Source of the DNA: Begonia masoniana
Taxonomy: Eukaryota; Streptophyta; Magnoliopsida; Cucurbitales; Begoniaceae
NCBI GenBank assembly: GCA_022432975.1
Contig: CM039512.1
Location: 34,531,730 to 34,595,729, forward strand
Length of the DNA stretch: 64,000 bases
Direction of reading: 5' to 3'
Below the pieces are notes generated by a model. It was not told the origin of the DNA. It saw only the letters and a program-made list of their open reading frames with translations, and searched no databases. Every line of letters begins with the position of its first letter. The first letter of the stretch is position 1. The position numbers and the translations under genes are program-made. Shown here in pieces: positions 1 through 64,000 of the stretch.

Positions 1-1146
1 AGAAAGTGGCCAAGCCATGGAAGCTTCGCACTTCTCCGTTATTCCTGTAAGTGTGGGCTAATTCTTAATGGCCTCGATTTTGGCTTCATCAGCCTCCATT
101 CCATTCTTAGTGATGATGAACCCTAGAAAGTACACCTTCTCTTGAGCGAACGAGCACTTCTTAAGGTTGCCAAAAAGTTTGGCTCCTCTAAGGGTCATGA
201 ATAGTATACCTAGATAGTCAAGGTGTGAGGGTAAGTCCAGAATGTACACTAGGATGTCATCAAAGTAGACAACTATGAATTTACCAAGGAAATCCTTTAA
301 GACATGATGCATTAGGCACATAAAAGTGCTCGAGGCATTTGAGAGGCCGAATCGCATCACCATCCATTCAAATAACCCGTATTTTTTCTTGAAAGCTGTC
401 GTCCATTCATCGCCTTCTCTCATCATGATTTGGTGGTAGCCACTCTTCAGGTCCACCTTTGAGAAAACAGATATTCCATTCAGCTCGTCTAACCTGTCCT
501 CTAATCGAGGGATTGAAAACCTATACTTGATGGTGATCTGGTTAATGGCTCGACTATCCACACACATCCTCATTGAGCCATCTTTTTTTGGTACAAGTAA
601 GGTCGGTAAGGCACAAGGGCTTATGGACTCTCTAATATAGCCATTCTCTAACAGTTCTTTAACTTGTCCTTGGAGTTCCTTAGTCTCCTCAAGGTTCATC
701 CTATAAGCTGGTCGGTTAGTTAAAATAGCTTCTGACTGTAAGTCGATTTGATGTTCAATACCACGTATAGGTGGTAACCCTTGGGGTAGTTCTTCAGGAA
801 ATACGTCTTGGAAGTCTTTGAGGAGACTTCGGACTACAGTAGATATATCTCCCAACTCTTCAACTCTCTCTCTGAATAGAACTAAAATGAGAGGCTCTCC
901 TCTTATTACGGAAGCCTCTAATTCTTTCCTAGACATCAAGAGTTCGTCTTGTCTCTTTCCTTCTTCCAACCAGTTTTGAACGAAAGGTCTATTTCCTTTA
1001 GTTTTACTTCCTAACTTCTCTTCCATCGTGTTCTTCGTCGTAGAGGTGTCCTGGGCCTTAGGGTTAAACTTGTTGTAGTTGGTAGCCTTCTTGTTCCTCT
1101 TAAGTTGCCTTTCAAACTTCGAGGCAAGTTGGATCACCAAGTCCAT
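1..1146 (-). pseudogene. CRM-like Ty3/Gypsy pol fragment: gag tail fused to reverse transcriptase
   Basis: Read on the minus strand, an open frame of 362 codons (1146 to 58) starts with a basic gag-tail segment (VIQLASKFERQLKR). It passes into the protease-RT linker (LLMSRKELEA) and then the N-terminal two thirds of a Ty3/Gypsy reverse transcriptase. RT landmarks are [51 protein letters not shown] and the catalytic box YFDDILVY, in which both aspartates are present. The frame stops at 57, and RT homology continues to the window edge. The gag-to-linker fusion skips the zinc knuckle and protease, so this is a rearranged, non-functional copy. The family normally reverse-transcribes element RNA in cytoplasmic particles. 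The segment is one arm of the inverted repeat with 2268-2990. Confidence 0.85.
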
Positions 1147-1608
1147 TGAATCTAATGGTTGGAGTTCTATTGTGTCTCCAATGTCTCGGTTTAAGCCCCT
1201 AATGAACTAGGCTATAACTTGTTCCTCAAGTTCTTCCATTCCTCCACAGATCCCAAGTGTCTCAAATTCTTTGAGGTATTATTCTACAATTTTTCCATAT
1301 TGCTTTAAGTTTTGCATTTGTAGGAAAAGGTCTAACCTATAATGGCTAGGTACGAATCGTTTCCTCATGAGGGTGGTCGTCTTCTTCTCTGACATATGGT
1401 GACAGATCCTGCACATTAAAAGTAGCAGATACCTCGTAATCCATTCCTCCACAGATCCAGCCTCTAATTCTTTCCTAGACATCAAGAGGTTTGCCTTGTC
1501 TCTTTCCTTCTTCCTAGCTGCTTCACCTTTGGCAATTTGTTCCAGGGTTTGGGGTGCAAGCTTGATGATCTTTCCTCCAATATAGTTGGTATAGCCATCG
1601 TGTGACAC
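1147..1608 (-). pseudogene. Chimeric protease-linker / gag block of the same decayed element
   Basis: On the minus strand, 1608-1460 encodes the end of a CRM-like protease and its linker (DGYTNYIGGKIIKLAP, then KERDKANLLMSRKELEA). At about 1460 it switches to gag sequence (RKRFVPSHYRLDLFLQMQNLKQY), matching the gag segment at 21600-21500. The linker stretch encoding LLMSRKELEA occurs twice, at about 1462-1488 and 914-940, flanking the misplaced gag block. This looks like a template-switch or gap-repair duplication rather than a normal gag-pol order. No function is expected. Confidence 0.7.
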
Positions 1609-2236
1609 CTTCCGATCATATTGTCAAGACCTTCCTAGAAGCCAGTGGTTAGCATTCATGGGAACAATGTCATAAATGATCGAATCTTTATACTGTTCCA
1701 TAGTTAACTCAACAACTACTTGCTTGGACACTTTACGTCGTCCTTGTCATCTAACCATCTTAGCATATAAGGGTGCGGATGTACAAGGGTCTCTAATCCT
1801 AATCTCTCCATCATGTCTCGTGAGGCTACATTAGCACAGCTCCCTCTATCAATGATCAATGAACACACTCGATCCTTTATCATGCAACGATTGTGGAAAA
1901 TATTTTCCTGTTGGCAGTCTTCCTCGGTGTTCTTAGTTATAAGTGTCCTTCGAATAACCGTGGACCACTTCATCGGACGATTCATCTTCTTCCTTGATTT
2001 CTTCAACTGGTTCATCCTCACTCTCTACTTCTCCAGTGCTTTCTCTGCTGACCATTACACGACGGTTAGGGCATTAAGCCGCCATATGTCCAAGGCCTAC
2101 ACTTGAAACTCCTCATCTCTCTAGCCTTTGGCCGTTGTAGTCTTAACGTCTCCTTATATAGCGGTCCAGCTTGGAACGAAGGGCCTCTTTCCTTCAGTTT
2201 TACTTCCTAACTTCTCTTCCACCGTGTTCTTCGTCT
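1609..2236 (-). pseudogene. CRM-like aspartic protease and zinc-knuckle remnant
   Basis: Minus strand. 2236-2040 holds a degraded gag tail and zinc-knuckle region with frame breaks. 2021-1716 encodes a protease N-terminal half with CMIKDRVCSLIID followed by RGSC, where relatives in this window have DGGSC, then YMLRWLDDKDDVK. The motif carries a Gly-to-Arg change next to the catalytic Asp, so proteolysis is unlikely. The 2236/2237 point is the centre of the head-to-head arrangement: minus-oriented gag tail ends and plus-oriented pol begins. Confidence 0.75.
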
Positions 2237-3930
2237 CTACCCCAAGGGTTGCCACCTACTTACAGTCAAAAGTTATTTTACCTAACCGACCAGCTTACAA
2301 AATGAACCACGAGGAGACTAAAGAACTCCAAGGACAAGCTCAAGAACTTTTAGAGAATGGCTACATTAGAGAGTCCATGAGCCCTTGTGCCATACCGACC
2401 TTACTTGTACCAAAGAAAGATGATTCAATGAGGATGTGTGTGGATAGTCGAGCCATTAACCAGATCACCATCAACTATAGGTTTCCAATCCCTCGATTAG
2501 AGGACATGTTAGACGAGCTGAGTAGAGGATCTGTATTCTCAAAGGTGGACTTGAAGAGTGGCTACCACAAACTCATGATGAGAGAAGGCAATGAATAACA
2601 GCTTTCAAGACAAAATACGGGTTATTTGAATAGATGGTGATGTCATTTGGCCTCTCAAATGCCCCGAGCACTTTTATCACCTAATGCATCATGACTTAAA
2701 GGATTTCCTTGGTAAATTCATAGTTGTCTACTTTGATAACATCCTAGTGTACAGTGTAGACTTACCCTCGCACCTTGACCATCTAGGTATACTATTCATG
2801 ACCCTTAGAGGAGCCAAACTTTTTGGTAACCTTAAGAAGTACTCGTTCGCTCAAGAGAAGGTGTACTTTCTAATCATCACTAAAAATGTAATGGAGGCTG
2901 ATGAAGCCAAGATCAAGGCCATTAAGAATTGGCCCACACCTACGGGAATAACGGAAGTGCGAAGCTTGCATGGCTTGACCTCTTTCTAAGAATATTCGTT
3001 AAAAAATTTATCACCATCATTTCCCCTATCACCGACTACACCAAGAAAGAACAAGAGTTCTGGTGGACCCCTGCATGTCAGCAGAGTTTTAAGCTGATTA
3101 AGGAGAAACTGTACAAGTTCTCTGTTCTCGCACTGCCAAACTTTAACAAAGTTTTTGAAATAAAGAGTGACACATCCGAAATTGGAATCGGTGTCATCCT
3201 CATGCAAGAAGGGAGACATCTTGCTTATTTCAGTGAGAAGCTCAAGGAGGCTATGCATAACTACTCTACGTATGACAAGGATTTTTATGCAGTCATACAG
3301 GCACTAGAGCAATGGTAGCATTACCTTTTAACTAAGGAATTTATCATACACACTAACCACCAAGCTCTCAAACACATCAGGAGTCAGGGTGAGCTAAATA
3401 AGAGGCATGCCAAATAGGTAAAGTTTTTGGAACGATACCCTAATATTCTGAAATAAAAAAAGGGAGAAGCGAATGTGGTGACAGATGCGTCATGTAGGAG
3501 GCACATCTTTCTGACAGAACTCGGTACAAGATTTTTTGGTTTTGAGTGGATTAAATATAGCTATGTGTCAGATCTGGGTTTTGGACCATGCTATCTGAGA
3601 TGCAATGAGAAAGCTGAAGGGGATTACTATATTGTGGATGGGTACTTGCTGAGAGGAAGCAAGTTATGTATACCCCAAAGAAGTTTAAGGTTATGCCTAG
3701 TAAAGGAAGCCCACAGTGGAGGATTATCCAGTCACTTTGGAGAAGAAGACGACCTCGAGAAGGGCGCAACTCTGGATTTGAGGTCAAGTCCTCAGTCACC
3801 TAGGGAGGATGATATGCCACGAGGGCCGGTGACTCGCTCTCAAAGCAAGGTAAGTTCACCTCTGAATATATTTACTAACACACTTGGTAGTTTTGCAGGC
3901 ACAGGTAATTTTGAAGACATGAAGTGGTAA
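2237..3930 (+). pseudogene. CRM-like RT-RNase H-truncated integrase, joined to the pol C terminus
   Basis: Plus strand, in several frames. RT starts near 2268 ([17 protein letters not shown]), breaks at about 2596 by a small deletion, and resumes at 2684. The catalytic box reads YFDNILVYS, so the second Asp is Asn. RNase H follows (ALPNFNKVFEIKSDTS, YSTYDKDFYAVIQALEQW) with a stop at 3316. A start-of-integrase segment (3475-3740: VTDASCRR, LVKEAHSGGLSSHFGE) is fused at about 3750 to the pol C-terminal tail (DLRSSPQSPREDDMPRGPVTRSQ). Most of the integrase, including its DDE core, is deleted. The catalytic substitution, the stops and the deletion make it inactive. Confidence 0.85.
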
Positions 3931-4620
3931 CCCAACCCTATGGATATGGACAAACCTACACATGTTCTCACATGGAAACTACATCCAGATTCAAGCCACT
4001 AAGAAGAGGGAATTTGTTTTCCTTACATCCTTCTTTGTAACCAAATTTTATGCACATCCTTGTTTTAGCAAACATTGGCCCTTCTTGTATTTTGTTGGCA
4101 AACATTGGCCTTTTTATCTTTATTTTTAGCATGCATGCATTTACATTTGTGGGTGCTAGGTTTAATCAAGCAACCATGAAAGGATGGAGGGCTCGGGATA
4201 CATGCATGGTGCGCACACTCGGCCACACCAACCGAGGGCCATTGATATCTTTTCACTTGGATGACAAGTTCTAGACCTTTCCTCACTTAGCTACAGCCAT
4301 GCCATGTAAGCATCCAAGGAGCAGAAGCCACGTGTCCATGCAAGGACAGTGTAGTAGTCGAGCGCGCGCACAGACTCTTGACCGAGAGATGCATCCAACG
4401 GCTACTTGATCTTCAGCTGATTTTTCTTCTTCAATTTGAACCAGCAGCCCTATGGTTTTTAGGAGAATATTTAAGCATTCTCTACATTGTATTTTGATAG
4501 TTTTGGTTGAATGAAAATTGGCACTTTTTGTTGAGCTCCTACCTGCAAACACGGTGCAAGAAAACTCGAACGAGGATCGTTAGTTCCTTGGTTAGCAAAA
4601 CTGAGAAATCCAAATATAGA
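3810..4620 (+). mobile_element. 3' LTR (approximate end) of the CRM-like fragment
   Basis: By analogy with the LTR at 9074-10154, whose ends are fixed by a TSD, this LTR begins at TGATATGCC (3810), inside codons for the pol C terminus. The purine-rich stretch AAGAAGAGGG at about 4001 is shared with relatives. A TATA-like AATATTTAAG lies near 4466. The right end is not visible. It meets a minus-oriented LTR somewhere around 4560-4690, tail to tail. Confidence 0.5.
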
Positions 4621-4624
4621 AGAT

Positions 4625-5541
4625 GCGAATGGAATATCAAAAGTGCTCGGAATGAAACGAAATTTCATGTGAGTTTAGTGAAGTGAGTGAGGTGTGTGCT
4701 GGTGGAAAACGTGGTCCAGATTCGTAGACATGAAGGAGTTATGGAATGTTTCCAAGAATCGACCAATGGGTGCTATTATGAAGCTTTTGGCAAGAGTTTT
4801 CTTCTGAGGAAGAGAACTCGATTCAAGGATCGGTTAAGGCCACTTCTTGCTGCTTTCCACTCTCAAAAGAATGGAGAAGAAGATGGAAAAATCCATTCTT
4901 ACAAGCTACCAAGCTTGAAGAATGGTTTCGGGAGCGTAACCCCTCGGTTGTTGTCAACCAAGCTTACCTTGGTGCTTCTAGCTCCAAGCTTCTTCTAATG
5001 AAGAAAGAAAATCCGTGTGTGCTCATTAACATCAGCCAAAAAAAGTTACAAGCACCAATGCCATGAATATATAGGCCTAAAGGTTGTAGGTTAGGGTTTT
5101 GAGTGGGTTGGGTCTTCCTTTGGGCTTGCAAGCCATGTCTTCAACTTCAAGTGGGTCAAACCTTTAAACATGCCACTAACTAATCCTAACATTCATCTAA
5201 TCCTAAAATACTTAACATGCATGAATATAATAAAGTTTAACAAGAAAGGCCAACGTTTGCCAATAAATTTGAAATAAAAAAAAAGTTACAAATATCAAAG
5301 CTCAGGAAGACAAATTCTCATGTGAGCATTAAGGTCGCCTCTCTTGTCCTTCCACATGATGAGGTGTTTTGGTTGGTCTACGTCCATGGCTTTAATCTCC
5401 CACTTCAGGTCTCCCACGGTGTCCTCCAAGTCTTCGCATGATCCGTCACCTACAAAAGAGACGAGTGTGTAAGTGTCTGGTTTAGTCAAATCATGGGCTC
5501 GGGCCTGAGATTGTGTAACGGGCCTATGGGGCACAACATCA
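4625..5541 (-). mobile_element. 3' LTR of CRM-like copy A (approximate)
   Basis: This minus-oriented LTR lies beyond the integrase remnant at 5295-6508. Its proposed start is TG at about 5538-5541, inside the pol tail, as in the other copies. It shares the U3 layout with element B's LTR, including the motifs around 5040-5270 that match 7130-7830 (gcaccaatgcc followed by a TATA-like CTATATATT in minus orientation). It is strongly diverged from B's LTR. Nothing else is recognised in 4625-5290. Confidence 0.5.
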
Positions 5542-6508
5542 TCCCCAGGTGATTGAGGATTTGACCTCATATCCTTTAATTCAAGCCCCTCAGAGTTTTC
5601 TTCATCGCTTATATAAGGTGATAGGTCCATGACATTGAACGTTGCCGATACTCCGTAATCTCCTAGCAGTTCAATCTAATAAGAGTTGTTATTGATCCGT
5701 TGCAACACCTTGAAGAGTCCATCCGCTCGAGGAAGAAGCTTAGATTTCCTTTTGTTGGTAAATCTATCTTTTCATAGGTACAACAAAACAAAATCTCCTT
5801 CGTTGAAGATAACTTCTTTTCGGCCTTTGTTTACTCGTTTGGCCACGCTCGCATTTCTCCTTTCGATGGCTTGACGCACGCTCTCATGTAATTTCTTAAT
5901 TTGTTCAGCCTTGCTCGCTCCTGATGGGTTAGCTAGTTCAGTAAATGGCAAAGGAACAAGATCCAACAGTGTATAAGGATTAAACCCATAGGCAACCTTA
6001 AAGGACGATTGCTCAGTAGTGGAATGAAGGGTGTGATAGTAAGCAAATTGCAATCCGGGAAGGACTACATCCCAACTGGATAGTTTCTTACCTAAAATAC
6101 TGCGTAAGAGGGAGCCTAAGGTTCTGTTAATAACTTCAGTTTGCCCATCAATTTGGGGGTGAAAAAATGTGCTAAAACACAGCTTTGTCCCAACTTCTTC
6201 CACATAGTGGTCCAGAAGGTGCTTAAAAATTTAGTGTCCTGGTCCAACACTATGGAATGCGGTATGCCATGCAGGCAAATGATTTCTTTGAAAAGCAGGT
6301 CAGCTATAGAGAAGGCATCATCTGTTTTTACACAAGGAATGAAATGTGTCATCTTAGAGAAACGATCCACAACCACCATGATCGAATCCTTATTACGTGC
6401 AGTTCAAGGCAATCCCAAAACGAAGTCCATACTAACTTCAGTCCAAGGGTGCGAGGGAATGGGTAAGGGCATGTATAAGCCTTGTGGTAGAACCTTACTC
6501 TTGGCTTT
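5295..6508 (-). pseudogene. CRM-like integrase core and C-terminal tail (copy A)
   Basis: Minus strand. Starting at 6508, where element B interrupts it, the fragment encodes [17 protein letters not shown], then [11 protein letters not shown] (first catalytic Asp), VVVDRFSKMTHFIPC, LHGIPHSIVLDQDTKF (second Asp) and, after a frame change near 6200, FFHPQIDGQTEVINRTLG (catalytic Glu). This gives a DDE arrangement. The C-terminal region follows (VAYGFNPYTLLDLVPLP, NKGRKEVIFNEGDFV). After a gap comes the tail with DMRSNPQSPGDDVV and RPVTQSQA, ending at 5295 inside the proposed LTR. Integrase inserts element cDNA in the nucleus; frame changes make this copy inactive. Confidence 0.8.
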
Positions 6509-8053
6509 TGACATGGGGTCCCTTAGAAAAGGGGCCGTGTAAACCCACAAAAGTGACAAAGTGCTCGGGTGGAAATATGTTGCACAAAACCGAAAATAAA
6601 GAGGAGAAAAATGGAGAAAATGATGCAATCAAATGTGAGGTGATGTGTGTGAGGGGTGGCCGAATATTATGGGGGGTGAAAGTGCATGAAAATAAAAAGA
6701 GAAGTGGAGCAAGATGAAGGTCACCGTGTGTAAAAACCATGAAGAAGGGAGATAAAATGGAGGTGAAGAAAATTGCAAGAAATAAAGGTGAGTGTGTGAA
6801 AGTGAATGGCTGAAATGTAAGGCAAAAAAAAATGCAAGAAAATAAAATGGATGAAGGAAGATGGAAATACCTTTGGCGGACCCGAGGAGCTATCTCAAGT
6901 TTGAGTTTTCGGGTGCACATTTTCCCGGAAGAAAACAACCACCGTAGGCCTAGGTTTTCATCTTCAACTCCTAACTCTCAAGAGAGAAAGGTGAGGAAAA
7001 AATAAGAATTAACCTAGCAACCTGAAGCTAGGCTAACAATGGAGGGCTACTCCACTCGATTCAAGAATCGAGAAAATCCGAAGGCAACCAACACATGGTG
7101 AAGGAAAAGAGATATTTTATAAATTGGGCAAAAGTTTCAATACATGCACCAATGCTAAGCTTATATAGGCAACCTAAGGTATATTAGGGTTTGGCATGGA
7201 TTGAATAAGAAATGGTGGCCATTGGATGCAAAATAATCGGCGGCCAAGGAGGGAGGCATCCGTGCGCGTGCATCTGGTTGGTGGAAGCTGCTGGCGTGCA
7301 CATCAGACGGTCCAGCGTGAAGCAGCCGTGCACCTCATCAATGGCGCTAGATGCTGATCTGTGCGCGCGATCTGATGTCCCAGATTGCTACCCGAGTGCG
7401 CGCCATCAACTGTGCTGAGCGGCCCACGCGCCTTCGCTGCTGCTCGCGTGCCTCGCTGCTACCCGCTCCTGCCGCGCCTCACGCTGATGCCTGCGCGCGC
7501 CTGTCTGGTGATGTTCTGCCTGCCCGCGCGCGCTAGATCAAAGGCCAGCGTGTCCAACGCCCCTCCTTGATCAATGGCTGAGCCTTTGCCATGTCATTGA
7601 GCCATGTTCCACCCACATTTGTACCTGCAATTTTCTACCTTTAAATGTGGGCTCTTCCTTAGGGTAAGGCTTCCTTTGGATTCCTTTTAATGAAGAGAAA
7701 ATCCATAAGTGTGAAGAGCTTCTTAACTTGGATGGCCAAGTCTTCAACCCATAATCCACCAACATTCATCTAACCCTAACCACACAATCTAATGCATGAT
7801 GCAAATATAATAATTCATACAAAAAGGCTAATGTATGCCAAATAAGTTAAAAACCAAAAATTACATAATTTCATGGGCCGAGAAGACAAATTCCCATGGG
7901 CCGAATAGCAGATTCCACCAAGTGCTCCAAGCGAGGTTTCCATCACGATCATCAACTTCCTGTAATAAAAGAAAATAATTTTCATTAGTTAAAATGCTAA
8001 GTAATTCATGGGCCTTGGGTTGTGATCTAATTATGGGCCTCCTTGGCACATCA
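6509..8053 (-). mobile_element. 3' LTR of element B (about 1.55 kb)
   Basis: In minus orientation it starts TGATGTGCC at 8053, within the pol tail, and ends CATGTCA at 6509. The matching end next to the primer-binding site of the 5' LTR reads TGTGTTA, so CA has become TA there. It carries a TATA box at 7159-7169. A GC-rich CpG-dense stretch at 7250-7560 contains repeated GCGCGC. Downstream lies an AG-rich transcribed region (6560-6870). Confidence 0.7.
7159..7169 (-). promoter_or_regulatory. TATA box of element B LTR (3' copy)
   Basis: Minus strand reads CTATATAAGC about 0.9 kb into the LTR. The same motif at the same place in the 5' LTR (24044-24054) supports it as the retroelement's RNA polymerase II promoter. 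Confidence 0.55.
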
Positions 8054-9073
8054 TCCCCTCCGGGTGGCTAAGGATTTGACCTCAAATCCATTAATTCAGC
8101 TACCTCTTCAAGAGTCTCAATATCAACGAAAGGAATCAACACTTGAGCACTAAAGGTGGATGTTAAGGGTGTCATTAGAAACCGGGTGGTCTTAGTAAAG
8201 TTTTCTTTGGCAAAGGTGGTATAATTGGATTCGAGAGCTACTTTGGAGGGCGATTACTCAATGATGGGATGAAAGTTTCCAAAGTAGTCAAATCCGACAA
8301 GTAGTGATGTGGAAATATCATAGTCCTCCGACAAAAGAAATATTCTATTTTTCCTTAAGACCATGAATGCGAGTTTACCATTTAGTCGAACCTTGTCCCT
8401 CGTCCTATGATAAAATTTATGATAGTCACATGGTGGGGTCAATCGTTTTGGTAATTCTCCCAATTGTAAGATAGGGCGTTTGTTGATCACAAAGGGAGTA
8501 AAATTCCTATTTATTTGTATGGCTCTAAGAAAGAATGTAGGAAGGCAATAGGTAGGCTCAAGGCCATAGGCCAACTTCTTCCTAATTGGATTAGATTGTA
8601 AAGGAATTTTCTCAAGATTTGGACAAGAGAGGAATGGAGAAACAATCATACTACCTAGTCCAAAAATACTTTCCCCACTTATCTCCCTTTTCTCTTGATG
8701 CAATAAGGATACGTCTTCCAATTGGTACGGCATCTCTTCGTCATATAAGGGATTGGTATGCCACTTGATGAGAGAGGGCTCTTGTTCTTTTATCAACCCG
8801 CATTTCAATAATAGACGATTTTCTTTTATTTTTTCCTTCTTTATGGGTGGCCTCATCTCGAGCCACTTGTTCGGGCGACATAGGTAATAAATTGATTTTT
8901 CTTCCTCCAAAGTTAAAAGTGTAACGGTTGAGGAATCCATCATATTGCACTCTCTGGTCATAATGTTGTAGTCGTCCTAATAGGATATGGCTAGCACTCA
9001 TTGGGACAACATCGCAAAGAACCGAGTCTTTATATTTTCCTATGGTCACTTGCTTAGTTGTCACATGGTCATC
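7861..9073 (-). pseudogene. Element B pol remnant: protease C-half, degraded middle, pol tail
   Basis: Minus strand. 9073-8741 encodes the protease C-terminal half (HVTTKQVTIGKYKDSVLCDVVPMSAS in two parts, SHILLGRLQHYDQRV, FNFGGRKINLLPMSPEQVA). It directly continues the protease half at 10155-10360 once the solo LTR is removed. A second frame, 8961-8254, is open but mostly unrecognisable. Weak resemblance to the integrase C terminus is visible (KLAYGLEPT like VAYGFNP; LAFMVLRKNRIF like LVWFHLRKEKF). RT, RNase H and the integrase core are missing. The tail (DLRSNPQPPGGDDVPRR, then RSQPKAHELL) closes pol at 7861. This is a large internal deletion derivative. Confidence 0.65.
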
Positions 9074-10154
9074 TGATATGCCCACGGTCCCGATCCATCG
9101 TGCACAAGTCAAGAGGTATGTAATTAATTATTTATTTTATCTATCTAATGAACTTGTGGAATTTTGTAGGTAAGTGGATTCTCAAGGCTTGGAAAGAATT
9201 AATGAAGAGGGAATTTGTTTTCCTTAAATTCAACTTTTGTAACCAAGCTTTCGTTTTATTTTATTTGTAATTTAAAATACTTTAATTTTGTTTAAGACTT
9301 GTAAATTGGCAAACTTTTAGCCTTTGAATGTATGTTTGTAATAGTCTTCAAAGGGGGATGTTGAACCGAGGTGAACCAAGGCTGAACCGGATGAACAAAG
9401 GAGAACTAAAGCTTGAACCGGACTGAACCAAGGCTAAACCAAGCTGCAAGGAGTGAACCGGCCCTGGAGAAACACTGCCCAGCGAACCGGTTGTTAGCTT
9501 TCTTTAGAAGCTCCAACGGCTACAAATCGAACCGTTGCCCGACGATTTCCAGAGCTTCTCTTCTCTCCTTCTTCTTTCCCGAATTCTTCCTTTTGTATTT
9601 AATCTTCTCTCCACCTCTGTAATCAGATTAGCCATTGATACATATTTTTGGAAATTGCAAAGGATTTTTCCTTCCCGTTCGGAGCGCTCTCCGCGAGCGA
9701 AAGAGAGAGTTTTTCTCTCGGTGCTTCATCGGCGCGTAGCGCCTGGATGAAGCTCCCGATTGCACCCCGAGCTTGTGGCTGCTAGGGGGTGTTCTTAGTC
9801 CCTCTCTTCCTCTTCCAAGCAATGGAAGCAATGAAGAAAAGGGGCGAACGCCATAGTGCCCTCCGCCGAGGAATCCTTCGCTGGCAACGACGGATTTCTG
9901 TCACCCGAAAACTACGAGTTGTTTCTGGGTCGGTTTTGGGTCTTCAATTCGCTCCTCCATCATTTCCGCACCGTTCTGAGCAATACCCACTTCTCGGTAT
10001 GCGCCTCACGCCCTCCGTCTCATCTCCTCTGTTCGTCTCTATTTTCAGCATTTTGAGTCTGTTTTGGGGTGTTCTTAGAGCACCGATCGTTGTTTCTATT
10101 TTGTTGTCTTCCGCATGCGTTTATTCACCCCAATTGCAGGCCCGTAGCCTATCA
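9074..10154 (+). mobile_element. Solo LTR, CRM-like family (TSD TCATC)
   Basis: A 1081-bp insertion begins TGATATGCCCACGG and ends CCTATCA, with TCATC directly repeated at 9069-9073 and 10155-10159. It splits the protease of element B between the codons for WLDDRDD and HVTTKQV. It contains the family purine tract (GAAGAGGG near 9205). A repeated pair of motifs, GAACCGG and GAACCAAGGC, occurs at 9365-9500. Its defined left end shows that LTRs of this family begin inside the pol coding tail. Confidence 0.85.
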
Positions 10155-10622
10155 TCATCTCTATCGTCCAACCATTTTAGCTTGTAAGGTGTAGGGTGGT
10201 TAGTGGTTTCCAACTCCAACTTATTGACCATGTCTTGGGAGGCCGCATTGATGCAACTTCTTCCATCAATAATTAATGAACAAACCTTATCCTTTACTGC
10301 ACAGTAACTTTGAAAAAGGATCTCACGTTGGCAGTCGTCATCCGCATTTTTAGAAATCAAGGCTCGTCTTATAACTAATAGTAGGGGTCCTTCTTGAGCT
10401 GTGCATTCATCGGCTTCTTGGTCACTTTGTCCTACTACTTCTTCTTCCTCGAATTTATTGTATTGTCCTTCATCTTCCTCACTCTCTCATTCACCCGTTG
10501 ATTCCTTAATGACCATCACACGACGGTTAGTGGATTCATTAGCATAGTGTCCCTTGCCTAGACATTTAAAGCATTGGACATCACGTGCTCTTGGTCCTTT
10601 TAGTTGGTTTTCCTGGGTGTTG
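10155..10622 (-). pseudogene. Element B zinc knuckle and protease N-half
   Basis: Minus strand. 10622-10540 encodes a retroviral-type zinc knuckle, CFKCLGKGHYANES, where the final Cys of CX2CX4HX4C is Ser. 10360-10155 encodes AVKDKVCSLIID and then GRSC, where DGGSC would be expected, followed by YKLKWLDDRDD up to the solo LTR. The knuckle would bind genomic RNA and the protease would process Gag-Pol; both motifs are altered. An acidic low-complexity linker (10440-10530) separates them. Confidence 0.75.
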
Positions 10623-12108
10623 TGTAATATCCGGCCTGTACGGAATTTTATATTATAATATATATTGGCATTTTTATAAATATGTCAAATCAAACCCGTT
10701 TTACAAAAAAAAAGCGTCATTAGAATCCTAACGGTTAATAGGAATTTTAGGGAATTTATGGGATTTTTCGGAGTAATAACGCTATATTCCGAGTAATTAA
10801 GTTTCTCGTAATATAAAGGACGTTTTAGTAAAAATAGTAAATGAGGTCCGATTTGCGAACGGACAGTTTTGATAAATCCCAAATAATAAATTGGACTTAT
10901 GGGTGAAATAAGGATATTTGGCGGAATCGAATAGCTAGTTAATTAACGAAACAAGCGACGAAACGAATATAAAAACTATAGAAGGGCAAAACGGTAATTT
11001 GCCAAGTCAATTTTAATATTTAAAAACCTTTTTCTCTTCCTCCTTCACCATTTCACGCCAGCAGCTCTCTGTTTTTGATTTTTCCTCTCTGCCCGCGAGG
11101 GTTTCTCGACACCCAACCTCCGTTCGTCCTCCAATCGTTCCGTTTTCTTCACGTTTTCTCCTCCAATCGACGCTCTAGGTATGATTCTATAGTTTTAGAG
11201 CGTTAAATTCTGAGTTTCGAAGAGTTAAACCAATTAGGGTTCGTTTAGGGTTTCGATTAAAAACGAGATTTAGGATTCGAAATTTATAGATTTACTGTAA
11301 TTAAGTATATTTTGAATGTATTGGACGTTATTGGGACGAATCTAATTGATTTAGGAAAAATATTAGAATTTGTGAAATTTTGAGATTTTAGAGAAAACTC
11401 GTAAATTGGGAATTGAGGTGCCGAGCGTAATTTGCTCGAGTATATAGCTCAATGAATTGGATTAGAACTTTAGGAAGTTTCCTTAGTTAAGGTTTTGTAA
11501 ATTTGGACGGTCGATAGCTTAAATTAGTTTTAACGTAAATGTTGTGCTTTGCTTCAGACAAACAACGCTCGTGGACGGAGATTGAGCTGCTTTGCACACG
11601 AGGTAAGTTCTCGTGATCTTCTCTGGCCGATTGGCCTACACCGTACGTCGAAGTCGTCTCGAGGATTTTTGGTGACGCGTTTATTTACTCGCTTTGGTTG
11701 GGTAGTTAGGGTTCGATTCTCTTCTAGGTTGAATTCTGTGTTTTAATGGTGTACTCTGCACGTATGTTTACTTTCTGTCATATTGAACTGTTCACGCATC
11801 ACGTGTTTTAAAAAGAACATAGAAAATGAATTTATGCATGATGTTTTAAAGAGAATAGCGATGTGGCCTGGAGAGGGGCACGACCTATTGTGGAGACCGA
11901 TTACGGGTTTCTCACAATACCACATCTATTGCATACTCATACAGTTATACAGTTACAGGTCATGCGAGATGGGGCTCAGGCACGGCTGTACGTGTTGTAA
12001 GCGTGTACCCCCCCCCAACCCCCGTCTAGCTGGAAAGAGTAGTCCGACCGCAGGATGGGCTCTCTCCGGTTAGGAGGCTGAGATCTCGGTGACACCACAG
12101 AGTAAAGA

Positions 12109-15097
12109 TGTAACGCCCCCGAACCCACCTTGGCTCGGAGCGCTACTTTGCTAACTAATCCCACGCTAAAACCTCATTAAAAAAAAATAAAATTAACACC
12201 GTAAGATTTAAACTAAATCTCCTAAAACACTTTTAGGTCATACCTAGTTGCCTAGACTCCTTTAATCCTAACCTTTAAGCACCACGGCGTCCTTCCCGAA
12301 AATTTCGGCAAAGTAACGCCTGAAAATGGCGCCTCCAAAATGCTAGATACCTGCATACAATCCAATCCCAAACAATCCAGAATAATCTCACTTCACTAAC
12401 CAGCTATCCAATCAACAATCCCACATATAAAAACCTCCAAATACAGGGCGACACAACACCCTTAACCTAACTATATACAACAATTACAATTAGGTACACT
12501 TTCCCATCATTTCTACAAACAAACATCTAAAATAAACTATCAAATATAATGCCCCACATCTCCCGAAGACCATGGTGGAGTTGCCCCGACAACTGCCCGC
12601 ACCGGCACGCCCCGTGCGTCTCCGACTGCTCCCAAGTCTTGGCTGACTCACATAGCTCACCTGTACACCTGTCGTTACCTACACCACAGAACACACACGC
12701 ACACGTAAGCTTACGCTTAGCAAGTAGGGGATAATAAATATAAAGAAATGCAATCCACAATTAACCCTCACACAACCTTAACACAACCCTAACACAACCA
12801 CACACACACGCTCAACACGACAACGCAACGCAACAACACAACTTCCCAATGCAACTCAACAACATCACAATGCAATCAACCTAACACAATGCAGTTTCTA
12901 ACTCTCAGTTGTGTTCGTTTGCTGATCGTTGCTTTAATCACGGCATTTACGTATTTTAGTCAATCATCCTTCACAGAGGTCCCCTCGGGGTGCTACTACC
13001 AGCAACCTCAGCCCGACAAGGCACACTAATCAGGATCTCGTGTTTTAGCCGGTCATCTCTCATAGAGTTCCCCTCGGGGTGCTACTACCAGCAACCTCAG
13101 CCCGACAAGTCACCCTATTCGAGATGCCTTTTACATTTACGTATCTTAGCTAGTCATCCTTCACAGAGGTCCCCTCGGGGTGCTACTAACAGCAACCTCA
13201 GCCCGACAAGGCCCACTATTCAGGATCTCGTGTTTTAGCCGGTCATCTCTCATAGAGTTCCCCTCGGGGTGCTACTACCAGCAACCTCAGCCCGACAAGT
13301 CACCCTATTCAAGATGCATTTTACATTTACGTATCTTAGTTAGTCATCCTTCACAGAGGTCCCCTCGGGGTGCTACTACCAGCAACCTCAACCCGACAAG
13401 GCCCACTATTCAGGATCTCGTGTTTTAGCCGGTCATCTCTCATAGAGTTCCCCTCGGGGTGCTACTACCAGCAACCTCAGCCCGACAAGTCACCCTATTC
13501 GAGATGCATTTTACATTTTTCTTTATCTGATTACATTCATGCTCACAATGCCAAACAATGCCACTAATCATTTCTAACGTGCTATACCATGATGCATGCT
13601 TCAAATATGCAATACCACACGAAACTATCAACACAACAACACAAGTCAACAATACAATACCAAACAAACAAACATCCCCCGAGGCTATAAACTACGATGC
13701 ATTTCACACTATGATGCAAGTCGCACAAATACTTAACCAGACCAGACCAAAACAAAGCAAAGCAATCCACCAACAATGCTCAACCAACAAATAAGACAAC
13801 CAAACAACAAACAACAAACCTACCGTTCCGTGGTGTAGGCTCGAAGGCAAAACAAACGTCCTCTACTTACCTGGTTGCCCGATACGTTCTCGTTCACTTC
13901 GTCCAACCAAATCACACGTCCGTTTTCCTATAATAACGAAAACTCAACTTAGTAACACACTAAAGGATTCTAAGGAAATCAACTAACCAAACTAACAACA
14001 CTAAATCCAATTTCTTACTCTCAAGCTCTAAAACCCGAATTTATGTATAAATAACAACGTCCAACTTCAAACTTCATTAAATCAAGCTTACATTCCCTAA
14101 TTTATTCTCAAACTCCTATTTCTAACTTAATCCAATTAAAATCTAACTAACTGGGCCACTAATTTAGGTTCGGTAAAAACCGACCCGAAACTTCGAACGC
14201 GCGTAACTTTTGCGTCGGATATCGGAATCTAACGATTCCAGCGGCCACGTACTCCTCTAATAACCTATTTTAACCTGCCAAAAGGAATTTGAAAACAAAC
14301 GACTCTAACTAGGTCAAATTGACAAAAACCCGAAATACCCCTAACCGGAAAATTCCCCGTTTCTGATTTTTCATCAATTCTCACCAATCTCTTCACCAAT
14401 CAATCGCCCTAACCTCCAATTAACATAACCTAACAAGAAAAACCAGAGTTCCACACAAAACCCCGAATTGCCCGAATAGGGCTTACTGACTTTTTCCCAA
14501 TTCGAGCTCCCCACGGCCAGGCAACGAAAGCTGGCCAAATGTCCGGCAATCCCGAGCCAAGACCGCCCAAAAACGGCCGGCGATCGGAGCTCTAATAGCT
14601 CGGCGATCCACGGCCTCGAATAGAAAGAAAAACAGGGGAAAACCGAGATTACCGGCCGGTTTGTGTGCAGCGACGGCTGAAATGGCAGCCCTAGACGCCG
14701 TCGACGTTGTCTGGCCGGAACCACGGCGGTGAACGGCCTTCGCCTTCGTCGCTCGCCCCTCCCCCGTCTCCCCTGCTTCTCTCGGCGTCGGGCACGCGAA
14801 GACAACAGAATGGCGATTCTGTTGTTTTCGTGTTGTTTTTTTTTTTATAAAACTAATAATAATAATAATTTCTATTAAAACATTAATAACTTGACATTTA
14901 CCGTTTTCCCTCCCGTATTTCCGACCATGTCAAATTCCATTAAATCTTATTCTTAAATTAAAATCTCCGGCTTAATTTCACTAGGACCCGAACTTAAATT
15001 AGAAACTTCACTTTTCTTTTAAATTAATTGAACCAACCTATTTTATTATTATTTTATTTTCTCTTCAATTTTCCCTAAAAAAATCCCGGGTGTTACA
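12109..15097 (-). mobile_element. 3' LTR of the LARD element
   Basis: 2989 bp. Contains three 190-bp tandem repeats (about 12950-13520). Near 14374-14830 is a GC-rich stretch with an open minus frame that I treat as chance. A (TAA)n tract lies near 14850. Confidence 0.9.
12950..13520 (+). repeat. 190-bp tandem repeat, 3 copies, in the LARD 3' LTR
   Basis: Each 190-bp unit is made of two related half-units of about 95 bp. Each half contains CCCCTCGGGGTGCTACTA, CAGCAACCTCAGCCCGACAA and a variable half-specific stretch. CCCCTCGGGG is a self-complementary mini-palindrome. Starts of equivalent points are 12990, 13180 and 13370. Confidence 0.95.
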
Positions 15098-16970
15098 ATC
15101 CACCCTCCTTACAAAAATTTTGTCCTCAAAATTTGTGTATTCTAGGTATTCCCCAACTTATTCATCACAACTCTACCCTCTTAACTTTAGAGTTGCCACA
15201 CCAAGTCTTAACTACTTCTACGACCTTAATCAGTTATCAGTAGTGATAATTTCTATATCTCAAAAGTTTGACTTTACCTATCTCTACACTCTATAACTCG
15301 AATACTCACACGTTCACTAACTATAATCTAATCCATACCCTCAAACCCTTCTAACTGACTTTTCCACTTGATCTTTTTCTCTAGCTAAGTTCACCTAGCC
15401 ACTTCCGTCAAACAATCTCAAACCTCCAAACAATCTCAATAGCATAACACTAAAACCTTCATTAATACTCCAAATTCTCGCTACTTAAATCTAATTAATA
15501 TTCTATCAAAGTATTCTACGAGTTCTCAAAATTTTATTCACTAACCTCAATTTGTCCAACTTCTAATTCAATTATCACCATACACTCTCAAAGTCTTAAG
15601 TCTAAACTAACTCCTTCCCGACTTTACCTCGACACCCTAAATGAAGTTTACGCACTTTCTTTCGACCTCAAAACTTCCATAATTCTCCTGAATTAACCTT
15701 ACTCTAAATTCCCTCGTAATTTTCATGTCCTTCCTATCCCATATCCTCCATTAGAATTGAATAATCTCCTCACTTACCTCACTTCTCACTCTTCATTCAC
15801 TCTTCACCTAACAACATAGTTCAAACCCATAACTTAAGAGTTTAACTCTCACCCATTTATTACCTTTAACTAACTTACTCAATCCTCACCTATACTTCAA
15901 CTTTTTACAATTTAATTCTCATTATCTTCTAAGTTCTTCAACTTCATACGAAATACACAATTTCTAAGAGCTAACTCTCTTTTGCTCTTCCTACTCGCTA
16001 CGTCTCCTACCCGTTACATTTCTACAATGGTACTCCCTCTCGCTGATTTACCATACCTCAAGGGCTTTCTAACTCGAAACAAATTTCTCATTTTTCCACC
16101 CTCGATACTCACTAACATAAACATTCCTACATGATCACTCAGATTCCACAAGTACCAATTTGCCTCGATCAATCTCATCTCTAAAAGTGCTAAAACTGTT
16201 TTACTTAGATTAGACGTTCAAACATAATCCACATCTAAATACTCCCACTATATGTACATCTAACTAGTCTACATTTTGCTATTTCCATTTGTCCACTTAC
16301 GCTACTATTGGTACCTCGACGATCTAAGGTATCTCCTGATAAATTTCATTTCCAACTTCACACTCTTATCTAGTGCATCGTATTCTAAAACTTTAAAGGT
16401 CTCCTTATGTGTAACACTCCTAGGCGTATCACCCTCAGTTATCTATATCTTCTATCTCCCTCATTCTAAAGTCTATTTTGCGTTACACTTAACTCATCGG
16501 GTCCTCGTCCGTATTCACTCTAGAACGTAACTCACGTCTTTCCTAACAACTCTCACCTCTACCTGACTAACGCTTACACTACGCTCATACCAACCTTACC
16601 TCTTTTTTTTTTCACATCCTTTGGTTATCAGCTTACATTTACGTTATAATGTTTTCTAAGCTTTATATTCTCATTCTACGGATGTTACCTTGTCTGTTTC
16701 GCTTTTCAAATAAATTCCTAACCAATAATTTCCTAGCTCTTCGAACCATAGGTTTACTACGTCTATAAGTTGGCTAATGGAATCCACAGAAGTTGTCATG
16801 GTACTTTCGAGATTTTCGTTCTAAGCCTAAACAAGATTAAACAATCTAAACTCAGCTCTAAACAACTAAAAGAAAAGAATTACTTACAGTCGGTGAAACA
16901 CGTTGCACGGCGGCCGGCATTGTCGGGTAATCATTTGAACGACTCAACCATTTATGCTCTGATACCATCT
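15098..16970 (-). other. Non-coding internal region of the LARD element
   Basis: 1873 bp without a plausible gag or pol frame in any reading frame. The plus strand is strikingly poor in G and rich in C and T, so the presumptive RNA (minus strand) is purine-rich and poor in C. It probably carries only packaging and replication signals (inference). Confidence 0.75.
16956..16967 (-). other. Primer-binding site of the LARD element
   Basis: Minus strand reads TGGTATCAGAGC, complementary to the 3' end of plant initiator tRNA-Met, three bases inside the 5' LTR end. It matches the sites at 23377-23388 and 27682-27693. Confidence 0.9.
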
Positions 16971-19900
16971 TGTAACGCCCCCGAACCCACCCTGGCTCGG
17001 AGCGCTACTTTGCTAACTAATCCCACGCTAAAACCTCATTAAAAAAAAATAAAATTAACACCGTAAGATTTAAACTAAATCTCCTAAAACTCTTTTAGGT
17101 CATACCTAGTTGCCTAGACTCCTTTAATCCTAACCTTTAAGCACCACGGCGTCCTTCCCGAAAATTTCAGCAAAGTAACGCCTGAAAATGGCGCCTCCAA
17201 AATGCTAGATACCTGCATACAATCCAATCCCAAACAATCCAGAATAATCTCACTTCACTAACCAACTATCCAATCAACAATCCCACATATAAAAACCTCC
17301 AAATACAGGGCGACACAACACCCTTAACCTAACTATATACAACAATTACAATTAGGTACACTTTCCCATCATTTCTACAAACAAACATCTAAAATAAACT
17401 ATCAAATATAATGCCCCACATCTCCCGAAGACCATGGTGGAGTTGCCCCGACAACTGCCCGCACCGGCACGCCCCGTGCGTCTCCGACTGCTCCCAAGTC
17501 TTGGCTGACTCACATAGCTCACCTGTACACCTGTCGTTACCTACACCACAGAACACACACGCACACGTAAGCTTACGCTTAGCAAGTAGGGGATAATAAA
17601 TATAAAGAAATGCAATCCACAATTAACCCTCACACAACCTTAACACAACCCTAACACAACCACACACACACGCTCAACACGACAACGCAACGCAACAACA
17701 CAACTTCCCAATGCAACTCAACAACATCACAATGCAATCAACCTAACACAATGCAGTTTCTAACTCTCAGTTGTGTTCGTTGGCTGATCGTTGCTTTAAT
17801 CACGACATTTACGTATTTTAGTCAATCATCCTTCATAGAGGTCCCCTCGGGGTGCTACTACCAGCAACCTCAGCCCGACAAGGAACACTAATCAGGATCT
17901 CGTGTTTTAGCCGGTCATCTCTCATAGAGTTCCCCTCGGGGTGCTACTACCAGCAACCTCAGCCCGACAAGTCACCCTATTCGAGATGCCTTTTACATTT
18001 ACGTATCTTAGCCAGTAATCCTTCACAGAGGTCCCCTCGGGGTGCTACTACCAGCAACCTCAGCCCGACAAGGCCCACTATTCAGGATCTCGTGTTTTAG
18101 CCGGTCATCTCTCATAGAGTTCCCCTCGGGGTGCTACTACCAGCAACCTCAGCCTGACAAGTCACCATATTCGAGATGCATTTTACATTTACGTATCTTA
18201 GCCAGTCATCCTTCACAGAGGTCCCCTCGGGGTGCTACTACCAGCAACCTCAGCCCGACAAGGCCCACTATTCAGGATCTCGTGTTTTAGCCGGTCATCT
18301 CTCATAGAGTTCCCCTCGGGGTGCTACTACCAGCAACCTCAGCCCGACAAGTCACCCTATTCGAGATGCATTTTACATTTACGTATCTTAGCTAGTCATC
18401 CTTCACAGAGGTCCCCTCGGGGTGCTACTACCAGCAACCTCAGCCCGACAAGGCCCACTATTCAGGATCTCGTGTTTTAGCCGGTCATATCTCATAGAGT
18501 TCCCCTCGGGGTGCTACTACCAGCAACCTCAGCCCGACAAGTCACCCTATTCGAGATGCATTTTATATTTTTCTTTATCTGATTACATTCATGCTCACAA
18601 TGCCAAACAATGCCACTAATCATTTCTAACGTGCTATACCATGATGCATGCTTCAAATATGCAATACCACACGAAACTATCAACACAACAACACAAGTCA
18701 ACAATACAATACCAAACAAACAAACATCCCCCGAGGCTATAAACTACGATGCATTTAACACTATGATGCAAGTCGCACAAATACTTAACCAGACCAGACC
18801 AAAACAAAGCAAAGCAATCCACCAACAATGCTCAACCAACAAATAAGACAACCAAACAACAAACAACAAACCTACCATTCCGTGGTGTAGGCCTGAAGGC
18901 AAAACAAACGTTCTCTACTTACCTGGTTGCCCGATACGTTCTCGTTCACTTCGTCCAACCAAATCACACGTCCGTTTTCCTAAAATAACGAAAACTCAAC
19001 TTAGTAACACACTAAAGGATTCTAAGGAAATCAACTAACCAAACTAACAACACTAAATCCAATTTCTTACTCTCAAGCTCTAAAACCCGAATTTATGTAT
19101 AAATAACAACGTCCAACTTCAAACTTCATTAAATCAAGCTTACATTCCCCAATTTATTCTAAAACTCCTATTTCTAACTTAATCCAATTAAAATCTAACT
19201 AAATGGGCCACTAATTTGGGTTCGGTAAAAACCGACCCGAAACTTCGAACGCGCATAACTTTTGCGTCGGATATCGGAATCTAACGATTCCAGCGGCCAC
19301 GTACTCCTCTAATAACCTATTTTAACCTGCCAAAAGGAATTTGAAAACAAACGACTCTAACTAGGTCAAATTGACAAAAACCCGAAATACCCCTAACCGA
19401 AAAATTCCCCGTTTCTGATTTTTCATCAATTCTCACCAATCTCTTCACCAATCAATCCCCCTAACCTCCAATTAACATAACCTAACAAGAAAAACCAGAG
19501 TTCCACACAAAACCCCGAATTGCCCGAATAGGGCTTACTGACTTTTGCCCAATTCGAGCTCCCCACGGCCTGGCAACTAAAGCTGGCCTAATGTCTGGCA
19601 ATCCCAAGCCAAGACCGCCCAAAAACGACCGGCGATCGGAGCTTTAACAGCTCGGCGATCCACGACCTCGAACAGAAAGAAAAACAGGGGAAAACTGAGA
19701 TTACCGGCCGGTTTGTGCGCAGCGACGACTGAAATGGCAGCCCTAGACGCCGTCGACATTGTCTGGCAGGAACCACGGCGGTGAACGGCTGTCGCCTTCG
19801 TCGCTCGCCCCTCCTTCGTCTCCCCTGCTTCTCTCGGCATCGGGCACGCGAAGACAACAGAATGGCGATTCTGTTGTTTTCGTGTTGTTTTTTTTTTTAT

Positions 19901-20156
19901 AAAACTAATAATAATAATAATAATAATTTCTATTAAAACATTAATAACTTGACATTTACCGTTTTGGCCTCCCGTATTTTCGACCATGTCAAATTCCATT
20001 AAATCTCATTCTTAAATTAAAATCTCTGGCTTAATTTCACTAGGACCCGAACTTAAATTAGAAACTTCACTTTTCTTTTAAATTAATTGAACCAACCTAT
20101 TTTATTATTATTTTATTTTCTCTTCAATTTTCCCTAAAAAAATCCCGGGTGTTACA
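16971..20156 (-). mobile_element. 5' LTR of the LARD element
   Basis: 3186 bp, matching 12109-15097 throughout with sparse substitutions. The 197-bp excess is explained mainly by a fourth 190-bp repeat (about 17815-18570) and by a longer (TAA)n tract near 19910. Confidence 0.9.
17815..18570 (+). repeat. 190-bp tandem repeat, 4 copies, in the LARD 5' LTR
   Basis: Same unit as at 12950-13520, with equivalent points at 17852, 18042, 18232 and 18422. One more unit than in the partner LTR. Confidence 0.95.
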
Positions 20157-20709
20157 AAAGATAAAGAAAATGCTGCATGAATTCTGAACTCATACGCATA
20201 GCATGCATGTACATTTACTAGAACTTGCTGAGATTTTTATCTCATAGGTGTCTGTATGGTGTAGGTGATTACGAGGAGACAGGTGTGGATGAGATCCCTC
20301 TACCTGAGGAGTGACGCAGTTGACGGAGGATTGTTGCGGTGGTGTAATGGCGCAGTCGACGCTTATCTGACCTGTGGGGACGTATGTATAGATTTTGGGG
20401 TTTTTAGGATGTTTTGGATTGATGATTGTATAGACATTTTAGGATGTTTGGATCTGGTAGTTGATAGGTTTACGCTTTGAGGTTTTAAACGTTTTGAAAA
20501 CCTGTTTTTATAAACTGCTTGGACGTTTTAACACTGGAGGAAAAGTATAGTTTTAAATATACCCATGCAATTTGTTTTCATAAATTCTGACTACGTTTTA
20601 AGTTAAATGTTTGGACGATTATGAGGTGTTTAGTATGTTAATTGAGGATGAAATTGGAGATGTGTTAAAGTTCATGTGTGCAGGGAATGTGAAAGAAACA
20701 TTGTGTTTT

Positions 20710-20965
20710 GCTCTCTGGAATTTCGGATTCCAGAGAGCAATCTTTACATTCTGATGATGTTTGATGGGGTAAAGGGAGAGGCTACCGAACGCCAAAGGTG
20801 GCTTTCGATCTCCGAATGGCTTAGGCGACTGGGCGCGGGGTTAGGGGCGATTCGCCCCTCCCTTGTTGTGCTTCGGCGATCGATCTCCATAGAATTTGGA
20901 GATCGATCGCCCCTCCCTCCTTTGAAGCCAGCGATCGATCTCCAAATTCTATGGAGATCGATCGC
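20710..20965 (+). repeat. Hairpin cassette in solo LTR 10623-21199
   Basis: Four perfect inverted repeats: 20710-20738 (arms GCTCTCTGGAAT / ATTCCAGAGAGC, loop 5); 20843-20859 (AGGGGCGA / TCGCCCCT, loop 1); 20875-20911 (GGCGATCGATCTCCA / TGGAGATCGATCGCC, loop TAGAATT); 20931-20965 (14-bp arms of the same sequence, loop AATTCTA). The last two hairpins are exact reverse complements of each other. They lie 234-490 bp before the LTR 3' end. Confidence 0.95.
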
Positions 20966-21199
20966 CCCTCCTTTTCTTTGGCAGAATTACGTCTCTGCCC
21001 TCTGTTTGTTTTAATTGTTTTATTAATTGTTTTAATGTTTTCTTTAATTAGTTAAAAAGGTTTGAAAGTTAGATTTCAATTCTGATTTCGATTCTGATTT
21101 CAATCTCAGTTTAGGTTCTGCTTAGAGTTTATTTAAAGTATAAGTATAAAAAAAAATATATATGTACAGGCAATTGGGTACAGTATTAGGGTTGTGACA

Positions 21200-22314
21200 G
21201 TCTATGGGCGGGGAATTGTGAGTGGTGTTTTTGATCCTTTCGGAGGCCAATTACGATTGAAGGGCCTTTTGTCTTCATGCTTTGGGGTGGTCTTGTCAAC
21301 GTTCAAATTTCTTGGTGGAAACTTGTTAGGAGAGTCGGTCTTACGCTTCCTCTTTAATTGCCTTTCCACCGTAAAGGCTAATTGTATGACCATATCTATG
21401 GTCTCCAATTGTTGCATTTCTACCGCATCACCTATCTCGCGGTTCAACCCATGGATAAACCTTGCGATGAGTTGCTCTTCAGGCTCATCAATAGCACATC
21501 GCATATTGAGAGTCTCGAATTCCGTAAGGTACTCATCGACCGTGAAATTGTTTTGCTTGAGGTTGTGGAGTTGATGGAAGAGTTCATGTTTGTAATGTCG
21601 GGGGATGAACCTATGGTTCATTAGGTCTTTCATGGAATTCCAAGTTGAGACGGGGTAACCTATGGTTCTCATTCTTTGGGCTTTGAGGTTGGACCACCAT
21701 AGTGCAGCATGGCCCGTAAGTTCAAGGGAGGCAAGTTGTATTTTTACTTTCTCGAAGTAATCATGACATTCAAAAACTCTCTCGACTTTATCAACCCAAT
21801 CTAAAAATGTATGCCCGTCACACGTTCCATTGAAAAGGGGAATTGGGATCTTAACGATACAGAGGTCGTTGTTGTCCTTACTACGATTTGGGCGATATTG
21901 CTCTTCATCATCTCCCGCTCAATCCTCATCCTCTGACTCATAATAACGGGGTCTCCTTCTTTGGGGCTCATCCCATTCTTCTTGCTCTAAAGGTTGTTGG
22001 AAAGGAGTTCGACATCTAGGTCGTTCGGGTATGATCCTAGAGGAGGTCTCTCGTAAAGGATCTCGTTCATGTGATTCTCGTCGGGGATGGTTGTTCATGT
22101 GTTCCTTAAATTTGGCTATCTCAAGGGAAACGTCCTTGAGTTGTTGGGTGAGGTTAGTAACCAAGCTCGTTAAGGTATTGATTTGACCTTGCATGCCTCC
22201 TTGCATGCTAGATTCACCCTCGTGTCTTGTGTGTTCGAGAGGGGGAGTGTCCCTAACCCGATTAGGTTCTTGTTGGTGTGGTGTGTCTCATGCAAATCCA
22301 CTTCTATTAGTCAT
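21200..22314 (-). pseudogene. Element B gag
   Basis: Minus strand from an ATG at 22314 (MTNRSGFA, then a stop). Downstream are a coiled-coil-prone stretch (QINTLTSLVTNLTQQLKD), a basic and acidic linker (PRRESHERDPLRE; YYESEDED) and the retrotransposon Gag domain (LMNHRFIPRHYKHELFHQLHNL, FTVDEYLTEFETL, EEQLIARFIHGL, VIQLAFTVERQLKRK). Stops and frame changes occur near 22290, 21918 and 21673-21918. The frame is cut at 21199 by the solo LTR. Its zinc-knuckle end is at 10540-10622. Gag would form the virus-like particle; this copy is dead. Confidence 0.85.
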
Positions 22315-23376
22315 TGTTTAAGTGTTAGGTTGTTAAATTCAAATTTTAAATTTTAATTCTTTTCTAAATTGTTTCATCTTGAGTGAGGTGATTATCTTGT
22401 TAATGTCTTTTAGATGAATTTGGCACTAAGGAATAATCCTAGCTAGGACAATAATAGACAATAAGCATACTCACACTTAACATTTAAAATTTCGAAATCA
22501 ATAAAACAACTTAGAAGTTTCAATAACACTTAGCAAACTAATTTAGAAATGAAATTTCAATAATGTTCCAATACCACAATTTTCAACCAATTTCAACCAA
22601 GTTAACAACTTTAAACTAGAATCACTCAAATTAATATTAATACCAACTAAATAACTTCAAAAAAAACAGCAAGTATGTATTAAAACAGAAGTTGGAACAA
22701 GCTATCATGCTGAAATTTTCAAATTAAGAGAGCAGAATTTTTTTTTATGTAGCATAATTTTCAATATAGCCAATTTTTAGCTCAACTTTGCTACAAATTT
22801 GAAAATCAATTTTGGGCCTTCAATTGCTAGCATATAATAGATGATTCGTAAGGTAAATTCAAGTGCAAACAACCATTAATATTAAGGAGAAAAACCAAGC
22901 AAAAGAACATACAAAAACCGAGAAAATAACATCAAGCATAAACCGATTTGGTAGATCCCATTTAAGCCGATTTTTGTAAACATCAATATGATCAGATTTT
23001 ATACTAAGTTGTAGGCAGATCTTAGATGCAACTCATGGCTCAAATCTAACATAATAGGATAGAAAAATTGAGGCAAGGAATATGCAAAAACCGGAATTAA
23101 AATAGACATAAAAACAGAAGGGAAAAACCATAAAAACCGAAAGGAATTTCATCCTTACCTTGGCCGATCCTATGCCACAACATAATCCGATTTTAACATA
23201 CATTCATGCTATTAAATGACAAGAAAATAGAAGCAAATAATATGACAAGAATAGCACCAATTTAGCATATCAATAGATCGAAAAATAAGGCTAGAAACAA
23301 GAGCGGCCATCTCGATTTTGTGCGATCTTTTGACTAGTGTCAAATGCAACTAAAACGCATAAGGAAAGCACCTTAC
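22315..23376 (-). other. Untranslated leader of element B
   Basis: About 1.06 kb between the primer-binding site and the gag ATG. It is AT-rich, with no recognisable gene or structured repeat. Confidence 0.6.
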
Positions 23377-23388
23377 GCTCTGATACCA
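23377..23388 (-). other. Primer-binding site of element B
   Basis: Minus strand TGGTATCAGAGC, complementary to initiator tRNA-Met, two bases inside the 5' LTR. It fixes orientation and the 5' LTR boundary at 23391. Confidence 0.9.
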
Positions 23389-23390
23389 CT

Positions 23391-24473
23391 TAACACAGGG
23401 TCCCTTAGAAAAGGAGCTGTGTAAAACCCACAAAAGAGACAAAGTGCTCTGGTGGAAATGTGTTGCACAAAACCGAAAATAAAGAGGAGAAAAATGGAGA
23501 AAATGATGCAATCAAATGTGAGGTGATGTGTTTGAGGGGTGGCCGAATATTATGGGGGTGAAAGTGCATGAAAATAAAAAGAGAAGTGGAGCAAGATGAA
23601 GGTGAAGGTGGTGTGTAAAAACCGTGAAGAAGGGAGATGAAATGGAGGTGAAGAAAATTGCAAGAAATAAAGGTGAGTGTGTGAAAGTGAATGGCCGAAA
23701 TGTAAGGCAAAAAAATGCAAGAAAATAAAATAGATGAAGAGAAGATGGAAATACCTTTGGCAGACCCAAGGAGCTATCTCACGTTTGAGCTCTCGGGTGC
23801 ACGTTTTCCCAGAGGAAAACAACCACCGTAGGCCTAGGTTTTCGTTCTCAACTCCTAACTATCAAAAGAGAAAGGCGAAGGAAAAGATAAGAATTAACCT
23901 ACCAACCTGAAGCTAGGCTAACAATGGAGGGCTACTCCACTCGATTCAAGAATCGAGGAAACTCGAAGGTAACCAACACATGGTGAAGGAAAAGAGATAT
24001 TTTATAAATTGGCCAAAAGTTTCAATACATGCACCAATGATATGCTTATATAGGCAACCTAAGATGGATTAGGGTTTGGCATGGATTGACGAAGAAATGG
24101 TGGCCATTGGATGCAAAATAATCGGCTGCCAAGGAGGGAGCCATCTGTGCGCGCGCATCTGGTTGGTGGAAGCTGTTGGCACGCGCATCAGACGGTCCAG
24201 CATAAAGCAGCCATGCGCCTCATCAATGGTGCTGGATGCTGATCTATGCGCATGATCTGATGTCCCAGATTGCTGCCCGGGTGCGCGCCATCAACGGTGC
24301 TGAGCGGCCTGCGTACCTTCGGTACTGCCCGCGTGCCTTGCTGCTGCCCGCTCCTACCCGCGCCTCACGCTGATGCCTGTGCGCGCCTGCCCGGTGATGT
24401 TCTGCCTGCCTGCACGCACCAGATCGAAGGCCAGCGTGTCCAGCGCCCTTCCTTGATCAATGGCTGAGCCTTT
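23391..24473 (-). mobile_element. 5' LTR of element B, piece 1
   Basis: Matches 6509-7585 of the 3' LTR, including the TATA box (24044-24054) and the CpG-rich block (24110-24450). Broken at 24473 by a solo LTR whose TSD is CCTTT. The LTR continues at 36274. Confidence 0.85.
24044..24054 (-). promoter_or_regulatory. TATA box of element B 5' LTR
   Basis: Minus strand CCTATATAAGC, the counterpart of 7159-7169. It lies about 0.65 kb upstream of the primer-binding site and is the expected promoter for the genomic RNA. Confidence 0.55.
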
Positions 24474-24923
24474 TGTAACAACCCCAGTGGGTCGAGGCAG
24501 ATTCTTAATTTAAACTTCATCACTTTATGTCGTGGGATGTCTACTTGTAAATTTTTTTGAAAAAGAAAACTCACAGACGTTTGAGACAGCAATTAGGAAA
24601 CTTAAATTTTTGGAACTCGACTCCTTCTTATATTTGACGACGTTGTCGTCCACAGACATTTTCAAATTCCCAAAATTCAAATCTTTCATATATCAGACAT
24701 CATTTTAGTTCTCAGAGGTGGACGACATAAACTCGGGAACAATCTTGTTCACAAGATCGATCAACTTAATTGCCTACGGACTACTTTGACATTTCTGTCC
24801 ACTGACTGATAAACACTATCGCTTTCTATTCAAGCGACTACATCGTCCACAGACCATCGTCCATAGACTCACTTAAATTTTTCGTCCACGGGCCACGTGA
24901 CCTTATCGTCCACAGACCACGTG

Positions 24924-26992
24924 TGTAACGACCCTTAAACATAATCCTTGAATTCCCGTGAAAATTCTTTTTTTTTTTTGAAAACTTTAATCAAAATCTA
25001 TGATGGTTGAAATCGTTATGAAACTATCTGATAAAATAATATTTAAGTATCAATTAAAATAATTGAAGCCGTCACCGAGGGCATATAAGTGTAGAATATT
25101 TAAGTGCCTTAAATTTGAACACGTCTACTACTACCGAACACATCCACCGCTCAACAGTAACCAATCTACATCCACTGCTACACTTCTACCGCCCATCTTC
25201 CGAATACTTCTACTGAACACATCCACCTCTCAACAATAACCAATCTACATCCACCGCTACACTTCTACCACCCATCTTCCGATTACATCTATCGAACATA
25301 TCCACCACTCAACAGTAACACACAACATCTACAAAACACATCCACCGCTCAACAGTAACCGATCAACATCCACCATTACACATCCACCGCTCATCCACCG
25401 AATACATCTACAAAACACATCCACCGCTCAACAGTAACCGATCAACATCCACCATTACACATCCACCGCTCAACAACTTATTTCTAATCTTCTATAGACT
25501 TCAAACCTCATTTCCAGAATGCTCATGTACGTAGGTTTATAGACTTGGATAGAATACGCATGGCAAAAGGTTCAAGAACAGATGAAAACACTTAATCTTA
25601 TAATCCCCTTTAAAACTTATAAATATTGAACAAGTCAATTACTTATCATCATATAAAAATTCTCTTCTACTATTTCTTCTATGCCATTATCTTATACCAT
25701 AACAGACCAGGAGCACCATCCTCAGGTTCAATTGCCACCCAGCACAAAATCCATGCCATAAGTACAATCCAGCAACCCGACTTAGATGTTATCACTTGGA
25801 ATGAAATCCTCACCTTTCAATTCGTCACCTACATCATAAGGTTCAAACTATAAGCCTAATGCTTAGTAAGAAGTGCAACATATGCATAATTACTCATGAA
25901 TGTATACTCAATAAAATCATATTCTTATTCATCGATCATTTATCGTGCATTAAGGAGGGATTAGTGCCGAAGAGGGGGTAGGCAGAGTGCGTGTACATGG
26001 CTCCCTCTCGGGCAGTAATCTTGGTCCATCCCTGGACAGTGACATGGCCAAACCACCTCAACCCTCACTTAAATATAGTTGCATACATCTCATTGTCTTA
26101 TATCATTCATGAAAGGGAGCATGTTCATAAAACGTTTTGCATTTTTGGAAGGTAAATCATAATGCATGAAATGTACATACAAAACAGAACATTACACCAG
26201 AGAAAACTTAGACATCCAACATATACCGTAGTACAAACCACAAACATCCAGACATTGTCAATAACAAGCTTAACCTAGTACCCTTGTGATGTAGAGCCCT
26301 AATGGCCGGAAATCTTAACGCACTCACTTTCCTAGATTCCTTTGCTATGTCGTGCCTTCACTTGAATCCTTTTCCACCTAGGACATTTCACACTTCAATG
26401 TTAAATATGACCTGAATAATCTAAACTCAGAGCTGGTAAAATCTTAGCTAAAGAAATCATCCTAGATTCTAGCTTGAACCTATAAGGCATTTCGCTGAGC
26501 ACTTAGTGTGCAGAGCTTAACTTTCAAAACATTAATGGCATCATCGCCTAAACTACCAGATTCATATAGATTTTAGACTCTCAACTAAAAGTCGACAACG
26601 TCTAGGATTCTATACCAATGCCAATACAGAAGACTTGAAATACTTTCATTATTCAAGCATTATTCGATTCTAAGTCTTTAAACACCAACCAGTAATCACC
26701 CTTAATCAAAAGCTTAATGAATGAATCACCTAAACCTTACCTGAGCTTGAATCACCGAAGAAAGAGAAGGGAGGAATCGGTTGCCGAAGGAGGAAATTGC
26801 CAGAAGAGGAAAGTCGGCTACAGAAGAGTTTAAATGAGATTTTATGCTTTCCTCTTCCTATTTATATCGAACCAGGTCACACTAATTACAATCCTTGCCA
26901 TTAAACCTACTTTCATTTATAATTTCCTTATTACATAATTCTCACTATAATAATCGCGGGAAAAATACCTGACCAAGGTGCTGGTTGTTACA
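24924..26992 (-). mobile_element. Solo LTR (TSD ACGTG), 2.07 kb
   Basis: Starts TGTAACGACCC, ends GGTTGTTACA, and ACGTG is repeated at 24919-24923 and 26993-26997. It is inserted into a CACGTG motif of the surrounding, related LTR. Minus orientation is inferred from the shared U3 block at 26290-26350. No coding sequence. Confidence 0.9.
25100..25490 (+). repeat. Degenerate tandem repeat (CATCCACCGCTC motif) inside a solo LTR
   Basis: Repeats built on CATCCACCGCTCAACAGTAA and ACATCCACCATTACA. The clearest unit is 79 bp (25331 against 25410), and the left part is more diverged. It occupies the place in the LTR where other members carry minisatellites. Confidence 0.75.
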
Positions 26993-27397
26993 ACGTGACT
27001 TTATCACTCACGAGTTACACAGACTTTCGTCCACAGACCAACGTCCATAGACTTACTTAAATTTGTCGTCAACGGACCACGTGACATTATCGTCCATAGC
27101 CCACGTGACTTCATTACGCACGGGTTACATAAACTCATCGTCCACAGACCAACGTCCATGGACATAGTTAACTTTGTCGTCCACAGCCCAAGTGACTTCG
27201 TCGTCCACAGTCACGTGACTACTTACTTTAAATGACGTAGTCATCCATCTTATTCTGGACAACGATTTACTTACAGCTCTAGACCACTATTTTTACTTAC
27301 AACTCTGGACGACTGTTTTTACTTACAAAACAGAACACCTAGATAACCGATCAATCGCCTCTCTGGCAAACGTTCGGCTAGCTCTCTAGAACTGACT

Positions 27398-27676
27398 CTA
27401 TGCCCTCCTTCCTTCAGCCCCTCACATTTTTGGGACAAATGTCCCTTATGCCCTCCTTCCGTCAGCCGATTTTTTTTATATTTTAAATGTAATTTCTTTT
27501 AATTGTTTTACTCAATTGTTTCAATTTGTTTTGTAAGTTTTCAAGAGTTTTATTTAAATGGTTTCTAAATATGTTCTAAACAATTTTAATAATTTGTTCC
27601 CGTTCAAACGTTACAAAGTTTATAAGGATAAAAAAAATAGCACGGGAAATCAGGAATAGTGTTAAGGGTCGCTACA
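27398..27676 (+). mobile_element. Truncated 5' LTR of element P
   Basis: Matches the last about 260 bp of 32367-34928, ending GGGTCGCTACA. The left edge contains a short duplication (TATGCCCTCCTTCC at about 27399 and 27451), so the exact breakpoint is uncertain. Confidence 0.7.
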
Positions 27677-27681
27677 GTTTA

Positions 27682-27693
27682 TGGTATCAGAGC
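27682..27693 (+). other. Primer-binding site of element P
   Basis: TGGTATCAGAGC five bases after the LTR end, complementary to initiator tRNA-Met. Confidence 0.95.
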
Positions 27694-27843
27694 CCCCGGG
27701 TTTTAAAAACGGTTCTGTAGACTGCTCGAGTGCACAGCCACTACGCGGACATCCTTCATCAACTGTAAGTATGTTTATATGTTTTCTTTAAGTTCGATTT
27801 CTTAGAGAGTTTGTTTTAACTTTGATATAGGGATTATATAAAT

Positions 27844-28695
27844 ATGGTGCATCGAGGGAATGATCGAGACGATAGAGACGATACGATAGACACCCTTAAG
27901 GATTTTATTGCCCAACAGTCTCAACATATGGAGCGTCAGGCCCAACAAATGGAGAGACAATCCCAGCAGCTGGGCACCCTAATAGACCGTGAGGGCGTTA
28001 GAGCTCGAGAGACAGCGACTCAGGGTAATCGAGGGATGGAGAGATTTCAGAGGCTCCAACCTCCGATATTCAACGGGCAATCTACGGATCCCTCTTCAGC
28101 CAAGGAGTGGATTCGAACCATGGAGGACATGCTGGCCTATGCAATCATTGAGGACGGAGAGAAGGTTGCATTGGTTAGCTACCACTTAGCACTGGATGCC
28201 CAATTCTGGTGGGATTCTATCAAGGCGACCACTGACATGATGATTATGAGTTGGGAGCATTTCAAGTTGATATTTTACGATAAATACTTCAGCCATATAG
28301 TGCGGGAGGCGAAGATGGTGGAGTTTATGCAATTACGGCAAGTTGGTTCGATTACCGACTATGTGAGGAGAATTGAGGCTTTGTCCCGATTCGCGCCGCA
28401 TCAGGTCAGTGTCAATGAGGACAAGGTACGCAAATTTGTATAGGGGCTTGGCCAAGAAATTCGAAAGATTCTTACGATCTCAGGGGTGCAGAATGTATCC
28501 TACGATGAGATAGTGGCCAGGGCACTGGAGATTGAGGCTGTTAATCAGAGTTCTGCTAGACCAAGGGAGCCAGCTAGAGACTTCTTTCACGAGATCCATC
28601 CTCAGATCAGAAATAAGGGCTGCCAACCGAGAGCACAGCCACAGCAACAACAACAGAGAGGCGTTAAAAGGCCTTTAGAGGGAGGTAATGATTGA
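27844..28695 (+). pseudogene. Element P gag
   Basis: From ATG 27844: a Gln-rich N-terminal coiled-coil-like segment (QQSQHMERQAQQMERQSQQ), then the retrotransposon Gag domain (FWWDSIKATTD, FYDKYFSHIVREAK, FMQLRQVGSITDYVRRIEAL). A TAG at 28441 ends the first frame after 199 residues. The same frame resumes (YDEIVARALEIEA, PREPARDFFHEI) until TGA at 28693. Compared with the open copy in element D, it is colinear, with two nonsense changes. Confidence 0.85.
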
Positions 28696-28728
28696 GGCAA
28701 AGGGAAGCAGGTACAAGGGGCTCCTCAA

Positions 28729-30171
28729 ATGCCGTGGTGCCACAAGTGCCAGAAAGAACACAGTGCCGAGTGCCGAGTGGGCACGAATAGATGTTATAGA
28801 TTTGGAGAAGTTGGCCACTTCATTAAAGACTGCCCGAAGCAGGGCCGTGAGCAATCAGGCACAGACCAGAGGAGGGTTATGCCGAGAATCTTTGCATTTA
28901 TCGAGCCTGGTGATATTGATGATGAGGCTCAGCCTTTCGTGATAGTAGGTACTATTCTGATTTCGGGCGTAGCTGTATTTTCTTTGATAAACATGGGGGC
29001 TACGCACTCTTTTGTTTCCACTGCTTGCGTGTCTGGACTGAAGCTTGTGCCTGAGTTAGCAGAATGCGAATATAGTGTGATGCTATCTTCAGGAGAGCGT
29101 ATGAAGTCAGGTCAAGTCGTCCAGGACAATATTGTCTCAGTTGGGAACTGTACCCTCTATGCTCGCTTGATTGTTTTGGGCATAGAGATCTATGATGTTA
29201 TCTTAGGGATGGACGGGCTATCACAGCACTTTGCCACCATCAATTGTCGATCTGAAATTGTGACGTTTCGGCCCCAGGGTAAAGTCGAGTTTTCTTATCA
29301 GGCGATGAATAGATTAAGTGGATCGCCTATTTCTTATTCCATGAAGATCAACGAGCAGTTTAAAGGTGAGTGCTTTATTTATTTGGCCACAGTAGTTGAT
29401 ATTCAGTTGCTTAGCGGGGTAAAGCCGGGTGACATTCCTATAGTCAGAGAATTCTCTGAGATATTCCTTGACGATCTTCCCGGATTACCGCTGGACAGAG
29501 AGATCGAATTTGTTATTGATGTATATCCTAGCGCTGCGCCAGTGTCTAAGAATCCATATAGATTGGCGCCCGCTGAATTGAGAGAGTTGAAAACTCAGCT
29601 AGAGGAGTTACTGGATAAGGGTTTCATCCGACCCAGTTTTTCACCCTGGGGTACGCCCGTTCTATTTGTCAAGAAGAAAGACGAGACTCTCAGGTTGTGC
29701 GTGGGTTACAGGGAGCTGAATAAGCTCACGGTGAAGAATAAATATCCACTGCCTCGGATAGATGATTTATTTGACCAGCTGCAAGGTGCCCGAGTGTTTT
29801 CCAGGATTGATCTACGCTCAGGTTATTATCAGTTGAAGGTTCGGAAGGAAGATGTTCAGAAAACGGCGTTCCGAACGAGGTACGGAAATTATGAGTTCCT
29901 AGTTATGTCTTTTGGACTTACTAATGCCCCTGCAGCGTTTATGAACTTGATGAACCGTGTATTTAAGGATTATCTGGACAAATTCGTTGTGGTTTTCATC
30001 GACGATATTATAATATATTCTAAGACGAAAGAGGAGCATGAAGAGCAATTGAGGATTGTTCTCGAAATTTTACAACGACACCAGCTTTATCCGAAGTTCT
30101 CTAAATGCGAGTTTTGGCTGGATCGGGTCAGTTTTCTCGACCATATTATATCACAAGAAGGGTTTCTGTAG
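28729..30171 (+). pseudogene. Element P zinc knuckle, protease and reverse transcriptase
   Basis: 480 open codons. The knuckle reads [14 protein letters not shown], so the second Cys is Phe. The protease box is NMGATHSF where element D has DTGATHSF, so the catalytic Asp is lost. ILGMDGL (residues for ILGMDWL) follows. RT has [39 protein letters not shown] and an intact catalytic FIDDI. A small deletion near 30160 shifts the frame, giving a stop at 30169. Confidence 0.9.
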
Positions 30172-30737
30172 ATCCAAGCAAGATTCAGGTGGTCAGAGAT
30201 TGGCCACAGCCTAAAAACGTGCGTGAAGTACGTGGGTTTCTTGGGTTGGCTGGTTACTATCAGAAATTCATAAAGAGATTTTCAAAGATTGCAGTTCCTC
30301 TTTCACGTTTGACTCGGAAGAACGAAAAGTTTATATGGTCGGCTGCTTGTGACAACAGTTTTATGGAGTTGAAACAGAAGTTGACCAAAGCTCCAGTGTT
30401 GACACTACCTGTTGAAGGTGATAAATTTAGTATTTATTGTGATGCATCTGGAGTTGGAATCGATTGTGTATTGATGCAGGAAGGAAAGGTTATTGCGTAT
30501 GCTTCGCGACAGTTGAAGCCGTATGAGCAGAATTATCCTATGCACGACCTGGAGTTAGCAGCCATGGTCTTCGCACTGAAAATATGGAGGCATTATTTAT
30601 ATGGGCTGCAGTGCAAGATATTTCCCGACCACAAAAGCTTGAAGTATTTATTTATGCAAAAGGAGCTTAATATGCGACAGAGAAGGTGGCTACAGTTCGT
30701 CAAAGATTATGATTTCGATATTAAATACCACCCATGA
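30166..30737 (+). pseudogene. Element P RT thumb and RNase H
   Basis: Resumes in another frame with [18 protein letters not shown] and [16 protein letters not shown]. RNase H follows, with [37 protein letters not shown] and DHKSLKYL. It ends at TGA 30735, immediately after KYHP. RNase H acidic residues appear retained. Confidence 0.85.
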
Positions 30738-32327
30738 AAGGCGAACAAGGTCGCTGATGCTTTGAGCCGAATTCCTACTGCGAGTCAGCCTTCACTTGCA
30801 GCGTTGTCAGTTACATTGCGGTCTGAGATTGAGAAGTTTGATGTGGAGATTGTAGCAGAATTGTCCAGTATGCTCACCAACATTTCTCTCAGTCCAACTA
30901 TTCTGGATAAGATACGTGAAGCTCAGCAGAATGATATGGAGTGTGAAGAGCATCGATTGAGCCTGATATCTGGAGATGTATCTGAATTTAACCTGTCAGA
31001 TGATGGTATTCTGAAGTTCAGGCATAGGTGGTACGTGCCTAACGATGAGGATCTAAAGAAGGAGATATTGGCCGAGGCACATTCTTCAGCTTACTCTGCG
31101 CATCCAGGAAGCACTAAAATGTACAGAGATTTAAAGCAACACTTCTGGTGGCCGAACATGAAGAGGGACGTTACGAAATATGTTGAAACATGTTTAGTTT
31201 GTCAACAGGTTAAGGCAGAACACCAGAGGCCGGCCGGAACATTACAGCCACTGCCGATTCTGGAGTGGAAATGGGAGCAGATCTCCATGGATGTTATCGT
31301 GGGACTCCCGAGGACGACGAAGGGTCATGATGGCATCTAGGTGATTGTGGACCGATTGACAAAGTTGACTCACTTCTTATCTGTGAAGATAACGTCGTCT
31401 ATGGATCAGCTCACCGAGCTTTATGTGCAGGAAATTGTTAGATTGCACGGAATACTAGTTTTGATTGTCTCAGATCGAGATCCGAGGTTTACATCAAAGT
31501 TCTGAAAAAGTCTGCACAAAGCTATGGGGACTCAGCTAAATTTTAGCACTGCATTTCATCCTTAGACTGATGATCAGACGGATAGAACAAATCAGATTCT
31601 TGAGGATATGCTCAGAGCTTGTGTGTTGGAATTTCAGGGATCGTGGAGCTAATATTTACCACTGATCGAGTTCTCTTACAACAACAGCTTCTAGGCTACC
31701 ATTGGTATGGCTCCGTACGAGGCTTTGTATGGCCGAAAGTGTAGATCTCTATTATATTGGGACGAAGTTGGTGAAGCCAGTATTGTTTGTCCTGAGATTC
31801 TACAGCAAACGGCAGAGAAGATTGTCGTTATCAGACAGCGTATCGAGATAGCTCAGAGTCGATATAAGAGCTATGCTAACACAAGACAGAGAGAATTGGA
31901 GTTCGAAGAAGGTGATGAGGTTTATTTAAAGGTTTCTTCGTTTAGAGGTGTAATGCGATTTGGAAGGAAAGGTAAGTTGAACCCTCGATATGTGGGACCC
32001 TTCCCTATTCTGAAGAAGATCGGGAAGATGGCATATCGACTACAGCTTCCAGCTTCGATGGAGGGTATCCATGATGTATTTTACGTGTCTATGCTTCAGA
32101 AGTGTCTGCGCGATCCATCGCATGTTGTGGAAGCACGAGAGATCGAAGTACACCCTACCTTGACTTACATGGAGAAGCCAGTGCGTATTTTGGAGTCTTC
32201 GATCAAAGTTTTGCGCAACAAAGAAATCCCGCTAGTCAAAGTCTTATGGCAGAACCACGAGGTGGAAGAAGCTACTTGGGAGCGACAGCAGGATATGATG
32301 GCTAAGTATCCTGAGTTGTTTGTATGA
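30738..32327 (+). pseudogene. Element P integrase and chromodomain-like tail
   Basis: Integrase zinc domain: [18 protein letters not shown] and CLVCQQ, matching the HHCC pattern. The core has ISMDVIVGLP (first Asp) and VSDRDPRF (second Asp). In-frame stops fall at 31338, about 31503, about 31563, about 31649 and about 31693; several look like C/G-to-T/A transitions. The open end (31707-32327) carries [38 protein letters not shown] and the chromodomain-like [14 protein letters not shown]. This tail is typical of Tekay/Del chromoviruses and is thought to steer insertion into heterochromatin. Confidence 0.85.
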
Positions 32328-32366
32328 TCAAATTTTGAGAACAAAATTTAAATAAGGTGGATGGAA

Positions 32367-34928
32367 TATAACACCCAGATTTACGAGATTTTATAATTAT
32401 GTATATATATGGCATTTTTGTTAATATGTCAAATCAAGTCCATTTTGCAAAAAAAAAAGCGTTATTACGATCTTAATAATTAATAAGGATTTTAGAAAAA
32501 TTTCAGAAATTTTAGGAGTTTAACACTAATTTTACGAGTATTACGTTTATCGTAATATAAAGGATACTCTGGTAAAAATAATAAACGTGGTCCGTTTTGC
32601 AAACGGACAGTTTTAATAGAACCTTAGTAATGAGTTGGAGTTATTGGTGAATTAAGAAAATTTGGAGAAGCCGAATCGTTAGACAATTAACGAAACAAGC
32701 GACGAAACAAATAGAAAATCAAAGGAATGACAAAACGGTAATTTACAAAGTCAATATTTTAATTAAAAACAAAACTCTTTCTCTCTTCTCCCTCATTCAC
32801 GATTCTCTGGTTTTCTCTTCTCTCCCCCGCGGTGACATTTTCTTCCTCCGGCGATTTCTCACGCCGACGTCCGATTTCTCTTCTGTTTGTCTTCCGTTCT
32901 TCGTGATTTCTACTCCTCTCGTAACCCTAGGTATGAATCTATGGTTTTAGAGCGTTATAGTTCGGTTTTCGCGAAGTTTTACGGTTAGGATTTTGTTTAG
33001 GTTTTGTTAAAAACATGATTTATGGTTCAAAATCGATGGCTTTACCGTATTTGTGAATATAATGGACGTATTTGGCGTTATTGGATGAAGTTGATTGATT
33101 CGTTGAGAAACATTAGGGTTTGAGAATTTTCGAGGTTTTGGAAAACTCCGTTAATGGAGGTTTTGAGGTGTCGAACGTGAAAGACTCAACGAAATGCATC
33201 AATGTAGTATTCTAGAGTTTAGGAGAATTTCTTTAGTTAAGAGTTTTGAAAGTTTGGACGTTTAATAGTTTAAACGCGTTTTAATGGCGATTATTGTGAA
33301 TTTGCCTTAGGTAAACAACGCTCGTGGACGGAGCTTGAAGTTCAACGTGCACGAGGTAAGTTTTTGTGACTTACTCTGACCGATTGGCCTATACCATATG
33401 TCAAAATCGTCTCGAGGAGCTTTGGTGACGTGTTTGTTTAAATTGCTTTGGTTGGGTAGTTAGTTTTAGTTCTATTATAGGTTATGTTTTTATAGTCTTG
33501 ATGGTATATATGCTGTATGTTTAAATTATGCTATAAATTGTTCATGCATCACAGTTTTGAATTACACATAGAAAACGAATTTTCGCACTATGTTTTAAAG
33601 AAAATGGTGATGTGGCTTAAAAGGGGGCTATTGATCTATTGTGTGGATCGATTAAGGGTCTGTCACAATACCACATGTAATATGAACCGATGTATGTTTA
33701 TGGTCATGCGAGGTGGGGCTCAGGCATGGCTGTGCGTGTTGCAAGCATGTACTCCCCTCCTCTAGGTGGAAAGGGTTGTCCAACCGCAAGATGTGCCCTC
33801 TCCATTTAGGGGGTTGAGATCTCGGTGAACACCTATGTAAAGATAAGAAAATGTTGCATGATTTACGAACTCATATGCACAGCATACATTTGCATTTACG
33901 AAACTTGCTGAGCTTTAGCTCATAGATTATCTGTATGGTGTAGGTGATCTTGACATAGGTGAGGACGAGATCCCTCCACCTGAGGAGTGATGCAGTTGAC
34001 GGAGGATGGCTCGCGGGGATGTGCTGGCGCAGTCGATGCTTAACCTGACCCGTAAGGATGTACGTATGTGTTTTGAGGGTATTAGGATGTTTGGTTCTGG
34101 TTAGCTAATAGAATGATGTATAGATGTTTTGGTAAATTGATTCTATAAAACGTTTTGTTAAGGTTTTTATACCGATTTTTATGAACTGCTTGGTGATTTT
34201 AGCAGGAAGAAATGTTTGGTTTTCAAACAGATCCCTGCAGTTCGTTTTCATGAAAACATATTTCGTTTTAAATGCATCTCGAGATAATTGGGTTTTAAAA
34301 TACGTTGTGAGTCGTTATTTTGGGTGATTGATGAAGTGAGAAATTGATGAGATTTTGAGTGAGTTTATGTTGGAATGTATGGTTGATGTAGGTGGAATTA
34401 TGTTGATAAAATTGTGAAGGGTGTGTTAGGTGTATAGGGATGCAGGGAAGGGAAAGAAAGAAGTAGAAAAAAAGAAGAAAAAAAAAAAAAAAAGAGGAGG
34501 CAAGTCCTCTGAAAAATCCAGAGGACTTGGCGATCGATCGCCTGTGGGGGGCGATCGATCGCCCCTCTTGGTCACGCTCTGGAAGAAATTCCAGAGCGTG
34601 TGCCGAGCAATCACCCGGAGAGGCGATCGCTTGGCAAAAATATATGATCGCCGAAGGGCGATCGATCGCCCCTCACATTTTTGGAACAAATGTCCCTTAT
34701 GCCCTCCTTCCTTCAGCCAATTGTTTTTATGTTTTAAATGTAATTTCTTTTAATTGTTTTACTCAATTGTTTTAATTTGTTTTGTAAGTTTTCAAGAGTT
34801 TTATTTAAATGGTTTCTAAATATGTTCTAAACGATTTTAATAATTTGTTCCCGTTCAAACGTTACAAAGTTTATAAGGATAAAAAAAAATAGCACGAGAA
34901 ATCAGGAATAGTGTTAAGGGTCGCTACA
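32367..34928 (+). mobile_element. 3' LTR of element P (2.56 kb)
   Basis: Begins TATAACACCC (its expected TG start mutated to TA) right after the tract AAGGTGGATGGAA, and ends GGGTCGCTACA. Similar over its length to the solo LTR 10623-21199. It contains a hairpin cassette and an A-run at about 34475-34493. Confidence 0.85.
34501..34671 (+). repeat. Hairpin cassette in LTR 32367-34928
   Basis: Five perfect inverted repeats: 34501-34529 (CAAGTCCTCTG / CAGAGGACTTG, loop 7); 34529-34542 (palindrome GGCGATCGATCGCC); 34548-34565 (18-bp palindrome around GCGATCGATCGC); 34573-34600 (CACGCTCTGGAA / TTCCAGAGCGTG, loop GAAA); 34656-34671 (palindrome GGGCGATCGATCGCCC). All lie 257-428 bp before the LTR end. 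Confidence 0.95.
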
Positions 34929-36268
34929 CATGAACATCAAGATTCCTTTGATCGAGATCCTCACCTTCCAATTCGTCACCTACATCATAAGGCTCAAACT
35001 ATAAGCCTAATGCTTAGTAAGGAGTGCACTAAACATAACATATACACGAATGCATGACTTTCGTAAAACATGTTCATATCATTTACTTAACGTTTCATTC
35101 ATGAGGAAAAAGGGGGGAATTTACGCAAGAGTAGGTACAGGCACTAACTTGCCCTCGTCTACCTCGTAGACCACATGACTTGCCCTCGTCTACCTCGTAG
35201 ACCACATGACTTGCCCTCGTCTACTTCGTAGACCAAATCACTTGCCATGAACGTGCCCTGTGCCATACTCGCTAATTACCCACACTTGACCATTTCATAC
35301 ATTACATGTTCTTTACTTCTTTTTAATAAAACGTGCGTGTAAAAACATTTCATATACCCTTGAAGGAAAAACATGACGCATGAGAGAATTGGACATAAAA
35401 CATCACTAAAAAAATGAGCCATCATCATATGACATATCATAAGTACAAATTTCTTAGTACCTTCATGATGTAAGGCCCTAATGGCCGAAAGCCTACACAC
35501 CCACTTACCTGGATTCCTTAGCAATGTCGTGCCTTCAATCGAAACCTTTTCCACCTAGAGATATCATACTTCAATGTTAAGCATACCCTAAACAAATCTG
35601 AATTCAAAGCTGTAAAAATCCTAACTAAGAAATCACCTACAAATCTAGTTTCAACCTCTAAGTTATTTAGCCGAGCACCTTGTGTGCATTGCTTAACCCA
35701 AATAACATCAATGACGTTGTGAAAAAAACTACACGATTCATTCTAATGCTAGATCCTCAACTTAAACGTTAATAATATCCCGAATCCTAACACGAATGCC
35801 ATTAACAATAAAACTTGAAGATGCTACTACTATATATTACATCGATTGGCTCTAAATCCTCAAATGTCGATCACCAGTTATCCCAAAATTGTAGACTAAA
35901 GTGAATGAATCAATTAAATCTTACCTAGAGCCTTAAATTTTGAAGAGGAAGACGAACCAATGATCGTTGTCGAAGGAGATTGCAAGCTGTGAGGGAGGGG
36001 AGCTCTGGGGGAAAATCGCTCGAAGAGGAAAGACGGCTACAGAAAATGAGGGAGGGGTTTTAGGTGAGGTTTTAGATTTCCTTTCCTTATATATATAAGC
36101 TTTTCTTACCCTTAATTACAAGTTTGCCATCAGACTTAACTTCCTCACAAAATAAGTGCCTCCTAAACAATTACCGACGTACAAACTCCAATGAAGATAA
36201 ATCTTTCGTTAATAACTCAGTTTTGTGAGTCACAAAATTATTACCTGATCAAAGTGTTGGACGTTACA
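34929..36268 (-). mobile_element. Right-hand part of the solo LTR 24474-36268
   Basis: 1340 bp continuing the outer solo LTR after element P. No coding sequence. It holds the U3 block and a 31-bp triplicated unit. Confidence 0.8.
35147..35239 (+). repeat. 31-bp tandem repeat, 3 copies
   Basis: Units start at 35147, 35178 and 35209 with the core ACTTGCCCTCGTCTACCTCG. It sits in the LTR interval occupied by minisatellites in related LTRs. Confidence 0.9.
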
Positions 36269-36364
36269 CCTTTGCCATGTCATTGAGCCATGTTCCACCC
36301 ACATTTGTACCTACAATTTCCTACCTTTAAATGTAGGCTCTTCCTTGGGCTAAGGCTTCCTTTG
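36269..36364 (-). mobile_element. 5' LTR of element B, piece 2
   Basis: Matches about 7576-7671 of the 3' LTR. Bounded left by TSD CCTTT and right by TSD CTTTG (36360-36364). Confidence 0.85.
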
Positions 36365-36844
36365 TGTAATATCCGGCTCGTACGGATTTTTAGAATATTA
36401 TTATTATATTATTGGATGATATTTTTGCAAATGTGTCAAATCAGTTCTGTTTTACGAAAAGAAAGCGTCATGACGATCCTAACAATTAATAGGAATTTTA
36501 AGGAAATTATGAGAATTTTCGGAGATTAAACGCTACATTCCGAGTAATTACCTCTATCGTAATGTAGATGACGTTTTAGTAAAAATAGTAAACGGGGTCC
36601 GTTTTGCAAACGGATAGTTTTATTAAATCCCAAATAATAAGGTGGACTTGTTGGTGAAATAAGGAGATTTGGTGAAACCGGATAGTTGACCAATTAATGA
36701 AACGAAGGACGAAACAAATATAAAATATGTACTAAGGGCAAAATGGTAATTTTGCAAACTAAATTTCATTAAAATCCATTTTGTCACGACCCTACCCGTA
36801 ATGTCGCTTTTTTTTTTTCTTTTACTTTAACTGTACCTAAAGCG

Positions 36845-36926
<82 letters not shown>
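36845..36926 (+). repeat. 82-base A homopolymer
   Basis: An uninterrupted A run near the LTR end (poly-T in element orientation). A shorter A run occurs at about 53526-53548 in the related LTR, though in the opposite sense relative to that LTR. The true length is uncertain because long homopolymers are error-prone. Confidence 0.9.
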
Positions 36927-36931
<5 letters not shown>

Positions 36932-36999
36932 AATCAATTAATCAATAAAGAAAACAATTAATTAAAAACATTTTTTTTTTTTATAAAGTGGCCTGAGCT

Positions 37000-37069
37000 G
37001 GTGGCGATTGCTCGCCACAAAACTGGCGAGCAATCGCCACCAGGCGATTGCTCCCAGCGAGCAATCGCC
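37000..37069 (-). repeat. Hairpin cassette in LTR 36782-42066
   Basis: 37000-37041: 18-bp perfect arms containing GGCGATTGCTCGCC, loop CAAAAC. 37043-37069: 11-bp arms GGCGATTGCTC / GAGCAATCGCC, loop 5. A weaker 8-bp pair (TCGCCCAA / TTGGGCGA) follows. The cassette lies 218-287 bp before the LTR end and about 30 bp from the minisatellite. Confidence 0.95.
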
Positions 37070-37101
37070 CAAAGCGATTGCCCCTTGGGCGATTTACAGG
37101 G

Positions 37102-40100
37102 GAGAAACATACGTCTTGCCCCGTGAGAAACATACGTCTTGCCCCGTGAGAAACATACGTCTTGCCCCGTGAGAAACATACGTCTTGCCCCGTGAGAAAC
37201 ATACGTCTTGCCCCGTGAGAAACATACGTCTTGCCCCGTGAGAAACATACGTCTTGCCCCGTGAGAAACATACGTCTTGCCCCGTGAGAAACATACGTCT
37301 TGCCCCGTGAGAAACATACGTCTTGCCCCGTGAGAAACATACGTCTTGCCCCGTGAGAAACATACGTCTTGCCCCGTGAGAAACATACGTCTTGCCCCGT
37401 GAGAAACATACGTCTTGCCCCGTGAGAAACATACGTCTTGCCCCGTGAGAAACATACGTCTTGCCCCGTGAGAAACATACGTCTTGCCCCGTGAGAAACA
37501 TACGTCTTGCCCCGTGAGAAACATACGTCTTGCCCCGTGAGAAACATACGTCTTGCCCCGTGAGAAACATACGTCTTGCCCCGTGAGAAACATACGTCTT
37601 GCCCCGTGAGAAACATACGTCTTGCCCCGTGAGAAACATACGTCTTGCCCCGTGAGAAACATACGTCTTGCCCCGTGAGAAACATACGTCTTGCCCCGTG
37701 AGAAACATACGTCTTGCCCCGTGAGAAACATACGTCTTGCCCCGTGAGAAACATACGTCTTGCCCCGTGAGAAACATACGTCTTGCCCCGTGAGAAACAT
37801 ACGTCTTGCCCCGTGAGAAACATACGTCTTGCCCCGTGAGAAACATACGTCTTGCCCCGTGAGAAACATACGTCTTGCCCCGTGAGAAACATACGTCTTG
37901 CCCCGTGAGAAACATACGTCTTGCCCCGTGAGAAACATACGTCTTGCCCCGTGAGAAACATACGTCTTGCCCCGTGAGAAACATACGTCTTGCCCCGTGA
38001 GAAACATACGTCTTGCCCCGTGAGAAACATACGTCTTGCCCCGTGAGAAACATACGTCTTGCCCCGTGAGAAACATACGTCTTGCCCCGTGAGAAACATA
38101 CGTCTTGCCCCGTGAGAAACATACGTCTTGCCCCGTGAGAAACATACGTCTTGCCCCGTGAGAAACATACGTCTTGCCCCGTGAGAAACATACGTCTTGC
38201 CCCGTGAGAAACATACGTCTTGCCCCGTGAGAAACATACGTCTTGCCCCGTGAGAAACATACGTCTTGCCCCGTGAGAAACATACGTCTTGCCCCGTGAG
38301 AAACATACGTCTTGCCCCGTGAGAAACATACGTCTTGCCCCGTGAGAAACATACGTCTTGCCCCGTGAGAAACATACGTCTTGCCCCGTGAGAAACATAC
38401 GTCTTGCCCCGTGAGAAACATACGTCTTGCCCCGTGAGAAACATACGTCTTGCCCCGTGAGAAACATACGTCTTGCCCCGTGAGAAACATACGTCTTGCC
38501 CCGTGAGAAACATACGTCTTGCCCCGTGAGAAACATACGTCTTGCCCCGTGAGAAACATACGTCTTGCCCCGTGAGAAACATACGTCTTGCCCCGTGAGA
38601 AACATACGTCTTGCCCCGTGAGAAACATACGTCTTGCCCCGTGAGAAACATACGTCTTGCCCCGTGAGAAACATACGTCTTGCCCCGTGAGAAACATACG
38701 TCTTGCCCCGTGAGAAACATACGTCTTGCCCCGTGAGAAACATACGTCTTGCCCCGTGAGAAACATACGTCTTGCCCCGTGAGAAACATACGTCTTGCCC
38801 CGTGAGAAACATACGTCTTGCCCCGTGAGAAACATACGTCTTGCCCCGTGAGAAACATACGTCTTGCCCCGTGAGAAACATACGTCTTGCCCCGTGAGAA
38901 ACATACGTCTTGCCCCGTGAGAAACATACGTCTTGCCCCGTGAGAAACATACGTCTTGCCCCGTGAGAAACATACGTCTTGCCCCGTGAGAAACATACGT
39001 CTTGCCCCGTGAGAAACATACGTCTTGCCCCGTGAGAAACATACGTCTTGCCCCGTGAGAAACATACGTCTTGCCCCGTGAGAAACATACGTCTTGCCCC
39101 GTGAGAAACATACGTCTTGCCCCGTGAGAAACATACGTCTTGCCCCGTGAGAAACATACGTCTTGCCCCGTGAGAAACATACGTCTTGCCCCGTGAGAAA
39201 CATACGTCTTGCCCCGTGAGAAACATACGTCTTGCCCCGTGAGAAACATACGTCTTGCCCCGTGAGAAACATACGTCTTGCCCCGTGAGAAACATACGTC
39301 TTGCCCCGTGAGAAACATACGTCTTGCCCCGTGAGAAACATACGTCTTGCCCCGTGAGAAACATACGTCTTGCCCCGTGAGAAACATACGTCTTGCCCCG
39401 TGAGAAACATACGTCTTGCCCCGTGAGAAACATACGTCTTGCCCCGTGAGAAACATACGTCTTGCCCCGTGAGAAACATACGTCTTGCCCCGTGAGAAAC
39501 ATACGTCTTGCCCCGTGAGAAACATACGTCTTGCCCCGTGAGAAACATACGTCTTGCCCCGTGAGAAACATACGTCTTGCCCCGTGAGAAACATACGTCT
39601 TGCCCCGTGAGAAACATACGTCTTGCCCCGTGAGAAACATACGTCTTGCCCCGTGAGAAACATACGTCTTGCCCCGTGAGAAACATACGTCTTGCCCCGT
39701 GAGAAACATACGTCTTGCCCCGTGAGAAACATACGTCTTGCCCCGTGAGAAACATACGTCTTGCCCCGTGAGAAACATACGTCTTGCCCCGTGAGAAACA
39801 TACGTCTTGCCCCGTGAGAAACATACGTCTTGCCCCGTGAGAAACATACGTCTTGCCCCGTGAGAAACATACGTCTTGCCCCGTGAGAAACATACGTCTT
39901 GCCCCGTGAGAAACATACGTCTTGCCCCGTGAGAAACATACGTCTTGCCCCGTGAGAAACATACGTCTTGCCCCGTGAGAAACATACGTCTTGCCCCGTG
40001 AGAAACATACGTCTTGCCCCGTGAGAAACATACGTCTTGCCCCGTGAGAAACATACGTCTTGCCCCGTGAGAAACATACGTCTTGCCCCGTGAGAAACAT

Positions 40101-40873
40101 ACGTCTTGCCCCGTGAGAAACATACGTCTTGCCCCGTGAGAAACATACGTCTTGCCCCGTGAGAAACATACGTCTTGCCCCGTGAGAAACATACGTCTTG
40201 CCCCGTGAGAAACATACGTCTTGCCCCGTGAGAAACATACGTCTTGCCCCGTGAGAAACATACGTCTTGCCCCGTGAGAAACATACGTCTTGCCCCGTGA
40301 GAAACATACGTCTTGCCCCGTGAGAAACATACGTCTTGCCCCGTGAGAAACATACGTCTTGCCCCGTGAGAAACATACGTCTTGCCCCGTGAGAAACATA
40401 CGTCTTGCCCCGTGAGAAACATACGTCTTGCCCCGTGAGAAACATACGTCTTGCCCCGTGAGAAACATACGTCTTGCCCCGTGAGAAACATACGTCTTGC
40501 CCCGTGAGAAACATACGTCTTGCCCCGTGAGAAACATACGTCTTGCCCCGTGAGAAACATACGTCTTGCCCCGTGAGAAACATACGTCTTGCCCCGTGAG
40601 AAACATACGTCTTGCCCCGTGAGAAACATACGTCTTGCCCCGTGAGAAACATACGTCTTGCCCCGTGAGAAACATACGTCTTGCCCCGTGAGAAACATAC
40701 GTCTTGCCCCGTGAGAAACATACGTCTTGCCCCGTGAGAAACATACGTCTTGCCCCGTGAGAAACATACGTCTTGCCCCGTGAGAAACATACGTCTTGCC
40801 CCGTGAGAAACATACGTCTTGCCCCGTGAGAAACATACGTCTTGCCCAGTGAGAAACATACATTTTGACCCGT
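37102..40873 (-). repeat. 23-bp minisatellite, about 163 near-identical copies
   Basis: The plus-strand unit begins GAGAAACATACGTCTTGCCC and ends CGT. Unit starts at 37102 and 40805 are exactly 161 periods apart, so no net indel has accumulated. Variation is confined to the right edge (CCCAGT at 40828; degenerate units from 40851, with further decayed traces to about 40915). This is the older edge, and the homogeneous part looks recently amplified. It starts about 1.2 kb into the LTR, the same place as the 22-bp array at 51355-52487. Confidence 0.97.
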
Positions 40874-42066
40874 GGAAACCTACACTGTGAGAATCATAAC
40901 ATTTGACGCGTGAGAAACATTACATCGTTCACATGATCGTTCGTTCATTTAACTTTTCATTAAAACATGCTGCTAAATAGTCGTATGCATTTTAGATAAA
41001 ACATGATGCACTGAGGGGTAACATACCTAAGGAAAAACCTATCGACATGAGCACTACCTAAATCGTTAAGGCACTACTTAAACTATCCGTCTTTCCTTAC
41101 TACCCGTCTTTCCTTAAACTACCCGTTATAACCACTTTCTTATAACAGTCAACATTATCAACATTGTACGACGCAGGGCCTTAGTGGCCGGAAAGCCTAA
41201 CGCTCACTTACCTGGCGTCCTAAATATGCCGAGCACTGTCCTTTGAGCTTGAGTTACCTAGAGCATTTAACATCACATCATTAATATCGATTTTCAAACA
41301 TCGAATCTAAACAATCGACTTCTCTAGCTAGGACAAATCCTTCTAAAACTCTAATCCTTTTCTTTCGGGCATTTCATCGAACACTTAGTGCTCATTAACT
41401 TCAAAACTCCATTAATGGTGTTTTACCAACCTCCAACAACCTAGATTTCACATTAAACATCATCCAACGCCATTAATCTACTCCAACAACCTAGATTTAA
41501 CTTTAAACATCATCAATGAATAATAAATAAACAACCCTAACTATTTCTAACAAAACCCCTAAATTTCCTCACAAACCCTAACTCAAAACAAACCCTAAAA
41601 ACGACAACCAACTCGACTAAAGCATAGGGCTTACTTGGAGGGTCGATTTGATGAAGAAAACTTGAAGGAAGAATCGCCAAAATGGAGGAGTAGATCGACG
41701 TTGAAGATTGGCGATGGAGAAGAGAGGAAATCGCCAAAATGGAGAGGGTTTCGTGCGTGGAGGAGAAGGTGAGAAAGAGAGAGAGAGAACTTAGCTTTTA
41801 ATAGAATTTTGATTTTAAAATTTACTTAAATGCCCTTAGTAAATTTTCTAACTTAAACCATTATTCCATCTATCGGTTCAATTTCTCCGAAATTCCCTTA
41901 TCTCTCCAAATATTTCTATTTATTCTTAGGGCTCTAACGAAACTTCCCGTTGGCCATTTGGATCTAATTTACCATTTTTACGAATTAAAACTCTATAATT
42001 ACTTAAAATACTAAAACCCGAAACCCATGGTTCGAAATTCCTAAAACGAACATCTCGGGCGTTACA

Positions 42067-42507
42067 TCCTTCCCTCCTTATTTAGAATTTTGTCCCCAAA
42101 ATTACATACCTGAACAATTCTGGATATCTGTCCATCATGTCCTGCTGTCGCTCCCACGTTGCTTCCTCTACGTTTTGATTTCTCCACAGCACTTTAACAA
42201 GAGGGATTGACTTATTGCGCAGGACCTTAACCGAAGACTCCATAATCTGTACCGGCCTTTCTTCATAGGTCAATGTTGGCCGTATCTCAAGATCCACTGA
42301 TTCTACCACGTGCGTAGGATCCCGTATACACTTCCTCAGCATCGACACGTGGAAGACATTATGCACACCTTCCATAGACAACGGAAATTGAAGCCTATAC
42401 GCTGTAGCTCCAATCCTTTCTGTAATCTGAAACGGTCCAACAAACCGTGGATTTAACTTTCCTCTTTTACCAAAGCGAACAACGCCTTTAAATGGTGAAA
42501 CTTTCAA
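42067..42507 (-). pseudogene. Tekay-like integrase C terminus with chromodomain-like tail
   Basis: Minus strand, from about 42507: [66 protein letters not shown] and VLWRNQNVEEATWE, ending near 42082. It is the 3' end of the pol belonging to LTR 36782-42066. Everything upstream was replaced by LTR sequence at about 42508. Close in sequence to element D's C terminus. Confidence 0.85.
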
Positions 42508-42903
42508 AAATACTTTTATTTGGATTTTTATGAACTGCTTGGTGATTTTGTAAACAGGAGGATATGTCACACTTTTAAACGGAACCATGCAGTTTGTTTT
42601 CATGAAAATGTACTTTATTTTAATCGTGTTTAGAGTCGGTTTTGGGCAGAGTTACGAGAACGTATGAATGTTTGGAAAGTTTATGTAAAATGTATAATTG
42701 AAATGGAGATAGAAATGATATTGTGAAGAAGTGATAAGTTGATAAATTGAGGAATGATAGAAGGTTGAGTGGTTTTATGTAAACTGTTTTTGTATGATAA
42801 ATGAATTTTCTTTAAAGGTTTTCGAGGATGTTTTTAATTGATTTAGAGGCTTAAAAAGAAAAATTTTATACGGGAGATTAGGAATAGTAAAGGGGTCGTT
42901 ACA
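42508..42903 (+). mobile_element. Tekay-type LTR 3' fragment
   Basis: Matches about 34165-34928 in outline (ATTTTTATGAACTGCTTGGT ... GGGGTCGTTACA) but lacks the hairpin cassette. Its 5' part is missing. Confidence 0.65.
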
Positions 42904-44088
42904 AGCCATGCAAAACAACTCGTATTTTCGTTACGGAAAACTATGATGCACGTCAACCATTATGCAACCAAACCCAACAAAACACAACACGAAATAAATA
43001 ACCCTACCGTTCCATGGTGTAGGCCCGAAGGCGAAAGAAAGCTACCACTACTTACCTGGACGCTCGGTTTTCCACTTGTTCACTTAACTCGGCCAATTCA
43101 CACGCTCGATAACCTAAAACAACGTAAACTTAGTTTGATAAGCTATCAATAAATTCTAAAAGATTTTCTAACTAAAACTTAACAAACCTAAAACACACCT
43201 CACACTTCAAATACTAAACCCGATTTTTAGACAATTTACCGACGTCCAACATTAAACGGCCATAACTTTCTCGTTATTCAACAGGATTTCGATGTGCCAC
43301 CCCAACTCGGAAACCTCTACACGTCTACTATCCATTGAATTACTCAAATTAACCAAACAATTACTTTGGCCAGCCCGAAATTCCCAAAGACAGAATCGGC
43401 CCTAAAGTGTTCTTAAACCGTTTTTGTGTAACCTTCTTTCAATCCTCCATCTAACCCCTCTAACAACCTAAATCACTCCATTCAACAACTAAACTACCAA
43501 AATAGGAAAGAAATCTAACATCTAAACTCAATTTTTCGGAATCTCTAACCTAGGGTTTCCTAAAATTAACCAAACTCAACCAAAATACATAAAAACACTT
43601 CTAAACTCCATCTAAATGTACACAAACCAAAACCTAAGAGAAATTACCTTGAAAAGTCTTCAATAGATGAAGAAAGGAGGAAGGGGATCGATGGCTATGG
43701 AGGAGAAGGAGAGAAGCTCGATGAAGATGAAGAAAAAATGGAAACTCACCTTTTTCACCTAAGAATTTTGTCCACTTTTGCATTTCATCCACTAATCTTT
43801 TCAAAATTGTAAAACCACCCTCAAACTTTATCCCCCAATTTCTCCAACATGAATGCCTTGTTATTGCACCAATTTTCTTCCATTTCTTTCAATTACATGT
43901 TACATTTCTATTGGTTGAAACACAAAAACACCTTTTGACTTTTCCATTTAGTGGTTTGAATAGTCAAACCTCCTTTTCTTCTTTTTGCATACCTTAATTC
44001 CAAATCCACTCTCAACACCTTTCATTAATCTTTTCTACCCGTCTACCCTAAGACATATGTGCGTTACAGGAAATTCTCGGGTGTTACA
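42904..44088 (-). mobile_element. LTR 5' fragment, minus orientation
   Basis: Starts TGTAACACCCGAG at 44088. A block around 43010-43060 matches the LARD LTR at 13825-13880 and 18875-18925 (CCTACCGTTCC, TGGTGTAGG). Left side truncated. No coding sequence. Confidence 0.6.
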
Positions 44089-44133
44089 GAAATTGACGGA
44101 AAGGAACGAGGGATAGGGAGCAGGGGCAGAGGA

Positions 44134-44280
44134 CTTGGCGAATTGTCGCCAAGCCAGGCGATTCAATCGCCTCCCTCTGGAGAAATCCAGAGGGGATGGC
44201 GATTGCTTGCCACAAACTGTGGCGAGCAATCGCCACAGGCTGGGGCGATTATTCGCCCCATTTATGGGCGAATAATCGCC
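44134..44280 (+). repeat. Hairpin cassette in the outer LTR of 36365-44490
   Basis: 44134-44153 (CTTGGCGA / TCGCCAAG); 44156-44172 (AGGCGATT / AATCGCCT); 44173-44194 (CCCTCTGGA / TCCAGAGGG, loop GAAA); 44197-44235 (17-bp arms with GGCGATTGCTTGCCAC, one wobble mismatch); 44244-44280 (15-bp arms GGCGATTATTCGCCC / GGGCGAATAATCGCC). They lie 210-356 bp before the LTR end. Confidence 0.95.
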
Positions 44281-44490
44281 TCCCTTTTTATTTATTAATT
44301 AATTGTTTAATTAATTTAAGTTTTAATTAAATTAATTTAGTTTTTATTTAATTTGTTTTAAAGGTTAGAATTCAATTCCGATTTCGATTCTGGTTTCGAT
44401 TTCGGTTTAGTTCCTGCTTAGAGTTTAGTTAAAGATATTATGATAAAAAAAAATAGTACGGAAATTGGGTACAGTATTAGGGTCGTTACA

Positions 44491-44611
44491 CTTTGGACTC
44501 CTTTTAATGAAGAGAAAATCCATAAGAGTGGAGAGCTTCTTAACTTGGATGGCCAAGTCTTCAACCCATATTCCACCAACATTCATCTAACCCTAACCAC
44601 ACAATCTAATG
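44491..44611 (-). mobile_element. 5' LTR of element B, piece 3 (truncated outer edge)
   Basis: Matches 7667-7788 of the 3' LTR up to ACAATCTAATG, then homology stops at 44611. The remaining U3 edge of about 265 bp and any TSD are lost. Confidence 0.8.
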
Positions 44612-46468
44612 GTCGTATTTGGAGTTTCGTGAGTTTTGGAAATGTGACTGTTTATGCCCGATTTTAATGTCGTGTGTTGTAGATTGGCTTAGGTGAACAA
44701 GGCTCACGGACAGTGCTTAGTGTGCTAAGGACCCGAAGTAAGTTCTCGTGACTTACTGTGGCCGATAGGCCTACACCATATGTCGTGTTTGGTTATCGAG
44801 GATTATTGGTGAAATGACTGTTTTATATGCTTTGGGTGGGTAGTTTAGGTTTAGTTGTCTCGTAGGATATGCTTTTGTGTTATTTTGATGGTACTCACGT
44901 TCTTTATGCTTACGTATGCACTTAATTGCTCATGCATCATCATTTTACAAACGACATGAAAAATGGATTTATACATGGATTTCATGAAAAAGGTAATGTA
45001 AGAAAGTAAAGTATCATAGTAAACAACCATAACATTGGGTTATCGGGGATGAGGTTCATACCTGGTGTTCCGTGGTGAGCGGGTTTTCCTCCCTTCAGAT
45101 GGTGCGAGCTATCTAATCGCTTGATGTGCCCTATCCATCTGCCGAGCATTTTTGATAACCATAGACTGACACGTACTAATAAATGAAATAACATGGACAG
45201 ACTATTTCATAGCATTGCATATACATGTTCATGCATAGACATTTACGTAGAATTTACTGAGATTTATCTCATAGGCGTCTTTATGGTGTAGGTAATCTCG
45301 AGTAAGGTGAGGCTGACGTTCCTTCACCCAACACACAAACAGGTTTGAGAAGAATGCTCGTGGGAGTGTGTTGAGCAATCGAGGTGACTTTTGACCCGTA
45401 AGAGGAAATGGTTAAGTATCTTGAGGTTTTTGGTTATTTTGGGCTGATGGGTGAGGATATAGAAATTTGTATAGAAAACTCATTTTAGGGTGGTTGGTAA
45501 CTGATTAGTTAGAGAATATTGATGTTTGACGTTTTCTAGATGAATTTATTGATAGAGATGTCTTTTGGATAGATTTGAGAACAAAGGCACAGAATGTCTA
45601 TTTTGATAGGTTATAGAGATGAGTCCACTGTCGAATCAGTGTATGTCTTTCCGCTGTTTTGTTAATATTGATGAATTTGATTTATGGATGTGTATTTTGG
45701 TGGATTGAGAAAAGTATGAGGTAGTAGTATTTTAGTATAGTTAGGGGAAAGGAGAAAGGAGAGGAGGAGTCGTGTGAAGAAGAAATAAGGAAGCAGCACT
45801 CTAGAATTAAAGTCCAGAGAGCTTGTCGATCGATCGTAGGGAGGGCGATCGATCGGCTGATGTTTTATGGGTGATTTTATCTAAGTCTCGCTAAGTGTTC
45901 TGACAAGGGGACGTCGTCCAATTTCATGGTCGAAGACGTCGTCCGAATTTGTGGTCAAAGACGTTGTCCAATTTTGCGAACAAAAATGTTAACCAATCAG
46001 TAAGCAATTCGACCGAAAACGTAGACCGATCTCATTACTGAGGCCACGTTGACTCATCTCATTACTGAGGCCACGTCGACCGATCTCATTACAGAGGCCA
46101 CATCGACCCATACTGTTCAATTTGATGAAATCCAAGAGGAAGCATTGTCTGCCGAAAGGAGTTGTCGACCCCCACTGTTCAATTTGATGAAACCCGAGAG
46201 GGAGTGTTAGTGTTCAATTTGATGAAACCCGAGAGGAAGTGTTGTCTGCCGAAAGTAGTTCATCGACCGATTTTCTTCAGTAGTTTGTTGACCGATTCTC
46301 TTCAGTAGTTCGGACAGAGACGGAAATGTAAAACCAAGACCCTAGTATGTCTTCCACTGAATGATGTTATTTGACTTCAAACGAGTACGATTAAAGGATG
46401 GAAATGAAAGTTAAAATTTTGTGAGATTTTCGGGAATAGTGACAATGGTAAATTTATGGGACGTTACA
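44612..46468 (+). mobile_element. 5'-truncated LTR fragment
   Basis: Plus orientation, ending GGGACGTTACA. A block at 44680-44790 matches 33300-33420 and 11560-11660 (GTAAGTT, GGCCGATAGGCCTACACC). A decayed hairpin cassette occurs at 45799-45855 (CTCTAGAATTAAAGTCCAGAG, two CGATCGATCG). Degenerate repeats of GACGTCGTCC and GAGGCCACG(T)CGAC fill 45910-46110. No gene seen. Confidence 0.65.
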
Positions 46469-47862
46469 GAGTTGGCTCCCGAGTTAGCACATGGACAGGT
46501 TTCTCTAAGTCTAGGGTGTTTGGCTCCCACTTCAAGTCTTCAAAATAGTCATCTCCTACGAAAAGAACAAACTTGTTATAAAGAGGGTCGAACAAGGACG
46601 CGACCTGAGCTCGAGATTATGTCATTGGCCCCCTTGGCATATCATCCTCCTAGGGTGATTGAAGATTTGACCTCAAATCCGAGGGTTCACCATTCTCCAG
46701 GCATCCTTCCTCTCTAGTGTATGGGGATAGGTTTTGGACATTGAAAGTGGCGGGATACTCCATAGTCTCCCTGTAACTCAAGCTTGTAAGCGTTATTGTT
46801 GATCTTTTCTATCACCTTGAATGGACCATTGGCTCTTGGGAGTAACTTAGACTTCCGTTGTTTGGGAAATTTTTCCTTCCTTAGGTGAAACCAAACTAGG
46901 TCCCCCTCATTGAAGATAATCTTCTTTCTCCCTCGGTTGGCTTGTCTGACATACATTTCGTTTTTCCTCAGAATGGTCTTTCTCACCTTCTCATGCATGC
47001 TCTTGACTTGCTCAACCTTGCTTGCTCCCATAAGGTATTTGAGTAGAGGAATGTATGCTTCTATTATAAGCAAACTCGATGTATGGAAGTTGAAAATCTC
47101 AATCGATGAGTCTCTTGCCCACTATGCTGCTCAACAAGGTGCCCAAGGTTCTATTTACAACCTCGATTTGGCCATCTGTTTGAGGGTGGAAGGATGTGCT
47201 AAACAGTAACTTGGTACCAAGCTTCTTCCATAGTGTTTTCCAAAAAGAGCTTAGGAACTTAGTGTCTCTATCTGACACGATAAATTTAGGAACTCCATGC
47301 AAACGCACCACTTCTTTGAAAAACAATTCAACTATGAGGATGGAGTCATCCGTCTTGAAGCAAGCTAAGAAATGTGTCATCTTTAAAACCGGTCTACAAC
47401 CACCATACTTGATTCCTTAGCCTGAGCGGTGCAAGGAAGTCTCAAAATAAAATCCATGTTAATTTGCACCCAAGGATGACTCAGCACGGGCAATGGCAAA
47501 TAGAGCCCTTGAGGAAGAACTCAGTTCTTGGCTTTCTTACAAATAATACACTTCTCTAATACTCGATGCACATCTCGTAGTAGATGAGGCCAATAGAAAT
47601 GCTCCTTGATCATTTCCAAAGTCTTCTTTTCTCCAAAATAACTAGATAAACCGCTACTATGAGCTTCCTTGATTAGGGATTCCCGAATGCCCCTACTAGG
47701 AACACACAATTTGCTTCTCTTGAAGAGGTAGCCATCTACTAAGTGGTAGTCACATTCGGTCGTGTCTTGACACTTTGCATACAAAGGGCCAAAGTCGTGA
47801 TTCTCAACATAACTATTTTTGATCCAATCGAAACAAAAAAATTTGGTGCTTAACTTGGTCAA
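46469..47862 (-). pseudogene. CRM-like element C: integrase and pol tail
   Basis: Minus strand. 47862-47521 encodes the integrase N-terminal zinc region (CHx-type IKEAHSSGLSSYFGE, CIICKKAKN). 47380-47099 encodes the core with [10 protein letters not shown] and [17 protein letters not shown] (Thr to Ile next to the catalytic Glu). 47073-46714 encodes the C-terminal region (NRGRKKIIFNEGDLVWFHLRK in parts, YKLELQGDYGVSRHF). The tail runs to 46469 with stops and would overlap an LTR starting at TGATATGCC (46644). The LTR fragment 44612-46468 cuts it. Frame changes between segments make it inactive. Confidence 0.8.
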
Positions 47863-49309
47863 AAGAACATACCGTCAAGATAAGGCGTCGACCACCACAT
47901 TAGTCTCTCCCTTTTTATATTTGATGATGTAAGGGTATCGTTCAAGGAACTCTACCCATTTGGCATCTCTCCTATTCAACTTGTCTTGGCTCTTTATGTG
48001 CTTGAGCTCTTGATGATTGATGTGGATGATGAATTCCTTGGAAATGAAATAATGTTCCTAGACTTCAAGAGCTCGAATGACGGCAAAACACTCCTTGTCA
48101 TATGTTGAATAGTTGAGGGTAGCTCCTTTAAGTTTCTCACTAAAATATGCAAGTGGTTTTCCCTCTTGCATGAGAAATGCTCTGATCCCAAACCCGGATG
48201 CGTCACATTCGACTTTGTTGAAATCAGGGAGCATAAGAACAGATGCATGACATAATTTCTCCTTTATCGAATCAAAGCTTTATTGGCAAGCTTGAGTCCA
48301 TTGAAACTCTTTTCCTTTCTTGGTACAATCAATAATAGGAGCCATAATCGAGCTAAAATCCTTGATGAACTTCCGATAGAAGGATGCTAATTGTGGAAAC
48401 TCCACACTTCTGAAATTCCTTTAGGAACTGGTCATTCCTTGATGGCTTCTATCTTAGACTCATCCACCTCCATACCATCCTTGGTGATGATGAAACCAAG
48501 AAAATACACCCTCTCTTGAGCAAAAGAACATTTCTTAAGATTCTCAAAAAGTTTGGCACTTCTAAGGGTTTCAAAAAGAGCTCTAAGATGTTCTAAGTGG
48601 GATGAAAAGTTTGAACTGTACACCAAAATGTCGACGAAGTAGACCACTATAAACTTGCTCAAAAACTCCTTGAGGACATAGTGTATAAGTCTCATAAAGG
48701 TGCTAGGAGCATTGGAAATGCCGAAAGGGCATCACTAGCCACTCGAAAAGCCCAAACTTGATCTTGAAAGTCGTCTTTCATTCATCCCCTTCCTTCAATC
48801 GTATTTGGTGATAGTCACTTTTCAAATCTACCTTTGAAAAATAGAAAGCTCCACTAAGCTCATCTAGCATATCTTCGAGCCTCGGAATAGGAAATCGGTA
48901 TTGATGGTGATTTGGTGATGGTTCGGCTATCCACACACATTCTCATTAAGTCATTCTTCTTTGGTATTAGAAGAGTAGGTACAGCACACAGGCTCATTGA
49001 TTCCTGGATGTAACCCTTCTCTAGCAACTCTTCCACTTGACTTTGCAACTCCTTAGTTTCCTCAGGATTCATTCTATAAGCGGGGCGATTTGGAAGTACA
49101 ACCCCCAGTTGTAGATCGACTTGGTGCTCAATACCCCGAAGGGGTGGTAGTCCTTGTGGTAGCTCTTCCAGAAACACATCTTCAAATTGATTCAAGAGAG
49201 CTCTAACTTCCATGGGAAGTTCTCCTAGCTCTTCCATCCTTTCCCGAAACAATATAAGAATGAGAGGCCCTCCTTCTAAGAGTGACTTCTTCAATTCCTT
49301 CTTGTACAT
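47863..49309 (-). pseudogene. CRM-like element C: reverse transcriptase and RNase H
   Basis: Minus strand. 49309-48860 holds the RT N-terminal part ([52 protein letters not shown]). 48695-48432 carries the catalytic box as YFVDILVYS, so the first of the two catalytic aspartates is Val. RNase H lies in 48430-47863 in broken frames ([14 protein letters not shown] and [12 protein letters not shown] signals on conceptual translation). At least four frame changes separate these parts. Confidence 0.8.
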
Positions 49310-49983
49310 GAAAAGATTGGATTTATCTTTTCATTTCCTCTTCACTTCTTCATCTTTGGCCACTTGTTCCAGCTTGAGTGGGGCTAGCTTAATCAATTTT
49401 CTCCCGAATTTCAAAGAGTAGAAATTGGAGTACTCATCATGAGTGACTCTCCTATCAAATTGTCACAGTCTTCCCAACAAAAGGTGGCTAGCACTCATAG
49501 GCACCACATCACATAGCACCTCATCTTTATAAACCCCCAATGGAAAATTCTATGCACACTGTTTTGGAAACTTTGACGTCGTCCCGATCATTCAACCACC
49601 TTAGCTTGTAAGAGCTTGAATGTGTAGTGGTCTCCAACCCAAGCTTGTCCACTAATTCAAGAGAAGCCATATTGGTACAACTTCCTCCATCGATAATGAG
49701 AGAGCAAACCTTCTCTTTGATCAAACAACGGCTATGAAAGATATTCTCTGGTTGACAATCTTCATCATTAGCCTTGGTTATGAGGGCTCTTCGGATAACC
49801 ATCAAGAGTGATCCCTCTTGTACATGAAAAACCTCCTCTTGACTTTCAAGGTTCTCACTAGAACATTCCTCTTGCACATCCTCGCTTACTACTTTACCGG
49901 TGCTCTCTTTAATAACTATTACTCTTCTATTGAAACATTGAGAAGTAATGTGTCCCAATCCAAGACATTTAAAACATTTGATT
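49310..49983 (-). pseudogene. CRM-like element C: zinc knuckle and protease
   Basis: Minus strand. 49983-49925 encodes the zinc knuckle end (GLGHITSQCFNRR). 49958-49527 is open for 143 codons, with an acidic linker (EDVQEECSSENLESQEE), LIKEKVCSLIID, the intact protease motif DGGSC, and YKLRWLNDRDDVKVSK. The protease C-half is visible to about 49400 in another frame (SHDEYSNFYSLKFGRK-like). Upstream gag is cut at 49984 by an LTR start. Confidence 0.75.
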
Positions 49984-50125
49984 TGTCACATCCTTACTTT
50001 TTCGTGTTAGAAAAATGTCGTAAAATTTAAATTTTTCTTTTACTTCAAAACTAGTATGTAACACCCAAAATTTCTTCATCATGTCCTTAATGTATTTTGT
50101 ATAAAAACTTGTTAAAAATATAATG
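49984..50125 (+). mobile_element. Two stacked LTR 5' ends
   Basis: TGTCACATCC at 49984 and TGTAACACCC at 50057 both look like LTR starts. Each is interrupted after 73 and 69 bp by the next insertion. Their continuations should lie in 53589-55740. The assignment is tentative. Confidence 0.4.
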
Positions 50126-51354
50126 TGTAACACCCAAGAAATTCGTTTTAGGAATTTCGAGCCTTAAGTTTTAAATATTGACATTTTAAGCGTTTTAGAG
50201 TTTTAAATTCGTGGAGAAAATAGAATAAGTCCAGATAACGAATGGGAAATTTCGTTAGAGCCTTAAGAATAAATAGAAATATTTGGAGAAATAAGGGAAT
50301 TTTGGAGAAGTTAAATCAATAGATGAAATAACGGTTTAAGTTAAAAGCTTAGTTAAGGATTTCTAGTAAGGGCATTTAGGTAATTTTAAGGTTAAAAGTT
50401 TAATAAAAGGCAAAGGCCTTCTCTCTCCTTCTCATTTCTCCTCTCCACGCACGGGCTCTCCTTCATTTAGGCGATTTTCCCTTCTCTTCCATCGCCATTT
50501 CCATCGTCGATCTCTTCCTCCATTTTAGGCGATTTCTTCCTTCGAGTTTCTTCAACAAAACGACGTACTAAGTAAGCTCTACGTTTTGGTTAAGTTATTT
50601 GTCGTTTTGGAGTGATTTTCGAGTTAGGGTTTGTGATGAAAATTAGGGTTTTTGTTAGAATTAGTTAGGGTTGTTTATTGGTTACTCATTGATGATGTAT
50701 TTATGATTTTTGAAGTTATTGGAGTTGATTAGTGGTGTTGGTGGAGGTTTAATGTTAAGATTAGGTTGTTGGAAATGTGGTTGAAAGACATTAATGGAGG
50801 TTTTGAAGTTGTGAGCATCAAGTGCTCGATAAAATGTCTAAATGAAGTGATTAAGAGTTTTTAGAAGAATTTGTCTTAGCTCGAGAAGACAGATTGTTTA
50901 ATTTGAGGTTCGTGAGTTGATATTAATGGTTTGTTGTTAAATGCCCTAGGTGACTCAAGCTTAAAGGACGGTGCTCGGCATATTTAGGACGCCAGGTAAG
51001 TGAGCGTTAGGCTTTCCGGCCACTAAGGCCCTACATCGTACAATGTTGATAATGTTGATTGTTGTGATGTGAGTGATAGTAAAGATTGGTGGAATACGGG
51101 TAGTTAAGAAAGGTAGATAGTTAAGTAGTGCCTTAGTCATGTTACTGTTTATGTGATAGGTTTTCCCTACGTGTATGTTACTGTTTATGTGATAGGTTTT
51201 CCCTACGTGCATGTTACTGTTTATGTGATAGGTTTTCCCTATGTGTATGTCTCCTCATGCATCATGTTTTAGTAAAATGTATATGAACTGTTTATGACAT
51301 GATTTTATGAAAAGGTTAATGAAAGAATGATGTATGGTTCTCACGGGAGTAAAT

Positions 51355-52487
51355 GGATGGTTCTCACGGGAGTGAATGGATGTTCTCACGGGACTATGTT
51401 TTCACGGGGATATGTTTTTCACGGGACTATATGAATGTTTTCACGGGACTATATGAATGTTTTCACGGGACTATATGAATGTTTTCACGGGACTATATGA
51501 ATGTTTTCACGGGACTATATGAATGTTTTCACGGGACTATATGAATGTTTTCACGGGACTATATGAATGTTTTCACGGGACTATATGAATGTTTTCACGG
51601 GACTATATGAATGTTTTCACGGGACTATATGAATGTTTTCACGGGACTATATGAATGTTTTCACGGGACTATATGAATGTTTTCACGGGACTATATGAAT
51701 GTTTTCACGGGACTATATGAATGTTTTCACGGGACTATATGAATGTTTTCACGGGACTATATGAATGTTTTCACGGGACTATATGAATGTTTTCACGGGA
51801 CTATATGAATGTTTTCACGGGACTATATGAATGTTTTCACGGGACTATATGAATGTTTTCACGGGACTATATGAATGTTTTCACGGGACTATATGAATGT
51901 TTTCACGGGACTATATGAATGTTTTCACGGGACTATATGAATGTTTTCACGGGACTATATGAATGTTTTCACGGGACTATATGAATGTTTTCACGGGACT
52001 ATATGAATGTTTTCACGGGACTATATGAATGTTTTCACGGGACTATATGAATGTTTTCACGGGACTATATGAATGTTTTCACGGGACTATATGAATGTTT
52101 TCACGGGACTATATGAATGTTTTCACGGGACTATATGAATGTTTTCACGGGACTATATGAATGTTTTCACGGGACTATATGAATGTTTTCACGGGACTAT
52201 ATGAATGTTTTCACGGGACTATATGAATGTTTTCACGGGACTATATGAATGTTTTCACGGGACTATATGAATGTTTTCACGGGACTATATGAATGTTTTC
52301 ACGGGACTATATGAATGTTTTCACGGGACTATATGAATGTTTTCACGGGACTATATGAATGTTTTCACGGGACTATATGAATGTTTTCACGGGACTATAT
52401 GAATGTTTTCACGGGATTCACGGGACTATATGAATGTTTTCACGGGACTATATGAATGTTTTCACGGGACTAAATGGATGTTGTTTT
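51355..52487 (+). repeat. 22-bp minisatellite, about 48 copies
   Basis: Unit GGGACTATATGAATGTTTTC plus AC. Starts at 51423 and 52391 are exactly 44 periods apart. A 9-bp partial unit occurs at 52413-52421, and decayed units lie at the left edge (51355-51420). On the minus strand the unit (CCCGTGAAAACATT...) aligns with the 23-bp unit at 37102-40873 (CCCGTGAGAAACAT...), so the two arrays share an ancestor. Confidence 0.97.
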
Positions 52488-53248
52488 TATGAATAAGGAA
52501 AGATGTTTTACGAAACGAAACCGTTTTATAAATGTCATGCATATAGGTAATGTTATGTTTAGCACGCTCCTTACTAAGCATTAGGCTTAATGTAGTTATT
52601 GTATGATGTAGGTGACGAGAACGAAGGTGAGGAACCACCTTACGATGATCAAGTGTAGCAGTCGATGGGCGGAGCTCGGGACAGCGGAGCGTGTTTTGGC
52701 AGGATTGATTGTCTAACGGTTAGAAGTTTTGAGAGATTTTGGGGAAATGTTTGGGATTTATGATGAAATGTATGAACTTTGGTATGATTTGGGATGTTAT
52801 AGGGAAATTGATGGATTGTTAATACATTTAGATACGCTTTAGGGTGTTTGGAGATCGTATAGTGTTTTGGATGTTTTGGTGTTTTCTGACAGGGAGGATA
52901 TGTTAAACTTTTAAATAGAACCACGCGGTTCGCTTTTATAAGAATTTGTTTATGTTTAAAGAGAATTGTGTCGGTTGAGAGTGTTCGAGTAAATGTTATG
53001 GTTGGAGAATATTTGTGATGATTGTGAAAGTTTTGGGTGAGAAGGGAGAAGAAATTATAGAGGGTTGTGTGTTATGTGCTTGGTTATGTATGTGAGGTGT
53101 TAGGTGTGGAAGAGAAGAAAAGAAATAGAAGTGGGAGAAGGGTGAGAGTGTGTGTGAGTCGTGCGCAGGGCAAAAGAGAAAGGGCACAAGAGAAAGAAAA
53201 GAATCCAGAGAGTTTGGCGTTCGAGCGCGGGTTTGATGGCGCCGGGTC

Positions 53249-53359
53249 GCAGACTTCTCTGGTTTTCCAGAGAAGACTGCGTTCGGGCGCAGGAAGGGCT
53301 GCGCCCGAACGCCGGCGCCCAACAAAGGGGCGCCCAGTCGGCCATTGCCTGGCCGACTG
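53249..53359 (+). repeat. Hairpin cassette in solo LTR 50126-53588
   Basis: 53249-53280 (14-bp arms around CTTCTCTGG / CCAGAGAAG, one mismatch, loop TTTT); 53279-53312 (13-bp perfect arms GCGTTCGGGCGCA / TGCGCCCGAACGC, loop 8); 53335-53359 (10-bp perfect arms CAGTCGGCCA / TGGCCGACTG, loop 5). Same location and CTCTGG/CCAGAG theme as in other LTRs, but with a GC-rich core. Confidence 0.93.
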
Positions 53360-53588
53360 TGCGGCCATGATGGGGGCGCTCGGGTGCCTGTTCTTAGGCG
53401 TTCGTGCGCCCCTCAATTGTTTGGGACAAAGTCCCTTTTTGCCCTCCCTTTCTATGGCCGATAGTTTAAGTTGTTTTAACAGTTTTAAATATGGTTTTAT
53501 ATGTTTTAAGTTTAGCTTAAATTATAAAAAAAAAAAAAAAAAAAAAAAGAAGAGAGAAAATGTGACATCACGGGTACGGGTCGTGACA

Positions 53589-55740
53589 TAATGTACCTTT
53601 CCATGGAGTTTAGTGTTAGAAAAGATGAAAGAAATAAATACAAGAAGTAATAAAAAGGGGAGATGTTGGTTGAAAAGTCAACCAAAATAAAGTAAAGAAG
53701 AAAACTTAAAACCTACGTTGAAGAGCATTTGGAGAAGGGAATGAAGGAACTACATGCAGTTTAGGGGTTTGTAAGGGGAAAATGAAAAGTAAATCACTTG
53801 GCTAAGGTTAAAACACATCATCTTTTCATTAAACCTAATAAAACTAATGCATTCTTCCTCTTCTTCCCCCACATTTTCTTCTTTTTCTCCACCTCCATTG
53901 TTGCTCCATCTTTCATGCCAAGTTCTTAAATCTTTGAAGATTATCAAGGTAATACAAGTTTGTCTTTATGGTTTAGCCATTTATGAGGAAAGAACTTAAG
54001 TTTTAGAAAATTTTTGAAGGTTTGATAAACCTGCGGGAGATGCACAAGAAATTTCCATTTAGTTGCTGTATTTTCTTTTTATTGGATGGTTATTCTTACT
54101 GTTATTCATATTGGTGGGTTTTATGGAAAGAAATTTTGATAGAGTTGTGATTAATGGATATTTTAAAACTAACGTGATGTCCAAATTTTGAGGATCTTTC
54201 TGCAATTTTCTTGGTTTATGCTAACATATGTTAGAAATTTATTCTAAGGGTTTGAATGGATAGACAATGGAAAACTATACATGTTAGAAAAATATTTAGA
54301 AACTAGGTCAAGAAATCGGCTAAACAGGGCAGTCCACGATTTTTGAATTTCTGACATTAATTTTGATTCTCTTTTTATAAATTGATGGCTCTATGATAAA
54401 CTAGACATCTTAAGGTTTAATTTGACTGTTGAATCATTGAAATTAGAAAAGAATTGGTTAAGTTATGAATTTTAAAATTATTGGGCAAAAACTGGAAAAT
54501 TTCAGTGGGCAATTTGATTTTTTGTTTTTCTACTTTGTTTCCGATTTTTTTTTATAAATGGATGATTGTATGTTAAACTAGACATTTTAAGGATTCTATA
54601 GCATGTTGAATCATCAAATTCGGACGAGTATACGAAAAGTTACGAAATTTTGAATTTAGGCAAAAATGATAAACCGAATTATGGGCATGCTACTGTTTTG
54701 GTGCGTTTCCCGATTCTAACTTGTTGAACTCTTTTGATGGGAAATAATAGACACCTTAATGAGTCTATGGGCTTTGGAATCGAAGCGTTTTGATATGTAT
54801 AGCATTAGTTATGAATTTTCGAAGTTGGCTCTAGTTTAAGTTAAAATCCGAGATTTGTTGAATGTATTGAATTGTTGGATTGTTTTGATTCTAAACTAGT
54901 TGGATGGACGTATATTTAATGTTTCGATGTTTTGGATGTTCCATTTGAGCCATAGAACCTTGCTTAGTCATTTTGGGTAATTAGACATAATCGTTAAATT
55001 GGATATGTAAGCTTGATTAAGATCATGATTTGAGTTGGTGGTTGTAGATTGGACTTATTGGATTGGATTAGTTGATTAAAATCTTGTTATTGTTGAAGTT
55101 ATGAATACGCTTTGTGGTTTTGAATGTTAAGACTATATATTGATCTTTAAGGTTATATGTTATAGGTTTCGAATCGAAGGAACTGACAAGTGACCTTAAA
55201 TTGCCAAGGACTCCAGGTAATATTATATTGCATGTATTTGGCCCTTAAAGCCTACATCACAAAGATACTAGGTTTTATATGTTTTAAGGGGTACACTGAT
55301 GGGTAGTTAGGTTATTAGAACATATTTTATGTTAAGAATTGTTGTATTGTTATATGTCTTGAGGACTTGTCTATGTTATGCATCGAGGATTGTCTTTTTT
55401 ATGAAGTCTTTATTATGAAATATGTTATATGAGTCTATGGGCTTTGGAATCGAAGCGTTTCGATATGTATAGTATTAGTTATGAATTTTCGAAGTTGGCT
55501 CTAGTTTTACGTTAAAATCCGAGATTTTTTGAATGTATTGAATTATTGGGTTGTTTTGATTCTAAACTAGTTGGATGGACGTATATTTAATGCTTCGATG
55601 TTTTGGATGTTCAATTTGAGTCATAGAACCTTGCTTAGTCATTTTGGGTAATTGGACGGAATCGTTAAATTGGATATGTAAGCTTGATTAAGATCATGAT
55701 TTGAGTTGGTGGTTGTAGATTGGACTTGTTGGATTAGGTT
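53589..55740 (+). mobile_element. Remainder of outer LTR(s), no genes
   Basis: AT-rich, non-coding. A pyrimidine-rich leader-like stretch (53840-53940) and a CAGGTAATATTATATTGCAT block (55214) with GGCCCTTAAAGCCTACATC (55240) correspond to the U3 block of the other LTRs. An internal tandem duplication (54761 and 55431, period 670) is cut at 55740 by element D. Confidence 0.55.
54761..55740 (+). repeat. 670-bp internal tandem duplication (second copy partial)
   Basis: GAGTCTATGGGCTTTGGAAT begins both 54761 and 55431. The second copy runs about 310 bp to the element D LTR. Scattered substitutions show it is older than the 8148-bp duplication that contains it. Confidence 0.9.
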
Positions 55741-56000
55741 TGTAACACCCCTAATACCGTACCCGTATTTCCCGTATTATTATTATTATTTTTTTTTATA
55801 CTTAAATAAACTCTAAGCGGAACCTAAACCGAAATCGAAATCAGGATCGAAATCGGAATTGAAATCTAACCTTGAAATCATTTAAAACAAACACTTAATA
55901 ACTAAATAGCATTTAAACTATTTAATAAAAATAACTTAAAACAAATCAGAAAAAGGGGAGGGCAAAACGGTCCGCCCTGAAAACAAATAAGGCAGCGACC

Positions 56001-56320
56001 AGTCGCTGCTACATGCAGCGACTGTGCGCTGCATCGCTGAGCCGTGGCAGCGATCGATCTCTGCGCTGCAGCAGAGATCGATCGCTGCATTACATTATGC
56101 AACAGCGATCGATCTCTGCTGCACAGCAGAGATCGATCGCTGCATTGCTTTATAGCAACAGCGATCGATCTCTGCTCTGCAGCAGAGATCGATCGCTGCA
56201 TTGCTTCACAGCAAGCAGCGATCCAGTTCCCTCACACCTGCTTCCAGTTCCTTCAAACCCTTCAACACTCTATGCATCAAACACTTCAATTAGCTCTCTG
56301 GAATCCGATTTCCAGAGAGC
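56001..56320 (-). repeat. Hairpin cassette in element D LTR, with 56-bp hairpin triplication
   Basis: 56001-56023 (AGTCGCTGC / GCAGCGACT); 56047-56088 (18-bp arms), 56103-56142 (19-bp arms) and 56159-56198 (18-bp arms), all with CAGCGATCGATCTCTGC, spaced exactly 56 bp apart; 56293-56320 (GCTCTCTGGAA / TTCCAGAGAGC, loop 6). The last hairpin is almost the same as 20710-20738. In element orientation it precedes the variable hairpins, which end about 260 bp before the LTR end. Confidence 0.95.
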
Positions 56321-56865
56321 AAAACTTCTATTGTTTTACACCTAAAATCACAATAAACTTATAACTCATCCATCCAATTAAACGTATTCTAAACTCAATT
56401 AGCTTACAGCAGACTTTGCGAAGTCCAACTGCGTGGATAGCTCTAAAAACCGAGCTATCCGTAACAACCTAAACCAATCAAAACATTTTCAAAACATTCG
56501 GCAAACAGTTTAAACCAAAGCGTTTTACATACAATTACCAAAATGTTATCTAACCTCTATCCAGAACCAAGCACCCTAATATGTTCTATACAGTTTATCA
56601 TCAATCCAAAATGTCTCAAAAACCCCCAAAACCTTTACGTACATCCCCCACGGGTCAAAACGCGCCTCGACTGCCCAGCGCACTCCCACGGGCCATCATC
56701 CATCAACTGCCTCAGACATCAGAAGGAGAAACGTCGTCCCCACCTGGATCTACGTCACCTACAACGTCACCCACACCATACAGACATCTATGAGATAATT
56801 AAATCTCAGTAAGCTTCGTAAATGCAGATGCATGCGTGCGTGTGCCATTCAGAAAACATGCTCAG

Positions 56866-56906
56866 ATTCAGATACAGAAACAGATACAGATACAGATTCA
56901 GATTCA
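56866..56906 (+). repeat. CAGATA/CAGATT hexamer repeat
   Basis: About six units of CAGATW with one CAGAAA variant, inside the element D LTR. Confidence 0.8.
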
Positions 56907-58383
56907 TTTCTATTACGTCGCAGACAGATTGTTACCGAGATATCAGCCCTCTAAATGGAAAGGATACATTCTGCGGTCGAACTACCACTTTCCACCTAGA
57001 GGAGGGGGGTACATGCTCACAAACCCTACAGCCATGCCTGAGCCCCACCTCGCGTAACCAGATACAGATTTACGTAGATTAATTACAGAGGTTCATTTCT
57101 TTTCTTAAAACACGTGCAGAAATTTATTTTCATGACATTGGAAATACGTGATGCATGAACAGTTAATAAGCAGAAAGTAAACAATCAACATACATACCAT
57201 CAAGACAAATAAACGAAACCTATAGATAACTAACCTAACTACCCAACCAAAACGTATAAGCAAACAAATCTCCAATGATCCTCGACGCTACATCGAAGTA
57301 CGGTGTAGACCAATTGGTCAAAGTAAGTCACGAGAACTTACCTCGAGCGCGCTGAATCTCGAGCTTTGTCCACGAGAGTCGTGGGTATGAAGAAAACATG
57401 ATATTCGCAGTTAAAACCAATTCAAACTATTAACGTCCAAATTTCAAACCTTGACTAAGGAACTTTTCCTAAATTCCTCACTTAGCTAATCAAAGCATTT
57501 AGAACGCCAATTAATGCTCGATAATTCGAAATCTCAATTAACGTACTTTTCCAAAAATTCCTAATTTTTAACCTTTTTACGATTTGATTTAACTTCGTCC
57601 AATAACGTCAAATACGTCCAATATATACTTAATCATGGCTAACCTATTAATTACGAACCCTAAATCTCATTTTTAACGAAAATCGATCGAAACCCTAATT
57701 ACCTAAAACGCCGTAAACGTCGAAATAAAAGCTCTAAGAACGTAGATGCATACCTAGGATAGCGAGAGGAGGAGAAACCGTGAAGGTTCGAAGTCGATCG
57801 GAGGTCGGAATGATGAGAAATCGTCGCGGCCGAGAGAGAAGTCGCGAGGGAGAAAGAGAGAATTTTACTCTCTGGAAATCGTAAGAAGCAGAGAAGAAAA
57901 GAGAAGTGAGGGAGAAGAGAGGTGATTTGTTATTTTATAAAATTTGGTTTGCAAATTACCATTTTGCCCTTAACTCTTGTTTCGTTCTTCGTTTCGTTAA
58001 TCGGCTAACGATTCGGATTCTCGAAAACTCCATATTTTGCCAATAATTTCCATTCATTACCAGGGCTCTATTAAAACTGTCCGTTCGTAATTTGGACCTC
58101 GTTTACTATTTTTACGAAAACATCCTTTATATTACGAGAAATGTATTTACTCGGAATATAGCGTCTAAACTCCGAAAATTCTCATAATTTCCTTAAAATT
58201 CCTATTAATCGTTAAAGTCGTAATGACGCTTTCCGTTTGAGAAACTGACTTGATTTGACATATTTACCAAGAATGCCACATATATATAAAAAATACGAAT
58301 ATAATATATTAAAACCAAAAATCCGTACAAGCCGGATATTTCATTCCACCCTCCTTATTCAGAATTTTGTCCACAAAATTAAA

Positions 58384-60240
58384 TCATGCAAACAAATCAG
58401 GATACTTAGTCATCATATCCTGCTGTCGTTCCCACGTAGCCTCTTCCACCTCGTGGTTCCGCCATAGGACTTTGACTAGCGGAATCTCTTTGTTGCGTAG
58501 CACCTTGATGGAAGTCTCCAAAATACGTACCGGTCTCACCTCATAGCTCAAGGTAGGCTGTACCTCGATCTCTGTAGCCTCCACGATATGCGATGGATCA
58601 CGTAGGCACCTCCGAAGCATCGACACGTGAAATACGTCGTGGATACCCTCCATAGAAGCCGGAAGCTGCAGTCTATACGCCAACTTCCCGATCCTCTTCA
58701 GAATAGGAAAGGGCCCCACATAACGAGGGTTTAGCTTACCCCTCCTTCCAAATCTTGCAACGCCTTTGAACGGAGAAACTTTAAGGTAGACTTCGTCACC
58801 TTCTTCAAACTCTAGCTCTCTCCGTCTAGTGTCAGCATAGCTCTTCTGTCTGCTCTGAGCTACCTCGATACGCTGTCGGATAATGGCAATCTTCTCTGCC
58901 GTCTGCTGTAGAATCTCTGGACCAACGATGCTGGCCTCGCCAACCTCGTCCCAATATAACGGAGACCTACACTTGCGACCATACAGCGCCTCATATGGAG
59001 CCATGCCAATCGTAGCCTGGAAGCTGTTGTTGTACGAGAACTCAATCAGAGGTAAATAGCGGCTCCACGAGCCCTGAAACTCCAGCACACAAGCTCTGAG
59101 CATATCCTCAAGAATCTGATTCGTCCTCTCTGTCTGACCATCAGTCTGAGGATGGAACGCTGTGCTGAAATTAAGCTGAGTCCCCATAGCTCTGTGTAAA
59201 CTCTTCCAGAACTTTGACGTGAATCTCGGATCTCTGTCGGAGACAATAGAAACTGGCACGCCGTGCAATCTGACAATCTCCTGTACATAGAGCTCGGCGA
59301 GCTGATCCATAGACGATGTCATCTTCACAGGCAAAAAGTGAGCCGACTTTGTCAATCGGTCCACAATAATCCAAATGCCGTCAAGGCCTCTCGTAGTCCT
59401 CGGGAGTCCCACAATGAAATCCATAGAGATCTGCTCCCATTTCCACTCCCGAATCGGCAGTGGCTGTAATGTTCCAGCTGGCCTCTGGTGCTCCGCCTTA
59501 ACCTGTTGACAAACTAAACAGGTTTCCACATACTTGGCGACCTCTCCTTTCATACCTGGCCACCAGAAATGTTGCTTCAAATCCCGGTACATCTTAGTAC
59601 TGCCCGGGTGTATAGAATATGCCGAAGAATGTGCCTCTGCCAATATCTCCTTCCTCAGATCCTCGTCACTAGGCACGTACCACCTATGCCTGAACTTCAG
59701 AATGCCATCATCTGATAAGTGAAAATCCGACGAGTCTCCCAATATCATACTAGATCGAAGCTCCATACACTCCGAATCATTCTGCTGAGCCTCGCGTACA
59801 CGATCTAGAATGGTCGGCCTGAGAGAAATACTAGTGAGCATGCTGGACAACTCTGCCACTATCTCCACGTCGAATCTCTCAATCTCAGACCGCAGCGTAA
59901 CTGACATCGCTGCTAATGAAGGCTGACTCGCAGAAGGCACTCTACTCAGAGCATCAGCAACCTTGTTCGCCTTTCCTGGGTGGTACTTGATATCAAAATC
60001 ATAGTCTTTGACAAATTCAAGCCACCTGCGTTGCCGCATATTCAGCTCCTTCTGCGTAAATAGATACTTTAATCTCTTGTGGTCAGAAAATATCTCGCAC
60101 TGCTGCCCATATAAATAATGTCTCCATATCTTCAGTGCGAAGACCACAGCTGCCAACTCTAGGTCGTGCGTGGGGTAATTCTGCTCGTACAGCTTCAGCT
60201 GCCGAGAAGCATACGCGATAACTCTCCCCTCCTGCACCAA
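58384..60240 (-). CDS. Element D RNase H C-half, integrase and chromodomain-like tail
   Basis: A 618-codon open frame on the minus strand, from codons inside RNase H to a TGA at 58384. Residues 1-65 are RNase H ([27 protein letters not shown]). Residues 204-244 form the integrase HHCC zinc domain (H204, H211, C241, C244). The core has D274 (SMDFIVG), D335 (VSDRDPRF) and E371 (QTERTN) with 35 residues between the last two, so the DD35E triad is complete. Residues 480-545 hold the C-terminal domain ([27 protein letters not shown]). Residues 568-605 hold a chromodomain-like motif ([14 protein letters not shown]). This is the best-preserved integrase in the window, but the first Met is not a real start: it is the 3' end of pol. 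Confidence 0.9.
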
Positions 60241-61114
60241 TACACAACCGAGTCAAACTCCAGATGCATCACAATAAACACTAAACCTGTCGCCCTCAAC
60301 AGGTAGCGCCAATACTGGAGCGGTGGTCAGTCTCTGCTTTAACTCCATAAAACCATCATCACAAGCAGACGACCATAAAAATCTCTCGTTCTTCCGAGTC
60401 AATCGTGTAAGAGGAAGTGCGATCTTTCGTGAATCCCTCTATAAACTTCCGGTAATAACCGGCCAATCCGAGAAATCCACGCACCTCACGTACGTTCTTC
60501 GGCTGTGGCCAATCTCTGACCACCTGTATTTTGCTCGGATCCACAGAAACTCCATCCTGTGATATAATATGGCCCAGAAAACTCACTCTGTCAAGCCAGA
60601 ACTCGCACTTAGAAAACTTTGGATACAGCTGGCGCTCACATAGAATACTCAGAACAATCCTCAGATGCTCCTCGTGTTCTTCCTTCGTCTTTGAGTAAAC
60701 TAGGATATCGTCGATGAAAACCACCACGAACCTGTCCAGATACTCCTTGAAAACACGGTTCATCAAATCCATGAACGCTGCAGGGGCATTAGTGAGTCCA
60801 AAAGACATAACAAGGAACTCATAGTGCCCATACCTCGTTCGGAACGCCGTCTTCGGTATATCATCCTTCCGAACCTTCAGCTGATTGTAACCCGAGCGCA
60901 GGTCGATCCTGGAAAATACTCGGGCACCCTGTAGCTGATCAAATAGGTCATCAATCCGAGGCAGTGGATACTTATTCTTCACTGTCAATTTGTTCAGCTC
61001 TCTATAATCAATGCACATTCTGAGAGTCCCGTCTTTCTTCTTAACAAACAGAACGGGCGCACCCCAGGGTTAAACGCTGGACCGAATAAAACCCTTCTCC
61101 AGTAACTCGTCAAG
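60241..61114 (-). pseudogene. Element D reverse transcriptase and RNase H N-half
   Basis: Minus strand. Stops at about 61112 and 61070 break the RT N terminus, just before and inside the FIRSSV-PWGAP segment. From 61018 the frame is open: [49 protein letters not shown], catalytic FIDDILVYS (both Asp retained), [34 protein letters not shown] one-base change near 60425 shifts the frame. RNase H N-half (YCDASGV) lies at about 60265-60290, followed by an in-frame stop near 60256. RT would copy element RNA. Confidence 0.88.
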
Positions 61115-62848
61115 CTAAGTCCTCAACTCTCTCAACTCAGCTGGTGCCAACCGGTAAGGGTTCTTGAACCTTGGCGCAGAGTTTGGATAGACATCAATAG
61201 TGAATTCGATCTCCCGGTCTGGTGGTAAACCGGGAAGGTCATCAAGGAATATGCCAGAGAACTCTCTAACAATAGGAATGTCGCTCGGCTTCACTCCGCT
61301 GAGTAACTGAATATCAAAAACTGAGGCCAAATAAATAGAGCACGCACCTTTGAACTGCTCGTTGACCATCATGGAATAAGAAATAGGCGAGCTACTCAGT
61401 CGGTTCATCGCCTGATAAGAAAACTCGGCCCTATCCGGGGGTCGGAAGGTCACAATCCCGGATCGACAATCGATGGTGGCGGAGTGCTGTGCTAGCCAGT
61501 CCATCCCTAAAATAAGATCATACCGCTCTATGCCCATAACTATCAAACGAGCATAAAGGGTAATATCCCCCACTGAGATGACGTTGCCTTGGAGAATGCG
61601 TTCTGACTGCATAAGCTCTCCTGAAGGCAGCATCACACTATACTCGACCCCAGCTAACTCAGACTTTAGCCCCAATCTAGTCATGCATGCAGTCGATACG
61701 AAGGAGTGTGTAGCTCCAGTATCCATCAAAGTAAATACAGCAACGCCCATAAGTAAGATAGTACCTGCCATCACAGCAGGCTGAGCATCATCATCAACAT
61801 CCTCAGGCTCGATAAAGGCGAAAACCCTGGGTGTAACCCTCCTCTGATCACCGCCTGGTAGGTCTCGAGCAGGATGCGGGCAATCTCTAACAAAATGGCC
61901 GACTCCGCCACATCTGTAGCATTTATTAGAGCCAACCCGGCACTCTCCACTATGCTCCCTCTGGCACAAGGGGCACCATGGCATCTGAGAAGCCCCCTGT
62001 ATCTGCTTCCCCTTACCCCGATCATTACCTCCCTCGAGAGGTCTCTTCACACCCCGCTGCTGTGGCTGGGGCGGTGCTCTGGGCTGCAAACCTCGGCCCT
62101 GCGTCTGAGGTCGAATCTCGCGAAAGAAGCCCTTAGCTGGCTCCCTCGGTCTAATGCAAGTGGCTCTGGCAGCCTCAATATCCAGAGCTCTGGCTGTAAT
62201 ATCAGAATATGGCGCATCAATAATACCTGAGACTACCACGTGCATTCGAATCTCCGGATTAAGTCCCTCCATAAAGTGGTGCACCTTCTCCTCATTATCG
62301 CTGACAAGGCGAGGTGCGAATCGTGATAAAGCCTCAAATCTCCGAATATAATCTGCAACTGAACCAGTCTGCTTCAGCTGCATAAACTCGTTCCTCTTGG
62401 CCACTCTCACCATGCGGCTGAAATACTTATCGTAGAATAAAAACTTGAACCGATCCCAAGTCATAACTGACACGTCCGTCGTGGCCTTGATCGAATCCCA
62501 CCAGAAGCGAGCGTCCAAAGCTAAGTGAAATGTAGCATAAGCGACCCTGCTCCCGTTGGCAACCTCTTCGTAAGCCAACATGTCCTCCATAACCCTGATC
62601 CATTCCTCGGCACGTGTCGGATCCGATGACTGGCCGTCGAATACTGGAGGCCGCAGACCTTGGAACCTCTGCATACCCTGATTACTGGGGACTACCAGTT
62701 CCTGAGCCCTCTGATTCTCTCGCTGGTTATCTCGATTCACTAAATCCGTGATCTGTTGCGCTTGCCGGTCCATATGCTGAGACTGGCGATCTAACAACTC
62801 CGTAAGACGATCCATCGCGTCATCTCTCGGATCCCTTCCTCGAGTCAT
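61115..62848 (-). CDS. Element D gag-protease polyprotein (577 aa, open)
   Basis: I chose the start at 62848 (MTRGRDPRDD) because it aligns with the gag start of element P; the frame is open 50 codons further upstream without family similarity. Residues 18-45 are a Gln-rich coiled-coil-like segment. Residues 60-230 form the Gag domain (FWWDSIKATTDVSVMTW, FMQLKQTGSVADYIRRFEAL). Residues 292-303 form a CPLC...H...C finger, and residues 310-323 are the intact knuckle CYRCGGVGHFVRDC. The protease has DTGATHSF (Asp 376) and ILGMDWL (446-452). The start of RT (PGLPPDREIEFTIDVYP) follows before a stop at 61115. Gag and protease would assemble and mature particles; every key motif I can check is intact. 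Confidence 0.9.
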   Translation of the reverse strand: MTRGRDPRDDAMDRLTELLDRQSQHMDRQAQQITDLVNRDNQRENQRAQELVVPSNQGMQRFQGLRPPVFDGQSSDPTRAEEWIRVMEDMLAYEEVANGSRVAYATFHLALDARFWWDSIKATTDVSVMTWDRFKFLFYDKYFSRMVRVAKRNEFMQLKQTGSVADYIRRFEALSRFAPRLVSDNEEKVHHFMEGLNPEIRMHVVVSGIIDAPYSDITARALDIEAARATCIRPREPAKGFFREIRPQTQGRGLQPRAPPQPQQRGVKRPLEGGNDRGKGKQIQGASQMPWCPLCQREHSGECRVGSNKCYRCGGVGHFVRDCPHPARDLPGGDQRRVTPRVFAFIEPEDVDDDAQPAVMAGTILLMGVAVFTLMDTGATHSFVSTACMTRLGLKSELAGVEYSVMLPSGELMQSERILQGNVISVGDITLYARLIVMGIERYDLILGMDWLAQHSATIDCRSGIVTFRPPDRAEFSYQAMNRLSSSPISYSMMVNEQFKGACSIYLASVFDIQLLSGVKPSDIPIVREFSGIFLDDLPGLPPDREIEFTIDVYPNSAPRFKNPYRLAPAELRELRT

Positions 62849-63009
62849 ATTTATAAAACTCCTATAAAATTTAAAAAAAAAAACAAGAACTCCTAAGAAA
62901 CTGAAATCGAACAAAGCAGTAAACAAACTTAAAGTTGATGTAGGATGTCCGCGTAGTGGCTGCGCAGTCGAGCAGTCTACAGAATCAATTTTAAACAAAC
63001 TTACAGTTG

Positions 63010-64000
63010 ATGTATTGAATTGTTGGATTGTTTTGATTCTAAACTAGTTGGATGGACGTATATTTAATGTTTCGATGTTTTGGATGTTCCATTTGAGCCA
63101 TAGAACCTTGCTTAGTCATTTTGGATAATTAGACATAATCGTTAAATTGGATATGTAAGCTTGATTAAGATCATGATTTGAGTTGGTGGTTGTAGATTGG
63201 ACTTATTGGATTGGATTAGTTGATTAAAATCTTGTTATTGTTGAAGTTATGAATACGCTTTGTGGTTTTGAATGTTAAGACTATATATTGATCTTTAAGG
63301 TTATATGTTATAGGTTTCGAATCGAAGGAACTGACAAGTGACCTTAAATTGCCAAGGACTCCAGGTAATATTATATTGCATGTATTTGGCCCTTAAAGCC
63401 TACATCACAAAGATACTAGGTTTTATATGTTTTAAGGGGTACACTGATGGGTAGTTAGGTTATTAGAACATATTTTATGTTAAGAATTGTTGTATTGTTA
63501 TATGTCTTGAGGACTTGTCTATGTTATGCATCGAGGATTGTCTTTTTTATGAAGTCTTTATTATGAAATATGTTATATGAGTCTATGGGCTTTGGAATCG
63601 AAGCGTTTCGATATGTATAGTATTAGTTATGAATTTTCGAAGTTGGCTCTAAATTTACGTTAAAATCCGAGATTTTTTGAATGTATTGAATTATTGGGTT
63701 GTTTTGATTCTAAACTAGTTGGATGGACGTATATTTAATGCTTCGATGTTTTGGATGTTCAATTTGAGTCATAGAACCTTGCTTAGTCATTTTGGGTAAT
63801 TGGACGGAATCGTTAAATTGGATATGTAAGCTTGATTAAGATCATGATTTGAGTTGGTGGTTGTAGATTGGACTTGTTGGATTAGGTTTGTAACACCCCT
63901 AATACCGTACCCGTATTTCCCGTATTATTATTATTATTTTTTTTATATACTTAAATAAACTCTAAGCGGAACCTAAACCGAAATCGAAATCAGGATCGAA
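63010..64000. repeat. Start of a second copy of a tandem duplication (offset 8148 bp)
   Basis: 63010-64000 repeats 54862-55852, including the 670-bp internal duplication and the element D LTR edge (55741 and 63889). The offset is 8148 at both ends, with only a few substitutions (for example near 54977/63125 and 55505/63653). The second copy runs off the window. Confidence 0.93.

Follow-up and report, generated by a model that had tools for sequence, protein, structure and literature searches.

Palindromic repeated motifs are carried by the LTRs of Sireviruses, which belong to the Ty1/copia elements (PMC2829016). As in the LTRs analyzed here, the motifs are multiple, are clustered within the LTR and differ between elements. 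The Sirevirus motifs lie upstream of a TATA-like motif, and a regulatory role has been proposed for them. A concentration of secondary structure in LTRs has also been described for maize, in the form of miRNA-like structures (PMC10760457). However, the peak was reported for Copia elements, and Ty3 elements are generally without one in the available part of the paper, whereas the structures described below are located in Ty3 LTRs. Conserved LTR architecture with stem-loops in the R region (PMC3601003) likewise represents stem-loop-related conservation in LTRs, but a multi-hairpin, hypervariable array is not mentioned in the part of that paper available. A further study (PMC6911290), as far as its available part goes, concerns insertion targets and not hairpins inside LTRs.

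Hairpins of a similar kind have been attributed to template switching, which homogenizes the arms of inverted repeats and inverts the spacer, i.e. the loop (PMC8604942; PMC8794818). Perfect arms, arm homogenization and loop inversion are features shared with the hairpins studied here. In rRNA, loop inversions were rare (PMC8794818). As far as the available parts of these studies show, they dealt with DNA replication in rRNA, microRNA and yeast genes, whereas the present case concerns a retrotransposon LTR that is copied by reverse transcription.

The locus analyzed here had been assigned, in a sequence-only reading, a type of hairpin cassette for which no described LTR element was known. This was wrong, because the Sirevirus motifs precede it. 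The two differ in several respects, as far as that paper is available: the elements here have Ty3/gypsy domains, the arms are longer, one hairpin with CTCTGG arms is conserved across families, and loops are inverted. The Sirevirus motifs have a CGG-CCG core, whereas many cores occur here, and the commonest arms listed are of the CTCTGG and GCGATCGATC types. Among the matches listed from the open-licence literature, judged by titles and the starts of abstracts, no such arrays in Ty3 LTRs were found. As far as these matches show, the Ty3 setting, the CTCTGG hairpin shared across families and the loop inversions are new.

Results

Six hairpin cassettes in LTRs of Ty3/gypsy elements

A hairpin scan of the window, a stretch of 64,000 nucleotides from Begonia masoniana, with a minimum arm length of 10 nt, at most one mismatch and a loop of 3–20 nt, yielded sixteen hairpins, compared with 1, 0, 0 and 0 in four dinucleotide-shuffled windows. 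Fourteen were inside six clusters, and the remaining two represented a single hairpin that occurs once in each of the two LTR-like copies of a nested element. All six clusters had been proposed from the sequence, and their positions agreed with the expected ones exactly or to within a few tens of bases. Their distance to the LTR 3’-end, which had been put at about 200–580 bp, was about 210–580 bp when measured from the LTR ends read from the sequence (21199, 34928, ~36782, 44490, ~53588 and 55741). The assignment of a CTCTGG/CCAGAG hairpin to five of the six clusters was also confirmed, with pairs at 20712, 34576, 44174, 53256 and 56295 (zero-based); the window contains a sixth pair, at 62163, which belongs to no cluster and is internal to an element. 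Searches at Rfam gathering scores yielded no match within the window. A seventh, decayed cluster proposed for 45799–45855 was borne out only in part: a CTCTAGA...TCCAGAG remnant and two CGATCGATCG words are present, but an LTR tail is absent in the sequence to 46000.

In LTR A (plus strand), the window scan revealed a CTCTGG hairpin with 14-bp perfect arms (20708..20740). Two adjoining variable hairpins in the same LTR (20875..20966) have the same arms and mirror-image loops (TAGAATT and AATTCTA), and jointly they form a perfect inverted repeat of 36 bp. The cassette of LTR B (34501..34677, plus strand), detected by the same scan, contains a AAGTCCTCTG hairpin, a GGCGATCGATCGCC hairpin (34529–34563), a CACGCTCTGGAA hairpin (34573–34600) and further GATCGATC repeats; an AT-rich tail (34678..34928, plus strand) extends from it to the 3’-end of the LTR. 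The cassette of LTR C (36998..37094, minus strand) has two hairpins and a 23-bp tandem array at the border, and it is the one cluster lacking the CTCTGG/CCAGAG pair. The cassette of LTR D (44134..44282, plus strand) comprises GATTGCTC and GATTATTC hairpins and a CTCTGG hairpin, and that of LTR E (53216..53363, plus strand) a GTTCGGGC core and a CTCTGG hairpin. The window scan also detected the cassette of LTR F (56000..56323, minus strand), with a CTCTGG hairpin (56290–56323), three GATCGATCTCTGC units (56047–56198) and a GTCGCTGC hairpin (56000–56024).

Cassette B is located in the 3’ LTR of an element whose internal part (27702..33604, plus strand) encodes gag, protease, RT, integrase H2C2 and SH3_Tf2-1 pieces. 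Cassette F is located in the LTR downstream of a related internal part (57100..62995, minus strand). Retrotrans_gag, RVP_2, RT, RNase H, integrase H2C2 and SH3_Tf2-1 domains were identified in the elements around these two clusters, and the elements bearing the cassette are Ty3/gypsy elements. The group is perhaps, or probably, that of the chromoviruses; a Chromo match at the C-terminus of the 57100..62995 element was weak (E=0.0076) and below the curated cut-off. LTR L116 had been considered as the 5’ LTR of the element of cassette F, but this was dropped: the sequences following the LTR ends at 55741 and ~63889 are identical, and the two therefore look like tandem duplicates. Among the best 120 of 7,830 protein matches, the closest named ones were from eudicots (Cucumis melo, up to 65%), and others reached up to 66%.

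The cassette is widespread and occupies one zone of the LTR

The analysis was extended to the genome (795 Mb, 308 contigs). CTCTGG followed by CCAGAG 3–30 bases downstream was found at 24,392 places, compared with 822 for a reversed-pattern control. For a sample of LTRs independent of hairpins, a 22-base LTR end motif that itself contains no hairpin was used, which occurred at 5,643 places (control: 0). One hundred LTR ends were sampled, all from the first 20 Mb of contig 1; 91 of them are designated L025–L115, and nine lie within a set of 20 ten-kb loci, which had been picked by the presence of a CTCTGG hairpin.

Within the last 700 bp of the LTR, 80 of the 100 LTRs contained one or more near-perfect hairpins, and 68 contained at least two. 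The total of 252 hairpins compares with a mean of 2.7 after letters had been shuffled within 100-bp windows (about 1–3 across shuffles). When LTRs were clustered (linked at ≥85% identity over ≥450 bp) and one per cluster was retained, 60 of the 76 representatives contained a hairpin. The distance from the last hairpin to the LTR end had a median of 257 bp (interquartile range 232–282), and none of the 252 hairpins was located in the final 150 bp. For the 16 ten-kb loci with an identified LTR end, 52 hairpins fell into the 1 kb before that end (16 kb in total) and 19 into the other 144 kb. The cassette is thus a real and widespread LTR component of this Ty3/gypsy group. The view that position and architecture are conserved while the sequence changes is supported by these data, and the suggested inverted-repeat detection on the sampled LTRs showed the hairpins to be neither few nor scattered.

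From 5’ to 3’, the LTR usually begins its cassette with a CTCTGG hairpin or two, followed by a GC-rich hairpin stretch and an AT-rich tail. The GC-rich stretch accommodates as many as twelve hairpins, whose arms are based on words such as GCGATCGATC, GGGCGCTGC and GGCGATTATTCGCC, and in several families a GGGCAGAAT hairpin follows before the tail. The GC content was 48–57% at −450 to −250 and 22–44% elsewhere in the 700 bp, with 22–30% in the tail of about 200 bp. The CpG observed/expected ratio was 0.96–1.11 at −450 to −250, lower than the 1.94–2.40 of the tail. In the 76 cluster representatives, TATA/ATAAAA-like motifs clustered downstream of the cassette, at about 40–80 bp from the LTR end. 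Matches to TATA[AT]A (overlaps counted) were enriched in the same interval and could belong to a poly(A) signal, so that the motifs of the tail could act as promoter elements, as poly(A) signals or in both capacities. TATATA words additionally occur upstream of the cassette in several loci. Many single hairpins have arms of only about 10–20 bp, and some inverted repeats reach arms of 36–41 nt. The 252 hairpins comprise 160 distinct 5’ arms. The genomic RNA of a retrotransposon contains each portion of the LTR one or more times, and the cassette must therefore be both transcribed and reverse-transcribed.

The CTCTGG hairpin is conserved and covaries

A hairpin anchored by CTGG and CCAG was found in 74 of the 100 LTRs. 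On a quick tree from 200-bp LTR tails, parsimony yielded 2, 1, 4, 3, 9 and 9 changes between Watson-Crick types at its six outer pairs, 28 in total; these counts could be inflated by tree errors. Independence of the two arms was analyzed at pairs 1–6 of 91 distinct CTCTGG hairpins from 62 LTRs. Watson-Crick pairing was observed at pair 5 in 71 and at pair 6 in 67 of the 91 hairpins, compared with 46.9 and 37.8 expected for independent arms, with relatedness still contained in these counts. The hairpin is conserved between families, and its outer pairs show covariation.

The orientation of its loop was mostly kept. AATCGGATT and AAATCGGATT together made up 21 of 76 such hairpins, and the reverse complement of neither was among the loops listed. 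In the distinct CTCTGG loops, G exceeded C in 19 and C exceeded G in 5. Loop cores for which the flipped version was also present numbered 2 of 39 for CTCTGG versus 18 of 117 for the variable hairpins (raw counts).

Variable hairpins turn over and occur with inverted loops

Nearest relatives were compared pairwise, with all hairpin types pooled. At 80–90% flank identity, 39 hairpins in 37 LTR pairs could be aligned without gaps, and at 90–98.5% flank identity 35 hairpins in 17 pairs. The former contained 42 changed base pairs, 38 with single changes and 4 with double Watson-Crick changes; the latter contained 18, comprising 16 single changes, 2 other double changes and no double Watson-Crick change. 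Because the changes in alignable hairpins were mostly single and unpaired, the direct evidence for paired correction is thin. Compensatory change in the arms, raised by the sequence-only reading, applies to the CTCTGG hairpin with its 28 pair-type changes but is rare in hairpins that can be aligned between relatives. Hairpin retention between relatives was set aside as a measure, since matching was unreliable where loop lengths differed.

The variable hairpins turn over fast, probably mainly by gain, loss and duplication of units. L023, an LTR of family F (a family with 131 matches), has 12 hairpins in 1 kb, compared with two to four units in other LTRs of the family, and about seven repeated units were present in the part of L088 examined.

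Loop orientation was compared for hairpins with the same arms within single LTRs. From 113 LTRs, of which 13 stemmed from the window or from loci selected by a hairpin, 21 overlapping or mate rows were dropped and 92 were used. Among 21 same-arm pairs, the two loops were exactly direct in eight cases and exactly inverted in five. When loops were redrawn from the pool of loops of the same length, 0.22 inversions were expected on average, the maximum was 3, and none of 500 draws reached 5. The clearest inversion, at 20875–20966 of the window, involves a loop of 7 bases, whereas the loops of the remaining four are 4 bases long. The inversions in L111 and L022 look alike by eye, and about four of the five are therefore independent. 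A loop inversion between LTRs was seen in family F, where L117 has GCAC and LTR F of the window has GTGC, at 95.6% identity over 450 aligned bases. The loops of the variable hairpins were not fully strand-symmetric (G exceeding C in 56, C exceeding G in 33, p=0.019). Two looser flip counts were set aside: 8 of 176 loop cores in both orientations, of which at least two came from overlapping stretches, and 13 direct, 11 inverted and one tie, which included partial matches and related rows.

After insertion, hairpin arms and the rest of the LTR decay alike

Changes after insertion were quantified in pairs of LTRs of single elements. Pairs were vetted in that one mate had to adjoin the primer site and the other had to have a different flank. 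Of 18 candidate pairs, 14 were summed. The arms differed at 18 of ~1,506 bases and the remaining sequence at 101 of ~7,529, the arm total being approximate, as it covers the complete arms of one mate, including positions that have no aligned counterpart. Arm changes that restored Watson-Crick pairing were absent from all 14 pairs. L054/L055 and L099/L100 were left out because they share the same downstream flank and are thus segmental duplicates, and L099/L101 because they are not mates. The fourth omitted pair, L059/L060 (90% alike, perhaps an old pair), had seven arm differences, with one base pair changed on both sides, though not to Watson-Crick. Conversion after insertion, a simple form of the palindrome-driven conversion that had been suggested, is therefore rejected: the arms decay like the rest, and no pair was restored. 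The arms are not visibly protected or repaired once inserted; their perfection most likely arises before or during copying.

Twenty of the 100 LTRs had been scored as hairpin-free. Two of these, L033 and L038, bear CTCTGG hairpins just under the cut-off, and some others resemble fragments or simple repeats. L054/L055 had been considered a young hairpin-free LTR pair until their identical flanks showed duplication. A hairpin-free family consists of L025, L051 and L067, which are present at three sites with different flanks and share 98.7–99.6% identity. Thus, a lineage can apparently spread without the cassette, perhaps with help from other elements. An indispensable signal for packaging or dimerization, two roles that had been suggested, is unsupported by this family, even though it may have been helped by others.

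RNA-strand tests and selection for RNA structure

The hairpins could have been selected as a structure of the genomic RNA, for example for packaging, dimerization, export or 3’-end folding, with compensatory substitutions keeping the pairing. The cassette is necessarily present in genomic RNA at least once, and the CTCTGG hairpin conforms to this expectation, in that its six outer pairs underwent 28 changes of pair type and that pairs 5 and 6 exceed the level for independent arms. Three tests for an RNA strand were performed.

In stems allowing both kinds of mismatch, G.U pairs slightly exceeded A.C pairs (96 versus 68, p=0.035 before background), but three shuffle rounds gave 40 versus 24. 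In stems with at most one mismatch, there were 35 unique G.U and 32 unique A.C pairs. A first count of 224 unique G.U versus 75 unique A.C pairs was discarded, as stems rich in wobbles had been admitted from flanks rich in G and T; a limit of 25% reduced the counts to 65 and 51, and the shuffles leaned towards G.U too.

Sixty cassettes from the 76 representatives were folded, with 10 shuffles each. Folding was very strong (mean z −13.8), a value that is inflated because the stretches had been cut to hairpins. The sense strand was the more stable one in 43 of the 60 cassettes before composition was removed. However, when the difference of the shuffles was subtracted, sense was better in only 17 and worse in 43. 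The advantage of the sense strand is thus only what composition predicts, and there is no clear signature of selection on an RNA strand. None of the three tests was convincing, and selection on RNA pairing is unsupported in its simple form. Also, the loops of the variable hairpins are unconserved and sometimes inverted, and the hairpin-free family has reached three sites. Taken as an explanation of the cassette, selection for RNA structure is therefore unlikely.

Discussion

We assign a probability of roughly one half to the reading that template switching accounts for both the origin of the variable hairpins and their continued perfection, inside a cis-regulatory zone of the LTR. Switching between the arms of inverted repeats during copying of the element would make the variable hairpins and would keep them perfect. 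Each jump would correct one arm from the other and could flip the loop, and unequal copying would multiply the units. As the RNA template includes the LTR in all its parts, reverse transcription would be the likeliest step, although the switch could instead occur during replication of the DNA by the host. Homogenization of arms and inversion of the spacer are reported marks of template switching (PMC8604942; PMC8794818), which makes it the likeliest source of the variable hairpins, and loop inversion was indeed found, at five exact cases among 21 same-arm pairs against 0.22 expected. Also in favor are the enrichment of hairpins in one zone, the duplication of units, the lack of arm repair after insertion, the lack of a clear sense-strand signal and the conserved CTCTGG anchor. 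The zone as a whole is most likely cis-regulatory, acting in promoter and/or 3’-end control, by analogy with the palindromes of Sirevirus LTRs. A cis-regulatory zone would explain that an array is usually kept while its exact sequence is free to change.

Several observations point away from template switching. The exact inversions number five, about four of them independent, and four have 4-nt loops; the CTCTGG hairpin hardly flips. Changes in alignable hairpins were mostly single rather than paired. Furthermore, the loops of the variable hairpins are partly strand-asymmetric (56 versus 33), and the raw stability favored the sense strand in 43 of 60 cassettes.

The sequence-only reading had proposed selection or a homogenizing process acting on secondary structure. 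A homogenizing process acting on inverted repeats is supported by our results, whereas simple conversion after insertion and selection on RNA pairing are not.

Alternatively, the palindromes could be arrays of binding sites for dimeric DNA-binding proteins, forming an enhancer or insulator and selected as double-stranded DNA. This would fit the lack of a clear strand preference, palindromic cores such as CGATCGATCG within the arms, the peak of TATA-like motifs between the cassette and the LTR end (at 40–80 bp from that end), and the Sirevirus palindromic motifs upstream of the TATA box, for which a binding role has been suggested (PMC2829016). However, a short shared core would be needed, yet 160 distinct 5’ arms occur among the 252 hairpins, and binding sites alone would leave both the perfect or near-perfect arms of 14–40 bp and the inverted loops unexplained. 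We thus regard this alternative as improbable. It is still far less probable that the hairpins feed or evade small-RNA silencing, with long inverted repeats as Dicer substrates or decoys: some inverted repeats have arms of 36–41 nt, and a correlation with small RNAs has been reported for structured LTR regions of maize Copia elements (PMC10760457), but many single hairpins have arms of only about 10–20 bp. Repeated insertion of fold-back elements or MITEs into LTRs, which would account for discrete units repeatable in tandem, is hardly credible given the concentration of hairpins in one LTR zone (52 in 16 kb versus 19 in 144 kb).

These results bear on the open question of whether perfect RNA or DNA hairpins arise via stepwise compensation or via one-step template switching. 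Near-perfect, variable hairpins at a conserved position need not imply selection on RNA structure. The presence of thousands of datable LTR copies in one genome makes the birth, flipping and decay of hairpins directly countable. The palindrome region known from Sireviruses is extended to Ty3 elements, which suggests that plant retrotransposons unrelated to each other have convergently acquired palindromic arrays in the regulatory zones of their LTRs. Returning to template switching, we tentatively consider it possible that the cassette is a self-renewing palindrome locus, a hot spot in which the element’s own copying repeatedly makes, flips, multiplies and perfects inverted repeats, so that the sequence changes rapidly under a constant architecture. 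If this is true, thousands of dated LTR copies would record the birth and death of hairpins, and the neighboring conserved CTCTGG hairpin would be a so far unnamed cis-acting element.

The element at 27.7-33.6 kb carries a hairpin cassette (cassette B, 34501-34677, plus strand) in its 3' LTR. Its 5' LTR, at 27417-27676, matches the stretch 34668-34928 of the 3' LTR. The similarity between the two LTRs of this element starts at the 3' edge of the cassette and is present only onward from there. Because no LTR match was reported upstream of 27417 in the comparison of the two LTRs, the sequence suggests that a rearrangement broke the 5' LTR at the hairpin cassette, which seems to be the breakpoint.

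Near cassette F (56000-56323, minus strand), the stretches 54857-55851 and 63006-64000 are direct copies with 99.5% identity, and both span the 3' end of the LTR together with the same downstream flank. As judged from this arrangement, they apparently arose by tandem duplication. L116, the corresponding copy of the cassette outside the window, is missing one of the hairpin arms of cassette F.

Elsewhere in the genome, the hairpin units form tandem arrays within two sampled LTRs on contig 1, i.e. L088 (17.41 Mb) and L023 (4.88 Mb); these amplified units resemble young satellites. Three further LTRs (L025, L051, and L067) represent a hairpin-free family that was found at three sites with 98.7-99.6% identity.

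The window also contains two minisatellite arrays, one of 164 units of 23 bp (37102-40883), which adjoins the two-hairpin cassette C, and one of about 45 units of 22 bp (51416-52482). An inverted match of 74% was found between 39682-42066 and 52482-50126, and these stretches include the two minisatellite arrays.

A nested element (12109-20156) has LTR-like copies of about 3 kb each, which contain 190-bp tandem repeats. Each copy harbors one 15-bp hairpin (14797-14830 and 19849-19882), which lies about 270-300 bp upstream of the 3' end of the copy, a relative position shared with the cassettes.
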